Shown here: positions 1 to 64,000 of the stretch, one piece after another
How the letters are laid out: every line of letters starts with the position of its first letter
Numbering within the stretch: the first letter of the stretch is position 1
NCBI GenBank assembly: GCA_025060325.1
Contig: JANXBW010000009.1
Coordinates: forward strand, 47,012-111,011
DNA from: Thermoguttaceae bacterium
GTDB lineage: Bacteria > Planctomycetota > Planctomycetia > Pirellulales > Thermoguttaceae
Reading direction: 5' to 3'
DNA: 64,000 nucleotides
The notes under the pieces: model-generated
What the model was told of the DNA's origin: nothing
Seen by the model: the letters and a program-made list of their open reading frames with translations, nothing else
Databases searched by the model: none
Position numbers and translations under genes: made by a program

Positions 1-378
1 GTGAAGACCTGCACCTATCAGGTCTGCAAACTGGTGCCCGAACACCGCGTCAAGCAGGTGACTTATAGGGTCTGCCGGTTGGTGCCGGAAAAGTGCGTCA
101 AGCAGGTGCCGTATTGGGTATGCAAGCCGGTCCAGGTCACCAAGACCATCCACTGCGTGCGGTATGTGCCGAAGCAAGTAGCCTACACGGTTACTCGGTG
201 CGTGCCGCGGGTGGTGTGCACCCAGGTGCCCGTGACCGTCTGCTGCCCGCTCCTGCGGTGCTGCTTGCCGGGGTGCTGCGAGCCTTGCGGCGAGCCGGCT
301 AAGGCGGAAGAAGCTCCGGCCACCCAGCAACCTACCCCGGCGCCGACAAATGGCCAACAGAAGCAGGCCACGGCCTAA
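1..378 (+). CDS. Cys-rich Y-x-V-C repeat protein (5' partial)
   Basis: The frame is open from the first base, so the N-terminus, probably with a signal peptide, most likely lies outside the window; GTG at 1 is only a nominal start. The visible 125 residues consist of 16-residue units with the pattern Y-x-V-C-x-x-V-P-E-x-x-V-K-Q-V (residues 5-20, 21-36, 37-52, 61-76), then a cysteine cluster (CCLPGCCEPCGEP, about 87-99) and a Pro/Ala/Gln-rich tail. Repeats of this kind are typical of secreted planctomycete proteins of unknown function; a role in the cell surface or in disulfide or metal cross-linking is only a guess. The next gene starts about 550 bases downstream, so this is probably the last gene of its unit. 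Confidence 0.75.
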   Translation: MKTCTYQVCKLVPEHRVKQVTYRVCRLVPEKCVKQVPYWVCKPVQVTKTIHCVRYVPKQVAYTVTRCVPRVVCTQVPVTVCCPLLRCCLPGCCEPCGEPAKAEEAPATQQPTPAPTNGQQKQATA

Positions 379-932
379 CTGGCTGGTACCGGCGCTAGCT
401 GGAGGTTGAACCCTCCGCCTAATGAAAAACTGACCAACCCTGGCCTGACCCTCGCCCACAACACGACCCATGCTTCCTTGGAAATTGTCGGGGGTGGGCA
501 GGTCGCCAGCACCCAGCGGCCCGAGTCCGAAGTGGCTCGGGCCGCAGTATTTTTGGCCCCAGTCCGTAGCAGCCGGCTTGCGCCTCAAGGTTGCCCCCTC
601 CCCGGCCGGAAATCTACAACGCGGAACCCTCGTCCACTTGGCCAAGACGCGCTTGTCTTTGCATCAACAAACTGGCCAACCTGTGCCGCAAAAAGCGCCC
701 CACAGGGATTGCGTCAACCTGGCACCGGTCCGTAAAATCGCGGGCAGTCCTTGGGCTCTAGTGCGGGTTACCGAAGCTAGGCAGAAGGCTCTTGCCGGCC
801 AGCCAACCCTGGTTTTTTGGAACCGAATTGGGCGTTTCGTCGAATTGAGCTTGCGGGCCTTTTCCGGGCTTCCGGTTGAGTGTCAACCGAACTAGCAGGC
901 TGCAACCAGGCACAGGAAGGGAGGACCTTTCG
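379..932. other. Gene-free spacer with one inverted repeat
   Basis: Open frames here (for example 470-895) have no recognisable protein character and no ribosome binding site. The only structure I see is the inverted repeat at 873-889 just before the next gene. Confidence 0.5.
873..889. repeat. Short perfect inverted repeat upstream of the DUF4432 gene
   Basis: CGGTTGA (873-879) and TCAACCG (883-889) are perfectly complementary around a 3-base spacer, and the element ends 43 bases before the ATG at 933. There is no T-run, so it is not a simple terminator. It could be an operator or chance. Confidence 0.3.
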
Positions 933-2099
933 ATGGCTATCCGCACGTGGACAATTTGCGATGTCGCGCGTGATGAGTATTTGGAAAGCCTTGTTGTTAC
1001 GCCGGGCAAAGTGGGGGGACGAGCGCGAGGCTATCGGGTCAGTAAGCGGCGGCTTCGTGGGGGGCTACGTGACGGGGTCGATTTGGTGGAGATTGACAAC
1101 GGCCTTCTTCAAGTAGCTATTATTCCCACCCGGGGAATGGGAATTTGGGAGATACGGGTGGGAGAATTCCGAATTGGTTGGCAGGCCCCGGTTCAGGGAC
1201 CTGTTCATCCACAGTTTGTCCCGCTTTTTGAACCAAGCGGATTGGGCTGGCTCGATGGTTTTGACGAACTTCTTGTCCGCTGTGGACTAGAAAGTAATGG
1301 TGCACCGGAGTTCGATGAGCAAGGCCGGCTGCGTTACCCGTTGCACGGCAAAATCGCCAATATTCCTGCCCACCGGGTAGAGCTGTGCGTGGATGGCGAT
1401 GCCGGGCGGATTCAACTCTCTGGCGCTGTTGACGAGGTCCGGCTATTTTTTAACAAGCTGCGGCTTACCACTCTCTATCAAACCGAGGTGGGTAGCCGCG
1501 TGCTTCAGGTCACTGACACGGTGACGAATCTCTCCGCGGAGCCTGGGGAGCTTGAACTGCTTTATCACATCAACTTTGGACTACCGCTTCTTGAGCCAGG
1601 CTCGCGCGTTGTCGTGCCCGTGCGGCGGCTTGCGCCGCGAGACGCCGTAGCGGCTGCCGTTGTTGACAGCTGGGATAGTTATCCTCCGGAAACGCCCGGT
1701 ATCAAGGAAGCCGTTTACTTTATGCAGCTTCATAGCGATCCCACGGGACAAACGGTGGCTGTTCTTCACAACTCGGCCGGATCGCGGGGGGTTGCCATTC
1801 GCTTCAACGTCGCGGAGCTTCCCTACTTTACTTTGTGGAAAAATCCACAGGCTGCTGTGGATGGCTATGTCACTGGGCTTGAGCCGGGTGTGAATTTCCC
1901 CAACCGCCGCTCTTTCGAAAAGGAAAAAGGCCGGGTCGTCACGCTTCAACCCGGCCAGGTTCGCACTTTCAACCTAAGCATCGAAGTATTGTTGGACGAA
2001 GGACAAGTTCGCCAGGCGGTCGCCCAAGTAGCCAACCTTGCCGCTCAGGGGCTGGCGGAAATTTGCCGGGACCCACTCCCCGAATGGTCAATGATCTAG
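933..2099 (+). CDS. DUF4432 family, aldose 1-epimerase-like protein
   Basis: A protein of 388 residues resembling the DUF4432 branch of the galactose mutarotase-like beta-sandwich superfamily. These proteins bind or epimerise sugars; the substrate here is unknown. Family-like features are the early segment with NGLLQVAIIPTRGMGIWEI, the HGKIAN segment, FNLSIEV near the end, and a central GELELLYHINFGLP stretch whose His suits the active-site region of the superfamily. No signal peptide is seen, so it is probably cytoplasmic. The open frame extends back to GTG 876, but ATG 933 is preferred because GGGAGG at 919-924 lies 8 bases before it and the extension looks non-coding. It stands alone, with gene-free DNA on both sides, so a role in carbohydrate use is inferred from family only. 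Confidence 0.85.
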   Translation: MAIRTWTICDVARDEYLESLVVTPGKVGGRARGYRVSKRRLRGGLRDGVDLVEIDNGLLQVAIIPTRGMGIWEIRVGEFRIGWQAPVQGPVHPQFVPLFEPSGLGWLDGFDELLVRCGLESNGAPEFDEQGRLRYPLHGKIANIPAHRVELCVDGDAGRIQLSGAVDEVRLFFNKLRLTTLYQTEVGSRVLQVTDTVTNLSAEPGELELLYHINFGLPLLEPGSRVVVPVRRLAPRDAVAAAVVDSWDSYPPETPGIKEAVYFMQLHSDPTGQTVAVLHNSAGSRGVAIRFNVAELPYFTLWKNPQAAVDGYVTGLEPGVNFPNRRSFEKEKGRVVTLQPGQVRTFNLSIEVLLDEGQVRQAVAQVANLAAQGLAEICRDPLPEWSMI

Positions 2100-2608
2100 G
2101 TGGGGCAAGAATCGCACCCTGCCAAAGCCCCAAAAAGCTCGCGAACAACTCCGCATCGCGCGAAGAATTATTCGGTCAACAGCCCGCAAACCTTTGTGAT
2201 CTTCGACTTGCTTTGCCGGCTGGCCGGCAAAAAGCTACGGCTTTGCTGCCGAGGTAGTTCCGTAGCGAAGCAGCTAAAACCTTCTCCGTTTCAAGAAACC
2301 ATGTTCCAAAAGATGGGGTTTGTTGCGACGTCTTAACAATGAAGTGACGACCGGCCGGAGCGGTCCACGGCGAAGTTTGCCGAGCCGAGCGGCGAAGCTC
2401 TTGAATCCTGGCCAACTTATGGGCTAATGCGTGCGTGGGCCAGTCTGCCTTCTCTTTAAGTGTTAAAGTGTTGCCACCACTTGTCGCCCCGCAAATCAGG
2501 CCCCGGGGGTCCACCACTTGCGGAGTACCATTTTCCGCCCAGGGCCGGGTAGCTAACAAGAAAGCGGTTTTGAATTGTCAACGGGTGCCTAAGAAATCCA
2601 GGGGGTTT
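2100..2608. other. Gene-free spacer between convergent genes
   Basis: This lies between the 3' ends of the DUF4432 gene (+) and the last Hsp20 gene (-). I see no credible gene and no strong hairpin followed by a T-run. Confidence 0.5.
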
Positions 2609-3088
2609 TTATCGGACTTTAATCGGGATCCGTCGGCCGGCTGTTTCTCCAAGTTTTGTGAGCTTGACGGTCAACACGCCGTTGGCAAGCTCGGCCTCGA
2701 CCTTTTCCGGGTCAACGGCGCCAGGAAGTTCCACAAGCCGCACGAACCGCCCATAGCGGCACTCACTTTGATAAACTCCGGCGGAGCGTGATTCCCGAGC
2801 CTCGCGCTTTTCGCCGGTGAGAGTGAGTTGATTGCCGGAAACGGACAGTTCCAAGTCCTCCGGACGCAAGCCCGGAACCTCCGCCCGAACAACAATGTGC
2901 TTTTCGTCCTCGCTTACATCCACAGGTGGGACGAAACCGCCAACCGCGCTTGGCCAAAAGCCTCCGCCAAAGATCTCCCTTTCCATGTCCTCAAACCAAC
3001 GGTTAAGCTCCGAGCGGAAGGCTTCCCAAGGGGAAAGCTGCTTTGGCTGCTCGGTGACGGTCTTTTTACGCCAGGGAATGAGGGGCAT
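2609..3088 (-). CDS. Small heat-shock protein (Hsp20/alpha-crystallin)
   Basis: A 159-residue ATP-independent chaperone that holds unfolding proteins as an oligomer. An N-terminal arm of about 45 residues (with a W-F-E-D-M-E-R-E type segment) precedes an alpha-crystallin domain starting at PPVDVSEDE. The domain contains the AEVPGLRPEDLELSV strand region and the hallmark A-x-x-x-N-G-V-L motif (ANGVLTVKL). The C-terminal I-x-I anchor is IPI at 154-156. An exceptionally strong Shine-Dalgarno (AAGGAGGTGAGG) precedes the ATG. It is the third of three Hsp20 genes on the minus strand and is 223 bases from the second, so it may have its own promoter. It is the most canonical Hsp20 class A-like of the trio. 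Confidence 0.95.
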   Translation of the reverse strand: MPLIPWRKKTVTEQPKQLSPWEAFRSELNRWFEDMEREIFGGGFWPSAVGGFVPPVDVSEDEKHIVVRAEVPGLRPEDLELSVSGNQLTLTGEKREARESRSAGVYQSECRYGRFVRLVELPGAVDPEKVEAELANGVLTVKLTKLGETAGRRIPIKVR

Positions 3089-3311
3089 CGCCTCACCTCC
3101 TTATATGTGGACTAATTTCCCTTTGGTATCCACTGCCAAGCCGTCTTAACCTGCCCAATCTGGCCAAGAGCTTACCGGCGTAAACCAATCGGCTACGATG
3201 CCGGGGCGGCCAGGCACCGACAAAGCGGACAAAAGCTTGGGGAAGGTACCGGGAAGCTTGTCAGCGCCTGCGTAAGCCGGTCCGCCTTCATCTGAGGTTG
3301 CTGCCGCAGGT

Positions 3312-3710
3312 TCAGGATGAAACCTGCACCGGAATCTTCCGCGGTCGGGCAGCCTCGGCCTTGGGCAGATGCAAAGTTAGCACGCCGTCGGCATATTCGG
3401 CAGTGATCCGGGAGGCGTCGATAGCTTCGCTCACTTGGAAGGAGCGGTGGTAGTCCCCCACTCCGTATTCGCGAAGGAGATATTGCGTGCCGGGTTCTTG
3501 CCGCGGGTCGACCTTCGCGTAGATAGTCAAGATGCCGTCCTCGAAGTTGACATCAATATTTTCCGGCCGGGTGCCCGGGATGTCCGCCTTGAGGATGATC
3601 TCCTCGGCCTTTTCCACGATATCCACAAGGGGCAAGTAGCATACGCCTTGCCGCAGGTGTTCGACGTGACCCTCCTCGGGTGTTCGCCGCATGCGTTTTT
3701 CATCGGCCAT
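3312..3710 (-). CDS. Small heat-shock protein (Hsp20), short form
   Basis: A 132-residue Hsp20 paralogue with a short charged N-terminal arm (about 25 residues). The crystallin domain starts at PLVDIVEKAEE and includes LKADIPGTRPENIDV and the A-D-G-V-L motif (YADGVLTLHL). The C-terminal I-x-I-like anchor is IPV at 126-128. AAGGAGG precedes the ATG. It shares the K-A-E-A-A-R-P-R-K-I tail with the gene at 3846-4289, which suggests a recent duplication or shared partner contacts. The short arm predicts smaller oligomers, which is inference from the family. Confidence 0.93.
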   Translation of the reverse strand: MADEKRMRRTPEEGHVEHLRQGVCYLPLVDIVEKAEEIILKADIPGTRPENIDVNFEDGILTIYAKVDPRQEPGTQYLLREYGVGDYHRSFQVSEAIDASRITAEYADGVLTLHLPKAEAARPRKIPVQVSS

Positions 3711-3845
3711 CGCGCCATCCTCCTTCTTTCCGTCGGTGACACAGATTGTTTGCTAAGTGTGTCGGTTCAGATTCGAACCAGCCGGAAATCGCTTATCCAT
3801 TTAGGGTAGCCGTGGGTTGAGTGCGCGGAAAAATCGTTACCTCGG

Positions 3846-4289
3846 CTAACGAGTGGCGACAGCGATCTTTCGCGGCCGAGCTGCTTCGGCCTTGGCTAGC
3901 TTAATCGTCAACACACCGTTTTCCAGAGAAGCTTCCACTTTGGCAGGGTCCACCTCGGTGGGCAACCGCAAGACCCGAGCAAAGTCCCCGACCGGCCGCT
4001 CGCGCCGATGGTAAGTAGCTCCTTCCAGCTTTTCCTCGGGATAGTGGACCTTAATGGAAAGCTCACTTCCCATGACCGACAGGTCGAGGTTCTCCGATTT
4101 AACGCCGGGAACTTCAAGCTCGACAAACACCGAGTCTTGATCTTCCCAGACGTTGACAGCCGGCCGGTGTTGTTCCCACCAGGGCGGAGGACCAAAGCCA
4201 CGCCCTTCGAAGACATCCGCAAACAGTCGCTCAATCTCCCGCCGCAGTTGCGTGAACGGGTCTCGTGAAGCAAGCGGTCCGCGAGCCAC
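3846..4289 (-). CDS. Small heat-shock protein (Hsp20)
   Basis: A 147-residue Hsp20 paralogue and the first of the trio in transcription order. The N-terminal arm contains LRREIERLFADVFEG, typical of Hsp20 amphipathic arms. The crystallin domain begins at RPAVNVWEDQD, with ELEVPGVKSENLDLSV and ENGVLTIKL. The C-terminal anchor is weak (IAV at 142-144 rather than I-x-I). The start is GTG at 4289, preceded by AAAGGAGG. The three Hsp20 genes have spacers of 135 and 223 bases. I found no CIRCE inverted repeat upstream, so heat-shock control cannot be assigned from the sequence. Confidence 0.93.
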   Translation of the reverse strand: MARGPLASRDPFTQLRREIERLFADVFEGRGFGPPPWWEQHRPAVNVWEDQDSVFVELEVPGVKSENLDLSVMGSELSIKVHYPEEKLEGATYHRRERPVGDFARVLRLPTEVDPAKVEASLENGVLTIKLAKAEAARPRKIAVATR

Positions 4290-5369
4290 GGCAAAGCCTC
4301 CTTTTGTTTAAACTGGGTTGACCTTGGTTTAGCTTCGCGTCAGTGTTTACGCGAAGTTCGACCGGTGAACTTGAGCTTTTGGGGGCGTTGATACTTGCCC
4401 AAGCAGCTCTGAAAGCAGAGCCGGTCGCTTGTGGACCGACCATGAGCTACCCCGGGCAAACCGAGTGCCTAATGGGCCTTGATTTCACAAAGTTTGATTT
4501 GACATAGACTTATGACTTCCAGACTGGTTTATGGGGCTTTCCTTCCTGTCAGAATGGCAGGGCACCGGGTGGGGAAGTCTTAGTCGACGCCCCCGGCGGA
4601 ACCTCCCCTCCACTCTGGGTGTCTGTGCAGTTGGGCAGTCCGGCGGTGTTGCCCGAGGTAGCAGAGCTTTTTCCGGAAAGGGCACGCTACGCTTAGTGCG
4701 GGCCGTTCTCTCCACTACGCGGCTTCATGCAGGGGGCTCGGGGGGCGACGAGCCTCTGCCCAAAAAAAGCGGGAGATAGCAGTTCCGGTTGCACAAACGT
4801 GGCGGCCAGGAGACGGGGCACAAGGGGCCTAGAGATATCCGTCGTGGGGTGGGAAGGGTGTCCGGCGCGAGCCTGCCAACTGCAAAGGGGGGAAATTGGG
4901 GGGGTACTTTAGGGAAGGCTAGCACCACCCGCCGGTGGGGATAAGCGGCGGCATGGGTGGTCTGATGTTTTCTGGGGAGCCTTTGGGTTCGTATAATCGC
5001 CGCAGCGCCCTGCCCACCAAAGAGAGAAAACCGGCGATTTTTCGCGTGGGCTTGCCCGGATGAACTTATCTTGCTCTTTTCAGGCTGCTAGCGGGCATAG
5101 GGTGATCGGCCATTTGGGGCAGGCGCTAGCGCTCTTTGAAGTGATAGTCAAGCGTCTTGTCGCCAAATATGGAAAACTTAGGGGCTGCAGGAGGCTAAGA
5201 GAACAACCGCATTATGGTGAGACTGGCGAAGGATTTGCGCTTCTTGGGGGAAATCGCCACCGGTAAACCGGCTCTTGTGCCCCTCCGCGTTTTCTACTTC
5301 TTTGGACTTTTTTCTGGGCTCCCCGCGAAGTGTCACTTTTTTCCAAATGTTTGGCCAATCCGGGAGACA
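4290..5369. other. Long gene-free region
   Basis: About 1.1 kb upstream of both the Hsp20 trio (-) and the lipoprotein gene (+), so it must hold divergent promoters, which I cannot place. Short frames on both strands lack ribosome binding sites and look non-coding. The part from 5214 is open in frame with the lipoprotein but is probably untranslated. Confidence 0.45.
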
Positions 5370-6818
5370 TTGGGCGTTCAGACTGTCCGAGCCGGTTGCG
5401 CCTTGGTCCGCGCTGGGGTGCTCATTCTTCTTTGGGGTTTGCTTTTGACCCTGGGTGGGTGCGGGACCTCACGATGGTCGGATTCCCCCCGCACGGCCAC
5501 CGAGCAACTTCTGATTTCCGACGCTATAGACCGCGCTGTGAGCAAGTTCAACTTTAGTGCTCTGGCGGGCAAAACCGTCTACTTGGACGATACTGCCATC
5601 CGCGGAATGACCGACGCGCCATATCTTAGTAGCACTGTTCGTCAACACCTCTTGGCCAGCGGTGCCATCCTAAAAGAAAACAAAAACGAGGCGGATTACG
5701 TGCTGGAGCTTCGCGCCGGGGCTATCGGCACCGACCGGCATGACGTGACTTACGGTGTTCCTTCAGTCACCATTCCTAACTTGTTACCGGTCGGGGTCGC
5801 CGGAATTCCTAATCAATTGCCGGAGATTCCCTTGGCCAAGAAGACTCACCAGCGAGGCGTGGCTAAGATCGCGGCTTTCGCCTACAACCGGGCAACCGGG
5901 AGGCCGGTTTGGCAGTCGGGCGCTATCCCGGTTGAGACCGACGTGCGTGCCTTATGGGTTTTTGGGGCTGGGCCTTTCGTCAAAAGCCGAAGCGGCAGTC
6001 GGGTCCTCCTCGCCGGCGATCCGGTACCGCTTCCCCCTGTGCATCTTGCCCTGGATGAGCTACTGCCTGACTCGGGGCAAGAGCAGCGAGCGCCTTCGGT
6101 GACGCAGGAGGCCTTCTTTGTTGACCGACCGACCCCGCCGGCGGCCCAAGCGCCGGAGGGCCCAACCGGGTTACAGGCACCGGCCAATCAATCGCCAAGT
6201 GCCGGGGACTCCAAAGCGAAAGAACCCTCGCCCTCCACCCAACCAGGCTCATCTTCCCAGGTGGCCCAGCCCGCCGCGGGTGGCAGTGCTCCTTCCAACA
6301 CCCCCAGTTCAGGGTCCGCCGAGCAGGAAAAAAACAGCACCCGGCCGGGGGAAGCTTCCTCGGAGGGGCAAGTTGCGTCTACTAGCTCTCCGGAGGCCGG
6401 TGCCTCTAGCTCTCCGGAGGCCGGTGCCTCGCCCCGCGCAACCCCATCCGGTGACGAAAAAGCTGAGCAAAGGGACCCATCGGCCAGCGACGGTAAGTCG
6501 GTCAGTCGCTCCGAGATTGCAAATGCACTTGCGGATCTTGTAGCGAAAGAGGGCGGTTTGCAGCAGTGTGAGCACCTTCCCAGTGACGAGATGGCTGCCA
6601 GGAGACTTGGCGCGGTGCTGCCGGGGGCGTATGTGATTAGTCTTCCAAGCTTTGCCGGGCAGGCTCCTCCCCAGGAAATGGGGCCGGAGTTTTCTCAAGA
6701 GCCCTCTTCGGTTCTCTCGCCGGCCGGCGTCCCCCCGATCATTACGAGCTTGCCGGAAGGGCTTTTGCCGCTTGCCCCTTTGCCTGAAGATTCAGCGGGT
6801 CTAAGCCCCGCGAACTGA
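5370..6818 (+). CDS. Planctomycete lipoprotein, DUF6655-like, with Pro/Ser linker
   Basis: An exported lipoprotein of unknown function. The hydrophobic segment ending LLLTLGGC is a lipoprotein signal; the acylated Cys is encoded at 5460-5462. A folded domain of about 180 residues follows (starting TATEQLLISDAIDRAVSK), containing YVLELRAGAIGTD and RPVWQSG. It resembles a planctomycete lipoprotein family I remember as DUF6655, but that name is from memory. Residues beyond about 6100 nt form a low-complexity Pro/Ser/Gly/Glu linker, including a tandem S-S-P-E-A-G-A duplication, and a short C-terminal segment. The start is uncertain: the frame is open from ATG 5214, but a signal peptide beginning at TTG 5370 or TTG 5403 fits better. 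Isolated gene; lipid anchoring in the envelope is inferred. Confidence 0.75.
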   Translation: MGVQTVRAGCALVRAGVLILLWGLLLTLGGCGTSRWSDSPRTATEQLLISDAIDRAVSKFNFSALAGKTVYLDDTAIRGMTDAPYLSSTVRQHLLASGAILKENKNEADYVLELRAGAIGTDRHDVTYGVPSVTIPNLLPVGVAGIPNQLPEIPLAKKTHQRGVAKIAAFAYNRATGRPVWQSGAIPVETDVRALWVFGAGPFVKSRSGSRVLLAGDPVPLPPVHLALDELLPDSGQEQRAPSVTQEAFFVDRPTPPAAQAPEGPTGLQAPANQSPSAGDSKAKEPSPSTQPGSSSQVAQPAAGGSAPSNTPSSGSAEQEKNSTRPGEASSEGQVASTSSPEAGASSSPEAGASPRATPSGDEKAEQRDPSASDGKSVSRSEIANALADLVAKEGGLQQCEHLPSDEMAARRLGAVLPGAYVISLPSFAGQAPPQEMGPEFSQEPSSVLSPAGVPPIITSLPEGLLPLAPLPEDSAGLSPAN

Positions 6819-7307
6819 CCTCGCCTGACCCCATCGGCTGCTAAGGCTTGGGGGCCTAGGGGGAACGAATTGCCCGGCATTCCGAACTCCGACTGAAAAC
6901 AAAATCGGGATGGCCGGAGGGACCATCCCGAGGGGTTGGTCGAGTTTTGCCATCAGGGCAACCGGGGCGGGTGGGGACCGAGTGTCTCGGTCGTCATCCC
7001 GGCTGGGCCGAGGCCGGCCATCCCCGGGTTTAGCCCTGACCTGTCAGCCGACCATTTGCTCTTTGCGAGCATCCGCGCTGCAGCCAGGGTTCGGCCAACT
7101 TGCCCTGCCGCTTTCTGCCCCCTGACGCCGCTTTGCATACCTTCTCGTAGCAACCATTTTCGTCAGCGGGCATCGGAGGCAGGCTCTTATTCGCGTTCCG
7201 CGCAATCCAGGCGCCCTGTCACCGCTCCAGATGATGCAGCTTTGCATACTCCTTGGCCACTGGCTGGGTTAGTCACCCCTAAAGCCGGGCGACCGAAGGA
7301 CTGGCGG
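6819..7307. other. Gene-free spacer with a terminator-like hairpin
   Basis: This separates the convergent lipoprotein (+) and CC-rich (-) genes. The frame 6936-7517 (+) is antisense to the CC-rich gene and is rejected. It contains the hairpin at 6905-6931. Confidence 0.5.
6893..6931 (-). terminator. Rho-independent terminator candidate (minus strand)
   Basis: TCGGGATGG (6905-6913) and CCATCCCGA (6923-6931) form a perfect 9-bp stem with a 9-base loop. Read on the minus strand, the stem is followed by ATTTTGTTTT. It would end transcripts from the CC-rich gene, though it lies about 380 bases past its stop codon. Confidence 0.55.
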
Positions 7308-7715
7308 CTATTTCTCGGCTGCTGGGGCAGGAGCAGGGGGGCAGCAGGGGTCGCAGCAAGCAGGCGGGCAGCAGAGAGCGGCCTTCACCCGGCAGAGAAT
7401 GGCGGGCGGGCAGCACAGCATGCTCTTCACGCGAGCAAGCACCGGCCGGCAGCAGGGATCGCAGCAGCACGGTGCGCATTCGCACTTCGGGCAGCAAACG
7501 CCGCATGGCGGGGTTAGCAAGCAGGCCAACCGAGCACGAGCATTCCGAAGTGCATTGAGCACGGGCGTACAGCAGCAGGGATCGCAGCAGCAGACGTCGC
7601 AACAGGATTCAACCGCCGGAGCAGCTTGCTGCGGATCGCCGATCACCCCAGCATTGGCATTCACGCCAATCAGCAAGGCGGCAAGCAACGCGACCGGAAG
7701 CAGATACCCTTTCAT
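7308..7715 (-). CDS. Secreted CC-rich planctomycete protein
   Basis: A 135-residue exported protein. ATG 7715 begins a clean signal peptide (MKGYLLPVALLAALLIGVNANA) and is preceded by AAGGAGAGG; the frame's longer start at 7757 is not needed. The mature part carries many cysteines in CCxxCC and CCCDPCC clusters, separated by two helical, Arg/Leu-rich segments (LNALRNARARLACLL and LARVKSML). It ends in a short Pro/Ala tail. The clusters resemble those at the end of the protein at 1-378 and inside those at 10145 and 58383. A structural, disulfide-linked or metal-binding surface role is plausible but unproven. Confidence 0.8.
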   Translation of the reverse strand: MKGYLLPVALLAALLIGVNANAGVIGDPQQAAPAVESCCDVCCCDPCCCTPVLNALRNARARLACLLTPPCGVCCPKCECAPCCCDPCCRPVLARVKSMLCCPPAILCRVKAALCCPPACCDPCCPPAPAPAAEK

Positions 7716-8794
7716 ATGGACCCTCTCCTTTTGAACGGACCTTAACACTGACACCACACGACTTTCAATTTGGGCCGGCCAACTGCGTAGGAGCCTTGGC
7801 GATAGCGCAGGCTTCTACCGTTGCGTAATCGTCCTTGCCCGAAGCGCTCCGGAAGATACCGCAAGGCTTGCATTCAAGGGGATCGGTCAGGCAGGCGGGA
7901 CAGTTTTAGTTATTTCTCTCAGGCTCCCTTTATTACGCAGAATACTCATTTTAATTATAGCCCCAATTTTCTCCGTTTGTTCGCTAGGGTGCCCTTCGTG
8001 CCCCAAAAGGCGGTAATTCGAACCCCCGGACAAAGCTCCGCTAACTAGGCCCACCCGCCGACCCAGGAGTGAAACGCCCGATGCCGGACGGTCGCCGCTT
8101 GCTTCTTTGTGCAATTGTCTGGAGATGGCGACCCGAGTCTCAAAGCCGGGCTAAGTTTTTCAGAAAATGCCGGGCGAATTGGTTCTTCCGGGCTGATTTA
8201 GCAGGACTTACACCGGAACTTTTCGCGATGAGGCCGAGATAGCTGATATATCGCCATTTAGAGGTTAGACCCCCGGGACTGCTTTAATGACTCGAGACGG
8301 TCCTGCAAAAGACGTCCTGGCTCCCCGCTTACAAAAAGCCCGCCTGGTGGAAGGCTGGCATTGGCCCCCTGGCGAAGTCCCCAGAGGCTCGAAGTTTTCG
8401 CCGTAACCCGAAAGATCTGCCAAAGGAGTTCCGGTTGAACCAGAGTTGGAGAGGCAGAGGCCAAAACTCTAAACCAGCTGCTGGTTCTTCAAGGAACTCT
8501 TGGGTGTTACCGCATACCAGTTCGGGTTTACCCGTCGGCAAGCTGGCGCCAAGGTGCGGCGCTACCCACCGGATGAGTTCTTTCGGAATAGCCGGAAAGG
8601 GCGTCGCTTCGGAGGACCATCTAGGAGTTGGCCGCGGGCGCTACCGCCCAGGGGTTTTTGCCCTTTTTGGTTGGACAAGGACTCTCCCAGCGGAAAACCG
8701 GCAACCGGTTGCATTTCCACAGTTATCTGATTGCACCAGGCTTGCCTGCAGTTTGTGGACTCGGAACTAACTCAAGTTCATGGAGGAAAGACTA
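7716..8794. other. Long gene-free region
   Basis: About 1.1 kb between divergent genes. Frames such as 8435-8770 show no protein-like composition and no ribosome binding site. An AT-rich stretch near 7915-7975 could hold promoter elements, but none is assignable. Confidence 0.45.
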
Positions 8795-9580
8795 ATGGTT
8801 ACAGTGAGCGACGTAGTAGCTTTCATGCAGGAGGTGGCGCCTTTGGAATATGCGGCAAAAGACGACAATGTCGGCCTTTTACTGGGTGACCCGGCCGGAG
8901 AGGTAGCTCGGGTGATGACGGCACTAACGCTATCGCCTGATGTGGCGGAAGAAGCGGTGGAAGCGGGGGTGGACCTCGTAGTGGTTCATCATCCGTTTCC
9001 CTACCGGCCGGTGATGCGTGTCATTACCGCCGATCCGGTGGGCCGGCTAATCTGGAGGTTGGCCGGTGCCCGGATAGCCGTCTACTCGCCCCACACGGCT
9101 TGGGACTCAGCCCGGGGTGGAATCAACGACCAATGGGCTGAGGCGTTGGGGCTATCTAATGTTCGCCCTTTAGCGGAGCTTCGGCCGGACGGGATAAGTG
9201 CGGGGCGATGGGGCTGGCTTCCGCAGACTTGCACGCTTTCCGAGCTGGTGGAGCGGGTTAAGGCCTTCGTAAGCGCCCAACAGGTTGGACTCGTCGGGGA
9301 GCCCGATCGGATGGTTCAAAAGGTGGGCGTCGCCTGCGGAAGTGGGGCGGAGCTCCTTCCCGCAGCGATTGAAGCTGGCTGCGAGGTCCTGATCTCCGGT
9401 GAGATGAATTACCACCGGTGCCTCCAATGCAAGTCAGCCGGGCTTGGTCTCATCTTGGTAGGGCATTTTGCCAGCGAAAGATTCGCCATGGAGCACTTGG
9501 CGAAAATGATCGCCCGCCGATTCCCCCAACTCAAGGTGTGGGCAAGCACAGTTGAGAAGGACCCGATTGTCTGGTGCTGA
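8795..9580 (+). CDS. Nif3-family dinuclear metal protein (DUF34)
   Basis: A 261-residue member of the Nif3/YbgI family, toroidal hexamers with a two-metal site. Many members are annotated as GTP cyclohydrolase I type 2-like, but the true reaction is unsettled. Metal-site motifs are visible: VVVHHPF (H65, H66), YSPHTAWDSARGG (H100, D104) and VGHFASERF (H224, E228). GSGAELLPAAIEAG and ISGEMNYH are also family segments. This is the short form without the PII-like insertion seen in longer homologues. ATG 8795 is chosen over ATG 8780 because GGAGG at 8782-8786 sits 8 bases before it. Monocistronic, probably cytoplasmic. Confidence 0.93.
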   Translation: MVTVSDVVAFMQEVAPLEYAAKDDNVGLLLGDPAGEVARVMTALTLSPDVAEEAVEAGVDLVVVHHPFPYRPVMRVITADPVGRLIWRLAGARIAVYSPHTAWDSARGGINDQWAEALGLSNVRPLAELRPDGISAGRWGWLPQTCTLSELVERVKAFVSAQQVGLVGEPDRMVQKVGVACGSGAELLPAAIEAGCEVLISGEMNYHRCLQCKSAGLGLILVGHFASERFAMEHLAKMIARRFPQLKVWASTVEKDPIVWC

Positions 9581-10144
9581 ATGGCCCCTTCCGTTTGACC
9601 TAACCTCAGCTATCGCTAAATGTTAGGGCCGGCTTAATTGGTTGGTCGATCTCTCTTCGACCGCAATTTTTCCGGTGAAGCCGATTTGACTCTTGAGCGG
9701 CAAGGTGGTTGCCATGCCCGAATCGCACGTCTTCCGGCCAAAGGTCATAGCCGGGATTTCGCTGGGCCACTGGCGTCTTTGGTGTTGAGTCCGGGAGCCG
9801 CCGAGTTACGGCCGGTCCAGCCCCGCGACCGGCATAAGCCTTAGGGCGAGACTTTCGCGGCACCTTATGCTTTGTCGGCATAACCCGAAGGGAAGGCAGG
9901 CTTTTCTTCACCATTCCTAAGACATTTCCGGCCGGCAGTCTCCGATTGCTGTTTCTTTTTAGCCGATTTTTCCTTTAGGCGCGGGAAGACCGGTTATGGG
10001 GTCCCATGAGGGCCACGCCGGTCAGCCCCAGTCGCAGCGGCCTTTCCAGAGCCGGCAAGCGCCGGCGCCCTCCCACGGGGGAGTGTTCCCAATCCGTTAT
10101 CTTCGCCGAGTAGTCAAATCGCACCAGGCGGGAAGGAGACCGCA
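9581..10144. other. Gene-free spacer
   Basis: No credible gene, repeat or terminator is seen. The final bases carry the GGGAAGGAG ribosome binding site of the next gene. Confidence 0.45.
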
Positions 10145-13078
10145 ATGCGAGCGGAGGGCAAGGAACTTTTTTTGGCAACCTTTTTCTCTTTTGCCGCGGC
10201 GGCGGTGATTGGGCTGTTTTGGGCCGGGCAAGATCTGTCGCCGGAATCGTCCGTTGCTAGTAAGCGGTCCCCGGTGACCACGGCTGGCACCGGTATACGG
10301 ATCCCAGGGGGGTTGGGCGCGCCCTTGCCCCAAAGCATCCCAAGCCCACCCGAGGCAACCATCGCCCTTCCTCCTGCCCCGCCATCTTGGTTGGGCTGGA
10401 CCCACGGCGGTTCACCTTGGGCTTCGTCGCCATCGACCGACCCCGGATTGGAGGGGAACGCCACTGTTTCCGGACGGGGCGATCACCCTCCGGAACCTGA
10501 AGGCCGGCCACCGGAATGGTCCTTTGCCAGCGCCAACCCAACCCAGGATGAGCGGAACGACTCGAGTATTGCGTCGGGACCAAGCCCCGGTTTTTCGGCC
10601 GATCCAGAGCCGCTTGCCGCCGAAACCGGTGCTCCCGGACCTACCGCCGGGATGGCACCGGAAGGTGCCTGCGCCGACAGCGATTTTTGCCGGTTGCCAG
10701 AATTGGCCGGCGAAACCTCTGCCTCCGGGGCGTCTTCGGCGACTTCGGAAAGTCAGAGTGCGGAGTTGGCAACGAACTCACCGGCCGTTGCGTTGGACGA
10801 GCAAGCACCCTCCGAAGGGGCACTCAACGTAGCGGACAACGCGCCCTTATCAAATGCCGACGAGGTAACCGCGGATAATTTTTCCCCCGCCCAAGCGGAC
10901 CAGCCGCCACTTGGCGCAGGGCTTCAAGCACGGCCGACTTCCCAAGGCACCGCCCAGGGGGGTGAATCTGGCAGCGTCGGGGGCCAGACGACAGAGGAAT
11001 CTCCCTCTTCGCCGGCCGTGAAGGAGCCTCCTTCTTGTGCTGAACCTTGCCCGCCCTGCCGCTGTGGATGTTGGCCGCGGTGTCGACGGATCTGCGTTCC
11101 CCGACCCGGCTGGGTGCCCCCTTGTGGATTTTTTCCCTACCTGCGGCGGCTACTTGACTGCGCCCAAACAGCCCCGCTTGCCGAGGGGATGTCCGAGCGA
11201 ATGGCGGAGCTTGCCAACTCGCTGGCTGCTCTTTTTCGAGATGTACGCGGGGACGCCTTAGTGGGGGGCGCGGGCTTTCAGTTGGAAGCCGTTCCTGCCG
11301 TGGGAAATGGCAGCGTTCGCCGTTCCTGGCAAGCCCAAGGGGAGACCCCCGATTTTTTTCGTTTACGGCAAAGTGGGAGCGGTGGACCCTCCCGGGAGCT
11401 TGGGCCGTCTCAATCGGGTGATGACTTAGCGGTCCCGTCACCGGACCAAGCGGAAGCTGTTCGGCGTCGGGCCGGTGAGATGCTAGCGGAACTTGAGGCC
11501 CTTCGTCAACGGCTTATCGTTCTGGGCGATAGCACTGAAAATCCGCAAGATGGGGCGATGATGCGCCGGGCGGCCCACGCGTTGGCCCGTCGCTTACCTG
11601 TGTGGCAGGAGGTTGTTGCCGGCCGCCCTTTTGCCCTGGAAATCGCCGAGGCCATCGAGCAGTATGAAGCCGCAGGTTCACCGCACGAAGGCACCCGGCT
11701 GGCCCGGCTCATCGAGACACGTGCCCGAACGCTAGGTGAGGACCAAGTCCATCGTCAACTGGAGGACTACTTTCGCAACGGCAACATTCGTTGGGAAGTA
11801 AGTGAGACACTCCTTAACCGCTGGGCTAAACCACAACCTGTACGCACGCACCGTATTCGCGACTATATATTGGGCCGACCGGTTTTCGGCGAAAGCGAAA
11901 CAGTCTCGCAGGTGCGGTTTGCTTTGGTGCCGGATCCTCACCGGCTGCGGTGTCGGTTGGTGGTCACGGGACAAATCCGCGGCCTCACACAGTCGCTAGC
12001 CGGACCGGCTACGTTTTTCGACCGCACGTACGGCAACTTTGTCGGCTGGAAGGAGATCGAGCTAACCGAGCGGGGACTTCAAATCGGCGCGCCCCAGGTG
12101 CGGGCAAACCAGCGGGTGGAACTGCGTGGACTAAAGACCGATTTTGACGGCATCCCGCTTCTTGGGGCGATTGCTCACGAAATTGCCTTGGCCCAGCGGG
12201 AGCGGTCAATGCCGGAAGCGACTGCAGAGGCCCGGCAAAAGCTCATCGCGAGGATCACCCAGCAATTCGAGGCAGAGGCCTCCCCTCGCTTGGCGCGACT
12301 TGAAGAGCTGGTCGAGCGGCGATTGCTCCGGCCGGCTAACCGCCTAGGTCTTCAACCGGCCATTGTCCAAGCGTCAACATTAGAAGACCGTCTTGTAGCC
12401 CGCTGGCGAGTAGCAGCGTTTGACCAGCTTGGGGCAAATACCCCAAGGCCGCGTTTGCCGGCCGAAGCCATGGCCAGCTTTCAGATCCATCAGTCGGCCG
12501 TCAACAACGTGCTTGCGCGGCTTCAGCTTGCCGGCAGGACGTTTACGCCAGCTGAACTTCAGAGCCAACTGGCCGAGCTTCTCGATTGGCCGGAGCTCGT
12601 CGGCTGCGAATCCTCCCGCGAGGATGTTGTCATCTCCTTTGCCCCGGCTGATCCGGTTATGGTGCACTTTCAGGAAGGGCGAGTGACAATCGAGCTTCAG
12701 GTCGCCCGGCTGGAAAAGCAGCCTCACGTCTGGGAGAACTTCCGGGTGCGGGTAAGCTACCGTCCTGAGACTGTGGACGGACAACCGGCGTTCGTCCGGG
12801 ACGGCGTGGTCAGTCTCTCGGGCGAGAGCCTTTCCCTCAAAGACCAGCTTGCCCTACGGGGAATTTTTAGCAAGCGCTTTTCGAAGGAAAAAACCTGGCC
12901 GATTTTGCCAAAACTGTTTCGGGAAAGCCCGGAATTCGCGGATGTCCGGCTGTGCCACCTGGTTCTTGAGGACGGGTGGTTTAGCTGGGCGGTGGCGGCT
13001 AGCGAGCAACGGCCGGACCAGGACCGGCGAGCTTCATCCGAGCGAATAGCGTCCGCGGAAGCCTGCCGGAGCCGTTGA
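10145..13078 (+). CDS. Large membrane-anchored modular protein, unknown function
   Basis: A 977-residue protein I do not recognise by name. GGGAAGGAG precedes the ATG. One N-terminal membrane segment (about 6-27, LFLATFFSFAAAAVIGLFWAG) anchors it, and the lack of a clear cleavage site suggests it stays attached. Residues 30-295 are a Pro/Ser/Ala/Glu-rich, probably disordered linker. A cysteine cluster (about 297-326, with CPPCRCGCWPRC) follows, then a helical part. From about residue 560 there is a long folded C-terminal module with strands such as RFALVPDPHRLRCRLVVTG. The architecture suggests a periplasmic domain held away from the inner membrane. Proteins of this kind are common in planctomycetes as hypotheticals. 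Both sides are gene-free, so context gives no function. Confidence 0.8.
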   Translation: MRAEGKELFLATFFSFAAAAVIGLFWAGQDLSPESSVASKRSPVTTAGTGIRIPGGLGAPLPQSIPSPPEATIALPPAPPSWLGWTHGGSPWASSPSTDPGLEGNATVSGRGDHPPEPEGRPPEWSFASANPTQDERNDSSIASGPSPGFSADPEPLAAETGAPGPTAGMAPEGACADSDFCRLPELAGETSASGASSATSESQSAELATNSPAVALDEQAPSEGALNVADNAPLSNADEVTADNFSPAQADQPPLGAGLQARPTSQGTAQGGESGSVGGQTTEESPSSPAVKEPPSCAEPCPPCRCGCWPRCRRICVPRPGWVPPCGFFPYLRRLLDCAQTAPLAEGMSERMAELANSLAALFRDVRGDALVGGAGFQLEAVPAVGNGSVRRSWQAQGETPDFFRLRQSGSGGPSRELGPSQSGDDLAVPSPDQAEAVRRRAGEMLAELEALRQRLIVLGDSTENPQDGAMMRRAAHALARRLPVWQEVVAGRPFALEIAEAIEQYEAAGSPHEGTRLARLIETRARTLGEDQVHRQLEDYFRNGNIRWEVSETLLNRWAKPQPVRTHRIRDYILGRPVFGESETVSQVRFALVPDPHRLRCRLVVTGQIRGLTQSLAGPATFFDRTYGNFVGWKEIELTERGLQIGAPQVRANQRVELRGLKTDFDGIPLLGAIAHEIALAQRERSMPEATAEARQKLIARITQQFEAEASPRLARLEELVERRLLRPANRLGLQPAIVQASTLEDRLVARWRVAAFDQLGANTPRPRLPAEAMASFQIHQSAVNNVLARLQLAGRTFTPAELQSQLAELLDWPELVGCESSREDVVISFAPADPVMVHFQEGRVTIELQVARLEKQPHVWENFRVRVSYRPETVDGQPAFVRDGVVSLSGESLSLKDQLALRGIFSKRFSKEKTWPILPKLFRESPEFADVRLCHLVLEDGWFSWAVAASEQRPDQDRRASSERIASAEACRSR

Positions 13079-14210
13079 TCGGGTGTGTTAACCGTCCCCG
13101 CGTCGGCTAGAGGCTCTCAGCTCAAGCTCATCCAATTTGTTGGCCAACATTGAATTTGCGCCGTTCTTCCGCGCGGGGATTGGGCGGACTTAACTGTGAG
13201 GATTACGGATGCTTCGGATCCCGCGTTTTTCGCGCTGGGTGGGTTATCGCGTGATCTGCGAGGGGTGATTTCACCCGGGCTGGGCGCCTCTTCCCCCGGC
13301 ATTCGATTTGCTTGTTCCCCAAGTGCCCCAAAACTGAAGTTCGTTGGGGGACGAGGCCACCTACGGGAATCTTTGGGCTTCATACCTGGCTTTTTCGAAG
13401 GAGTTTAGGAAGCTTTTCTCGTGATTGATTTGCCCGCCGGAGGCGGAAGACTGTCCGGCGTTGGTATCCGAGTTTAGAAGCAAAATCCCAACAAGGCTCG
13501 CGCTCGGTGCGGATTTGGGCCTTTCTGCCAACGGCGTGAGGCCACTGCGGCGGTGATAACGGAATTTTGTGCTGTGGCGGTGTTATATAAGTGGGCCTAA
13601 CTGTAAGGTTTACTTGTTGCTTATGTATTTTTCCCGAGGACGGGAGGGGTCTTCCCGCTGCCTTGGGCCAGTTAGCATCGGCGAAGCTGGCTTCGCTGGG
13701 GGCATTCCGGGCCGACGGGCGCTGAAGGGACCTCCTTTTTCTTTGAAGCCTTCCCGGTCTGAGATTTCGGGGCCTAGAACCGCCCCAATTCGGCAGGAAG
13801 GCAGTCGGGGTAATTCAGGAGGGGTCGGACGGGTTGTCAGATTCGGACCCCAGCCCGGATAATAGGATCCATACCCGGTGTAGGGAAGCTGCATCGCTGG
13901 ACAAGTTTTTTGCCGGATTGGTCAGTTGCAAGCTGTGGAGGTAATTTAGCCGATTGGCCGCCCCGGCGGTGGCGCTCCAGAATCCCCTGCGTATGTGCGG
14001 AAAGAAAAAGCCTAGGTCTGCTACCGATCCGGTTCCTTCGGATTTGCGAACTTGCGAAAGGGGATAGGACTGGGGCGAAGGATCTTCGGATTTGGCCTCG
14101 GCCGGCTTCGGTATGTCCGGATAGCGATCAGCACCCAGGATTAGTCGGTCCAGCCGGGAGAGAAACCCGGCTGCCCAACAGAGACCGATTTATTAGCTGA
14201 GGAGTGATAA
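13079..14210. other. Long gene-free region before rpsR
   Basis: About 1.1 kb with no convincing gene. A minus-strand frame at 13610-13894 begins with a Gly/Tyr-rich stretch but has no ribosome binding site. The rpsR promoter should lie near the 3' end. Confidence 0.45.
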
Positions 14211-14498
14211 ATGGCGAAGTCGACCGCACTTGAACAGATTCGTCTTAGTCGGAAGCGCGCTCGTCTGCGGGCTCGGGCAAGGAAGAAAGACCCCCTGTTC
14301 CGCGGGGGCGTTCGGCCGCGTCCAATTTACATCGACTATAAGGACGTAGACTTCCTCAAGCGCTTTATTAACCGGCAGTTTAAGATCATTGGCCGGCGAA
14401 AAACGGGCTGTCACGCTGTGACCCAGCACGCGATTGCCCGGGCGATCAAGCGTGCCCGGATCATGGCGCTTTTGCCGTTTGTGCCTGAGTACACTTGA
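14211..14498 (+). CDS. rpsR: 30S ribosomal protein bS18
   Basis: A 95-residue bS18, which binds the 30S platform with bS6. The body matches the family: a basic N-terminal tail, then [26 protein letters not shown], and the terminal helix [28 protein letters not shown] precedes the ATG. Length suits bS18 with a longer basic N-terminal extension ([16 protein letters not shown]). In many bacteria it is next to rpsF and rplI; here neither is adjacent, so it is a detached ribosomal gene. Confidence 0.96.
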
Positions 14499-14658
14499 TT
14501 CTTGCCGGCCCCTTTGCGGGGATCTTTGCCGGGAGTTACTGAGCAGTTTCGCTATTCCTAGCAGTTTCTGTGGCCGGGCCGAGGTTGACTATGCCCTTCA
14601 AGGCCGAAGGGTGGTTCTGCGCGCCTAAGCTCGGTGATTGTCTGCCCGGCGCAGATGG

Positions 14659-17619
14659 CTAAGGCGCTGCGGCGGTGACCTTCCCCCCAATAGGCCGAAG
14701 CTCCGGATTTCGGGGCGGAGTGCGGAAATCCACCAGCCGCCGCTTGGGTGCCGGGCCAAATGGATCGATCATTCGGGCGACTGTTACGCGGAGCCTCCAA
14801 AAGTCTTGAGGGCGAAGCTGGCCGAAGGATCCGCGACCGGCGTCTTCCGCATCGGTCGTCTCCGTGGCTTCCCAGCGAGCTGGCAATTCAAGCTCTCGCC
14901 GGACCATCGCTCCTACTGCCCACCGCGGCTGGCCCAATACCTCCGAAAGAAGCGTCAGATACTCCGCATCCTGTTGTCCCCGTCTGAAAGCTTTCAAGCG
15001 GATGGATGCTACCGGTCCTTTCTGTCCGACTGCTTCACCGGGGTAAAACAGGGCAAGGGGATCGTCCTGAAGCCACGATTCCGCCCGGCCGATCGTTTGC
15101 CAAGGTATCACCCCGTCGCTTCCCAGCGTCCACGAGTCCCAGCACCAGGCCACCGGCTGGACATTACTTTCCCGCACGGCGTTGGCGGTCCCATAGTCAA
15201 GCACAATGTGACCGAGGGCCTGCTTCCTATCAAAGACGAGGCGCTGGTACCGACGGAACACCCCGCCGTTGACCACGTTGTAATCAAGCACATGATCCAG
15301 GGCATTTCGCTGCCATTGGGGTCGAGAGATATCGCAGCGGAACACCAGGCGCGCTCGGCATTCACCGGTAGGAAACGCGCGCCGCAAGCCCTCGTGGAAA
15401 GCCTCTCCAAAAAAGCGAAGTGCCCAGAAATCTTGGAAGTGGGCCGGTTCATCTAACAGCCAGGGAGAGGATCCGCGTGACCAGCCGGACCGCTTGTAAT
15501 CCACCTTGTTATTCAAATAGCACTGGAAGATGGTGTCATACCAACGGCGCTCTTCGATATGCCGGGCAAATTGTTGACAAACTTCCACGAACGCTCGGCG
15601 GTACTCGGCTGTGAATGCCTCGTCGGCCCAGTAGCTGCCGTTGTAATGAGGATCGATCGGTGTAGGCCAATTCTCATGAAGGGGGAGGTAGAAAACTTCT
15701 ACCGGTACACCTCTGCGCGGTAGGTCCGCAAATGCCGAGCCGTCAAGGAGAGGCCCAAAGCGTTTATCCCACTCCCGCCAGTCCAGTGTCCGGCCATCCC
15801 ATTCGGGGGCGCATCCCGGGGCAACGCTCCCCCGCTGGGAGTAAGGCAAACGGTTAAGCACCGTGCGGTGCTCGTGAGCCAGCCGGTAATAATCGCGCTC
15901 ATTTTGGGGCAGACCGTAGCAGTTCATTTCCGGCAGAAAGCTCAGGAAATCCGCCAAGGTGAAATTCCACACAGTTAGGAGAAGATCAAGGCGAAGGACT
16001 TCGCTCCCGGTGCGCAGCGCCAGCTCCCCGCGGTGAAGACCCGGCGGTATTTGATGAGGCACATAAAGTTCACAGAGCATCGTGCTAATCTTGGCCGGAA
16101 AAGCCCCGGGTTTATTTCCCTGGTTGGTGATAGGAAAGTCAACAGGCCCGGAAAGAGGGACGACCGGATCACCGAGCGGACCTTCCTTTGTGTTGACAAG
16201 CCAAAGCTGCCCAAACCGACTGCGTACGCCCCGGGCTTGATCTGAAAAGTTGAGCGTCGGTCGCACGCCCCGTACCTCGCCAAAGACGATAATTTGGAAG
16301 GCGACGAATTCGTTGCGAGCAGCCTGGAGGGCAATGACCCTACGCTTAGCATCCCATAAGTGATTTCGCAGGAGATAGGCGGGCTCCTGCGGCGGAATCA
16401 TTTGTCCGGTAAGCGGATGAATCTTGTCTTGCTCGTCCACGACGGCGATTCGTGCCCGGCCTAGAGTAGGAAGTTGGGGGAGGACCTGGGAAAAGTCCGG
16501 TTCGGAAGGAGGTTCTTGACCTTTGCGCAGCGGGGGCGTGATCGGCCCGCCGCCCTCGGCCTCAGTGGCAAACGGTTTAAGCTCAGGCCATTTGTAATTA
16601 GATACGCGCAACTTCACCGAAGCAGGCTGGCTTTGGTTGCCGGCGGCATCCACAGCAACGAGCGACAGCTCCACAGTCCCGCCCGGCGGTAATTGGAGAT
16701 CCCTTAACCGCACGCGGAGCCGGGTCCCCGGCCGATTGGCAAGGGGCACAAGGTACTGTGGCACCGGGTGGTTGTCGACAAAAGCCAAAAAGCCCAAGGT
16801 TCGACCCGGCGGGGGATCTTCCGGCACTTGCCACTGGACAATAGCTTCACCCGGGGGAAGGACTTCGTCCACTTGCTGAAGCTCCTGCGGAGGTGGTGGC
16901 GGCACCTTATCCTCTGCCCCTAGCTTGATGACAAAATACGGGGTGCTGTCCGCCGGTCCATTCCGGGAATAAACGTATCGGTTCGGGAACGGTCGCAGCT
17001 CGAATCGTTCTCCGTCCCGGCGCCATTCTGTGCCCGTGTCGTCAAACACAAGAAAGCCGTGGCTGAGGCCGGCCACTCGTGTAGCTACAACCAAAGGATC
17101 AACAGGGACAACCTGCCAACCGGCCGGATCGGGCTCAGAAGCGTCGGCCATCGCCCAGCGGCTTCCGCCCAGGCCAAGGACCACAGCCGACAAATCGCTC
17201 CCCGGATAGGCCCAGGGTAGATCCGGATATTGCCGCCAGGCAAAACAGGAGCTGCCTTTTTCTGGCTGGTAGTGGGGCGAAGTGCCTTCCACCCACGGGA
17301 CGGAAATGGAGCTAACCGTCACCCGGTGCAGACGCTCCGACCCGGCCAACCGCAAATGAAGCCAAGCAGCCTCGACTATGCGTCCGCGAATTTTGTCAAC
17401 GTCTATGTCGACAATTGCCATCTCCTGATAGGATTTGAGCTTTAGTCGTGGTGCAGCCCCGAGGTTGCAGTCCACCTCTTTCCCGAACGAGGACACCCAC
17501 GTGTCCCGGACCACGGGGAGTCGAACCTCTTCGGGCAGGGCCTGCCTGATAAAACCAAGCCACAAACTAGCAGCAAGGGCGGAAAGGATTAGCAAGGTTT
17601 GTCGAACACACCTAGCCAT
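14659..17619 (-). CDS. Exported DUF4091 / GH123-like protein with CBM-type module
   Basis: A 986-residue secreted protein. ATG 17619 starts a signal peptide (TLLILSALAASLWLGF, then the QALPEE region), with AAAGGA upstream; the open frame extends to 17652. The first module (about 30-170) resembles DNRLRE/CBM96-type beta-sandwiches (DTWVSSFGKE, LGAAPRLKLKS). A fibronectin-like module (about 260-345) follows, ending in a linker. The C-terminal half looks like the DUF4091 / GH123-related fold; its end carries the hallmark RLKAFRRGQQDAEYL. Such proteins are thought to act on polysaccharides, but activity is not shown. Catalytic residues were not assigned. It is single, convergent with rpsR. Confidence 0.8.
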   Translation of the reverse strand: MARCVRQTLLILSALAASLWLGFIRQALPEEVRLPVVRDTWVSSFGKEVDCNLGAAPRLKLKSYQEMAIVDIDVDKIRGRIVEAAWLHLRLAGSERLHRVTVSSISVPWVEGTSPHYQPEKGSSCFAWRQYPDLPWAYPGSDLSAVVLGLGGSRWAMADASEPDPAGWQVVPVDPLVVATRVAGLSHGFLVFDDTGTEWRRDGERFELRPFPNRYVYSRNGPADSTPYFVIKLGAEDKVPPPPPQELQQVDEVLPPGEAIVQWQVPEDPPPGRTLGFLAFVDNHPVPQYLVPLANRPGTRLRVRLRDLQLPPGGTVELSLVAVDAAGNQSQPASVKLRVSNYKWPELKPFATEAEGGGPITPPLRKGQEPPSEPDFSQVLPQLPTLGRARIAVVDEQDKIHPLTGQMIPPQEPAYLLRNHLWDAKRRVIALQAARNEFVAFQIIVFGEVRGVRPTLNFSDQARGVRSRFGQLWLVNTKEGPLGDPVVPLSGPVDFPITNQGNKPGAFPAKISTMLCELYVPHQIPPGLHRGELALRTGSEVLRLDLLLTVWNFTLADFLSFLPEMNCYGLPQNERDYYRLAHEHRTVLNRLPYSQRGSVAPGCAPEWDGRTLDWREWDKRFGPLLDGSAFADLPRRGVPVEVFYLPLHENWPTPIDPHYNGSYWADEAFTAEYRRAFVEVCQQFARHIEERRWYDTIFQCYLNNKVDYKRSGWSRGSSPWLLDEPAHFQDFWALRFFGEAFHEGLRRAFPTGECRARLVFRCDISRPQWQRNALDHVLDYNVVNGGVFRRYQRLVFDRKQALGHIVLDYGTANAVRESNVQPVAWCWDSWTLGSDGVIPWQTIGRAESWLQDDPLALFYPGEAVGQKGPVASIRLKAFRRGQQDAEYLTLLSEVLGQPRWAVGAMVRRELELPARWEATETTDAEDAGRGSFGQLRPQDFWRLRVTVARMIDPFGPAPKRRLVDFRTPPRNPELRPIGGKVTAAAP

Positions 17620-18197
17620 AGGAGTTGGTCCTTTCCGGCATAAAGTAAACATGCAATCGCTTTCTGTAAACTTGCCGATTTGTCAACAGACGGATTTATT
17701 GTGCCTCGCAAAAGAATTTGTTTCCAGGACTTAGGCCCCGTGGCCAGTTTTGCGGCCGGGCCCAAAAAGGTTGCCCACTCGAGCTCGGTGGTTATGGCGA
17801 CGTAGTTGCGGAGCAAACTCGGCACTAACTTCCTTCGGGAGCTTTTTCTCGTCTTGCCACAAAGGGCACCACCACAGGACTATTGTGGCGATTGAGCGAT
17901 CGGGAAGCTAGAGCGAAGAGGACTTCCCCCGGGCTAGGAGACTGCCCGTGCCCTAGCGAAAGTCCCAAAGCAAGCCTGGCGGGGCAAAGGAAAAGAGGGC
18001 AAGAAACTTAAGTGGTACTCCTCGCCCTTATCAAAGCTGTGGAGAAACCCGGCGGTGCGAATCGACCGGCTTGGAAGGGCGGCAGCTTCTTGCGTTCACC
18101 CTTTGTTTGCGAGATGCTCGCGGAGCACCAGGTTGGTAGGGCAGTTTATCTCGCGGGCCGGAACCGTTTCTACTTTTTTCCCAGCTGTTGACAAAGA
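17620..18197. other. Gene-free spacer
   Basis: This lies between two minus-strand genes. No credible frame, repeat or strong terminator is seen. An AT-rich patch at about 17635-17720 upstream of the DUF4091-type gene may hold its promoter. Confidence 0.45.
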
Positions 18198-19997
18198 CTA
18201 GTCGCCGACGGCAGGGGCAAGCACCGGCTGCGGACAAACCCACGAGGGGGTCAACACGGGGAATCGCGGCTGGGGGGCAGCCGTATAACGCTCAATTTTT
18301 CCTGCGATAAGCCGGGCCAGCCATTTCCGAGCACGCACCAGGGATCCGACAACGCCGGTCATCCCGAGCAGTTGGCATTCCAGACGGGTCCTCCAAAAAT
18401 GATCCACCTGGAACAGGCCTCGAAGGAAGTTAACCGGATTGTAAAAAGCGGCATATCCCAGGAAGATATTTAGTTGACGAATCCAGGGGCGATCGCTGGC
18501 CGTGGCAATGCAGTGGTTACCATCGTACTGGTAGTCCTCCACTGGTTTGCCTCCCACGGTGCGGAGGACCTTGCCTTCCTCGAAAAGCTTCTCGTAGGTT
18601 TTGCTTCCCACCGAGGGGGTCAGGAGGGTAATCTGGCAGGTTAATGCGCCAGCCCGGCGGAGGAAGTTCACCTGATTCAGTAGGCCGTATAGCCCTTTCC
18701 AAGTCCACAGGGGTTGCCCGTCGTGGTGAATGATCATCGCCATGGGCGCAATGCCCGCTTTCCGCAAAAGCTGAAAGACGGTCCGCGTCTTTTCCGGGCC
18801 TTGGCCCTTCTTGACCAACGTGCCGGTTAGATCCTCAACGCCAATCCACAAGGCCCGTAGGCCTGCCTCGCGCGCAAGGGGGATGAGGTCCTGGTGTTTG
18901 TGGACGTCAAAAACAGTGGCCTCGGTAGAAAAGAAAATCGCGTCGCGGAAGGGTTCTTGGCCAACCTTTGCCTCCGCCATGGCCTGAAAGGTGCGTTCCA
19001 AAAGCCCGCGGTCATTAAAGAAGTTATCATCCGCCCCGAAAAAGGTCCGGATACCGGCGTGGCTCCGCGTGTAGACAATCTCTTCGATGAGCGACTCCGG
19101 ACTTCGCGTGCGAAAGCTAAACTGGTTATATGCCGGTATGGGACAGTAATGACAGCGGAAGTGGCAACCGCGGGTGTTAAGGATCGTCACGATCTTCGCA
19201 TGTCGACAAAGTTGTTCGACCGGCAGGGGGCGCTGGCTTAGTTCGCGACGAGGATGCGGTGGCTCAAAGTAGGCCAGGCTAGTCACGGCTGGGGGAAGTT
19301 CATCCAAATCTTTTACCAACCGCTGCGGTCCTGTGGAAACAAGCGCCTGCGGTGGTCCCGGCTCATTGTCCGGGCGATACACCAGGCCGGGAATATCCGT
19401 CAAAAGTCCCTCTCGGCGCACCAGTTCGAAAGCGTGCCGAAGGGATTGGCCGGGCAAGCGATGAGCCAAGATCCGGTCCAATAGTTCTAGGAGGACATAT
19501 TCCTCGCCAGTGACCGCCACATCCACACCTTGAGATCCATCCAGGCCAAGGCCAAAGAAATCCCAGGGTTCATAAATGGCCTTAGGACCGCCGGCTAAAA
19601 TGAGAGGTCGGTTTTCCCCAAGGCTCCAGGCGTCCACGATAAGATCGTAGGCGGCCTGACTATGGATTTGCATGCTGGAGATGAGAAGAAGTTGGGGGAT
19701 GTCGCCGTCCAGGCGGGCTAGACTTGGCCGAAGCCGCGGATTCCAACTTTGGAGGACCACCCGGATCCGCCGAAAACCGGCTGCATGAAGTGCCGCCGCT
19801 ACCGACCGCGGTGCCCCGGGGATAAGGACCTTATCATATAGGTAAAACGGCCCCAACCGTGTTCGCGGATCGAAGGCGTAAACGAAAAGGACGGGAATCT
19901 GGTCAACACCAGGGTAGCCGGCTATCTGTTGACAAAGCCGCCGGAAGGCCCCTGCTGGCACAAACCGATCGTCTTTCGGGCGCTGAGGTAGTTCCAC
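18198..19997 (-). CDS. B12-binding-type radical SAM protein
   Basis: A 599-residue radical SAM enzyme. The Fe4S4 site is CxxxCxxC at C278, C282 and C285 (TRGCHFRCHYCPIPAYNQ). The N-terminal about 200 residues look like a Rossmann-type cobalamin-binding domain (PGAPRSVAAALHAAGF, ILAGGPKAIYEPWDFFG, VDVAVTGEEYVLLELLD) as in the B12-dependent radical SAM class. A His ligand motif (DxHxxG) was not found, so cobalamin binding is uncertain. The later part (FFGADDNFFNDR, ALWIGVEDLTG) is the usual radical SAM barrel. GTG 19997 has TAGGAG upstream. The substrate is unknown; members modify lipids, antibiotics or tRNA. It is alone in its locus. Confidence 0.8.
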   Translation of the reverse strand: MELPQRPKDDRFVPAGAFRRLCQQIAGYPGVDQIPVLFVYAFDPRTRLGPFYLYDKVLIPGAPRSVAAALHAAGFRRIRVVLQSWNPRLRPSLARLDGDIPQLLLISSMQIHSQAAYDLIVDAWSLGENRPLILAGGPKAIYEPWDFFGLGLDGSQGVDVAVTGEEYVLLELLDRILAHRLPGQSLRHAFELVRREGLLTDIPGLVYRPDNEPGPPQALVSTGPQRLVKDLDELPPAVTSLAYFEPPHPRRELSQRPLPVEQLCRHAKIVTILNTRGCHFRCHYCPIPAYNQFSFRTRSPESLIEEIVYTRSHAGIRTFFGADDNFFNDRGLLERTFQAMAEAKVGQEPFRDAIFFSTEATVFDVHKHQDLIPLAREAGLRALWIGVEDLTGTLVKKGQGPEKTRTVFQLLRKAGIAPMAMIIHHDGQPLWTWKGLYGLLNQVNFLRRAGALTCQITLLTPSVGSKTYEKLFEEGKVLRTVGGKPVEDYQYDGNHCIATASDRPWIRQLNIFLGYAAFYNPVNFLRGLFQVDHFWRTRLECQLLGMTGVVGSLVRARKWLARLIAGKIERYTAAPQPRFPVLTPSWVCPQPVLAPAVGD

Positions 19998-20973
19998 AAC
20001 AAAACTCCTAAACCGTTAGCTTCCAAGACCGGGTAGCGATCGCCGGCAAAAATCGTAGGGGCAAGTACTGACGGGCTTTGGGGCTACCGCCAGGCGTGAA
20101 AGCTACTTATCCTTCTACGGAAGGGACCGCCATTCCCCGCTTGCGGGGCCCAAATGCAAGCTATTGCCTTCCCGGGTAACTTAGCTTTTTATCTTCGGCC
20201 CGTTTATGCGGCGAAAAGCATACAAAGCCGCGCGATCTGGTCAAAAGACCTCTAAAATGGTCCCCGTGATCCCCCCTTTCGGCTAAAGAGTGGGAAAAGG
20301 TTTCGCCCACGTTGCCCCCGGCCCAAGCCTGCATTATTTCCCCCGCCGGAGTGGTTTAAGCCGTCTCTAGAGGTCGTGGAAGTTTACACCTGGGGTACCT
20401 CGCCGGCAAGAATAAACTGCAAAAAAGGGGAGGTCATGCCCACGGGAGCACCGGCGGTATCTGCGGGGGACTAGCTCGGGCAATCCCCCGACCTGGAAAT
20501 CTGCAGGGCCAAGGAGCCGGGCTGGCTTGAGAGGGGTGGATGGGCCGGGACGTCACCTTCGATCTAGCAAGCGTGCCGCCTTTTCCTACAGTCGGATTTC
20601 AGGGGCCCTTGCGTGATCCGGCTACGAACGTGATCGCGTCGGGGCTTTGCGCCCATCGAAGCGATCATCTCCCGGTGGTTAACCGGCATGAGGCCCCTGT
20701 GGAACCAATGACCGAGGCACCCTGGGGGGCAGCCACCACATTATAGAGCATTGAGCTGGGCTCAGAACCAGCGACCAAGATAGCGACCAAAGCTCTATCT
20801 TATTGACCTTTTGGTCAGAGCGCTGACTGTAAGTCTAAGCGACCAGTCTGGGCGCCCTGGGGATCAAGGCCGGCTTCGGTTATGATGGCTTTTCGCGTAC
20901 CGGCTAGGGTTCTCGAAGGTCTGAGGCGATAGGGTTCGGCGGAGCATACTTGCCGAAAAGGAGCGGCTATTCC
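19998..20973. other. Long gene-free region between divergent genes
   Basis: About 1 kb. A hairpin with GGGGGA and TCCCCC arms lies near 20465-20490 and GACCTTTTGGTC lies near 20810, but neither has terminator character. No gene is convincing. Confidence 0.45.
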
Positions 20974-22188
20974 ATGGCGCGATGTGTGCTTGCATATTCT
21001 GGCGGGCTTGATACGTCGGTAATCCTGCATTGGCTTGTTAGCCGCGGTCACGAAGTCCACGCCGTCTATGTCGATTTGGGCCAACCGTGTGAAGATCAGT
21101 CGGCAATTTTGGACAAAGCCCGCAAACTTGGTGCCGCCAGCGCCCGGGCGGTTGATGCCAAGGAGGAGCTGTGTCGGGACTTTGCCTTTCCCGTTTTGCA
21201 ATGGCAGGCCCGCTACGAGGACATGTACCTGATGGGCACTTCGATCGCCCGGCCGTTGATTGCTAAGAAGTGTCTTCAGGTGGGGCGGGAGGTAGGAGCC
21301 GACGCCTTTGCCCACGGGGCCACGGGCAAGGGGAACGATCAATGTCGTTTCCAGCTAGCGGCGGAAGCGCTTGAGCCTACCATCCGCGTCATTGCCCCGT
21401 GGCGGGACAGGGAATTTCGGGCGGCCTTTCCCGGCCGAAAGGAGATGATCGACTACTGCCAGCGGCATGGTATTCCGGTCAAGGCGACGATTGACCGGCC
21501 GTATAGCTCTGACGAAAACTGCCTCCACATTAGCTACGAGGCTGGCAAGTTGGAGGACTTGTCCGTCTGCGGCGTGGACTTAGTGCAGTTCGGGATGACG
21601 GTTGCCCCGGAACAGGCCCCCGACCAACCGGAGGAACTCACCATCGGATTTGAGGCCGGGCGACCCGTCAGTGTCAACGGCGAGCGGCTGGATGCTTATC
21701 CCCTCGTGCGGACACTCAACGAAATTGGGGGTCGACATGGGATTGGTCGCGTGGACATGGTGGAAAACCGCTTCGTGGGAATGAAAAGCCGGGGCGTGTA
21801 CGAGGCGCCGGGCATGACACTCCTGTACCGGGCACATCGCCTCATTGAGCAGATCACTTTGGATCGCGACCTTCTCCACCTGCGCGACCGCCTTGCCCCC
21901 GAGGTGGCAGAGATGGTTTACTACGGCTATTGGTTTCATCCGAAGATGGATGCCCTCATGGCTTTCATTCGCGAGGCACAAAAGCCCGTCACGGGGGAAG
22001 TTCGTCTACGGCTTTATAAGGGCAATATCACTGTGGTGTCTCGGAGTAGCCCCCACAGCCTTTATGACGCAGCCTTGGCCACGATGGAAGCCGGCGGCGA
22101 TTATGACCAGTCCGACGCCGAGGGCTTCCTCCGCATTGTCGGCCTTCCAACCCGGGTTTATTCCCGTGCTCACCGGCGAAGTTACTAA
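20974..22188 (+). CDS. argG: Argininosuccinate synthase
   Basis: A 404-residue enzyme that joins citrulline and aspartate using ATP, the seventh step of arginine synthesis. It has the PP-loop SGGLDTS (residues 9-15), GATGKGNDQCRF, the RPYSSDENCLHISYE region, and MTLLYRAHRLIEQITLDRD towards the C-terminus. Length is standard. ATG 20974 is used rather than the frame's 20950 because AAAAGGAG (20956-20963) precedes it. It is unlinked to argCJ, which lie about 5 kb downstream, and stands alone on the plus strand. Confidence 0.97.
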   Translation: MARCVLAYSGGLDTSVILHWLVSRGHEVHAVYVDLGQPCEDQSAILDKARKLGAASARAVDAKEELCRDFAFPVLQWQARYEDMYLMGTSIARPLIAKKCLQVGREVGADAFAHGATGKGNDQCRFQLAAEALEPTIRVIAPWRDREFRAAFPGRKEMIDYCQRHGIPVKATIDRPYSSDENCLHISYEAGKLEDLSVCGVDLVQFGMTVAPEQAPDQPEELTIGFEAGRPVSVNGERLDAYPLVRTLNEIGGRHGIGRVDMVENRFVGMKSRGVYEAPGMTLLYRAHRLIEQITLDRDLLHLRDRLAPEVAEMVYYGYWFHPKMDALMAFIREAQKPVTGEVRLRLYKGNITVVSRSSPHSLYDAALATMEAGGDYDQSDAEGFLRIVGLPTRVYSRAHRRSY

Positions 22189-22462
22189 CGGGGCTTTGCT
22201 AGCAAGGATAAGCCCTCGCCGGAGCGTTTACGGAAGGCTTGGCTGCGCTGGATGAGAGCGAAAGGGCAGCTTGGTGGTGAGGCGATAACCGCTGGGGGAA
22301 TGGACGGTCCAGCTGGTTGTTGACGATCTTCCCGCGGTGGCAAAGCTGGGGCGAGAGTTTGGGCGGGGCCGTATGGCCAGCGCTTTGGTGGATTGAGAAG
22401 ATGGGTCAGTGCCGCCACCGCGGGCCCATGAAGTGGGTTGTCATCAACAGTGGATTGTGCGC

Positions 22463-22915
22463 CTAGTAACTTCCAGGCTTACTACTAGCCAGTAGCTCTG
22501 GCAACCCGGCGACGAAATCGCGGATTTCGTCGCGGACCCGGCGGTAGATAGCAAGGGCCGCCTCGGGGCTTTCCGCCAAGCGGGCAAGCCGGACGGGGTC
22601 GTCAAACGGTCGGCGAATTACTCGGGTCTGCCCAGGGAAATTGGGGCAGCTTTCGGCGGCGTAGTGGCACAGGATGACCACGGCATCGAACGCTTGGCCG
22701 TCAAACTCCGCCACATGTTTACTGCGGTGGCGCGAGATGTCTACACCAACCTCGGCCATCATCTGCACCGCCACTGGGTCAACGCCTGCCGGGGCCACCC
22801 CGGCGGAGTAAGCCTCCAGTTTGTCGGCGTGGAGGTGCCTGGCCCAACCCTCGGCCATTTGACTTCGGCAGGCATTTCCGGTGCAAAGAAACAAAACTCG
22901 GAGAGGTGTCGTCAT
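22463..22915 (-). CDS. arsC: Arsenate reductase (thioredoxin-coupled), LMW-PTPase fold
   Basis: A 150-residue LMW-phosphatase-fold protein. The P-loop CxxxxxR is CTGNACR at C11-R17. The further cysteines C83 and C90 (ILCHYAAESCPNFPG) match the Cys10/Cys82/Cys89 relay of thioredoxin-linked ArsC, which reduces arsenate to arsenite. That makes arsenate reductase more likely than a tyrosine phosphatase. Other ArsC-like segments are FLCTGNACRSQMAEG, VGVDISRHRSKHV and FDDP. No arsR, arsB or acr3 is adjacent, so the gene is an orphan and its physiological role is inferred. It is convergent with argG. Confidence 0.85.
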   Translation of the reverse strand: MTTPLRVLFLCTGNACRSQMAEGWARHLHADKLEAYSAGVAPAGVDPVAVQMMAEVGVDISRHRSKHVAEFDGQAFDAVVILCHYAAESCPNFPGQTRVIRRPFDDPVRLARLAESPEAALAIYRRVRDEIRDFVAGLPELLASSKPGSY

Positions 22916-23226
22916 TCTTGTCCCCTCTGGCAGTTTCCGCTTGCGCTGCCCAAGCGTTGACGAAAGGCCTAGTCAATCGGTGGGGAAGATGACCGACCGT
23001 TCCGGGCAAACTTCGTTACAATAATACAAGGCAAGGCTAGTTCCGGTCCGCAGAGTCGGCCACCGGTGCCGTTCTCGGTAGACTGGGCCCCCAGTGGGCC
23101 AATTTCCGCAGCCACCTAGGTACCCGGCCAGCTCCTGCCAGGTGAGCGGTGGGGCAGAGAGGCCGGCTGCGTTGACATACTGCTAGGCACTGTTCGGGGA
23201 CGGTCAGAAGCGATAGTTACTTTCAT
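22916..23226. other. Spacer between divergent arsC and trmB
   Basis: No gene is seen. TTCGTTACAATAATACAAGG near 23010 is AT-rich and promoter-like, but no -35 partner can be assigned. Confidence 0.35.
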
Positions 23227-23904
23227 ATGGGGCGGCGAGCACTGAAGAAAATCGACCCGGAGCTTGATCTAAGCGGTTATCTTTGGCCCTGGGAGCTGTT
23301 TCCTCGGCCGTGGGATCCGGTCCGGCTCTTTGACCGCCAAGCACCCCTAGAGGTGGAAGTCGGTTCGGGGAAAGGGATGTTTCTGTGCCGGGCCTCGGTG
23401 GCCAACCCGGCGCATGACTTCATGGGTATCGAGATTGCGCCCAAGTATGCACGATTTGCGGCGGCCCGGCTGGCCAAATTAGGAGTGCCCAACGCGGTGG
23501 TGGTCCAGGCGGACGCCCTCCGCGTATTTGCCGAATTACTACCGGACGAATCTGTCCACACAGTGCACATTTATTTCCCCGACCCGTGGTGGAAAAAGCG
23601 GCATCGTAAGCGGCGTGTGATTCGTTCGTCGTTTATTGCCGACCTTTATCGCACGCTCAAACCGGCGGGTGTTGTCCACCTGTGGACAGATGTGGCCGAG
23701 TATTTCGACCAGTCGCGAGAGCTTTTCCGGATTGGGGGTTTTCAGGAAACATCGGTAACGGCGGAAATTCGCGGGCCTTCGGAGGAAGAAGGTGGGGCGT
23801 TGCCGCAAGGTTTGCCACCGGGCGGTTACCAGACGCATTTCGAGCGGCGGATGCGGCTAGCTGCCCAGCCGGTTTACAAGGCGGTTTTTGCCAAGTCAAC
23901 TTAA
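23227..23904 (+). CDS. trmB: tRNA (guanine-N7-)-methyltransferase
   Basis: A 225-residue SAM-dependent enzyme that makes m7G46 in the tRNA variable loop. The SAM-binding motif VEVGSGKG is at 43-50, MGIEIAPKYARFA follows, and the family hallmark FPDPWWKKRHRKRRV is at 117-131. The end GYQTHFERRMR matches the usual TrmB C-terminal motif. ATG 23227 gives standard length. mqnE starts 189 bases downstream on the same strand, so co-transcription is possible but not certain. Confidence 0.96.
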   Translation: MGRRALKKIDPELDLSGYLWPWELFPRPWDPVRLFDRQAPLEVEVGSGKGMFLCRASVANPAHDFMGIEIAPKYARFAAARLAKLGVPNAVVVQADALRVFAELLPDESVHTVHIYFPDPWWKKRHRKRRVIRSSFIADLYRTLKPAGVVHLWTDVAEYFDQSRELFRIGGFQETSVTAEIRGPSEEEGGALPQGLPPGGYQTHFERRMRLAAQPVYKAVFAKST

Positions 23905-24093
23905 AACAAAGGCGCAAGTAACCGGGCTTAAAGCTCCGGGACCTTCCCAGGCGAGAAAGTCCGCATGGCTTTGGAGGGAACGTCGCTGCGGTTGTATTTC
24001 CGCTGACACCTCCTGTTGCCGGAGAAGTTCTCGTCGGGGGATTGAAGCCAACGGTTTAGACCTTTCACTACCGGAGAGTAGGCGGAAGCTCAA

Positions 24094-25236
24094 GTGGCTG
24101 GTGCCCCATCCTTTGTTGACGAAATTGATGGAAAGATCAGTCGCCGCAACCGCTTGTCGGCCGAGGATGCCCTGCGGCTTTTCGACCCAAGTGTCGATCT
24201 TCATCAGTTGGGAAAGTGGGCAGACGAAGTTCGGAGACAATACTGGGGCCTTGCCACCTTTTATGCGGTCAATGCGCACATAAATCCCACGAATATCTGT
24301 CAATACCGATGTCCGATTTGTGCTTATCATCGTCCGGCGGGCGATCCGGAGGCATGGCTGCTTTCCGTTGATGAAGTACTGGCTCAGGCGGCGGAGGCCG
24401 ACGCCGCCGGGTGTACCGAACTTCACATCGTCGGTGGTCTGCCGCCGGATAAGCCCTATGGGTGGTATCGGCAGATCCTGCAGGTTGTGCACGAGGCCTT
24501 CCCGCGGCTGGGGCTAAAGGCCTGGAGCGCTGTCGAAATTGCTCATTTTGCTAAGATCGCTGGCCGGTCAATCGCCTGGGTGCTTGAGGACTTGCGCTCC
24601 GTGGGTCTAGTGAGTTTGCCGGGAGGAGGGGCAGAAATTTTTGCCCCGGCCATTCGTAAACAAATTGCCCCGGCCAAGGCCGATGCAGAGACTTGGCTTG
24701 AAGTTCACCGCACGGCGCACCGGCTGGGAATCCCGTCCAATGCGACGATCCTTTATGGCCATGTGGAAACTCCGGCGGATCGGGTGGATCACCTTCTGCG
24801 GTTACGGGCACTGCAGGACGAAACGGGAGGCTTCCAAGCACTGGTGCCCCTTCCGTTTCATCCGCCTGGGACTCAATTCGCCCACCTGCGGCGGGTTTCT
24901 CCGCTGGAAGACCTGCGGATGATTGCGGTTAGTCGATTGGTACTGGACAACTTCCCCCACATTAAGGCCTATTGGGTTTCTCTGACTGTGCCGATTGCCC
25001 AGCTTGCCCTGGAATATGGTGCGGACGATCTGGACGGAACCGTCCGGCAGGAGAAGATCTTCCACCAGGCCGGTTCGCGGTCACCCCAGGCGGTCACTGT
25101 TACCGAACTGCGGCGGCTTATCCAGGAGGTGGGTCAGGTTCCGGTGGAGCGGGATGCCCTATATCGTCGGGTGATTCGAGACGATGCCGGCTGGCAAAGC
25201 GCCGAGCCGGTCTCAGCTATTTATCAACAGGCTTAG
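24094..25236 (+). CDS. mqnE: Aminodeoxyfutalosine synthase (radical SAM)
   Basis: A 380-residue radical SAM enzyme of the futalosine route to menaquinone; MqnE joins SAM to carboxyvinyl-benzoate, giving aminofutalosine. The Fe4S4 motif is C69xxxC73xxC76 (NICQYRCPICAYHR). ELHIVGGLPPD, LKAWSAVEIAHFAK and LPGGGAEIFAPAIR match the MqnE/MqnC/CofH group and best fit MqnE, as does NATILYGHVE. The start is GTG 24094. The main alternative is the related MqnC. The other pathway genes are not in this window. A reductase-like gene follows after 52 bases. Confidence 0.88.
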   Translation: MAGAPSFVDEIDGKISRRNRLSAEDALRLFDPSVDLHQLGKWADEVRRQYWGLATFYAVNAHINPTNICQYRCPICAYHRPAGDPEAWLLSVDEVLAQAAEADAAGCTELHIVGGLPPDKPYGWYRQILQVVHEAFPRLGLKAWSAVEIAHFAKIAGRSIAWVLEDLRSVGLVSLPGGGAEIFAPAIRKQIAPAKADAETWLEVHRTAHRLGIPSNATILYGHVETPADRVDHLLRLRALQDETGGFQALVPLPFHPPGTQFAHLRRVSPLEDLRMIAVSRLVLDNFPHIKAYWVSLTVPIAQLALEYGADDLDGTVRQEKIFHQAGSRSPQAVTVTELRRLIQEVGQVPVERDALYRRVIRDDAGWQSAEPVSAIYQQA

Positions 25237-25288
25237 GGGGACACTTCACACCAGACGGTTGACTTACCAAGGCACACGAAGGGCCGCC

Positions 25289-26542
25289 ATGGCTCAGCCC
25301 AAGTGGATGATTTATGGTGCCGGTGGCTTTAGTGGCCGGCTGATTGCCGAGGAGGCCGTGCGGCGGGGACATCAGCCGGTGCTTGCCGGCCGCAGGCCGG
25401 AAAGTATTTATCGGTTGGCCGAGCGGCTCGGTTGCCGGTGGATGTGTTTTCCCCTAAAGGAAGTGGGCCAAGTTCGCGAAAATATTCGGGGGCTGCGGCT
25501 TGTGCTGAATTGTGCCGGGCCATTCTCGCAAACGGCCAAGGTGCTGGCTCAAGCCGCCGTTGCCGCTCGGGTGCATTACCTGGACATCACCGGAGAAATT
25601 GAGGTCATCGAGTATCTGTCCTGGCTGGGTGGCCAGGCAGCGGGGCAAGGGGTTTCCCTTTTGCCGGCGGTGGGGTTTGGGGTCGTTCCCACGGATTGTC
25701 TGGCCGCAAGGCTTGCGGACAAATTTCCGGCTTCTCAGTGGCTCCGAATTGCTTTCACCGCGGATAGGTCCCCAAGCCGAGGGACTGCCAAGAGCATGTG
25801 GGAAGGGCATCTAAGGGGGGGTAGGATCCGTTGGGCCGGCCGGCTCGAACCACTTCCGTTGGGGAAGCTCGTCTGGGATGTTGACTTCCCTTCGGGAAGG
25901 CGAAGATGCTTGGCCATTCCCTGGGGTGACCTTGCAACAGGTTATCGCTCAACTAACATCCCAAACATAGTGACCTATGCCGCTTTTCCGCGACTTCTAG
26001 TGGGGATACTCCGAGGGTTATACCGCGCTACACATCCTATCGACGCGCTTCGGAGGGGTGGGAAGGGAGTTGGGGAGGGCTTTCCTAAACCGGTCGAGGG
26101 CGCGGATCCGCAATCGGCGTCTAAAGACTTAGCTGTGAATTTGCAAGGACTGAAGGATTTGGGGGGTTCTGGGGACTCGGGCGGTATTAAGCAAGAGGAA
26201 GCTGAAGCACCCGAATCGGATGAATTTGGTCCCACAAAACGCCTCTTGCGGGCCATCGGGTGGAAGGTCATCGATTGGTTTTATCGAGATCCCCGCTCTG
26301 AAGAGGTGGAGGAGGCTCGGGCGGAGATTGTGGTCGAGATCGGAAAGTCTACCCAAGCTTGTGCTCGGGCTGCTATCACCACGCCTGGTGGGTATCGATT
26401 CACGGCCGTTTCGGCTCTGGCCGCCGTAGAGAAATGCCTTTCTCAGCCCCCGCCTCCGGGCTTTTGGACACCTTCGCGGGCTTTTGGTCCGGAGTTTGTG
26501 CTTTCCTTGCCGGGTGTAGAGGTCGTCTCCTTGCCCGACTGA
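25289..26542 (+). CDS. Saccharopine dehydrogenase-like / trans-acting enoyl reductase
   Basis: A 417-residue NAD(P)-binding protein. The N-terminal Rossmann motif is YGAGGFSGRLIAEE. LVLNCAGPFSQTAKVLAQAA, VHYLDITGE and LLPAVGFGVVPTDCLA are typical of saccharopine dehydrogenase NADP-binding family oxidoreductases, including trans-acting enoyl reductases. ATG 25289 is used; the frame's start at 25184 overlaps mqnE. The segment near 26090-26220 (about residues 270-310) looks like a low-complexity insertion. The 52-base gap to mqnE suggests one operon, but I know of no such step in menaquinone synthesis. Substrate unknown. Confidence 0.82.
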   Translation: MAQPKWMIYGAGGFSGRLIAEEAVRRGHQPVLAGRRPESIYRLAERLGCRWMCFPLKEVGQVRENIRGLRLVLNCAGPFSQTAKVLAQAAVAARVHYLDITGEIEVIEYLSWLGGQAAGQGVSLLPAVGFGVVPTDCLAARLADKFPASQWLRIAFTADRSPSRGTAKSMWEGHLRGGRIRWAGRLEPLPLGKLVWDVDFPSGRRRCLAIPWGDLATGYRSTNIPNIVTYAAFPRLLVGILRGLYRATHPIDALRRGGKGVGEGFPKPVEGADPQSASKDLAVNLQGLKDLGGSGDSGGIKQEEAEAPESDEFGPTKRLLRAIGWKVIDWFYRDPRSEEVEEARAEIVVEIGKSTQACARAAITTPGGYRFTAVSALAAVEKCLSQPPPPGFWTPSRAFGPEFVLSLPGVEVVSLPD

Positions 26543-27398
26543 GGTCCCCAGAGCCCTTGGTCGCCATTTTGGGTGGTTTCACCACCGCTCACTTGGCGGG
26601 AAATTAATTCCGGTGCCTCCCGGGGGCTGAGTGAGTGCCATTTCCCTTTTGGCGAAGCGCTCATCTTCCGGTTCTTCCTGAGCTTCCCCTGGCACACGCC
26701 CATCGATTTTTCCCGTTAAGCTTTGTCCCAAGCGCGTGAATCCGGCCGGACTATCGGCGGTGTCTAATGGGCGCTTTCCGGAAGGATCCTCCGTAGCTCC
26801 AATTGCGCCCTTTCTTCGTTGAACGCACCTGTCGGCGGTTTTGAGCAGCCGCGAACGGGCTCAGATTTCTTGCGGGGCGGGGCCGGTTAGGTGTGGCGCC
26901 GCTTTCCTATGGCTAGCCGTGGCAAGAGTGGAGCGTCGCCGTGTGGGTGCCCATTTTGGCCAGCGGCATGGGTAGGCAATGCCGAAAAGGGCCGGGCGCT
27001 TCGTGTTTCCACTTTTCGTCAGTGGCCAGATGGATGAGAATTTAGGATTCAATCCCCCCGACTTTCCCACCGGTCGGGCAGGATTATTGCGCGCCTAAAC
27101 TGATGCCGTGGGCCTTGGATAAACCCAACTCGCAGGGAAGAAGATCCAGCCCGAAGGGCCGTCGGCACCGCGGTAAATGGAGACAGTTTGAAAGCTAATT
27201 CGGCCGGATAACTGCAAAACTGGGCGGCTCGCTCGGAGGGTGTTGGCCACCGGTTCGGGAGCAAGTGTTGTTACTAGAACAGCTGACGATCACCCGGCCG
27301 ACGGTGGGATTTGTTTTGCACGTCGGCGCTGTCTTCTGTCGCCTGCCCTAAGGTCTAAGACAACAATTGTGGCAAGTTAAACGAGGTGAGGCCTACGA
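26543..27398. other. Gene-free region before argCJ
   Basis: About 0.85 kb with no convincing frame. The palindromic ACAATTGT near 27366 lies just upstream of argC; it resembles no known Arg box, so no operator is called. Confidence 0.45.
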
Positions 27399-28409
27399 AT
27401 GACTCGCGTTGCCATCTTGGGAGCTGCTGGTTACACCGGCTTGGAGTTAATCAAAATCCTCCTTCGTCATCCAGAGGTGGAAATAACCGCGCTTGCTGAT
27501 CGTCTGGAGGGTCAGCCGCATGTTGCGACGATTCATCCGTCGCTTATTGGTCGGCTGGATCTGCGGCTTGAAACGCTAACACCGGCTGAGCTTGCCGCCC
27601 GGGCGGAATGCGTCTTTTGTTGTCTGCCGCACGGGGTGAGCGCCACCATCGTTCCCCAATTGCTCGATGCGGGTGTCAAAGTGATTGATCTTAGTGCGGA
27701 TTACCGCCTCAGTGATCCGGAGACGTACGCCGCCTGGTACAACCAGAAGCACCCCGATCCCGGTCGGCTGGGGAAGGTCGCCTACGGGCTCCCCGAGCTT
27801 TTCCGCGAGCAGATCCGTGGCAGTTCCTTAGTGGCTAACCCGGGGTGTTTTCCCACGTCGGCTATCTTGGCCCTTGCACCGTTGTTAAAGGCCGGACTTA
27901 TTGAGCCCCGAGGTATTATCGTCGACTCCAAGACCGGTGTTTCCGGGGCGGGGCGATCGCCGAAATTGACGACTCACTATCCGGAATGTAACGAGAGTGT
28001 GTCAGCCTACAACATTGGTCGGCACCGTCATACTCCCGAGATGGACCAAATCCTTTCCAAAGTGGCCGGCGAACCGGTGGAAGTAATCTTCTCGCCGCAT
28101 TTGATCCCGATGGATCGAGGGATTCTCACCACCACTTACAGTGTGCCACGAAGGGAGGTCACCGAGGACGAGCTTTTCCAAACTGTCCGTAGCTTCTATG
28201 CCAACGAGCCTTTCGTGCGGGTGGTACCGCACTTGCCTGCCACCAAGGATTCGCTGGGGACCAACTTTTGCGACATCACGGTTCGGACGGTTCGCGGCCG
28301 GATAGTGACCATTAGCTGCATAGACAACCTCATCAAGGGGGCCTCGGGGGCGGCTGTTCAGAACTTCAACATTGTTTATGACTACCCGGAAACAGTAGCT
28401 CTTTTGTGA
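27399..28409 (+). CDS. argC: N-acetyl-gamma-glutamyl-phosphate reductase
   Basis: A 336-residue NADPH enzyme, third step of arginine synthesis: it reduces N-acetylglutamyl phosphate to the semialdehyde. The N-terminal [19 protein letters not shown] is a Rossmann motif, and the active-site Cys is in [24 protein letters not shown] and [15 protein letters not shown] are strong family signatures. GAGGTGAGG precedes the ATG. It is followed by argJ after 30 bases, so argCJ is probably one transcription unit. Confidence 0.97.
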
Positions 28410-28439
28410 TTAACGCAGCTCAGGGAGCTTTCCGGCGAA

Positions 28440-29633
28440 ATGGACGTGGCGATTCCCAAGGGATTTCGTTTTGCCGGGGTGTATTGTGGATTAAAGAAAG
28501 ACCCCCGGAAACGGGACCTTGCGCTTATTGTCTCGGACCGGCCATGTGCTGCCGCTGGCGTTTACACGCAGAATCGAATCTTTGCCGCGCCGGTTGCCTG
28601 GGACCGCGCTCATACCCCTAGTCATTCCGTTCGTGCCGTCGTGATTAACTCCGGCAATGCCAATGCTTGTACGGGAAGACAAGGGCTAGAGGATGCGGCG
28701 GAGATGGCGCGGCTGACGGCGGCCGCCTGCGGTTTTGCTCCCGATGATGTGCTCGTTTTGTCAACAGGAATTATCGGCGAATTCCTCCCAATGGAGCGAA
28801 TCCGCGAAGGCATTCGGCTGGCGTCCGAGCGGCTTTCGGCGGATGTGGACGGGTTCCTAGCCGCCGCTGATGCGATGCTGACCACTGACCGGTTTCGCAA
28901 GGTCGCATCGGCGGAAGTAGTCGTTGGCGGTGTGCCCATCCGGCTAGCCGGTTTGGCCAAAGGCGCCGGCATGATTAGCCCTCAAATGGCCACCATGCTT
29001 GCCGTCGTTGTCACGGATGCGGGTTTGGGGGTTTCCCAGGCCGACCAGCTCCTTCGCCGTGCTGTGGACGAATCCTTCCACTGCATTAGTGTCGATGGTC
29101 ACATGAGCACCAACGACACAGTCCTCCTTTTGGCCAACGGTGCATCGGGCAAGGAGGTGGACCAGGCGGCAGACATGGAGCTTCTTTCGGAGAAGCTGGT
29201 CGACGTTTGCCAGCGGCTAGCTCGGGCGATTCCTGCCGACGGGGAGGGGGCCACTCATCTAATAACCATTGATGTCTGTGGATGCCGCACGCGGGAAGAT
29301 GCCATGCGGATTGCCCGCACAGTGGCCAATAGTCCTCTGGTGAAAACAGCGGTGGCAGGTGCTGACCCCAACTGGGGCCGCATTGTCTCAGCGGTCGGCT
29401 ATTCCGGTGTGCCTTTCGATCCGGAGAAGTTGATGCTTCATGTCAACGGTTATCTTTTGTATCAGCACGGCCGACCGGTGCCTTTCGATCCGGAGGCGGT
29501 TTCCCAGTCCATTCGCCAGTCGCCGGAGGTGTTTATCCGCATTTCCCTGGAAGAGGGGCCGGCAGCAGCCCGGTTTTGGACGTCGGATCTAACCGTGGAA
29601 TATGTCCACATTAACGCGGATTACCACACGTAA
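28440..29633 (+). CDS. argJ: Bifunctional ornithine acetyltransferase / N-acetylglutamate synthase
   Basis: A 397-residue ArgJ that recycles the acetyl group from N-acetylornithine to glutamate, with possible synthase activity. It is made as a precursor that cleaves itself before Thr185, visible in the cleavage site KGAGMISPQMATML. Other family motifs are PCAAAGVYTQNRIFAAP, VVINSGNANACTGRQG and DPNWGRIVSAVGYS. The C-terminus EYVHINADYHT is typical. It lies 30 bases after argC; the usual argB partner is not in the window. Confidence 0.97.
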   Translation: MDVAIPKGFRFAGVYCGLKKDPRKRDLALIVSDRPCAAAGVYTQNRIFAAPVAWDRAHTPSHSVRAVVINSGNANACTGRQGLEDAAEMARLTAAACGFAPDDVLVLSTGIIGEFLPMERIREGIRLASERLSADVDGFLAAADAMLTTDRFRKVASAEVVVGGVPIRLAGLAKGAGMISPQMATMLAVVVTDAGLGVSQADQLLRRAVDESFHCISVDGHMSTNDTVLLLANGASGKEVDQAADMELLSEKLVDVCQRLARAIPADGEGATHLITIDVCGCRTREDAMRIARTVANSPLVKTAVAGADPNWGRIVSAVGYSGVPFDPEKLMLHVNGYLLYQHGRPVPFDPEAVSQSIRQSPEVFIRISLEEGPAAARFWTSDLTVEYVHINADYHT

Positions 29634-29825
29634 ACGAGGGGGCCGGCAACAGTTGTCTTCTTGCGGGGTGAAGATGCCAGCGGTCTGGCAGCACTAGCCG
29701 GGCCAAGCGGACCGTCGCCCATGGTGATGATAAGGAGACTAAGACCCGTACCTAAGCGATGGCACAACCGGCCGGTACGGTTGCGGCGGAACGATAGGAG
29801 ACCTGTTCGGCAAGGAGCGAGGTGG

Positions 29826-30224
29826 ATGACAGCGGAAACGGTTGGGTCGCCAAGTGGGGGCGATTCTCAGCGGCATAGTGCGCCCGAGGCTAGGGAGCCG
29901 CGACCGGGACAATTTTCGGCGCAAAGGCTTGTGGGCCAAACAGAGGGTGAGCCGATTATCCCCTTCCATCGGGGCAAAGGTCGCGAAGAGCCCCCAAGCT
30001 ACGAGGAGTTTGATGACGATTTTGACGACGAATTTGATGACGATTTTGATATGGAGTTCGACGACGACGGGTTTGAGGAGCGATTTGAGGACGAGGAAGA
30101 GGAAGCCGAAGAAGCCGAGCAACCACAAGAGGATGTTGACACCGAAGAGGTGGAAGAAGACCTTGAAGATCTGCCCAGCGAGGACCTCCCTGCTGACGAG
30201 ATTTTGGACGAGGAACTGGAGTAG
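29826..30224 (+). CDS. Extremely acidic small protein
   Basis: A 132-residue protein with no recognised domain. The last 75 residues are almost entirely Asp/Glu with repeated F-D-D-D / F-D-D-E units and no Lys or Arg after about residue 80, giving a very low pI and probable disorder. ATG 29826 is preferred because AAGGAG (29812-29817) lies 8 bases upstream; the open frame extends to 29661, where the residues are Arg-rich and look less convincing. Acidic tails like this occur in nucleic-acid- or histone-binding and cation-binding proteins, but nothing here proves that. It lies between argJ and the phosphorylase gene, about 115 bases upstream of the latter, and may be co-transcribed. Confidence 0.6.
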   Translation: MTAETVGSPSGGDSQRHSAPEAREPRPGQFSAQRLVGQTEGEPIIPFHRGKGREEPPSYEEFDDDFDDEFDDDFDMEFDDDGFEERFEDEEEEAEEAEQPQEDVDTEEVEEDLEDLPSEDLPADEILDEELE

Positions 30225-30338
30225 TCGGGAGGTAATCTCCGCAGGAAGCAAGGTAGCAGCCCGGGTGAGCGTTGACGTAATCTGCTGGATCTTCTCTGTG
30301 GTGTCGTGTACGATTTTGACGGGGAGAAGGAGCGGACG

Positions 30339-31190
30339 ATGGAGCTTTGGGATCGGATCCAGGAAGCGGTAGCCTACGTGCGAAGCCGCTGGTCAACACG
30401 CCCTCATGCAGGCATTATTTTGGGGACTGGGCTAGGGGGGCTTGCCCAGCGGATCCAGTCGCCTGTTGTTATTCCTTACGACGAAATCCCCCATTTTGCC
30501 CGTACGACAGCCATAAGCCATGCCGGGCATTTGGTCTGCGGGACGGTGGCCGATGTTCCGGTGGTGGCCATGGAGGGGAGATTCCACATTTACGAAGGTT
30601 ACAGTTATCAACAGGTGACATTTCCCGTGCGGGTGATGCGGGCACTGGGGGCGGAGCTTCTCATCGTATCCAATGCCGCCGGAGGATTGAATCCTCACTT
30701 TTCTCGCGGGGACATTGTGGTGATTGAGGACCACATCAATCTGATGAACGGCAATCCGCTCATTGGGCCGAACGACGATCGGCTTGGGCCACGCTTCCCC
30801 GATATGTGTCAGCCCTATGACCGTCGACTGATTGATCGCGCTTTGGAAATTGCCCGTAAGGAGAATATTATCGCTCACAAGGGTGTTTACATAGCTGTCA
30901 CCGGACCTAATTTGGAAACGCGGGCCGAATATCGCTTTATGCGGCTGATTGGGGCGGATGTCGTCGGAATGTCCACAGTGCCGGAGGTGATTGTTGCCGT
31001 CCACGGGGGAATGCGTGTGCTGGGGCTTTCCGTGGTAACCGATATGTGTTTGCCCGATGCTTTGCAACCAATTAATCTGCAGGAGATCCTGGCCACAGCG
31101 GCCGAGGCTGAGCCGAAGCTGGTGAAGATCGTTCTTGGCATTTTGGCCGATGAGGCCGCCCGGCTCCGCGTTGCTGCCGAGGGGATGTAA
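30339..31190 (+). CDS. Purine nucleoside phosphorylase (trimeric class)
   Basis: A 283-residue PNP-I family enzyme that splits inosine or guanosine with phosphate for purine salvage. Motifs are GIILGTGLGGLA (phosphate loop), SHAGHLVCG, EGRFHIYEGY, VSNAAGGLN, GPNLETRAEYR and DVVGMSTVPEVIVA, all typical of trimeric PNPs such as PunA/DeoD-type family 2. ATG 30339 has AAGGAG 6 bases upstream; the frame's 30306 start has none. It may be expressed with the acidic protein gene upstream. Methylthioadenosine phosphorylase is a related alternative, but the S-N-A-A-G-G and T-D motifs fit PNP. Confidence 0.93.
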   Translation: MELWDRIQEAVAYVRSRWSTRPHAGIILGTGLGGLAQRIQSPVVIPYDEIPHFARTTAISHAGHLVCGTVADVPVVAMEGRFHIYEGYSYQQVTFPVRVMRALGAELLIVSNAAGGLNPHFSRGDIVVIEDHINLMNGNPLIGPNDDRLGPRFPDMCQPYDRRLIDRALEIARKENIIAHKGVYIAVTGPNLETRAEYRFMRLIGADVVGMSTVPEVIVAVHGGMRVLGLSVVTDMCLPDALQPINLQEILATAAEAEPKLVKIVLGILADEAARLRVAAEGM

Positions 31191-31385
31191 ATGCAAAAAG
31201 CGCTCGGGGTTTATTGTCAAGCAAAATGGTGGGCTTATGGCCGCTTGTCTGGTGGTGAAACGATCACCACGGTACAGCCTTTTCACTGCAGCACGAGCGG
31301 CCGCCGGCTAGGTACGGTTCAGGGCAAGTCCGGTTTGGCCCGGCATAAGTAAATTTTGTAGAAGAGCTTAGCTGTGTGTGGACGA

Positions 31386-33920
31386 ATGGATCTCGCTTTA
31401 TTGCGAGCAAATCTTCGCAGGGTGGAGCTCCATTGTTGCCGAGTGATTCTCTTGCTGGCGTTGGTCTTGATGCCGGGGATTTCTTGGAGCCATGTTGACG
31501 AAGTGGCAGCCAGCCCGGCAAAGCAACTAGCTGATCTCCAAGAGCAAGAGCCGATTCTTCCTGATGCAGTGTGGCTGTGCACGAAAGAGGACGGTTACCG
31601 GGGCATTTGGTACTGCAACGAAAAACAAGACAACGACTATGTTTTTAAGTATGCAGGCGGATTAGGAACGTACTCTGCTCATCACTATCCCTTTGCCATT
31701 TATGTCCCGGCAGTCAACAAGACCTTCTTTTGCTATGGTGGGGCAGCCAAGGAGAAAAACGAGCTTGTGCACATGGTCTCCTATTTTGACCACCGGACCC
31801 GTCAGGTGCCTCGGCCGACAGCTCTTCTTAACAAAAAGACCGACGATGCCCACGACAATCCGGTGCTTGCTGTCGACGGCCAGGGACACATTTGGGTCTT
31901 TTCAAGTGCTCATGGCCGAGCTCGCCGGGCCTATGTTTCGGTAAGCAAGCGTCCGTACGACATCGATGATTTTGAATTGGTGGAAATGACCAACTTTTCG
32001 TATCCGCAAGTTTACTGGCTGGAGAACCGCGGATTGGCCTTTTTTCATACACGATATCTCCGTGGACACCGCTGTTTGTTTTTCACAAGTAGCGAGGATG
32101 GCCGCTCGTGGGGCGATCTGACGATGCTCGCTTATATCCGCCAAGGGCACTATCAGGTAACGGCGGTGGGCAGGCAGAAGATTGCTACCGCGTTTAATTA
32201 CCATCCCCACCCCGGCGGCCTTAATTACCGAACTAACTTGTATTACATGGAAAGCGAAGATTTTGGCCGGACGTGGCGATCGGTCGACGGGAGACCCCTT
32301 TGTTTGCCACTGACGGAAATCGTAAACGACGCCTTGGTGCACGATTACGAGTCAGAGGGGCTTCGGGTTTATCTGGTTGACATGGTTTTCGATCGGGAGG
32401 ACCGTCCCATTATCGTATACATCCTGAGCCGGGGCTGGCAGGCCGGTCCTGAGAGTGGTCCACGGATCTGGCACAGTGCACGGTGGGACGGCAGCCGCTG
32501 GGTTATTCGGCCGGCTATGAGCTCAGATAACAACTATGACAACGGTTCGCTATATATCGAGGAGGACGGAAGTTGGATCCTAATTGCTCCCACCGAGCCG
32601 GGGCCGCAGCCCTTTAACACCGGGGGCGAAGTTGTGATGTGGCGGAGCACCAATCAAGGGGTAAGCTGGGAAAAAGTTTGTCAGCTCACCAGAGAAAGCG
32701 TGTACAACCACGGGTATTGTCGCCGGCCGCTTGGTGTCCATCCGCAATTTTATTCCTTTTGGGCAGATGGTCATGGTCGGCAGTTGTCCGAGTCGCGCCT
32801 TTATTTCTGCGATCGGGATGGCAACGTCTATCGGCTGCCGCCGCAGATGGAGGCCGATTTTGCAGCCCCAGAACTTATTCATCGGGCAGCCCCCTGTTTT
32901 GCTTGCGGGGAGAAGGCCAGCTCCGAGCTGGGTAAGCTTCCCGAGACAGATCGCACGAGGTATGGAGTTTTGCCACTGGGCGGTAAGCCAGTGCCTTCGC
33001 ACCAGGAAGTCAGGGAAGGAGGGGAGTTTTTGCCCGTGCTGACCCGCGTTGACAAAGCTGGCGAGCCAGGACCGTTGTCGGCGCAGTCAGTAGGGCCGGA
33101 AGGGCTTTCCGTGCTGAGGGGCGGAACAAGCGCTGACGATTCGCTGCCGGTCGAATACTTGGCCAAGGTGGAGCTTGTGCCGGATATTTGTCAGACCGAC
33201 CCACTTTTTGCTGATCTTCCGGATGGTGGACGAAATCTTTGTGGGCCAGCTGCTTTTGTCAACATATTGCTTGCTCTTTCCCGGAACGGAGGCGGTCAGG
33301 GTGATGGCTCGGGTGCTCAAGAGATGGCTCAGGCTCGCGAGCTTTTAAAGCTCCTTGTGGACCGGTATCTGGTAATGAGCCCGCAGGGTATTGCTCCTTT
33401 GCCGGCCATGGAGGGATTTGAGCGATTCCTGGCCGATCATGGGTATCAAAGCCGGATGGAATGGCGGGGTTGGCGGCGGGGCGGCCGGTTTGCCACAGCC
33501 CGCGAGATTGACCCCGACTGGCTATGCCGAAGTATCGTAGATCGTTCCTGGGCGATTATGAACGTCGGTTGGTACCGCGTGGATGAAGCTTCCAAACAAT
33601 ATCAACGCTTTGGAGGACATTGGGTAACGCTGGTTGGTTATCGAAAGCAGGCAAGCGAAGTCCTCCTTTTTGTACACGATCCAGGCCGGCGAAGTGGGCC
33701 AGGCAAAGTGACCCACCAGGTGCACCTGCGGCTCATCGAGGATGGTTACCTGGCGCCATGGGGCGGCTACGGGCAGCAGTCGGCTCGGGGTATCTATCGG
33801 CTTGAGGGAATCGTCCTTCATCCACAGGCGCACTGTGCGCTGCTTGATGGAGTAATTCGCATCGAGATCATCAAGCCGGGACTTGCGCTTGCCGTACCCT
33901 CGCAGTCAAAAGGTCCTTGA
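31386..33920 (+). CDS. Secreted BNR_4 beta-propeller fused to C39-like cysteine peptidase domain
   Basis: An 844-residue exported protein. A hydrophobic segment (VILLLALVLMPGISWS) follows a basic start; no clear ribosome binding site is seen, so the start (ATG 31386 or GTG 31422) is tentative. Residues about 60-500 resemble the BNR_4 sialidase-like propeller, with Asp-box-like motifs SSEDGRSWGDL, SEDFGRTWRS and STNQGVSWEK. After a linker, residues about 600-780 look like a papain-type C39-like domain: C619 in NLCGPAAFVN, H745 in GGHWVTLVG and D765 in FVHDPG form a possible triad. This combination of glycan-binding or cleaving propeller and peptidase fold is unusual. Single gene; the substrate is unknown. 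Confidence 0.78.
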   Translation: MDLALLRANLRRVELHCCRVILLLALVLMPGISWSHVDEVAASPAKQLADLQEQEPILPDAVWLCTKEDGYRGIWYCNEKQDNDYVFKYAGGLGTYSAHHYPFAIYVPAVNKTFFCYGGAAKEKNELVHMVSYFDHRTRQVPRPTALLNKKTDDAHDNPVLAVDGQGHIWVFSSAHGRARRAYVSVSKRPYDIDDFELVEMTNFSYPQVYWLENRGLAFFHTRYLRGHRCLFFTSSEDGRSWGDLTMLAYIRQGHYQVTAVGRQKIATAFNYHPHPGGLNYRTNLYYMESEDFGRTWRSVDGRPLCLPLTEIVNDALVHDYESEGLRVYLVDMVFDREDRPIIVYILSRGWQAGPESGPRIWHSARWDGSRWVIRPAMSSDNNYDNGSLYIEEDGSWILIAPTEPGPQPFNTGGEVVMWRSTNQGVSWEKVCQLTRESVYNHGYCRRPLGVHPQFYSFWADGHGRQLSESRLYFCDRDGNVYRLPPQMEADFAAPELIHRAAPCFACGEKASSELGKLPETDRTRYGVLPLGGKPVPSHQEVREGGEFLPVLTRVDKAGEPGPLSAQSVGPEGLSVLRGGTSADDSLPVEYLAKVELVPDICQTDPLFADLPDGGRNLCGPAAFVNILLALSRNGGGQGDGSGAQEMAQARELLKLLVDRYLVMSPQGIAPLPAMEGFERFLADHGYQSRMEWRGWRRGGRFATAREIDPDWLCRSIVDRSWAIMNVGWYRVDEASKQYQRFGGHWVTLVGYRKQASEVLLFVHDPGRRSGPGKVTHQVHLRLIEDGYLAPWGGYGQQSARGIYRLEGIVLHPQAHCALLDGVIRIEIIKPGLALAVPSQSKGP

Positions 33921-34062
33921 CGGGGCCTGCAATGCCCGGGGCCAAAGCTGGGCGCAAACCCAAGCAAGCACTTAAAAACACATCCGTTATCGGAGGTGCC
34001 CGATCTCCGTAAACGATCGTATCGCACCGAATGCTTGCGATAAGCCGAGAACGAGGTGTTTC

Positions 34063-34695
34063 ATGGCGGAAAAACCTCTTGTTGTCATTGGAACAACCAA
34101 TCGGGGCAAAGCCCGGGAGATTGGGGCAGCTCTTGAAGCGGCGGGTATCCGTTGGGCATCACTTGCGGAATTTCCCCATGCCCCTCAGGTCAACGAGGAT
34201 GGGAGCACATTTGCGGAAAATGCTCGAAAGAAGGCCTCACAGCTTGCTGCCGCCTTAGGTCAGTGGGTGTTAGCTGAGGACAGTGGACTTGAGGTTGACA
34301 GCTTGGGCGGCAAGCCGGGAATTCACTCGGCGTATTATGCCGGCCCAGGTGCTTCCGACGAAGCCAATTACCGTTTGCTTCTTGCCCAATTGGGTGATTT
34401 ACCCTTGGAGAAACGCTCCGCTCGTTTTGTTTGCCACATGGTGCTAGCGGATCCTTCCGGGGAAATTCGCGCGGAGGTGTGCGAGGTTTGTCGGGGGCGA
34501 ATTACGACCGAGCCCCGGGGGGAAAGTGGCTTCGGGTATGATCCGGTGTTTGAAATTCCGGAGTACCATCGCACTTTTGCCGAGCTTGGTCCGGTGGTCA
34601 AAAACGTAATTAGCCATCGCGGTCGGGCGGTGCGTCGGATTTTGCCACAACTTCTGGAACTAGTTGGCCAAGGCTCTTCATCTGTTGACGAGTAA
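34063..34695 (+). CDS. rdgB: Non-canonical purine NTP pyrophosphatase
   Basis: A 210-residue Ham1/RdgB family enzyme that removes ITP and XTP from the nucleotide pool. The N-terminal TTNRGK (11-16) and AEDSGLEVDSLGGKPG (71-86, with D73 metal-binding) are diagnostic. Others are FGYDPVFEIPE and SHRGRAVR. ATG 34063 has a purine-rich upstream. The adjacent minus-strand gene ends 11 bases away, so the two are tightly convergent. Confidence 0.95.
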   Translation: MAEKPLVVIGTTNRGKAREIGAALEAAGIRWASLAEFPHAPQVNEDGSTFAENARKKASQLAAALGQWVLAEDSGLEVDSLGGKPGIHSAYYAGPGASDEANYRLLLAQLGDLPLEKRSARFVCHMVLADPSGEIRAEVCEVCRGRITTEPRGESGFGYDPVFEIPEYHRTFAELGPVVKNVISHRGRAVRRILPQLLELVGQGSSSVDE

Positions 34696-34706
34696 TCGTG
34701 CTTCTT

Positions 34707-35966
34707 TCAAGGAAGGAAAATAATAAGCACAAGGCCGATCCCCAAGGCCGGCGCTAAAAGGACTGTCACCAACCGGAGCAATTGATTCCCGCCCAAGGTA
34801 CCAGCCAAAACAACTTTAAATAAAAGGTTTGCAAGCGCCCCTGTCATGATGAGCCGCCACCCGTGGATGCCGATCCACGACTGCGATCCCTCGCTCAAAA
34901 ACATGCGCGCTGTTGACAATGTGATGGCATCCATATCGGTTAGGCCGGAAATGACAGCCACGGTGTAGAGGTATTCCGGGGCGATATACCTTTTGGCCAC
35001 TGCAAGGGCAAAAAGGACAAGTAAATAGGTCGCGCCGAAAAATAAGGCCGAGGATAGTTCGGAAGGGTTCCGCGGTTGAACGACAGCGGCATTTGTCCTC
35101 TGAGCGCGAAGATAAAGGACAATCGGCGGAGCAGCGGTGCTGATCAGAAGGACAGCACAGGGGAGAAGAAGCTTAGTCAACATTTCCGGGGCGACGGCGG
35201 CCACTTCCGCCAAAATACGAATAAACACCACTGCGGAAGCTATTCCTACCGCGACGGCTGCTCCGCGAGGTTCCAAGACTCCACTTCGTGCCTGCCGAGC
35301 ATAGGCGACGGTGGCGGCAGTGCTTGAAATAGCACCGCCGAGGATAGCTCCCAGCAAGATGCCTGCCCCTTCGCCCACAAATTTGTACAGGATGTATCCC
35401 AGGAGGCTTATTCCCACGATTAGCACTACCATGAGCCAGGCCTCCCGGGGATTGAGCACACCAAAAGGATCAAATGCCTGATTGGGGACCACTGGCAGAA
35501 TCACGCAAGTGATCAGGGCAAACTGCATGATAGCCCGCAAATCCTGGTCCCCCAGCTTGTGGGCAAAGGTGTGAAGTTCGGGCTTAAATTGAAGGAGTAC
35601 CGCCACTCCGCCTCCGATGGCCACGGGGATGGCAGGCGCTTGCGGCAAGATGACAAGCAGTGCTCCCACCCCGTACATCACCATCGCGGCAATGTCGGTA
35701 GTAATGCCCGGGTCTGGTTCTCTATCCCGGCTTAAGAGAATGGGAGGCAATAACAACGCGGCCGCCAGACCAACTAGTCCGGCCGCCACCACCCAGCCCC
35801 CGTACACCTGCCCCAACAGGGCGCAGACAGTCCCCAGGACGGTGATCAAGGTAAACGTCCGCATTCCCGGGCGGTTGGCCTCGCTGTGTTCCCGCTGCAA
35901 ACCGACAAGAAGTCCCAAAACGACGGCCAACCCGAGGTGACGAAAGATGATGATGGGTTCAGGCAT
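34707..35966 (-). CDS. MgtC/SapB + DUF4010 membrane protein
   Basis: A 419-residue integral membrane protein. The first part (HLGLAVVLGLLVGLQREH then GMRTFTLITVLGT) is the MgtC/SapB signature; the rest resembles DUF4010, with many hydrophobic segments (about 12 in all). The functional analogy is to MgtC, linked to Mg2+-limited growth, but the DUF4010 branch has no fixed function. ATG 35966 is preferred to the frame's start at 36032, because the residues before it look non-coding. The gene is isolated and convergent with rdgB. Confidence 0.85.
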   Translation of the reverse strand: MPEPIIIFRHLGLAVVLGLLVGLQREHSEANRPGMRTFTLITVLGTVCALLGQVYGGWVVAAGLVGLAAALLLPPILLSRDREPDPGITTDIAAMVMYGVGALLVILPQAPAIPVAIGGGVAVLLQFKPELHTFAHKLGDQDLRAIMQFALITCVILPVVPNQAFDPFGVLNPREAWLMVVLIVGISLLGYILYKFVGEGAGILLGAILGGAISSTAATVAYARQARSGVLEPRGAAVAVGIASAVVFIRILAEVAAVAPEMLTKLLLPCAVLLISTAAPPIVLYLRAQRTNAAVVQPRNPSELSSALFFGATYLLVLFALAVAKRYIAPEYLYTVAVISGLTDMDAITLSTARMFLSEGSQSWIGIHGWRLIMTGALANLLFKVVLAGTLGGNQLLRLVTVLLAPALGIGLVLIIFLP

Positions 35967-36664
35967 AACTCTTAGGTAATTCGGTGCCGATGCGAGATAA
36001 GGCTTCTGGTGGAGTAAATGAAAGCTCCTCAAGTGAGGGACTTGTCACGTGACCGGGCCAGGATGCATCTACCCGTTGGAAAAGGTGCTTAAGGCACTTT
36101 AAAAACAGACCTTTCGCGTACCTCCCGCCTTGCTTTGTTTGCTTGCTGCCGTGGACCGCCACAGCCCGTCCTACCGCTGTCCGCCGCAGTGCCTAATTAC
36201 TTCCGTTTGACGGGGGCTCCGCTAATCGCGGGACAACCGCCGGTTTGCATGTCATTCCGGTCGAGGTGTGGCTGCTAGACCTCTCTAGCTAACGCGCAAG
36301 AGAACACCCACCCGCGAAATCAGCCGCCGACTGTTCGGTTCGCTCAATCCGGGCAATCCGTATCAGCGAGCACCGAAAGTGACGGGTGCGAACAACCCCA
36401 CCATTATTCGCTGCCCCACAAAGTGCGGGTGACTCCTTCTATCTATTGGCCGTTGCTGCCAGCCAGCTTAGCGAAACTGCCCGAGTTGTTTACACCCTCC
36501 CCCTCGCCGGAAGGGCTTGTAACCACTTACCCCGGTATTACCGCCTTAGGCTAAGCTGAGGAATCTAAGTTTTATTGGCAGTAAACTAATCATCGCCTTG
36601 AACTTGCCTGTATATCCCCCGCTGCCTGGCACGTGCGTGCTTAAAGCCCTCTCCCGGGCCGAAG
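35967..36664. other. Gene-free spacer
   Basis: About 0.7 kb between panD and the MgtC-type gene, both on the minus strand. No credible gene and no clear terminator are seen. Confidence 0.4.
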
Positions 36665-37015
36665 TTACGGCACAATCCGGTTTTTCTCATCCACCCGCAC
36701 CACTACGGGCTGACATTGGGCCGCCTGATCCTCCGGAACTACGCAATATGAAAGCACAATCAGCCTGTCTCCTACCGCGCCTAACCGGGCGGCTGGCCCA
36801 TTAAGAACAATCGTGCCCGAATCCGGCGGTCCTTCGATCACATAGGTGATAAATCGGTCGCCTGTGTTCAGGTTGAGCACGTGTACCTGCTCCCCCGGTA
36901 GGAGCCGGGCGGCTTCCATCAACCGCCGGTCAATTGTGATGCTTCCTTCATACTCTAGCTCCGTGCCTGTGACCCGAGCGTGGTGAATCTTAGACTTCAG
37001 CATGAACCGCCACAC
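36665..37015 (-). CDS. panD: Aspartate 1-decarboxylase precursor
   Basis: A 116-residue proenzyme that makes beta-alanine for pantothenate and CoA. It cleaves itself at Gly24-Ser25 (YEGSITID), leaving a pyruvoyl cofactor. LKSKIHHARVTG and ERLLPGEQ-like segments are standard. GTG 37015 is chosen: it has GAGGAG upstream and gives exactly Gly24-Ser25 as in the E. coli enzyme; the internal ATG would shift it. Isolated gene. Confidence 0.96.
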   Translation of the reverse strand: MWRFMLKSKIHHARVTGTELEYEGSITIDRRLMEAARLLPGEQVHVLNLNTGDRFITYVIEGPPDSGTIVLNGPAARLGAVGDRLIVLSYCVVPEDQAAQCQPVVVRVDEKNRIVP

Positions 37016-38311
37016 GTTCTTTCTATCTCCTCATCTGCTTGTGTCGATTTCCCCGAAGTGCTCATCCCTTTTGGTTTGTTCTCGCACGGTACCGCAGCCG
37101 GCGGCCGCTTGCGCCCCTGGCCTGCCTTGGTGAGGCAGCGGGCTGTTCCAGCTGGCATTTGCCCTTAAAAGGGACGAAGGTATTGTCCGCCGCGCGGGCG
37201 TTCCCGCCTTCGGGGCGGATCATGTGCTGCTAGCAACAATTTTTCGCTAGGCACCCAGTCTTTTGGCAGCGACCTCACTCGGAGAGATCGCCGATCAGCT
37301 TGGCCCAGTCGGCCGCGCGGCCACCCCGCTTGGCCCCGTCTTACTTTTTGTTGGCCCCCTCGGCTCCTTTAGGCTCCAGGAGAAGGGCCGCGGTGAGGGC
37401 TACCAAAAGCGGCGAATTGGAGCTGAGGCGATTGGGTTTTTACTCCCGGGCCAAAGGATTGGCCTCTCCCAAGTGGCAGCTTCGAAAGGTTTTTGGGAAA
37501 TGTGACTTTCGGCTATTACGCAAAGTCGCGCTTGAGTGCTCATCGGTTGAACTGGGCCGGAAAACCGCAAGGAGCAGGATTCTCGTCGGGCCTGCCTCCG
37601 TGCACGTCAAGAGTTCCTTTCCTGCGCAAGAAAAAAGCCGTTTGTCAATCTTTTGGCATGAGGGCCGTAAATTGCTTAAGGTAGCGATTGGTGGTCGGTC
37701 GTTTGAAGGCTAGGGCAAAAATCCCTTCGGTGTAGCATATTATGCCGCCGGTGTTTCCCTCAGGTGGGGGAATTGAAGACCGGTTCGTCTGTAACTAAAT
37801 TGGGCAGATATGGAAAGTTGCGTTTGGCTAGGGGCAGTTTTTTGGACCAGTCAGGCGACAAAAGGACACTTCTTATATTGGCAGGGCTATTAGTAACGCG
37901 TCGCCGCGGCTGAGCGAGTAAAGAAGCGATGAGTGCGGGTAAGGGGCATCAATTGAAGCGGGTGTATTTTAGCCGGCGCGTTTTTGTCAGTGGGTCCGGC
38001 ACGGGGCTGGCGGTATCTTTTCAAAACGTATTTGGCCGCGCTGATTCGTTGATGAGGACTGTGAATCAAGTTTCCTGTGTGTCCGCGCCGGCCGCGATGG
38101 GGTATTTCACTGGGCCCGCTGCTCTCATCTATCACTGGCCAGTTGTTGGCGAAGTTTTTCGCTCGGTCGGGCGATTCCAGATTTTACCAATTCTCAGTAC
38201 GACAAGGAATCTCCCAATATCGCCAGGTTCGGAGATGGACGCGGTTCTCCCCGTTTGCGCTATGCCCTCGGGAATCGGGTGGTAAGCGAGCCCATAAGGA
38301 GAAAAGTTCCG
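37016..38311. other. Long gene-free region upstream of the 20 kb cluster
   Basis: About 1.3 kb. Frames such as 37300-37713 and 37929-38285 lack ribosome binding sites and protein-like composition. It must contain the promoter of the 38.3-58.2 kb cluster, which I could not place. A GC-rich stem region lies near 37178-37220. Confidence 0.45.
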
Positions 38312-39622
38312 ATGGTGTATCTGGGACAGACCGTTGTCACAGGCCTTTTCGAGACAAGACCGTCCGTTTGGGAGATGACCACCCGGGGCCAAATCGTCCT
38401 TAGGCGGTCTGTGTCTATGGGTGTAGTGTACGAGCCTCCACCTGTGCCCGAAGGCTGGCCGCGGTGGACAAAAGTTCGGGGTGGGCAAATTGAGTATGAA
38501 ATGGCGTTTCCGAGCTTCCCGGACGCTGTTTTCAGTTTTGGCTGGTGGTGTGGGGAATTGCGAGCTCAAAGCTCTTTGTGGCAGCAGTATCGTTGTGGCC
38601 AAGATCCCACTCCGGAGCCCTTGCTCAAGCTTGACCAAATCGTTGATAAAATTCTGACGTTGGCCTCGCACCTCCACCAGGCAGGCTGGGGGCTTGGGTT
38701 GATTACCCCAGACAACATTTTTGTTTTCGAAACAAACGGCCAGTTAACAGTGAGCTTTACCGATCTAGGGTTTTCCTGGGGGAGCCATTCGCCACTTGTT
38801 CCGCCAAACTTTATGCGAAAGGCGGCGGAAGGTAACGCAATGGCAAATCTGTGGGACGGAGGTGATCCGCAACGTCAGCTTGAGCGGGGTCGCCCAATTC
38901 CAGCTGCGGAGTTTGACCCGGGGCCGGATATTCGCGCGCTGGTTCGGGTATTCATTACAGCGTTACTCCGGGAAAACGAGCACGAGTATTTTGCCGACGT
39001 CCCAAGTCCGGATGTTCGCCCGGAAACGGCGGTTCAGTGGCCTCATATCCCCGGAGGGCGCCGCGTGTGGTCCACTTTGGCGAGCATTTTGGCGGAAGGT
39101 GCTCAGTCGGTAGAGGAATTGCGGCAGAGGCTCGAGGAAACTCCTCTAAGTCAGCATTTCATGGCCGAGGCACCTGCTGGGCTTGGGCGCAGATGGACTC
39201 GACGGTTGGCACTGGCCGTCGGATCCCTGCTGTGTGGGGCGGCGTTAGGCGGTTATCTGTTCGTCCAAGGGCGCAAGGAACCCCCCCCGCCGATAACGGG
39301 TCCGGTCATAGAGCTTGATCCGTTGAAAAAGTTGAAAGAGAAGTGTGACAGGCTTTTTGAGGAAGTGCGGAGTATCTATCGGGAGTGTCAACAGTCAGTC
39401 GCCAAGTTCTTCGAGGTCCGGCGGAAGTTGGCCGAAAAGCGGAAAGAGGTGAAAGACCTTTACGCCGAAGTCAACAGTCGGTTACAGGAACTTAGGGAGC
39501 GCCGTAGCCGTCTACGGGACGCTGATGATCCGGACGGGTTGAAGGAATGGGAAAGGCGACTTACAGAGTGTGGAGAGAAGTTGGATTCGTTAGAAGTGAT
39601 CTTTTCAGAGGTGCTGCGATGA
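38312..39622 (+). CDS. Membrane-anchored pseudokinase with coiled-coil tail
   Basis: A 436-residue protein and first gene of the cluster. Residues about 1-280 resemble a Ser/Thr kinase catalytic fold: the catalytic-loop position reads LGLITPDNIFVF at 128-139, in which the H-R-D and K of HRDLKPxN are missing but P-D-N is kept. T-D-L-G (150-153) matches D-F-G. It therefore looks like a pseudokinase or a highly diverged kinase. The aligned region is judged by eye. A membrane segment (about 297-318) and a long charged coiled coil (335-436) follow. ATG 38312 has AAGGAG 10 bases upstream. The last bases overlap the next gene (ATGA), suggesting translational coupling. Confidence 0.7.
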   Translation: MVYLGQTVVTGLFETRPSVWEMTTRGQIVLRRSVSMGVVYEPPPVPEGWPRWTKVRGGQIEYEMAFPSFPDAVFSFGWWCGELRAQSSLWQQYRCGQDPTPEPLLKLDQIVDKILTLASHLHQAGWGLGLITPDNIFVFETNGQLTVSFTDLGFSWGSHSPLVPPNFMRKAAEGNAMANLWDGGDPQRQLERGRPIPAAEFDPGPDIRALVRVFITALLRENEHEYFADVPSPDVRPETAVQWPHIPGGRRVWSTLASILAEGAQSVEELRQRLEETPLSQHFMAEAPAGLGRRWTRRLALAVGSLLCGAALGGYLFVQGRKEPPPPITGPVIELDPLKKLKEKCDRLFEEVRSIYRECQQSVAKFFEVRRKLAEKRKEVKDLYAEVNSRLQELRERRSRLRDADDPDGLKEWERRLTECGEKLDSLEVIFSEVLR

Positions 39623-40953
39623 ATAGACGAAAACAACTTGGGCTGTTGAGAAGTGTGATTGCGGTAGTGTTTTTGGCAGTCGTTATGGGTGTAGTCGCGG
39701 GTGGATCAGGCTCGGCTCAAGAGACACCCTCACGCAGCTCCCTTTTAATGTTGGTTCGATGTAATCCGGATCTGACGCAATCGCAAGTCGAGGAAACGCT
39801 TCGGTTCGGCATTCAGCAGGCTGGCTGTAGTGCCTCGGAAATCGTGGTGCGAGAGGTGCCGCCGCACACTCTGGACGAAATCGAGGCGATTGTTCGCAAG
39901 GTCGAACCTCAGGAGGTAGCTGTCCAGCTGGGGCAAGATGTTTCGTTGTTTCGCCGGCCTAGCGTAGCCGCTGTGTGGGAATTTCGTCTGCGAACAGCCT
40001 CAGCGGAAATAGTTGAAAAGCTGGAGGTGGGTTACGCAGCAAAGCTGGAAAGCCAGCCGGAAACTTTGAACTGGGTGACGTACACGCCGGAGCGGCCGGA
40101 TGTCGTAGAGAAAAACCGAGCCGGCTTGGCGGCTGTCTCTGTTGGAAACGGGCGTTATGAATTCTATCCGGCTGCCGAGCTGGGATCGCCTGTCGCCTTC
40201 CGCATGCATCTGCGGAATGAAGAGGGTGGGACCCGAGAGCTCCGAGGAAACTTCCCCCTTATGGACCGTTGCTACTTTATCCAACTCGTGGACTTCCAAG
40301 GAGACAGAACCGCACTGTTTAGCGCGATGCGTGATCCAAGAAAGGTACCAAATCCGTTTTCCGATATCCGAGAGCGAACAACGGTAACGCTAGTTTTTGG
40401 CAACCTCCAGGCTACGGGGGGTATTGTGGGCGAGTCGTTAGATGGCCTCGAGCTTGTGGTCAATGTTCCTGGTGTACCCGGACGGGTGCCTGCCCGGGTG
40501 TGGATGCTTTTCCCCTTGAACGAGCAGACCTTGAAAGAGGAAGAAGCGAAATTGCAAGGCCTAGAGCCAATAGGCCCGAAGCTCTCGGAGGAAATTCGTA
40601 AACGTGCCGTGCGGACCACAGATCAGCGTTCACCGATTGTTGAAGACTTAGAGCCCCGGTGGTACGAGCTGCAATCCGCAGGGACGGGCTTCGAAGGGCG
40701 GATCCAGCTTGTATCACGGAAGGAGGATTTCGCGAAATTGCAGGAGAAGTTTCCGCGGGTGTTTCGCATATTAGTTTGGGAATTCGAAGCGGGAAACATC
40801 GTGGCTCCCATCCGCCTAGTGGGTGGGAAAGTGTACAGAGCGGAGGAACTATTCGCCTGGCCAAGATTACTCGACGCAGCCACCCGGACTAGCGCCAGTA
40901 AACCCGAGGAGCCGACCGGTAAGTCGCCCCCAACGGGAGTGAGCACGCCTTGA
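39619..40953 (+). CDS. Exported protein of unknown function
   Basis: A 444-residue protein starting at ATG 39619, which overlaps the pseudokinase stop codon as ATGA. The N-terminal hydrophobic stretch (VIAVVFLAVVMGVVAGGSGSA) is a signal peptide or anchor. The mature part shows alternating strands (such as AVWEFRLRTASAEIVEKLEV and VTLVFGNL) and acidic and basic surfaces. A short Pro/Thr-rich tail ends it. No family is recognised. The shared overlap predicts a partner role with the pseudokinase, probably in the envelope. Confidence 0.75.
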   Translation: MNRRKQLGLLRSVIAVVFLAVVMGVVAGGSGSAQETPSRSSLLMLVRCNPDLTQSQVEETLRFGIQQAGCSASEIVVREVPPHTLDEIEAIVRKVEPQEVAVQLGQDVSLFRRPSVAAVWEFRLRTASAEIVEKLEVGYAAKLESQPETLNWVTYTPERPDVVEKNRAGLAAVSVGNGRYEFYPAAELGSPVAFRMHLRNEEGGTRELRGNFPLMDRCYFIQLVDFQGDRTALFSAMRDPRKVPNPFSDIRERTTVTLVFGNLQATGGIVGESLDGLELVVNVPGVPGRVPARVWMLFPLNEQTLKEEEAKLQGLEPIGPKLSEEIRKRAVRTTDQRSPIVEDLEPRWYELQSAGTGFEGRIQLVSRKEDFAKLQEKFPRVFRILVWEFEAGNIVAPIRLVGGKVYRAEELFAWPRLLDAATRTSASKPEEPTGKSPPTGVSTP

Positions 40954-41114
40954 GTCGCGAGGTCGGTAAGTTTTCTTGGGAATGACCTTCCCGGTAAGCA
41001 ATCAGGGATAGGCTCAGTCCATAACGGTTCCGGCTGAAGAAATCCCAGGGCGTAAGTTTTAAATGTGTTTTAGAGTCACCAGGGACTGGATCCCGCCATT
41101 TTGGGAGCAAGAGC

Positions 41115-43193
41115 ATGGCAAGCCCGATCGATCGGCTTCGAGCTGAAGATTGTCCCCTGCTTGCGGCGGAGGAGCGGGAACGAATTGTTAAGCAGTTTAA
41201 TTCCGTGTTGGAGCGACTTGCATTTTGCCAGGCGCTTGCTGGCAGCCCCCAGCCGGAGAAGTGTGAGCGGTTCGGACTGGAGCTGGCCAAGTTAGGAGAA
41301 GAGCTGAGGCGGGATCGATACATCATCGGATTTTTGGGACCCTTTCAGGCGGGAAAGTCCCGGACATTCAACAACGTGCTCGGTTTGCGGGGGAGGGACC
41401 AGCCGGCAGGTGTAGGCCAAGGATTTCCCACCACGGCTGCCGTCACCCGACTCCGCCGTTCTGCTTCAGGCCGGAATAGGGCCAAAGTGGTTTTCCTCAC
41501 CAACGGCGGCTATCAAGCTAAGCGCAGGTTTCTTTTGCAACGTTGTGGATTTGATCCGGCCGAGAAAGATGACCAGCGAGTTCTGCGAGAGATTGATCGG
41601 GCGTTAGCTCAATGGGAACGCTCAGTTCGGACTTGGCAGGATGCCGAGGGCAAGCAAGTGCCCGTGAAGCGGCGGGACATGGAATACTTAGCGCTGATGC
41701 TAAAAAGCTATCAGCTGTTCTCGGACCGGATCCAGGAAAGACCGCTGGAAATGGAAGTGGACTTCGACAAGCGGTGGGAATATCTCAATCATCCCCCGGA
41801 TCCCTGGCATAAACAAACCGGTGTCGTTTCCCCGCTTTTAAGCCATGTGGAGCTCGAGCTTGTCACAGATGTGATTCCAGCCACCGTAGAGATGGTGGAT
41901 TTACCGGGCTACGACGCCCACTGCAGCGTTGATGCATTTGTGACGGATGACTTTCTCAAAACGTTACAGGCTGCCTTAATCTTCTGCCGTGCGACCGATT
42001 TTGCCGCCGCGGTTGAGACGGTTGTTTCGAAGCTAAGGCGGCTCTTGGGAGCGGATCTGAGGGGCCGCGTATGGCTGGTTATTACTCGTTGCGATGATAT
42101 CAACATTTATCCAGCGGTCGCCTCGGCAGGCCAAGGGGATTCGGTTTTTCGGCAATTGGTCAACTTCCTGGATCGCGTGGGGGTTCCCCGGGATCAGGTG
42201 TTTTTTGTCACGAACGAGCCCGGCGAGCTGCAAAATCGGCTTAATGACCGGGAGTTCCGAGCGCTTCTGGAGGCGAGTATTAAAGAGGCGCTCCCGCAGT
42301 GGCCTGAGCTGGAGCAACGGTGGCGACTGTTAATGGACGACGGTGGCATCAATGCTTTGCGGCGGTTGCTTGTGGAAGAGATAGCGGAGGATGTCCGCTG
42401 GGCCATTACCCGCAAGGCGCAAAGGTCACTGCCTGAGATGCGGCAGGAGCTTGACGAATTGCGCCGGTATTTAATCGACGAGCAAAGGTGCCGCGCCTTG
42501 CCGGCGGATGTGGCTCGGTGGCGAAGTTTCATTCGCGAGGCCCGACTTAAAGTAACAAGCTCCGAGCAAATCACCGCACTGGCGACGAAGGTTCTTGATG
42601 ATCTGAACGAGGTATGGGACTCCCTCCACATTTCTTCGGACATTTTGGCAGAGACAATTGTCCGGGAGGGCAACGAAGGCTTAAAGGAAGAGTTCGAAAG
42701 CCACGCTTACTCTTTGGAATCAATTATGCGGCAACGGCTGGCCAGTGACTGGCTGGACATTGTGTATGAAAACGCGCTTACGATTATCCGGGACAGGGAA
42801 GCGCAAGCGGGTGTTCTTCGGCTTCCCGGGATCTGCGACGATGGCCTGGCAGATTATCTTCAGCGATGTCGCCAACAAGACCGGAGGCTAGAGTGGTTGG
42901 ATTCCAACCCACCCTCCTTCTTGCGTCATCATCCGTTTGAGGCGCTGCCCTCAGGTGCTGAGCCGCTCTATTCGGCGGAAAGTTACCTCGATATGTTCGA
43001 CCGCAAACGACGGGTGATGGCGCGGGAGTTGGCTTTGCGCTTGATTTGCTTAATGCATCGTCGTTTCGAGGGAATCCTTGAGCAGCTAAGCAAATACGGT
43101 CGGCAATTGCCGCGGCCGGAGATGGAGCTTCCGCGATCCCATTGGGAAGAGCTTTCCCGAAAGCTGGACGAGGAGGTGGGGGTGTGGGAATAA
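41115..43193 (+). CDS. Dynamin/SrfC-like large GTPase
   Basis: A 692-residue GTPase-like protein. G1 is GPFQAGKS at 75-82, a Thr switch-I candidate lies in FPTTAAVTRL (104-113), G3 is VDLPG (261-265) and G4 is TRCD (324-327) in place of N/TKxD. The N-terminal about 60 residues and the C-terminal half (about 400-692) are helical and charged, as in dynamin-like or SrfC-type proteins. By remembered motif similarity it resembles the enteric putative virulence factor SrfC, which is next to SrfB; here the next gene is SrfB-like. No membrane segment is seen. It is 161 bases after the previous gene, so probably in the operon. Confidence 0.8.
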   Translation: MASPIDRLRAEDCPLLAAEERERIVKQFNSVLERLAFCQALAGSPQPEKCERFGLELAKLGEELRRDRYIIGFLGPFQAGKSRTFNNVLGLRGRDQPAGVGQGFPTTAAVTRLRRSASGRNRAKVVFLTNGGYQAKRRFLLQRCGFDPAEKDDQRVLREIDRALAQWERSVRTWQDAEGKQVPVKRRDMEYLALMLKSYQLFSDRIQERPLEMEVDFDKRWEYLNHPPDPWHKQTGVVSPLLSHVELELVTDVIPATVEMVDLPGYDAHCSVDAFVTDDFLKTLQAALIFCRATDFAAAVETVVSKLRRLLGADLRGRVWLVITRCDDINIYPAVASAGQGDSVFRQLVNFLDRVGVPRDQVFFVTNEPGELQNRLNDREFRALLEASIKEALPQWPELEQRWRLLMDDGGINALRRLLVEEIAEDVRWAITRKAQRSLPEMRQELDELRRYLIDEQRCRALPADVARWRSFIREARLKVTSSEQITALATKVLDDLNEVWDSLHISSDILAETIVREGNEGLKEEFESHAYSLESIMRQRLASDWLDIVYENALTIIRDREAQAGVLRLPGICDDGLADYLQRCRQQDRRLEWLDSNPPSFLRHHPFEALPSGAEPLYSAESYLDMFDRKRRVMARELALRLICLMHRRFEGILEQLSKYGRQLPRPEMELPRSHWEELSRKLDEEVGVWE

Positions 43194-43260
43194 GATCTTG
43201 AGATCGATCGAGGTTCGGAGTTGAACAAAGGAAGGGGTCCAGCTGACCAGGGGGTAAGCC

Positions 43261-45852
43261 GTGAGTACCGAGGTCATTATCAACAACGTTTATCTCAACT
43301 GTGGTTGGGTCGAGCACCGTTATAGGCTGCCGAAAGCGAAGGATTGGTGGAGCGATGCGCGGACTGGGTCGGTTCTTTCCCCGGAGGGGGGGATCCTTAT
43401 AGTGCGGTGGTGGGAGCCCTTTGTGACTGTGGAGTTAGAAGGAGAAACACCGGAGTCTCAAGGGAAACCAAGGGGTGAGCAAGGCACTAAGAAGATTGTT
43501 CCCATTACAAGCGCAGCCGACCTCGGGGCACTGATTTATAAGCGGTTTGGCCGCAGGGCCAACTTTCAGCAAGCTGCTTGCTTCGCGGGGGCGGAGATCC
43601 TGCCGGAGACTAGCTTGGAATGTCGGTTTATGATTAATACAAGTTCTGAGCAATTCCGCCGAGCCGCAGCTAGTTCCGAGCACGGAAACGGGGGAGGCAT
43701 GTGCATCGAAATTGAGTTTATTCTGGTCCAGAAACGGACTGCGGGTGTCGAGCAGCAAAGAACCTCCCTCCATCTGAGGTTGGAGCCGGTGGTTTATCCA
43801 CCGTGTTACCAAGGGGTCCTGGCTGTTGACTTCGGAAACACGGAAACCAATTTGGCGTCGTTAGACGCAGGCCGGCCACTCAGTACACGGTTTATCTCCC
43901 TTCTTCCTGATCTGCAGTTCGATCGGGAGGCCTTGAATTTGGGGGCGCACCTTCGCGGTGAATCGCCGGTGGATTCCTTATTGCGCATCGATGCGGTAAC
44001 CGATTGCGAAGAGCCTACCATTAAAGAGCGATTTAGTCCTCAAGAACTTTTATCCCAACCGGAGGCTTACTATTACCGCATCGGTAGGCATACCAATGTC
44101 GGGATGGAAGAGCCCCATGGGTTAGTGGCTAACCCAAAACGGGCAGTAGTTGCCCCCCGGGGAAAGGTTAAATACACAATTCTTACTCGCGTTGATGAGG
44201 AGTATCCAGCTCGCCAGGTGTTTGATAGGCGGCCAGATTACCAGTTGGAGTTGCCTGGACCTCGTCCTGCGGAACTCTTCTTGTGTCGACTGTTAGAAGG
44301 TTTTCGGGGATTGCACAGGGCTTGGCCCCGGCGTTTGGCCATGACCTATCCTTCCACATATAGTGCTGGAGAATTGGCCAGATTCCGTGAGACTGTTGCC
44401 CAAGCATGGCGATTGGCGGAGAGATTTAATCCACAGAGGAACTTTCTCCAGCAGGAGGAAGTCATCGCGCTTGTCATTGATGAGGCAAGTGCCGCCGCAT
44501 TTTATTACTTGTCTCGCTGGGTCTTAGAAGGTCCCGGTGGTCTCCGCTCCTTCCGTTGGTACTATCCTGAAGGGTTTTATCTGCTTGTTTACGACTGTGG
44601 CGGGGCCACTACCGACGTGTCCCTCGTCAAGGCTGAAGCCCCTCAGCATGACCTTTTACGGCTCACGGTTTTAGGCCGAAGTGGTCTGCGGGATTTCGGC
44701 GGTGATGATATTACCGTGGCAGTCTTTTTGTTGTTAAAGGCCCGATTAGCTGAAAAGTTGGCCGAGCGTTCAAGAGAACGCGTTCCCCGGGTACCTAATC
44801 TCAGCGCCACGGGCAGAGGTGGTGTGGACCCGGTCACTTTTAGGGAGTTTTTCCGGAATGAAGAGAATTTGGAAGCGTGGGATCAGTTGGTGCCCACCGA
44901 CTACCACAAGGGGGCAAGCGGGGGGAGCTTGCTGGCTCGTCAACGGCTGAGAATGTTGATGTGGCAGTGGGCGGAGGAAGTAAAAAAATGTGTCTCGACC
45001 GGTCAAGATCCCACCAAAGGGATGCCAGCTATCTGGGCCCGCATTCGTGAATCGCTCGGGGATTTTCCTCGGGAATTGTTTGATCAAATTCGGGTTAGCC
45101 CGCAGGAGATTAATGCTCTTATCGAAGACCAGGTGAAAAAAAGTGTTCGGCTGTGTCGGAACCTGCTTGAAAGTAAATTAGCTTTTCGTCTTGGTAAGCC
45201 GGACGATGTCTTTTTGGTGGGCAATGGGTCCCGTTATCCGCTTGTGGGCCAAACGCTGCGTCAAGAATTTTTAGGGGAACCATTAGGCGAAAAAGGGGCA
45301 GCAAGCGGGATGTGGAGATTCTGTCCGTCTTTAATGGGTCTTGAAAGTAGCTTTTCCGAGGCGGATCTGAAGGATTGCGTGGCCAAAGGGGCAGCCATGG
45401 CGCTTGCCCTTCGGCAAGGGAGTTTGGGGCTCAGTTTGGAGTTCGATACGGATCTTTGTCGACGTCTGCCCTTTTCGATTGGTTGGCACGACGCCGCTGC
45501 CAACACCTATGTGCCGCTTTATCACGAGGGGGAGCGGTACGAGGAGCTGGCCCCAAAAACGTTAAATGTGAACGTTCGGGAAGGAAGCAATCCGCCGACA
45601 TGGATCCGCTTATCGCACCGATGGCCAGGTGGAGAGTACGAGCCTTTCCTCATCTTCGAATTTGACGAAGGCGTGGAAGGGCCGGTGACCATCTCTTTCG
45701 ATGCAGAAACGGAGCAGTTCATCGCGACAGTCGATCAGACTGGGCAGCAGGTGACAGGAGAACGGGATATTGACGTTGATGTTTATCGGGCGGCTTTGCA
45801 ACGCGAAAAGATCCGATTATCGTTCCGAAGTGACATTCGCGAAAATACTTGA
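43261..45852 (+). CDS. SrfB-like Hsp70/actin-fold ATPase
   Basis: An 863-residue protein. Phosphate-1 motif LAVDFGNTETNLASLD has D190, G192, N193, T194; phosphate-2 is LLVYDCGGATTDVSLV (D445 to D452); the adenosine-type motif FLVGNGSRYP has G654-R658. These are the three signature segments of the Hsp70/actin ATPase core, and the order and length suit SrfB. About 180 residues precede the core. GTG 43261 follows AGGGGGTAAG. It lies 67 bases after the GTPase. ATPase activity is inferred from the motifs; the DnaK-type C-terminal substrate domain is not evident, the C-terminus (WIRLSHRWPGGEYEPF, DAETEQF) being beta-rich. Confidence 0.82.
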   Translation: MSTEVIINNVYLNCGWVEHRYRLPKAKDWWSDARTGSVLSPEGGILIVRWWEPFVTVELEGETPESQGKPRGEQGTKKIVPITSAADLGALIYKRFGRRANFQQAACFAGAEILPETSLECRFMINTSSEQFRRAAASSEHGNGGGMCIEIEFILVQKRTAGVEQQRTSLHLRLEPVVYPPCYQGVLAVDFGNTETNLASLDAGRPLSTRFISLLPDLQFDREALNLGAHLRGESPVDSLLRIDAVTDCEEPTIKERFSPQELLSQPEAYYYRIGRHTNVGMEEPHGLVANPKRAVVAPRGKVKYTILTRVDEEYPARQVFDRRPDYQLELPGPRPAELFLCRLLEGFRGLHRAWPRRLAMTYPSTYSAGELARFRETVAQAWRLAERFNPQRNFLQQEEVIALVIDEASAAAFYYLSRWVLEGPGGLRSFRWYYPEGFYLLVYDCGGATTDVSLVKAEAPQHDLLRLTVLGRSGLRDFGGDDITVAVFLLLKARLAEKLAERSRERVPRVPNLSATGRGGVDPVTFREFFRNEENLEAWDQLVPTDYHKGASGGSLLARQRLRMLMWQWAEEVKKCVSTGQDPTKGMPAIWARIRESLGDFPRELFDQIRVSPQEINALIEDQVKKSVRLCRNLLESKLAFRLGKPDDVFLVGNGSRYPLVGQTLRQEFLGEPLGEKGAASGMWRFCPSLMGLESSFSEADLKDCVAKGAAMALALRQGSLGLSLEFDTDLCRRLPFSIGWHDAAANTYVPLYHEGERYEELAPKTLNVNVREGSNPPTWIRLSHRWPGGEYEPFLIFEFDEGVEGPVTISFDAETEQFIATVDQTGQQVTGERDIDVDVYRAALQREKIRLSFRSDIRENT

Positions 45853-46048
45853 GGACTGTGTTCAGATGGACGCATGTTGCCCTCGTGCAGTGGGTCTCAG
45901 GGCTTGGATCTGCGAGAGCGGCACGGTGGCTTTCCTCTCTCACGGGCTCGTTAATTAGCTTTGGACAGAGCGTCGCGGTAGGAGGGGACACTTTATCGCT
46001 TGTTGACCTAGCCGCATTCGACACGAAATCTGGCGAAGGGACTCGATC

Positions 46049-48790
46049 ATGGCAGGCGGCAGCGGATTTAAAAAGACGGGGGAGACCGGTCAGCGGCTCA
46101 GCGAGATCCGGAAAGAGTGTCAGGACCGGCGCATGCAGGCAAACCAGCTCATGAAAGATTTTCAGGAGCGGTTGCGCCTCGCTTGGCTCAAGGCCTTGTT
46201 ATTGATGGACTTATGGGAACCGCAGCTGCTTCAGAAGGGTTTGGAATTTCTTGATGAGGTTATCAAGTTCTTAGATGAGGTTGAGCGTCTGCTGACTCAA
46301 GGACAATGGCTTCTCGAAGTCCTGCGGATCCTGTCGGAAACTCCTGAACTAAGGCATTTGGCTGATGAGCTAATTTCAGATCTGTCACAGTTGGGTGGGG
46401 AGCTTGACTGCGAAGAGGTTTGGAAGCGACGGGAAAAGATCTGCAGATTGGCCGCCCTAACCTTTTGTCTTGGCGAGGCGTTGGGTCAGGCACCCCTGGT
46501 TGAGCAATTTCGGGAATTGAGCAAGGGGTTGAGCCGGGGCGGCATTCGCCTGACCGTCGAGCGAGTTCAAGCTAGGTCCGGGGGACCGGTTTTTTGGGAG
46601 TTTATGAAAGGGCCAGGTGAGCTGGAGCTCCATTGCCTGTGGGCCACAGTCAGTAGAGCCGTTAGCCCTGGTAATGTGGCGAACCAGTTTCAAGGGTGCT
46701 TTCGGGTGGTGACAGGTCCGGAGGAGCAGCTTGAAATCATTCGGACTGTCACAAAGGCCCTTGAGAAGTTCAAAGAGATTAATGCGGCTCTCTCCGAGGA
46801 GGGTCAGCAGATTTTGATCAGAGCATTGTCCCGTAAGGATCCGGGGTCTAAGGCGGATGCTTTTCATTACTTGAACAAACTGTGGCAAGAGACGCTTAGG
46901 TGGAAGGCAAGTTTACGTGAGACCGCTGAGCCACCACCCCTAGTTAAACTGGAGGAGGATTTGCAAATCATCGGGGCGGTGAGTTCCGCGCCCCAGAGCC
47001 AGCTGTCCTATGCCGTCGTGGGGAAGCAACGGCGAGCTTCGTCTGGCGTACACGCGGGTAATCCTCCACAGGAGAATGGGAGGGTTTTAAATATCGCAGT
47101 TTCGGCCTGGTGGCGATTCTGCGTGGAAATCTTGGGTTTGGAGATCCTGCCCCAATTGGGAGCGGAAGATCAGGCAGGTCACCTTATCTGGGATTTCCAG
47201 CCGGAACTTGAGGACATTGTAGGTAAAAAACCTTCCAGTGTTCTCGTCAAGGACAAACGTGAGAAACTTTTTTACGAAGTTAAGCAACTCGGCCTAAGTC
47301 CCTCTCGTCGAGCGGCGGTTTCATTTGATGCCTTTTGGTGTAGGGAGTTTCCCGAGGAGCGGCAGTGGACGGTGGTAGTTAATTTGCCGCCAGATTTGTG
47401 GCAGCTGATCAATCTTGAGAATCCCAAAAAGCTTGAGAATGTGGTGAAGCTGGCAGAAATACTCCGTCGGTGGCAAATTAAGCTTCTCCAGTATGCTTTC
47501 CGTTCAGATTCATCGAGCAAAGTTAAAGTGTTATCCAAGGCGGAAATGGACCGCTTGCGTGACGACGGATTTGCTCAAGAGTTGCATAACCTCGTTTGCG
47601 CCGCTTGGGGTGTGGATGCACAAGGAAAAGTTTCCCGCCCAGAAAATCCGTTGGCAAAGCGTTGGCTTGAAGCCGTTGAGAGCTTTCTGGGTGTAAGGGT
47701 CTATCCACGAAAGAGGGAAGGAGACGCCGGCTCTGCCGGATTTGAGCTTCCGGAAGGTTATAGCCTAGAGAATATTGAGTGCGTTTTCGACGCTGCGCTG
47801 CCGCGTACGGTGGTGGCATGTAAACAATTTGCCGTGGATCCGCAACGGTGTCGACTGGTCGTAAGCGCGGGGCCGCTGGAGTTGGCAACCGAGATTGTAC
47901 GAAGCGCCTACCAGCTTCATAAAGCTGCCCGCGAGCTCCGAAAGAGTTGCCCTAATTTGCCGCAGGCTGCGAGCTTGGCCGAGCTAGTTGAGAGTCTGAT
48001 CAAGCACGAAACGTTTAATTATCTTGAATTTAAGAAGTTCCATGATAGCGATAGGTCGGAAGTACTGGAAAAAATCATTGATTATCTCAATCAACTTCAC
48101 CATCGTGAGCCCCAAGCCGTGCAGCTTCAATTTCTACGGTCTCTCGAGGCCTGGGCACAATCTTTTGGCTACGGGATCCTCCCTTCCGGTTATACCCCCA
48201 ACTTTAAATGGGAGAAGTTGGCTCCCGAGGAGCGCAAGTGGGCCAAGTTCGAGTTCCGCGATGATGTCCCTTGTGGCACGGTGATTGTGGAAGAATTCGG
48301 CTACATCCAGAAAGGAAAGCAGCAACCAATTCGGCCACCAAGTCTCACGGTCTCCGCGGGGGGAATGCCCACCGAGTGGAAGATCTTGCGGAAAATGGTG
48401 GAAGACTGGGATGGGGGTAGGGAACTCCGCGATCGACTTTCGACCCACCTTGCGAAGTGGCCGGAGGAGATGGTCAGAGGCGGATCGAAGGAAAGTTGCA
48501 CCATCGGGTGGTACGAGACGCTTTGTGAATTGCCTCCGGCGACTGGGGCTTCTGAGCAAGAAGAATTTTGGCGGTGTATACGGGAGAGGTTTAAAAGCGA
48601 AGTTCTTTCCGGCATTAAGCTCTTTCTTTGGGAACCCAATAGTTTTTCTGAGGCGCTCGATGAGAGAAGGTGCATCTCGATTAACCAATGTCCGCCGGGA
48701 GCGAATCACTTTGAGGTTGTTTTTCCCGGCCTACAACAAAGCGATGGTACTCTGGTTGTGGCGGCAAGAGTGCGTTTAATCCGCAGATGA
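46049..48790 (+). CDS. Large orphan protein of the SrfBC-like cluster
   Basis: A 913-residue protein with no recognised domain. Residues about 30-150 are helical and Leu/Glu-rich (LDEVIKFLDEVERLL), consistent with helical bundles; later parts mix charged and hydrophobic stretches. It has no signal peptide or membrane segment, so it is probably cytoplasmic. By position it could be the third partner of the GTPase and Hsp70-like proteins (SrfA in the enteric set), but I see no direct similarity. ATG 46049 has only a weak AAGGGA upstream, after a 196-base spacer, so the start is uncertain. Confidence 0.75.
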   Translation: MAGGSGFKKTGETGQRLSEIRKECQDRRMQANQLMKDFQERLRLAWLKALLLMDLWEPQLLQKGLEFLDEVIKFLDEVERLLTQGQWLLEVLRILSETPELRHLADELISDLSQLGGELDCEEVWKRREKICRLAALTFCLGEALGQAPLVEQFRELSKGLSRGGIRLTVERVQARSGGPVFWEFMKGPGELELHCLWATVSRAVSPGNVANQFQGCFRVVTGPEEQLEIIRTVTKALEKFKEINAALSEEGQQILIRALSRKDPGSKADAFHYLNKLWQETLRWKASLRETAEPPPLVKLEEDLQIIGAVSSAPQSQLSYAVVGKQRRASSGVHAGNPPQENGRVLNIAVSAWWRFCVEILGLEILPQLGAEDQAGHLIWDFQPELEDIVGKKPSSVLVKDKREKLFYEVKQLGLSPSRRAAVSFDAFWCREFPEERQWTVVVNLPPDLWQLINLENPKKLENVVKLAEILRRWQIKLLQYAFRSDSSSKVKVLSKAEMDRLRDDGFAQELHNLVCAAWGVDAQGKVSRPENPLAKRWLEAVESFLGVRVYPRKREGDAGSAGFELPEGYSLENIECVFDAALPRTVVACKQFAVDPQRCRLVVSAGPLELATEIVRSAYQLHKAARELRKSCPNLPQAASLAELVESLIKHETFNYLEFKKFHDSDRSEVLEKIIDYLNQLHHREPQAVQLQFLRSLEAWAQSFGYGILPSGYTPNFKWEKLAPEERKWAKFEFRDDVPCGTVIVEEFGYIQKGKQQPIRPPSLTVSAGGMPTEWKILRKMVEDWDGGRELRDRLSTHLAKWPEEMVRGGSKESCTIGWYETLCELPPATGASEQEEFWRCIRERFKSEVLSGIKLFLWEPNSFSEALDERRCISINQCPPGANHFEVVFPGLQQSDGTLVVAARVRLIRR

Positions 48791-48814
48791 GTGCGATAGG
48801 GCGCGGTACCGAGT

Positions 48815-49717
48815 ATGAGCGACGCTTGGGGATCAAGCGAATCATTGCGGGATAGGCGGTCCGCGGTTCCCGGGGGGCTGGCGGAAGCCCCTGCGGCGCG
48901 AACACCCAGCTGGCGCCCGTGGGCTGCCACGCTGTGGATTGTTCCTTTATCGTTAATCGGTATTTGCGCCATACAGCTAGCGACGGAGGTCTTTCGCGGC
49001 TTATCGGCGCAAGTGCTCTCGGCGGTCGTGTTACTCGGGGTCATAGTGGGGAGTGCGTTGGCGGGTTGGCTCCCTTGGCAACTTGGGATTTCTGTATGGA
49101 GATTGGAAAAGGCCGTGGAGATCTCCTCAATGGGAAAACCACCGGGCCACCGCCAGCCTGGCTTAAACCCGCCCGTGTCTTTAGTCAGCTTTTGTCAAGA
49201 CCTCTTCGGCCTTCTTCGGGCTTGGCGCATGCCCTCGGGAGAGGCGATCGCTTTTACGGCAAAGGCCGTCATCAACAGGGCATCTTTGGCTAATTTGGTT
49301 TACTTCTGGGTTCCCCTTTGGGGCTATGGGGCAGTGGTGGCGTTGGAGAGGCTTGGCACGTATCACCGTCTGTCGCTTGATGAACTGGACGTGACGATTT
49401 TCGCGTGGCAAGCATGGATTCCACTGCTTGTTGTCTTTGTGGCAACCCTCAGTTTGATCGCTTTTGAATTGTGGTGGCGTATTGCGCTTTTAAGGTGGAT
49501 CAGGGCTGAGCATGAAAAATTGGTACTCGATTTGATTCCCAAGGTTGAGCCAGTTCCCGAAACCTTAAAAGCTGAACCCCCGAGCATTCACAAAGAAATT
49601 CCACCCGCGGTTGTGCACAGTGCGGAGGAAACTAGCAAGACTGCACCCCCGGTTGGTAGGCCCGGGCAGCCATGGGAGGCGTCACCAGAAACAGAGGAGC
49701 CTCCGCTCGAATTCTGA
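48815..49717 (+). CDS. Four-helix membrane protein with Pro-rich tail
   Basis: A 300-residue protein of unknown family. Hydrophobic segments at about 36-60, 66-90, 160-180 and 200-222 suggest four membrane passes. The region after about 240 is Pro/Glu-rich and probably cytoplasmic and disordered. It begins 24 bases after the orphan protein gene. In the cluster it would be a membrane hub for the cytosolic GTPase/ATPase parts, which is inference from position. Confidence 0.72.
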   Translation: MSDAWGSSESLRDRRSAVPGGLAEAPAARTPSWRPWAATLWIVPLSLIGICAIQLATEVFRGLSAQVLSAVVLLGVIVGSALAGWLPWQLGISVWRLEKAVEISSMGKPPGHRQPGLNPPVSLVSFCQDLFGLLRAWRMPSGEAIAFTAKAVINRASLANLVYFWVPLWGYGAVVALERLGTYHRLSLDELDVTIFAWQAWIPLLVVFVATLSLIAFELWWRIALLRWIRAEHEKLVLDLIPKVEPVPETLKAEPPSIHKEIPPAVVHSAEETSKTAPPVGRPGQPWEASPETEEPPLEF

Positions 49718-49978
49718 GGTGTTCCTTCAGAGGGTACCTCAAGAGTAGGAAGTGCCGGTGACACAAAGGGTAATCAGCCAACCGGGATGGTTTTCTTTGT
49801 GGCGCCGATGGAGGGCCTCCACGGGGAAAGATTTCGGCTTCGAGGAGACATTTGCAGCCTTTTTGAGCCAACTCAACACAGATTGTTTGTAGTGGATATC
49901 CAAAAGGCGGGAAGGGGGCTGTGGATCTACTGTGGTTGAGTGGTTGTGGATTTGGCAGCCGGGTAACGGGAGATTAGC

Positions 49979-51952
49979 ATGCGGCTGGGGACAGCGGTAT
50001 TTTTTATGTGGACGGCCTTAGTTGTTCCCGCCGTCGTCTTATTTGCCACAATTGGGCTTGCGGCTGCGATCGTGCTAGAGCTTAGCCAGCTCCCGGAGGT
50101 TAAGTTCGCCGTCGAGACTATGGAGGTACAGGAGGGAAAGCTGAATTTGTTTCTCCCTTTAAAAATTGTTCGGCAACGCCCGATCTTAGGAATTGCTTCT
50201 CGGATGACTCCGCCCTTAATCCTAGAGCTGGAAAGCATTGAGAAAACTGCCCAAGAAGGGAAGGACTTTCGGCTGGTCAAGGAATCGCGCGTTGATGGGC
50301 AGGAAAGTGAGCCGGGAATAAAGGTCGAGATTATCAACAATCCTACAGTTGATTCGTTGCGGATCTTCGAAGTCCGAATTGCACAGATAAAAGGTGGCCG
50401 GCTAGGCGCCTCGAATAGGGTGACTGTGCATTTAAAGGATGATGATAAGGTGGGTCTTCGGGCGGAAGTTCCGCCCTGTATTGAAGTGCGGGGCCAGACG
50501 GTCTTTACGCTCCCGATGAGTCTGACAGCTCCTTGTAGCTTTGAAACTCGGCTTGTGTTTAAGAGCCGGGACGGCGATGCCTTAGCCGGCCGACACTATG
50601 AGCCAGTAGCCGGCGAGGTAGTGCTTGCGCCGGGCCAGCAAAGGTGGCCGATTGAACTGCGCCTTATCGAAGGAAGTTTCATCCAAGGATCGAAGCAATT
50701 CTTCCTTGACGTCTCGCTTTACCGCGAAAGTTCCAAGCTAGCTTCTGCGGAGATTCCGGTGAGTTTGTGTTTTCCGGGGAAGTCGCTCGCGCTGGAAATC
50801 TCTCCGGTCACCTGGCGGGTCTCTTCGGAGACTAAAGAGGTGATCGTACCGATTAGGTTAGCCCAGGTGGGGACGGAGCCAATCACCCTGTTTTTGAAAA
50901 CGGAGGATGGCTCTGCGCAGGCCGGGAAACATTTCCAAGCTGTTGAAAAAGAAATTACTTTCGAACCAGGTCAAATGGAAAAGCGACTGACAATTCCCCT
51001 TTTGCCCACCTCCGCCGAAGGGAGCAAGTTATCGTTCGCGGTAGTTGCCTACCCGAGTCATCAGGATACCGAAGTAATTGCTCGGGGTCAGGTTACGCTT
51101 GTTTATGTTACGTCTCCACCCATTTTGACCGCACCTGAACGAATTGCGCTTGCCGTGCGAAGCGGCCAACAGGAAGCGGTAAAGATCAACGTAACTTTGA
51201 CACGCGCGGCTGATGAGCCGGCTTCGTTTGAATACCGCACGGTTCTTGACCCTGGCCAACCTCCCATATTTGACATGGTTCAAGGAACGGTCGTCATCCC
51301 GGCCGGGCAAACCACCGCAGAGCTCCAGCCGATTATGGTGCGCGGATTGCGGCCTGGCTCGCCCCCTGTGGACGTTCGTGTTGTGTTCGAAAATCCGGTT
51401 AATGTCCGATTGGGGACGAACGAAGTTGTTGTCACAGTCCGTAGTCCTAAGGGACTGCGGGGCACAAGCTTGATAGTGGTACCGCTGACAGCCTCCGCGG
51501 AGCAAAAGTGGCAGGATTTGCAAAGCCAGCTGGCGCAAATTATCCAGCATCGGGGGTCACGTCTTGTGGATCAAGCGATTTGGTTTGTCGACTTAGAGGG
51601 GCAGATAGTCGGTTGGACAGGCGGTGAATTGCCGAAGGGAGCGACGATTGTTGACGAAGAGTTTGATCGGGCGTTTGGGAATGCTTTCGAAGCGGCTCGC
51701 ACCGTAGCCGGGGCCTGTGAGGAGAGCTTAGAAGAAGTGGTTGTGATTTGGGTGAGCGAGCTTAATCCGGATTTTGGTGACCTCGGGCGGCAAGTGAGAG
51801 CGCCCATGGACTTGCCGATTTGGGCGGTGTGGGTTCGGGACGAGGTACCCGGCGGACGAATGCCCTCGTCACGGCTGCGGGGATGGTTCAGCAACAAAAA
51901 GGTCTTACAGATTCCTGTTGATGATTTAGCTAAGAGTCTTTCAGGGAGCTAA
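49979..51952 (+). CDS. Membrane-anchored Calx-beta repeat protein
   Basis: A 657-residue protein with a membrane segment at about 6-33. Four beta-sandwich units follow, with Calx-beta-like hallmarks: ALAGRHYEPVAGEVVLAPGQ (from about 198), AQAGKHFQAVEKEITFEPGQ (from about 313), and weaker ones near 88 and 429. The spacing is about 110 residues. The C-terminal domain (about 495-655) has alternating hydrophobic strands (VVVIWVSELNP, IWAVWVRDE) that look Rossmann- or VWA-like, but no metal-site motif is seen. Calx-beta units often bind Ca2+ or act as adhesive stalks; the acidic loops are incomplete here. ATG 49979 fits the signal region. The next gene starts 6 bases later. Confidence 0.72.
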   Translation: MRLGTAVFFMWTALVVPAVVLFATIGLAAAIVLELSQLPEVKFAVETMEVQEGKLNLFLPLKIVRQRPILGIASRMTPPLILELESIEKTAQEGKDFRLVKESRVDGQESEPGIKVEIINNPTVDSLRIFEVRIAQIKGGRLGASNRVTVHLKDDDKVGLRAEVPPCIEVRGQTVFTLPMSLTAPCSFETRLVFKSRDGDALAGRHYEPVAGEVVLAPGQQRWPIELRLIEGSFIQGSKQFFLDVSLYRESSKLASAEIPVSLCFPGKSLALEISPVTWRVSSETKEVIVPIRLAQVGTEPITLFLKTEDGSAQAGKHFQAVEKEITFEPGQMEKRLTIPLLPTSAEGSKLSFAVVAYPSHQDTEVIARGQVTLVYVTSPPILTAPERIALAVRSGQQEAVKINVTLTRAADEPASFEYRTVLDPGQPPIFDMVQGTVVIPAGQTTAELQPIMVRGLRPGSPPVDVRVVFENPVNVRLGTNEVVVTVRSPKGLRGTSLIVVPLTASAEQKWQDLQSQLAQIIQHRGSRLVDQAIWFVDLEGQIVGWTGGELPKGATIVDEEFDRAFGNAFEAARTVAGACEESLEEVVVIWVSELNPDFGDLGRQVRAPMDLPIWAVWVRDEVPGGRMPSSRLRGWFSNKKVLQIPVDDLAKSLSGS

Positions 51953-51958
51953 CTGGCG

Positions 51959-53311
51959 ATGTCAATTGGCCCAGACCGAGGCGGGAGGGATAGAACGGCG
52001 AGTTCCCCCCCTAGGCCGGTTGCGACGCGGAGTGTTCGGCCTTCAAACGGGAAGGGTGTTCAGCACGATGGCCCGCCGGTGCGGTTGAAGATTTTGGCGA
52101 CGGTGGGTCCTTTAATCTTGGCCGGGGGGGCAGTCTTGTGCTTCTGGCTTGGGCTTCTCTTTGGTGACGCCCTAGGCAGCCGACGGGCACAGAATGCCAA
52201 CCAGACAAAAGGCACGGGTGGCTTGACAAGCGGGGGCACCGCGCCCGGTACGCCCCCGCCCTCCTGGGCCGATAACATTCTGCAGGAACTTAACAAGCAG
52301 GCGAAGAGACTGGGGCAGTTAGAACAGCTAGTTTCGAAGCTTCAGACCACCGCGACACAGATAAATGAATTTAAAAGCCTGGCTACAGATATACAGCGTG
52401 TACAGAGAACCGCTAGTGATATACAAACGATTATCGGCGAGCTCAAACTTAAGATTGACGAAATTGATAAGGACCTCTCGCAGTTTAAGCCCAAGGTTTC
52501 AACCCAGCAAGAGGGAGCCGCGCCGGGTCAGGGCGGGGGCCCGTCAGAGGGAGGTTCCCAAGCAGGAGAGGCTCGGGGGGAAGGCGCGCAAACGCGTTTG
52601 CCAGTTTTTGTTTGGTTTGTCCACACAAGCGAGTCTCCTTGTATTAGGTATAAACCCGTTTGGGAGGATCTCCGGAGCCTCATTAAGGAGCACGCAGGCG
52701 AACGGACGGTCGGCGACACCGACGAATGCGGCCGCGAAGTTTGCAAGGAGCCCGCACGGGAACGGATGGTCGTGAAAGTCTTCGCTCAAGAGAACGAAAA
52801 CGTTACGCCAGTGTGGGACTCTGAAAACGATAGCGAGCCACAACCTCCTCAAACACCCGCTACTGAGGCAAGCAAGGAAGTAAAACTTCAACTATTTTCC
52901 AAGACGTTGGATGAAACGATGGAAAAGTCCCAACAACTGGGTGATGCGCGTTGGTCAGTCGTCATTGTGGCGCCGCCCCAAGGGTTTACCACTCGGGGAG
53001 CTGAGCTCACCCAGTTTCAGCATAAATTTCGTAACCTGGAGGAAGTGTGGTTGGTCCCATTGAGCGCTCGCCCTGACGAGAAGGTAGAAGTAGGTTTTGC
53101 GAATATTTTTTGTGGAGGGGGCCCGCCAAAAGGAAGCCAACCGTTTTCCGATAGGCCCACTGTAAGACTACATCCGGTTTTTCGTCCAAGCGACGCAGCT
53201 CAAGAAGGTGCTTCATTAGCGGGGAATGTACCATCCCCGCAAGATAGCGCAAATACGTGGGACGTGGACTTTCTTCGAGAGTTGTTGCGAAGGGTTGTCT
53301 CGAGGAATTGA
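51959..53311 (+). CDS. Membrane-anchored coiled-coil protein
   Basis: A 450-residue protein with a short Arg/Pro-rich cytosolic N-terminus, one membrane segment (about 43-69), a Gly/Thr-rich linker, a coiled coil (about 103-185), a Gly-rich linker, then a C-terminal domain (about 210-430) with strands PVFVWFVHTSE and WSVVIVAPPQGF and a helix. The strand pattern resembles that in the C-terminal domain of the previous protein. It starts 6 bases after that gene and ends 11 bases before the next start, so it is firmly in one operon. No family is recognised. Confidence 0.72.
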   Translation: MSIGPDRGGRDRTASSPPRPVATRSVRPSNGKGVQHDGPPVRLKILATVGPLILAGGAVLCFWLGLLFGDALGSRRAQNANQTKGTGGLTSGGTAPGTPPPSWADNILQELNKQAKRLGQLEQLVSKLQTTATQINEFKSLATDIQRVQRTASDIQTIIGELKLKIDEIDKDLSQFKPKVSTQQEGAAPGQGGGPSEGGSQAGEARGEGAQTRLPVFVWFVHTSESPCIRYKPVWEDLRSLIKEHAGERTVGDTDECGREVCKEPARERMVVKVFAQENENVTPVWDSENDSEPQPPQTPATEASKEVKLQLFSKTLDETMEKSQQLGDARWSVVIVAPPQGFTTRGAELTQFQHKFRNLEEVWLVPLSARPDEKVEVGFANIFCGGGPPKGSQPFSDRPTVRLHPVFRPSDAAQEGASLAGNVPSPQDSANTWDVDFLRELLRRVVSRN

Positions 53312-53322
53312 GGTGGCTGGTT

Positions 53323-55884
53323 ATGAAACCGGGGCGGTTTGTTTGTTTACCATTCTTGCTGGTTGCTTTAACACCTGGTTTGTGTTTTGGCCAAGTGTCC
53401 CTAAGTGTGCAGATGCCGGATGGCAGTCCTGTGCCTAGGCAGGCGTGGCCCTCCGTCAATCCGTTGATGGTTGGAGTGCCATTTTGGGTTTGGAACGCAT
53501 ACGAGGGCCTCAGACCCCGAGATCTGCCCGGCGGTAAGGAGCTGGGACAGCCACTTACGTTTGGCCAGCAGCTTGTGGTCATGGCCGTGGTATTCGGCGG
53601 GGCCTTGTACAAATCCCCCCCGTCGAACGTTGACAGGCGTGAGCTAGTGCGACGTGGATGGGTCTTGGTGGGGAGATGGCCGGCGAAAGCCGAGGGACTT
53701 GACAGTGAGGCTATCGGTTGGGTGGAGGGGAGGTATCTGGCCCAGGATGAAGCGATCAGGGATGCTGCCTCAGGAGTTCATCTGAAGGGCTGGTTGAAAA
53801 GAGACATTCGCGGCCTTAAGGCGGGACAACAACAGGTAGGCGCGACTGGGACTCGTAGTGACCAAGAACAGGCAGGCTCGACTGAGGCTCGTAGTGACTA
53901 TGTTAAGGGCGTCACAACGGGATTAAAAGCTCCGCACCACGAAGCTCCTAGCCACCGGCAAGTTCGTTTTAACGAATTCTTTTTTATCTTTGGTCAGACG
54001 GGCAACGCACCTGATAAAGATTTTGTCCTCCTAGGCACCGAGTATCAGTTTCAGGCTGGTCAGGAGGATCGCCTTCTCGGGTGGTTTCCCCGCTGGGCTG
54101 TGGAGATTTGGTACACAAGGGAAGCTCTCCAGTGGAATCAGTCAGAGAATCGTCCCTTAAGGCCGGGACGCATTTACTTAACCCCTGACGATGCGTTGAA
54201 GGCACATCCGAGCCAGGTGGGGCCAGGGCAGCCCGAGTCTCAGGTAGCACCGAAAGCCCCAAGTCCGCTCCGGGACGGCGATGGCGGCACAGGGGTGAAG
54301 CCGGAAGTGCGTCCGCTTCTTGAGGAGCGATTTGTTGACAACAAGCCGGTGCCGTTAAGGCCGGACTCACCTCGATTTCCCATCCTCCTCTGGCCGGAAG
54401 AAGAGCGTTACCGGTACAAGTTTCCGTCGGGCTGGCGGCTTGTAAAAGTGGGCGCGGAAGGGGGCTTTGTGGACGAAGAGGGTAATCCCGTCGCTTCGGC
54501 GGAAAGGATTAAGGAACTTCGGGAGGAACTTCGGAACGTTGAGGAAAGTATCAAACGACTGGAAATTCTATTAGTAGTTGACGACACGGAAAGCATGAGA
54601 CCATGGTTTCAGGTAGCTGCCCAGGCTCTTGAAAAGGTAGTCAGCGCTCTTACGCAACAATCGCCTTCGGCGGCTGACCGTCAGGTGGCACTAGCGATCA
54701 CTTTTTATTCTGACTTTGACCCGGATGATCCGGGGTTTCCGCCCGTGCGAACGCAGTCCTTGAGTGCTAATCCTGTCGAGATTGCGAGCCGGCTGGATCA
54801 GTTACGAAGGCACTCTGTCTCGCGTGGGGGAGATGCGCGGGAGATGGTGTTTGAGGGGATAATTAGAGGTATTCGGGCAGCGGGCTTTCTTCCTCTTTCT
54901 ACGAAAGTCGTGATTGTCGTCGGGGACGATGCGGACAAGTCGGATGAGAACGATCCGAGTCATTTGGCGGAGCGCCAAGTGGTAGAGGCGTTGGCGAGCT
55001 TTCCGGTGCCGCCTCACTTTTTTGCGATTCAGGCGTTTCCGGAGTCGGGATTTGAAGATCGTCCGGTGGCGGCAGCCTTTCGGAAACAAATGGACACAAT
55101 AGCTCGGCTTTATCGGGAACACATTCAAGCCAAGTTTAAGAATAAGGATAAGGATAACGTTAAGGATTATCAAGCCCGGGTCCTTAGTACGGATCAGGCG
55201 TCGCGAATAGTCCAAGACGTCGTTAATTACTTTGAGACCGTTGCTCACCAGCAGAATGTATGGCGTAGGGAACTCCAGGCACTGCGCCTCGGAGACTTTG
55301 CTACCCGTATTGGCCCGGCGGTCCAGTCGGTGCTAGAAGATCTTGGGATAGAGCAAGAGCTAGCGCCGCTGCGAGGCAAGCAGGGGTTTCAGGTGTACCT
55401 CGAGGGGTATACTTGGTTGCCGGTGGGAGGGGGTGATAATATAGGGGAAACTGAATTGGTTGTTTTGTTGTCTAGGCGGGAGGTGGAAGACGTGGTTGCG
55501 ATCGTTCGGGAATTTTTCGACGAGTTGGGCGGAGACTACAACCCTAATAAGTTTCGCGAGATTTTGGATAAGGCGTTGGGCGAGAAATCGAAGGATTTTT
55601 GGGAGCAGCTGCTCAAGATGACGGCGCTTTTGGGTGCGTCCCAGAGGTTGCGGAAGTTTTTAAAACGCGATCCTGATCTTTCGGTGGAAGACTTGTACGA
55701 GCTTCAGGGGCGGTTGGTGCGCCTTGAGGACATTCTGCGGGGGGTCCGGTATGAGTATCGTCGGCGAGGGGGCCAGGGCGTGTGGATGCGAGTGGGTGAC
55801 GGGGAGCCGGACGACCGCTGGTTTCGTTCCTTTACGGGAGAGGTAAGTTGGGCGTGGATTCGAGTGCGGGACGAATGGCCGTAG
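53323..55884 (+). CDS. Secreted von Willebrand factor A (VWA) domain protein
   Basis: An 853-residue protein. ATG 53323 begins a signal peptide (VCLPFLLVALTPGLCFG) and is preceded by GAGG; the longer frame start at 53257 overlaps the previous gene. The first about 300 residues include SH3-like segments (GWVLVGRW, IGWVEGRYLAQD) and a low-complexity insertion with duplicated R-S-D units. The VWA domain spans about 410-610: a MIDAS-type DDTES (D420, T422, S424), then GGDARE and VVGDDADK, all Mg2+-coordinating positions. C-terminal parts contain YLEGYTWLPVG and LVVLLSRREVED, which loosely recall PpkA-type VWA proteins. Its role may be protein-protein contact in the envelope, which is inference. 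Confidence 0.78.
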   Translation: MKPGRFVCLPFLLVALTPGLCFGQVSLSVQMPDGSPVPRQAWPSVNPLMVGVPFWVWNAYEGLRPRDLPGGKELGQPLTFGQQLVVMAVVFGGALYKSPPSNVDRRELVRRGWVLVGRWPAKAEGLDSEAIGWVEGRYLAQDEAIRDAASGVHLKGWLKRDIRGLKAGQQQVGATGTRSDQEQAGSTEARSDYVKGVTTGLKAPHHEAPSHRQVRFNEFFFIFGQTGNAPDKDFVLLGTEYQFQAGQEDRLLGWFPRWAVEIWYTREALQWNQSENRPLRPGRIYLTPDDALKAHPSQVGPGQPESQVAPKAPSPLRDGDGGTGVKPEVRPLLEERFVDNKPVPLRPDSPRFPILLWPEEERYRYKFPSGWRLVKVGAEGGFVDEEGNPVASAERIKELREELRNVEESIKRLEILLVVDDTESMRPWFQVAAQALEKVVSALTQQSPSAADRQVALAITFYSDFDPDDPGFPPVRTQSLSANPVEIASRLDQLRRHSVSRGGDAREMVFEGIIRGIRAAGFLPLSTKVVIVVGDDADKSDENDPSHLAERQVVEALASFPVPPHFFAIQAFPESGFEDRPVAAAFRKQMDTIARLYREHIQAKFKNKDKDNVKDYQARVLSTDQASRIVQDVVNYFETVAHQQNVWRRELQALRLGDFATRIGPAVQSVLEDLGIEQELAPLRGKQGFQVYLEGYTWLPVGGGDNIGETELVVLLSRREVEDVVAIVREFFDELGGDYNPNKFREILDKALGEKSKDFWEQLLKMTALLGASQRLRKFLKRDPDLSVEDLYELQGRLVRLEDILRGVRYEYRRRGGQGVWMRVGDGEPDDRWFRSFTGEVSWAWIRVRDEWP

Positions 55885-56690
55885 CATTCACCGTAGAGGA
55901 TTTGCAGTACCATTATCCGAGCCAAGATGGGTTGATCCTTCGGGGACTGACGTTCACCATTCCTCTTGGGTCAAAAGTGGCCATCTTTGGCCGCTCGGGG
56001 GTGGGCAAGTCCACATTGCTTTCCATCTTAGGGCTTTTATGGGAGGGCGAGCTTGCCAGCGGCAGGGTCTGCTACCATAGCCTCGACCACGGTCTGCCCT
56101 GGGATTACCGGCAATTAACTTCTCCCGAGATTCGGGCAAGTTTACGCCTGCGTGAGTTTGGTTTTGTGTTCCAGTGGTCGGGGCTTTTGCCTCACCTGAC
56201 ATGTGAAGAAAATGTAGCCCTTCCGCTAATTTTGCAAGGTTGGCCAACCAGCAAGTGGCGGCCCCGGGTCCGGCGACTCTTAAAGCTGGCCGAACATTCG
56301 CCCGGCGAATTGAGCGAGCTAGCCAATCGCTTGGGGCCATTTTCTGGAGGTCAACAGCGGCGATTAGCTCTTATCCGCGGGCTCAGTCATAATCCGCCGG
56401 TGCTTTTTGCCGACGAACCCTTTAGCAATCTTGACAGCCGCTCGGTTGAGGCGGTCCTTCGGCTCCTAGCAAGTTGGCACATGGGGGAGCTTTTCCCGGA
56501 GGATCCACCCGCCCCGCGGACGCTTCTTTTAGCCAGTCACGACATAGAGGAAGCTTGGCAGCTGTGCGATCACTTTTTGATTCTTACGCCGGAGGGGACA
56601 CTTGCGGACCAGCGAATCCTCCCCAAGACGGACTTGAGCTTAGACAGGGTAAAGGAGCTGATTGATCGGCCGAGTGTTTGCCATACTTGA
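55875..56690 (+). CDS. ABC transporter ATP-binding protein (LolD/MacB type)
   Basis: A 271-residue ATPase. Walker A GRSGVGKST is at 39-47, Q-loop FQWSG, signature FSGGQQRRLAL, Walker B VLFADEP and H-loop LASHD. Such ATPases work with FtsX/MacB-type permeases. Start is ambiguous: the frame opens at TTG 55848, with GTG 55854 and ATG 55875 also possible; all overlap the VWA gene end (55884), implying coupled translation. The permease gene follows 28 bases later. Function could be lipoprotein release, efflux or mechanical signalling, as in the LolCDE, MacAB or FtsEX systems. Confidence 0.88.
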   Translation: MAVAFTVEDLQYHYPSQDGLILRGLTFTIPLGSKVAIFGRSGVGKSTLLSILGLLWEGELASGRVCYHSLDHGLPWDYRQLTSPEIRASLRLREFGFVFQWSGLLPHLTCEENVALPLILQGWPTSKWRPRVRRLLKLAEHSPGELSELANRLGPFSGGQQRRLALIRGLSHNPPVLFADEPFSNLDSRSVEAVLRLLASWHMGELFPEDPPAPRTLLLASHDIEEAWQLCDHFLILTPEGTLADQRILPKTDLSLDRVKELIDRPSVCHT

Positions 56691-56718
56691 CGGGCGGCAA
56701 ATCAAGGGGATGTAGAGG

Positions 56719-58245
56719 ATGGCTCTGGGAAGAGGTTGGCGAGTGGTGTGGTGGTTAGCAGTGCGGAATTTGGTGCGTCGGGGTCGGGTGTCTTCGACGG
56801 TGGTGATAAGCGTGGCTTTGGGGTTGTTGACTTTTTTGACAGTATTAGGCCTGGGGGTGTTATTCGGCTATCAGGCGGTGGAGCGCGCGAAACTTTTGGA
56901 GGATCCGCTATCGTGTTGCTTGTGGGTAGGTCATCCGGCGATTCGCGAGAGGTGGTTAGATGAGGAGCGGATGGAGGCATTGAAGCAGTTGTTGGGAAGG
57001 ATGGAGGGGGTTAGGGGGTGGTATCCGTGTCGGGAGATACATGTGGACTGGTTTATGGTGGATCGGCCGGAGGCCAAGGAGTCGGTGACAATCCGCGGTC
57101 GCACTATTCATCCCGATGATCCTTTCTGCCAAGTGCTTGGCCCAGAACTGATCCAAAAGCCCGGCAGAGTCGTTGTCACAGCGGAATTCTTTCGTTTAGT
57201 CGGTCATCCAGAAGATCAAGAGCCTCCGCCGCAACTAAGTTATCGTTCAGATGTTGGGCAGCATGGCACCTGCCAGGTCGCGGGAGTCCTTAGGCGCGAT
57301 CTTCCTTGGCAACATCATTTCATCGTAAGCGAGGGTTGGTATCAGCGCGAATTTAGTCGCCAGGCGGATGTTCGCACCAGTTGCGTCCGCACGGGCCACT
57401 TGCCTGCCGATTGGCCTGAACGCTGGACAGACTTCCCCGCCGAAGTGCGATCCCTGTTTGGTAGCTATCATTTTTTTCCGCCCAGCCGCACTTTGGATGT
57501 GGATGGCAAGCCTTATTGGGTGATCATGACGGACAGCCAGCCGGGGCTATTCATCAGCGAATTCCGCGTCCGCCTGGAGATGGTATGTCAAAAGATGCGT
57601 TTGCTGGGCTTCCAAACCCAGGGGGAGGAAGCCTTTCTTGACGGCATTGCCCCCTATGGCGCTGCCAGTAGTCCCCGTCAAGCTACCAGTCGTCCCTACA
57701 ATTTGGTTGCTGTTTATGTCAACTCCCTCTCGGACCTAAAACCGGTCAAGCAGACTTTAGAGGCGCATGGGTTTGCTGTGCGAGATACCGCTTATGTTAT
57801 CGAAAGGCTCGATCAAATTGCTCAGCGGACGACTGTCCTTGGGAGAATTATTTTGGGCGTATTGCTGGCAATGGGGGGTGGACTCCTTACTTTGCTTGCC
57901 GGCGTACACATGATGCGGGCCGAAACGCGGATCCAAGAAATTGGTACGCTTAAGGCCCTGGGGATGTCAAAGGGTTTTGCTGTCGCCGTGTTGGCCGTCG
58001 AGGCTATTATCGTTTGGGTCGTGGGAACTGCGTTGGGCTTAATAATAGGTGTGCCGGCCGGAAAGTTCTTCGTCGGGCCAGCGCTCCTTGCTGCAAGTGA
58101 AAATCTCCGACAACACGCGTTCATCCTGCCGCCCGGCGTTTTGATTGGTCTGTTTATGTTGACCTTGTTCACCAGTCTATTGGCTATTTTGGCCTCGGCC
58201 TGGCGGGCAATCACTTCGCCCCCCGTCCTGACGGCGCAACCGTAA
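56719..58245 (+). CDS. FtsX/MacB-type ABC permease
   Basis: A 508-residue permease with membrane segments near 24-50, 370-397, 405-440 and 466-495. A large periplasmic domain lies between the first and second. The 1+3 arrangement is typical of LolC/E, MacB and FtsX. RTETRIQEIGTLKALG-like text (RAETRIQEIGTLKALGMSK) marks the conserved cytoplasmic coupling helix. It follows the ABC ATPase and ends the plus-strand run, so a half transporter for the cluster is likely. The large domain is not recognised. Confidence 0.85.
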   Translation: MALGRGWRVVWWLAVRNLVRRGRVSSTVVISVALGLLTFLTVLGLGVLFGYQAVERAKLLEDPLSCCLWVGHPAIRERWLDEERMEALKQLLGRMEGVRGWYPCREIHVDWFMVDRPEAKESVTIRGRTIHPDDPFCQVLGPELIQKPGRVVVTAEFFRLVGHPEDQEPPPQLSYRSDVGQHGTCQVAGVLRRDLPWQHHFIVSEGWYQREFSRQADVRTSCVRTGHLPADWPERWTDFPAEVRSLFGSYHFFPPSRTLDVDGKPYWVIMTDSQPGLFISEFRVRLEMVCQKMRLLGFQTQGEEAFLDGIAPYGAASSPRQATSRPYNLVAVYVNSLSDLKPVKQTLEAHGFAVRDTAYVIERLDQIAQRTTVLGRIILGVLLAMGGGLLTLLAGVHMMRAETRIQEIGTLKALGMSKGFAVAVLAVEAIIVWVVGTALGLIIGVPAGKFFVGPALLAASENLRQHAFILPPGVLIGLFMLTLFTSLLAILASAWRAITSPPVLTAQP

Positions 58246-58258
58246 CTTAAAGGCAAAA

Positions 58259-58310
58259 CGCCCGGTGCCGGGCCGAATAAACAAAAAGCCGGGCACTGTG
58301 TTGCCCGGCC
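58259..58310 (-). terminator. Rho-independent terminator pair (minus strand)
   Basis: GCCGGGCA (58288-58295) and TGCCCGGC (58302-58309) form a perfect 8-bp stem; read on the minus strand it is followed by TTTTTGT. A second hairpin from GCCCGGTGCCGGGC near 58260-58273 is followed by GTTTTG on that strand. Both are placed to end the TPR gene whose stop is at 58383. They could also reduce read-through from the permease gene. Confidence 0.65.
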
Positions 58311-58382
58311 ATAATAACCGCCCTCAACGATATACTTAAGTCTTTTAGTTCTCTTCAGCCGCAGCGATGAATTTAGCGAACC

Positions 58383-59969
58383 TTATGGCCGCACGGCAAG
58401 CTTCGGGACTGCGGTAGCAGATTTGGGAGCCTGACGCAGAGGCGGTTCGGCTATCTTCGCGGGCATCGCGCTTAGCAAGCGTGCCTCCTCGAGCGCCAGT
58501 CGGGCCTTGCCTTGGACCCGAGCCAACGCCTGAGTTACAAGCCGCTGATCTTCCGGGGAAGCTGTTTCATGCAGCCAAATAGCCCGAGCAAACGACCTCT
58601 TGGCCTCCTTTTCACGACCAAGCGCTGTCTCCGCTAAACCCTTGTAGTACCACAGTCGGGGGTCTTCCGGCGAAGAAGCAACGCCCTCTTCTAACAATTT
58701 GAGAGCCTCTGTGTACTTGCCGCCCCAGTAAAGTGTCGCCGCTTGTCCAAAAAGCTGGTGCCCCATGCCGTTGGGATCGATCCGGCCCCGAAGCGGCCAA
58801 CTGGACAACATCCCGGTATTCGGGTTCCGCTGGCCAAAACTTGCAGGGATTATTGCCGCCGGAGACGCCGATCCCGCGGAAGCAAGGAGCACCGACCCGC
58901 TATTCTGCTGGGCTCTTTCCACAAGATAGGCTATTAGTCTTTCCGCTCGTGCCAAGGCTGTAAACGACGCGACACTTTTTACTAACTTTTCAGCATTCAG
59001 CATGGGCATGGTGCGGCTCGAAACAAACACACCGGCCCGTGGGGCCCCAATTCCGCATAGACAACTTTGGCAGCAACCGCAGCAACATGCGGGAACTTCC
59101 GCCGCGGAGCAAGGCACCGCTTGCGCCACAAGCACCACCGGAGCCCAAATGCACCGCCATCCACACCCCAGACCTAGCCGAGCAAGAAGTCGGCCCAGGA
59201 GCCCGCACGGCTCGGGTGTGGCGGCACATAATACAACGGTGGGGGGCGAGGGTGGCGATGGCGGCGCCTGCGGTTGTTCCTCAGTCTTCGGCGGTTTGGG
59301 TGTCGCTGGCGGCGGTGGCGGCGGTTCCTCCACAACCGCAAGAACTACGTTAAATCCTGCCTTTATTAAGCCCTCACATTTATCGAGCTCCTCAGAGAGA
59401 TCGCGCTGCATTCGATCCAACATGTCCTTCGGGAGCGGCTTATTAGCCGGCGCCTTGATCGTGATTCGAACCAACCTATTAACTTTGTCTAATTCATGAC
59501 CTGCAAGCCCTAACTGGTGAGCGCCTAGGACTGCAGCGGCATTCTTGTCGATACAGTCTTGGACGCGAGGGCCAACTCTCTCAGGTGGATTTATTTTCAG
59601 CTCGCCAAGAAGCTGCGCGACACCTCGGGCGAGGAGGACCTCGCGAAGTTCTTTTTCAAAGTTCTCAGGAAGCTCGAACAAATACTTCACGGTGATCGAC
59701 TTATCGTCCCCAACCGTGATGCTAAGAATATCCGGATATTTATTTCTGAGCTCCTCTGCCACCTCACTAACCCTCTTCCTAGCTTCGGTCATTTGCCCCT
59801 GGGTCGTGGTTTGGACTTGGGTTGGGGACGATTGCGGCTGCGCCGCTGGGGCTTGCGGTGCTCCAACTTCCGCCGGGCTTTGTTGCTGCAGAGCGTAGAG
59901 CGGCATCGCGAAACAACAAGCGATTAGTATTGTGAAGCTACCGATAAGCCAGTTTTGCCAGTTCCCCAT
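58383..59969 (-). CDS. Exported protein with Cys-rich linker and TPR domain
   Basis: A 528-residue protein. ATG 59969 has GGAGGAG 8 bases upstream and begins a signal peptide (WLIGSFTILIACCFAMPLYA). The region to about 210 contains ITVKYLFELPENF and IKAPANKPLPKDML, a repeated small alpha/beta unit. A Pro-rich linker and a cysteine-rich stretch (about 300-340, with CCCGCCQSCLCG) follow, then a TPR-like domain at about 410-500 (YWGGKYTEALKLLEEG, PRLWYYKGLAETALGR). The open frame extends upstream to 60149 and encodes a second hydrophobic segment (FLTLVLMFAGIILVTW). That could be an alternative longer form. TPR suggests protein binding. It is convergent with the cluster and may be functionally linked, but that is inference. 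Confidence 0.75.
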   Translation of the reverse strand: MGNWQNWLIGSFTILIACCFAMPLYALQQQSPAEVGAPQAPAAQPQSSPTQVQTTTQGQMTEARKRVSEVAEELRNKYPDILSITVGDDKSITVKYLFELPENFEKELREVLLARGVAQLLGELKINPPERVGPRVQDCIDKNAAAVLGAHQLGLAGHELDKVNRLVRITIKAPANKPLPKDMLDRMQRDLSEELDKCEGLIKAGFNVVLAVVEEPPPPPPATPKPPKTEEQPQAPPSPPSPPTVVLCAATPEPCGLLGRLLARLGLGCGWRCIWAPVVLVAQAVPCSAAEVPACCCGCCQSCLCGIGAPRAGVFVSSRTMPMLNAEKLVKSVASFTALARAERLIAYLVERAQQNSGSVLLASAGSASPAAIIPASFGQRNPNTGMLSSWPLRGRIDPNGMGHQLFGQAATLYWGGKYTEALKLLEEGVASSPEDPRLWYYKGLAETALGREKEAKRSFARAIWLHETASPEDQRLVTQALARVQGKARLALEEARLLSAMPAKIAEPPLRQAPKSATAVPKLAVRP

Positions 59970-61582
59970 TTTTGGCTCCTCCTCTGACAACTTGAAGCGC
60001 CCAAACACCCCTCGACGGAGAGGCCTCTGCCAAGTAACCAGGATAATTCCGGCAAACATTAAAACAAGCGTTAGGAATTGCTTTTGTTTTTCTTCAGAAT
60101 TTGCCGGTTCGGTAACCGGGCGGTCCCTTGGAGTCCGGGCCTCGTTCATCTGGGCCGCTCGGAGGAAGAGCCGAGCTCCACTGTGCGAGCAAGGTTACGG
60201 AGGTCGAAATTAAACATGTGGTTATATTCGTTCATAGGACGGATGCCACGTATAGGATGCGCGAATCTTGCCTGAGGGACGCGTGCGGTCCAAAGCCCCC
60301 ACACTCCTCGGGTTACAAGACATGTTCTGCCGGCTCCCGGTCTGTAAACCACTAATGCGAATAGGAGCCCGCAGGTACAAACCCCCAAAGCTTTGCTCGA
60401 AGACCGGCTGTTGCAGGGCAGAGGATGTTTCTCCCAACCGGTGACACCAGAAAAGGGAATTCCGCCGAAGCCTTTCAGCCGTCCCAACCGGCACGTTTGA
60501 TCAACTAGAAATAAATCCGGAAGGTGCTCTAGTGGACCTTGACACCGGCCCTGGAGGGACTTTGGCAAGGACTTGAGACTTTATTGAAGTGGGTGGTGAA
60601 AAGTTGCTAGCGTACCGAATTGGAAGCTTTAAGGGTTTACGCCTTGGGGGTTTCGACCTATTGGCGAAGACACCGTAGCTTGAGGCCGGTCCTTCCACCA
60701 AATGGGAGAGACAGCGGCTTGATCAGATCCTTGAGGCCAGTCTAGCAAGCGCGGTGCCAAATTTTTTGGTTGGCGCTTTACTTGGGGTTGGCCAGGCGGT
60801 ATGTTGATCCCGGGGGTTAATCGGAGGTTGTTAGGGGGGAACCCCGGGTTAAAGCCGTCGCCGCCTTTATGGAGATGCGTCTAAAAACGGAGAACCACTG
60901 CGCAAAAAAGAGCCCTCGGCTGGCCGTAAACCGAGTGCCGACTAGGGGGGTGTGGGGCAGGGGATGCGGCCAAGCCGAGGGTTTTTAAGGGGAAACGGTC
61001 AATCCCACATTGGCTTGTCTATGGGCTTAGCGGTACCTTTTCAACAAGAAGCCGCTAACGCCCTAGGGAGTACTTCATCCTCCATCCCGGTCAGCTAGGC
61101 GGGTCGATCTTCCAGGCGACAAACCTTTCGGTCCCTTTGCCGGGAGAAGCACCCGCGTTTCCTTCCGTGCTGCACCTAGGCTAAATTAACCCTTGAAAAA
61201 GTCCGCGGTTCCGCTCGTCGGGCGAAATTTTTTATCGGAATGGCGAGGTTCCGCCCCGAAAGACTACCGCGAGGTCCGCGTCTACTTATCGGAAGATTTC
61301 ACTTGGCTTATCGATGCTTCTTATAGTGGGGGAACTTTGCCTTGTCGGAGTTCTGGAAGTTCCAGTCTGGTTGGATGCCCCTGGAGCTTTTCCCGTGTCG
61401 TACCTTTACGGCGAGTGGATGTCCTTGCCTTAGGGCGGGGGTTTTGGGAGAATCTTTCGGTCCGGCCGCGCCCGGGGATTTATCCGCGGCCAAGTTAAGT
61501 TTCTATCATGTGCCAAGCCAAAACTTGGAGCGGCACGGCTGGGTGTCGCAGCGATTGTGGGACTTTAAGTTTTGGAAAACCA
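59970..61582. other. Long gene-free region with a strong hairpin
   Basis: The first 180 bases are the possible N-terminal extension of the TPR gene. The rest has no credible gene; the frame at 60146-60568 (-) is low in protein character. The hairpin at 60905-60986 has T- and A-runs on both sides. Confidence 0.45.
60905..60986. terminator. Bidirectional terminator-like hairpin
   Basis: CCCTCGGCTGGCCG (60913-60926) pairs with CGGCCAAGCCGAGGG (60967-60981) with one bulge and a loop of about 40 bases, followed by TTTTT on the plus strand. AAAAAA upstream gives a T-run on the minus strand. No gene lies close on either side, so it may end an unannotated RNA. Confidence 0.45.
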
Positions 61583-62464
61583 ATGAGTGCGACCAATAAG
61601 CTTCGCTTAGGGATTCCTGCTGGCAGCCTGCAAGAGGGAGCAATCGACCTTTTTCGGCGGGCAGGTTACAAGATTACCTTTGGTGCCCGCAGTTACTTCC
61701 CACACATTGACGACGATGAGATTGAGTGCCTTCTCATCCGGGCCCAGGAGATCGCTCGTTACGTCGCCGACGGAGTCCTTGACGCCGGCTTGACCGGTTA
61801 TGACTGGATTGTGGAGACGGGGGCGGAGGTGATTGAACTGGCCGAGCTTGTTTTCTCCAAGGTCAGCCGGCGGCCGGTCCGCTGGGTGCTTTGCGTGCCG
61901 GAAAATTCCCCCGTCCGCTCGGTCCGGGATCTAGAGGGTAAGCGGATTGCCACGGAGGCGGTGGGGATTACCAAACAGTATCTGGCCCGGCATGGGGTGA
62001 ATGCCCGGGTGGAATTTAGCTGGGGTGCCACGGAGGTCAAACCGCCGCTTTTGGCCGACGCTATTGTCGAGGTCACCGAGACCGGAAGCTCCCTCCGGGC
62101 CAATAATCTCCGGATTGTTGACGAAGTTCTGATAAGCACCCCGCGATTTATCACCAATGCGGTTTCCTATTCCGATCCTTGGAAGCGGCAGAAGATTGAC
62201 GACATTGTTCTGATGTTAAAAGGGGCGATGGCTGCCGAGGGGAAGGTGGCCCTGATGATGAATGTCCCGCGGGAACGCTTAAACGAGGTGCTAGCTATCC
62301 TCCCTGCGCTTCAGAACCCCACCATTGCCGATTTGGCGGACAAGAACTGGGTAGACGTAACCACCGTTGTTGACGAAGCAGTGGTTCGGAAGATTGTGCC
62401 CCGGCTGAAGGCCGCCGGCGCTTGTGGCATTGTGGAATTTCCCCTCAATAAGCTCATCGATTAG
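61583..62464 (+). CDS. hisG: ATP phosphoribosyltransferase, long form
   Basis: A 293-residue HisG that commits PRPP and ATP to histidine synthesis. The length and the C-terminal ACT-like regulatory part ([24 protein letters not shown]) mark the long form (HisG_L), which does not need HisZ and is inhibited by histidine. Motifs include [23 protein letters not shown] and [19 protein letters not shown] 61583 begins the conserved part; the frame's 61508 start encodes a non-conserved extension. It is followed 59 bases later by the RidA gene. Confidence 0.95.
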
Positions 62465-62523
62465 GCCGGTTGACCTTCAGGTGTCGGGGGATGAGTTTGT
62501 GCCCCAGGTGGAAAGGACCGGCA

Positions 62524-63027
62524 ATGGATTGGGATCCAGATCAACGATTTAATCAACTACTTGAAAGCCGCGGTTGGAGCTCTCTAAGCCCACCCGCTCC
62601 TAAAGGGCTTTATCGACCCGTTTTGCGAATCGATTCTTTTATATACACCTCCGGCCATCTACCCATCGGCCCGGATGGTGCCGTCGTCTGCGGGCAAGTG
62701 GGCCGGGACGTTGACGAAGCTCAAGCTGCCCAGGCCGCCGCACTGGCCATGGCTTCCATCCTGCGGGCACTTCAGCAGGAATTAGGAAGTTTGTCCAAGG
62801 TGGCCCGCGTGGTCCGGCTATTTGGGCTTGTCAACGCGGTGGCAGACTTTACGGCTCATCCTCGGGTGCTTAATGGCGCAAGCGAGGTTTTGGCCGAGGT
62901 CTTCGGAAGCGAGCTAGGGGTCGGCGTCCGCACCGCCGCAGGTGCTTCTAGTTTGCCCCTGGGAGCAGTGGTTGAGCTTGAGGCAATCTTTCGACTAAAG
63001 AGCGAGTCGCTCGCGGACGCCTCCTAG
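62524..63027 (+). CDS. RidA (YjgF/YER057c/UK114) family protein
   Basis: A 167-residue RidA-fold protein. RidA enzymes deaminate reactive enamine/imine intermediates from amino acid metabolism. Fold motifs are FIYTSGHLPIGPDG, EAQAAQAAALAM, LSKVARVVRLFGLVNAV and the end VVELEAIF. AAAGGA precedes ATG 62524. The usual catalytic Arg of the archetypal RidA (SxxRxA region) is not clearly identified; it may belong to the Rid1-7 variants. It is downstream of hisG and could be co-transcribed, which fits a role near amino acid synthesis. Confidence 0.88.
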   Translation: MDWDPDQRFNQLLESRGWSSLSPPAPKGLYRPVLRIDSFIYTSGHLPIGPDGAVVCGQVGRDVDEAQAAQAAALAMASILRALQQELGSLSKVARVVRLFGLVNAVADFTAHPRVLNGASEVLAEVFGSELGVGVRTAAGASSLPLGAVVELEAIFRLKSESLADAS

Positions 63028-63220
63028 CGGAAGTAGCACTCTGGGCGCAAAGAGACCGACTTGTGTTGCTGGAAGCACGCCGGGTTTGCCTTGGCCGCCG
63101 GAACCTCTTCTTTTGTCGCCGCGCGGTGGTTCCGAACGCTTGTTTTTTTCTACTTCAGGGACTTTACTCGGTAAGCCCTTGGTTATCGACGCATGTTAGT
63201 TTCTTCGGATCGGTGTTGAC

Positions 63221-64000
63221 TCAAGGGACAAGGAGGAATCGAAGTGCCTCGTTGCCGAATTCTTCGAAGCTAGCGGCCGAGGAAATAACTAGCTTTTCCC
63301 GGGCACCCGCGGCTTCGTAAACGGCGCGGACCACTGCCAAATCACTTTCCTGCTCGCTCCAAATCAGAAGTGGCACCGGGGCAGCCAGGGCGAGCATGCC
63401 GGGCAGGTCAAGATATTTGACAGCTCCCGGCAGGAAGTCCGGATCGTCGATGGCGCTTAGCTGACGGAAGCGGAAGCCGGCGGTATCGATCACGGCCCGA
63501 TCCACCGCGGAAGACGCCTGCGCCAGTGCCGCGGCTGCCCAGCGCCCGCCGTCGCCCAATCCAACAAGGTAAACGCGGGCAACCTCCGGCCGGGCCCGCA
63601 ACGCTGCTAGCACTGTGAGGATATCGTGTACCCTCTGAGCAAATAGTGGATGATTGTAGCCATACGTGTAGCCGGCATATTCCTTTCGCTTTGGATCAAG
63701 ACGGTTTCGTGTAATTGGCTGGCCATCAAGCGTCGATTCGCCTTGCCCGAAAACATCCACAGCCACTACGCCGTAGCCTTTGCGAACGATCTCTAGCACC
63801 TGCTCGTGAGGTGAGCCGGTCTGGCTGACCAAGTCTTGTTTGCCGTTGGGTGTGACACAGAGGATTGCCGTGCCATTGAAAGGAACCCCGCGGGGGACCA
63901 AGACGTAAACAGGCACCTCTTCGCGATATTTGGTTTGGCGGACGATTCCGCCCACCCAGAGGAAGCCCTCACCGCGACGCTCAAATCGCTGTTCGAAGTC
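63221..64000 (-). CDS. Alpha/beta hydrolase (5' partial)
   Basis: A minus-strand frame that runs past the window edge, so the N-terminus is missing; the last 260 residues are visible. The fold is typical (ILCVTPNGKQD, VLEIVRKGYGVVAVDVFGQGES, VPLLIWSEQESDLA). It resembles acetyl xylan esterase/dienelactone hydrolase-like proteins of planctomycetes. The nucleophile elbow, usually GxSxG, reads VGLGDGGRWAA with no Ser, so the catalytic residue is Asp or the protein is inactive. It is convergent with the RidA gene. Confidence 0.78.
   Translation of the reverse strand, partial: DFEQRFERRGEGFLWVGGIVRQTKYREEVPVYVLVPRGVPFNGTAILCVTPNGKQDLVSQTGSPHEQVLEIVRKGYGVVAVDVFGQGESTLDGQPITRNRLDPKRKEYAGYTYGYNHPLFAQRVHDILTVLAALRARPEVARVYLVGLGDGGRWAAAALAQASSAVDRAVIDTAGFRFRQLSAIDDPDFLPGAVKYLDLPGMLALAAPVPLLIWSEQESDLAVVRAVYEAAGAREKLVISSAASFEEFGNEALRFLLVP

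Follow-up and report, generated by a model that had tools for sequence, protein, structure and literature searches.

The locus described here raises the question of what a kinase-like protein that has lost its catalytic residues does when its gene stands near those of a dynamin-like GTPase and an Hsp70-like ATPase. This gene lies in the window, by which we mean the whole stretch of 64,000 nucleotides of Thermoguttaceae bacterium DNA that was analysed.

The kinase-like protein of the window

The gene and its product show the following features.

37300-37713 and 37929-38285: ORFs just upstream of the pseudokinase gene
38296..38301, + strand: AAGGAG, likely ribosome-binding site of the pseudokinase gene, 10 nt before the ATG at 38312
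38312..39622, + strand: pseudokinase-TM-coiled-coil protein, 436 aa, ATG start
38693..38719, + strand: degenerate catalytic loop LGLITPDNI, residues 128-136
38762..38770, + strand: DLG (D151-G153), the DFG equivalent
38924..38968, + strand: alpha-F-like helix of the kinase C-lobe, residues 205-219 (helix 203-219 in the alignment-based model; aligned in the profile comparisons)
39209..39265, + strand: TM helix, residues 300-318, predicted from hydropathy (likewise placed in L035, L036, L061, L062, L065 and L066)
39317..39616, + strand: helical C-terminal region with a heptad pattern, residues 336-435, probably outside the cytoplasm

The first-pass annotation had described a pseudokinase in which the catalytic Asp and Lys are gone while the Asn and a T-D-L-G remain, and this was confirmed at residues 128-136 and 150-153, the latter (TDLG, read from the window ORF) being the metal-binding motif. 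Compared with related loops such as HGNIKPSN, the HRD Asp is replaced by Leu and the catalytic Lys by Thr, the Asn is kept, and D151 is the DFG Asp. The Asp of HRD and the Lys two residues further on, which are found in active Ser/Thr kinases (K-D-D in PF00069), are therefore both absent. The two orthologs (n = 2) read VGLLAPENI and DLG in the alignment with the window protein, so these losses are common to all three; the catalytic Asp and Lys positions hold Leu and Thr in the window and Leu and Ala in both orthologs, and GLxxPxNI and DLGF are shared by all. The three-ortholog alignment showed 34% identity and 79 invariant columns, which include N135 and D151 and no Lys. In the window branch, neither a Gly loop nor a VAIK or other N-lobe Lys was recognisable, the N-lobe alignment being uncertain. 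The first-pass annotation had proposed to look for an N-lobe Lys; none is invariant in the three orthologs, in a region of uncertain alignment and block pLDDT of 24-48.

At E<=1, Pfam and NCBIfam gave only weak coiled-coil-region matches for the window protein and no Pfam kinase or PF00069 match. A profile of the three orthologs was aligned over the C-lobe and TM helix with ten related proteins, a set that includes none of the three orthologs (prob 95, E 3.4e-8), and over the C-lobe with three of the nearest kin of those ten (prob 50, E 1.6e-4). With the four TM-bearing relatives alone, it gave E 0.058 in the wrong region and no kinase alignment. One further profile comparison (A1 vs A4) was circular and was excluded from the evidence. 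The PDB profile search with the three orthologs returned six matches at E 0.05-0.84, four of them kinases and two helical chains.

Single-sequence AlphaFold2 gave no usable kinase part (mean pLDDT 42). When the relatives were supplied as an alignment, the mean pLDDT was 59, with 71-85 in the blocks at residues 111-150, 201-220 and 251-280, 34-53 between them, and 24-48 in the blocks of residues 1-100; this model depends on the relatives, and three of these match PF00069 plainly (E 4.3e-24 to 2.6e-21). Foldseek with the alignment-based model named a kinase in 48 of the best 50 rows, the two 3gok rows being unspecified; the best row had prob 0.95 and E 0.05, and none among the rows listed reached E<=0.001. 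VIA-align named a kinase in 49 of its best 50 rows, with RIP1 at the top (Z 11.2, 4.5 A, 182 residues). The order of elements in a kinase C-lobe (alpha-E, Asn-bearing catalytic loop, DFG-like Asp, alpha-F and C-terminal helices) was found in the window protein. Since the profile comparison, the alignment-based model and the structural matches agree, the kinase C-lobe homology of the window protein is well supported. Fold prediction did not refute the pseudokinase reading by giving a non-kinase fold; nearly all structural matches listed were kinases.

A membrane helix had also been annotated, and hydropathy predicted one, at residues 300-318, whose N-terminal flank carries more positive charge than its C-terminal flank. 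Residues 336-435 form two long helices in both AlphaFold2 models (single-sequence and alignment-based), the pLDDT by block being 71-89 from residue 341 with the alignment vs 48-87 without it. The best heptad score of this stretch was reached by none of 1000 shuffles of it, which agrees with the annotated coiled coil of about 100 residues; for the window sequence, a predicted coiled coil at residues 336-435 is well supported by the score and the shuffles. The C-terminal tail is the least conserved part in the three-ortholog alignment and is shorter in the G026 ortholog.

Gene neighbourhood and counterparts in other genomes

After the pseudokinase gene, ten genes follow on the same strand up to 58245, either overlapping or separated by no more than about 260 nt; the pseudokinase stop overlaps the ATG of the first of them (ATGA).

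39619..40953, + strand: 444-aa protein with an N-terminal hydrophobic segment, between pseudokinase and GTPase; ortholog beside the pseudokinase in L035 and L036
41115..43193, + strand: dynamin-like GTPase, 692 aa; Pfam Dynamin_N only at E 0.015
43261..45852, + strand: Hsp70-like ATPase, 863 aa; three nucleotide motifs recognisable
46049..48790, + strand: 913-aa protein without a convincing family match; ortholog in L035 and L064
48815..49717, + strand: membrane protein with three predicted TM helices
49979..51952, + strand: protein with an N-terminal TM helix and Calx-beta domains; counterpart in G026
51959..53311, + strand: TM protein with a coiled-coil-like region
53257..55884, + strand: probably secreted protein with a weak vWA match below the Pfam cut-off; the true start may lie after 53257
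55848..56690, + strand: ABC transporter ATPase; counterpart in the G026 cluster
56719..58245, + strand: membrane protein with four TM helices, presumably resembling an FtsX/MacB-type permease

The anchored Calx-beta protein (49979-51952) is an unusual partner for a cytoplasmic GTPase-Hsp70 pair, and the gene run ends in an ABC ATPase and a permease-like protein (55848-58245).

The pseudokinase and the GTPase co-occurred in the same 3 of 60 genomes, its own included, and the two pseudokinase orthologs were found in this set; in G002 the two genes lie at the ends of two contigs. The window pseudokinase alone found no relative in the genome contigs, and a 92% complete genome of the same genus gave none of the pseudokinase, the GTPase and the Hsp70-like protein. 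Matches to the Hsp70-like protein were found in 31 of 294 Planctomycetota genomes at E<=0.001, some of which may be other Hsp70 relatives, and the GTPase profile matched in 18 of 392 genomes at E<=1e-20. A GTPase pattern scan of contigs gave 13 loci: eight from Planctomycetota, one from Candidatus Kuenenia, one from an uncultured Thermogutta, two titled 'bacterium' only, and one weak cyanobacterial match (L067), which was excluded altogether. L064, the Thermogutta contig, coincides in its coordinates with G002:C166, G002 being of the window's genus. The GTPase motifs were invariant in ten aligned members, and Hsp70 nucleotide motifs were recognisable in eleven Hsp70-like proteins; one distant GTPase matched Pfam Dynamin_N (E 1.5e-16) and two distant Hsp70-like proteins matched HSP70.

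The sample comprised 24 dynamin places, namely 22 from the GTPase profile search (23 rows, two of which are one split gene in G276), L050 and G002:C166. Nineteen of them could be read upstream, as the contig ends before the kinase side in L046, L047, L064 and L098 and the dynamin fragment G098:C424 was left out; 21 could be read downstream (not L086, L094 or G098:C424). A profile-supported kinase-like gene was found upstream of the GTPase in 17 of the 19 readable places, and the catalytic Asp in 0 of the 17. Ten of these genes abut the GTPase (45-175 nt from the stop to the first base of the GTPase domain), that of L053 is divergent from it, and those of the window, L035, L061, L062, L065 and L066 lie 1182-1493 nt away. 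The loop motifs include HGNIKPSN, HGCIKTSN, HGHLLPHN, HGALKPSN and APYITPWN, besides the LGLITPDN of the window. Among the 16 counterparts tabulated, which do not include L086 (counted in the 17 and cut by a contig end), the Asp is replaced by Leu in 2, Asn in 5, Cys in 2, His in 2, Ala in 1 and Tyr in 4, while the Asn is kept in 15/16, the DFG Asp in 13/16 and the N-lobe Lys in 11/16. Outside the 17, L050 has a kinase-like domain that, judged by eye (HMM E 0.9), is degenerate and accompanied by a TM helix and a coiled coil, and the remote member L097 has a kinase downstream of the GTPase with an intact HRD and an NFG. L097 (G123:C181) is a remote GTPase-Hsp70 pair that may be a separate arrangement.

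HRD is intact in other kinases of these stretches (L050, L061, L062 twice and L096). In the control genomes G000 and G026, PF00069 gave 40 matches, all but two of them alignable, and the Asp is kept by 37 of these 38. Fisher's test gave p 9e-14 for a provisional 18 vs 38, a value that is no literal probability as the sequences are related. Because 0/17 stand against 37/38 ordinary kinases and the neighbours are kept, the catalytic inactivity looks old and retained and does not look like decay. A dead kinase recurs as a member of planctomycete GTPase-Hsp70 clusters, and its membership is probably ancestral. Pseudokinase and GTPase distances were correlated over 16 loci (r 0.948, 0/5000 permutations), a value that shared descent explains in part; co-occurrence and distance correlation fit binding and co-inheritance alike.

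Two kinases of these genomes call for separate mention. In the window's own genome, L117 (G000:C22:13367-14062) has the loop VYGCLRPTKI and is the sole Asp-less one of the 38 alignable matches. At L062:12261-15604, two HRD-intact kinases follow the GTPase and the upstream pseudokinase reads APYLSPWN, a possible active-dead pairing.

Two layouts were seen. Soluble pseudokinases directly abut the GTPase gene, and the pseudokinase-TM proteins of the window, L035, L061, L062, L065 and L066 lie one gene-length from it; L036 has the pseudokinase-TM layout too, with the GTPase on another contig. Since nine distant counterparts show no TM helix (L037, L043, L044, L048, L053, L054, L091, L092 and L094), membrane anchoring is not general. 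The intervening gene encodes the exported-looking 444-aa protein in the window and its ortholog in L035. By eye, L061:4556-5887 and L047:2723-3940 have lipoprotein-like starts in the position of the 444-aa protein, the kinase part of L047 being off the contig.

Downstream, an Hsp70-like gene was found within about 2 kb after the GTPase in 19 of the 21 readable places, and none was found beside the GTPase in L061 and L062. GrpE-like regions were found in proteins encoded soon after the Hsp70-like gene in L048:12145-14142 (45.0 bits vs a Pfam cut-off of 25.8; 22.2 bits in the genome search), L037:6171-7592 (E 2e-7 in NCBIfam, below cut-off) and L053:7235-8383 (weak, E 0.0067); none was found in the window cluster or in L044:7152-8207. 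The clusters of L044, L045 and L048 have vWA proteins. A protein with an FGE-sulfatase-like domain is encoded near the cluster at L044:1237-2664; FGS-domain effectors are mentioned for planctomycete systems in the accessible part of PMC7159879.

A defence label was considered and set aside. PADLOC recognised no system in ten cluster proteins, the ABC ATPase giving matches such as mad3 (E 1.5e-23), and only coiled-coil-region noise in the window pseudokinase. The patchy distribution fits defence, but the scanned proteins yielded neither a recognised effector nor a GAP1 protein. Two distant pseudokinases matched the MADS defence kinase MAD6 (NCBIfam) at 69 and 40.7 bits vs a cut-off of 460, which we regard as general kinase similarity.

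Comparison with known systems

The closest parallel is EssB/YukC of type VIIb secretion, which is reported to have a cytoplasmic pseudokinase, a TM stalk and a helical outer part, and to contact the ATPase and the membrane subunits (PMC9600267, as far as accessible). TraF of plasmid pIP501 is described as a second such case in the available text of PMC13037476. Like the window protein, EssB/YukC has degraded motifs, one TM helix, a helical outer part and a place among the genes of a membrane machine (available parts of PMC9600267 and PMC13037476). The order of pseudokinase, TM helix and helical extracytoplasmic part was found in the window protein, the side of the tail being assigned from charge alone. 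On the other hand, the window protein is encoded near a dynamin-like GTPase and an Hsp70-like ATPase, and EssB/YukC is described from Firmicutes while the window is from Planctomycetota. No T7SSb neighbours (FtsK-type ATPase, WXG100 proteins) were found in ten scanned cluster proteins, a scan outside which the permease gene and small ORFs lay. The window protein had no YukC-named Pfam match at E<=1, in a library that may be without such a model, and YukC was not among the Foldseek and VIA-align rows listed, which excludes nothing. By analogy, the window protein most likely works like EssB/YukC, whether or not it belongs to that family.

Kaur et al. (2020) described GTPase-centric conflict systems, one theme of which has HSP70 and GrpE; in the accessible part of that paper, vWA, TM and extracellular repeat proteins belong to other GAP1-N2 themes, and the systems occur also in planctomycetes (PMC7159879). 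The make-up is similar, as the window-type clusters have an Hsp70-like gene beside the GTPase, a GrpE-like region in three and vWA in three. The same paper also states that in vWA-MoxR systems most kinase domains are disrupted at their catalytic residues, so the idea of dead kinases in systems of this kind is not new. However, the GTPase of a distant cluster matches Dynamin_N here. The GAP1-N2 HSP70 theme is mainly actinobacterial and firmicute, and the GAP1-N2 kinase theme is described as catalytically active in the text available (PMC7159879). The ten window-cluster proteins matched no GAP1, GAP1-N2 or DO-GTPase model. PF20013 (GAP1-N2) was found in 2 of 6 genomes, in neither case in the cluster: G000 has none, and in G026 and G070 it is encoded elsewhere. 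The word dynamin is absent from the accessible text of PMC7159879, and that of the second conflict-system paper, PMC8195603, has neither dynamin nor pseudokinase.

O'Boyle et al. (2025) reported the bacterial pseudokinase families ActPs1-3, GLW, CP1, DYD and DLHK (PMC12599244, available part). These are non-catalytic like the window protein, and several have a C-terminal TM region, but by description they come mainly from Actinobacteria, Proteobacteria or Cyanobacteria. In GLW, Gly-Leu-Trp takes the place of HRD and a poly-Leu motif that of the Lys (same part of PMC12599244); the window protein and its orthologs have LGL or VGL at the HRD position, and a poly-Leu was not seen in them. Neither 'planctomyc' nor 'dynamin' occurs in the accessible main text of PMC12599244. 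A study of planctomycete kinases counts functional kinases by their K-D-D residues, and the word pseudokinase is absent from its available text (PMC11032199).

Among the matches listed in our literature search (open-licence papers, without preprints), no title described a pseudokinase-dynamin-Hsp70 cluster. The SrfABC operon encodes the Hsp70-like SrfB and the large GTPase-like SrfC side by side, and we know of no pseudokinase in it. Identity of the neighbours with SrfB and SrfC was rejected: SrfB matched a single distant Hsp70-like protein and did not reach the cut-off there (E 0.052), and no SrfC-named model matched.

Possible roles of the pseudokinase

On balance, we consider it probable that the window protein is a catalytically dead, membrane-anchored pseudokinase serving as a scaffold or adaptor for the GTPase-Hsp70 pair. 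Because six residues replace the Asp and the gene is kept near the GTPase, it is suggested that the fold, and not phosphotransfer, is under selection.

Between a scaffold and nucleotide sensing, the scaffold is favoured. A nucleotide or metal sensor, in which the Asn and the DLG Asp bind nucleotide or Mg2+ and so switch the GTPase-Hsp70 pair, is unlikely in our estimation, although N135 and D151 are invariant in the three orthologs. Since the Lys (11/16), the Asn (15/16) and the DFG Asp (13/16) remain, nucleotide binding may persist in most counterparts, and these residues speak for a sensor. Sensing is less likely in the window branch, where neither a Gly loop nor an N-lobe Lys can be recognised (with an uncertain N-lobe alignment), and YukC, which is degraded likewise, does not bind ATP according to the accessible part of PMC9600267.

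A receptor, whose coiled-coil tail would pick up a signal outside the cytoplasm and pass it on via the pseudokinase, fits the charge bias around the TM helix and the exported and anchored proteins of the cluster; the tail is, however, the least conserved part and is modelled as a plain helix, and we hold this to be quite improbable. Very improbable is an unusual enzyme that carries out AMPylation or glutamylation, as in SelO or SidJ, with the remaining metal-binding residues. Pseudokinases with new activities are known (PMC12599244, available part), and the Asn and the DLG Asp are retained; but SidJ needs its ATP-binding Lys (same part of PMC12599244), of which no conserved counterpart was seen in the three orthologs, and the variety at the Asp position, where six different residues occur, speaks against a single conserved new chemistry. 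A decaying kinase remnant without function, to which the lack of a Pfam kinase match at E<=1 might point, is hardly credible with a frame open in three orthologs at 34% identity and 79 invariant columns, a stop-start overlap with the next gene, and neighbours retained in distant genomes.

For the scaffold, we infer the topology, the dimerisation, the direct binding and the role itself. In the cytoplasm, the degenerate kinase domain would keep the dynamin-like GTPase, and the Hsp70-like ATPase together with it, at the membrane. Dimerisation of the pseudokinase, and its connection to the exported and anchored proteins of the cluster, would fall to the TM helix and to the coiled-coil tail on the far side. 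The GTP- and ATP-driven changes of both NTPases might then be coupled across the membrane via the pseudokinase without phosphotransfer. It is a bolder and rather doubtful step to see here an undescribed membrane-remodelling machine of the Planctomycetota, in which a pseudokinase, serving as the hub for recruitment to the membrane, would couple a dynamin-like GTPase to an Hsp70/GrpE-type chaperone cycle. In eukaryotes, coat removal involves dynamin, Hsc70 and GAK, a protein with a kinase domain, and the proposed machine would be a bacterial analogue.

The membrane biology of the Planctomycetota is unusual. Distant members of this one phylum share the absence of catalysis at one gene position, near a dynamin-like GTPase and an Hsp70-like ATPase, and such recurrence makes the scaffold idea directly testable. 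Bacterial pseudokinases are largely unexplored by experiment, according to the available part of PMC12599244, and what is new in this analysis is the gene context of the dead kinase near GTPase-Hsp70 genes. If the scaffold reading is true, dynamin-type GTPases would join the published GTPase-Hsp70-GrpE-vWA theme. The retained neighbourhood points to the pseudokinase as a scaffold part of an undescribed membrane machine.
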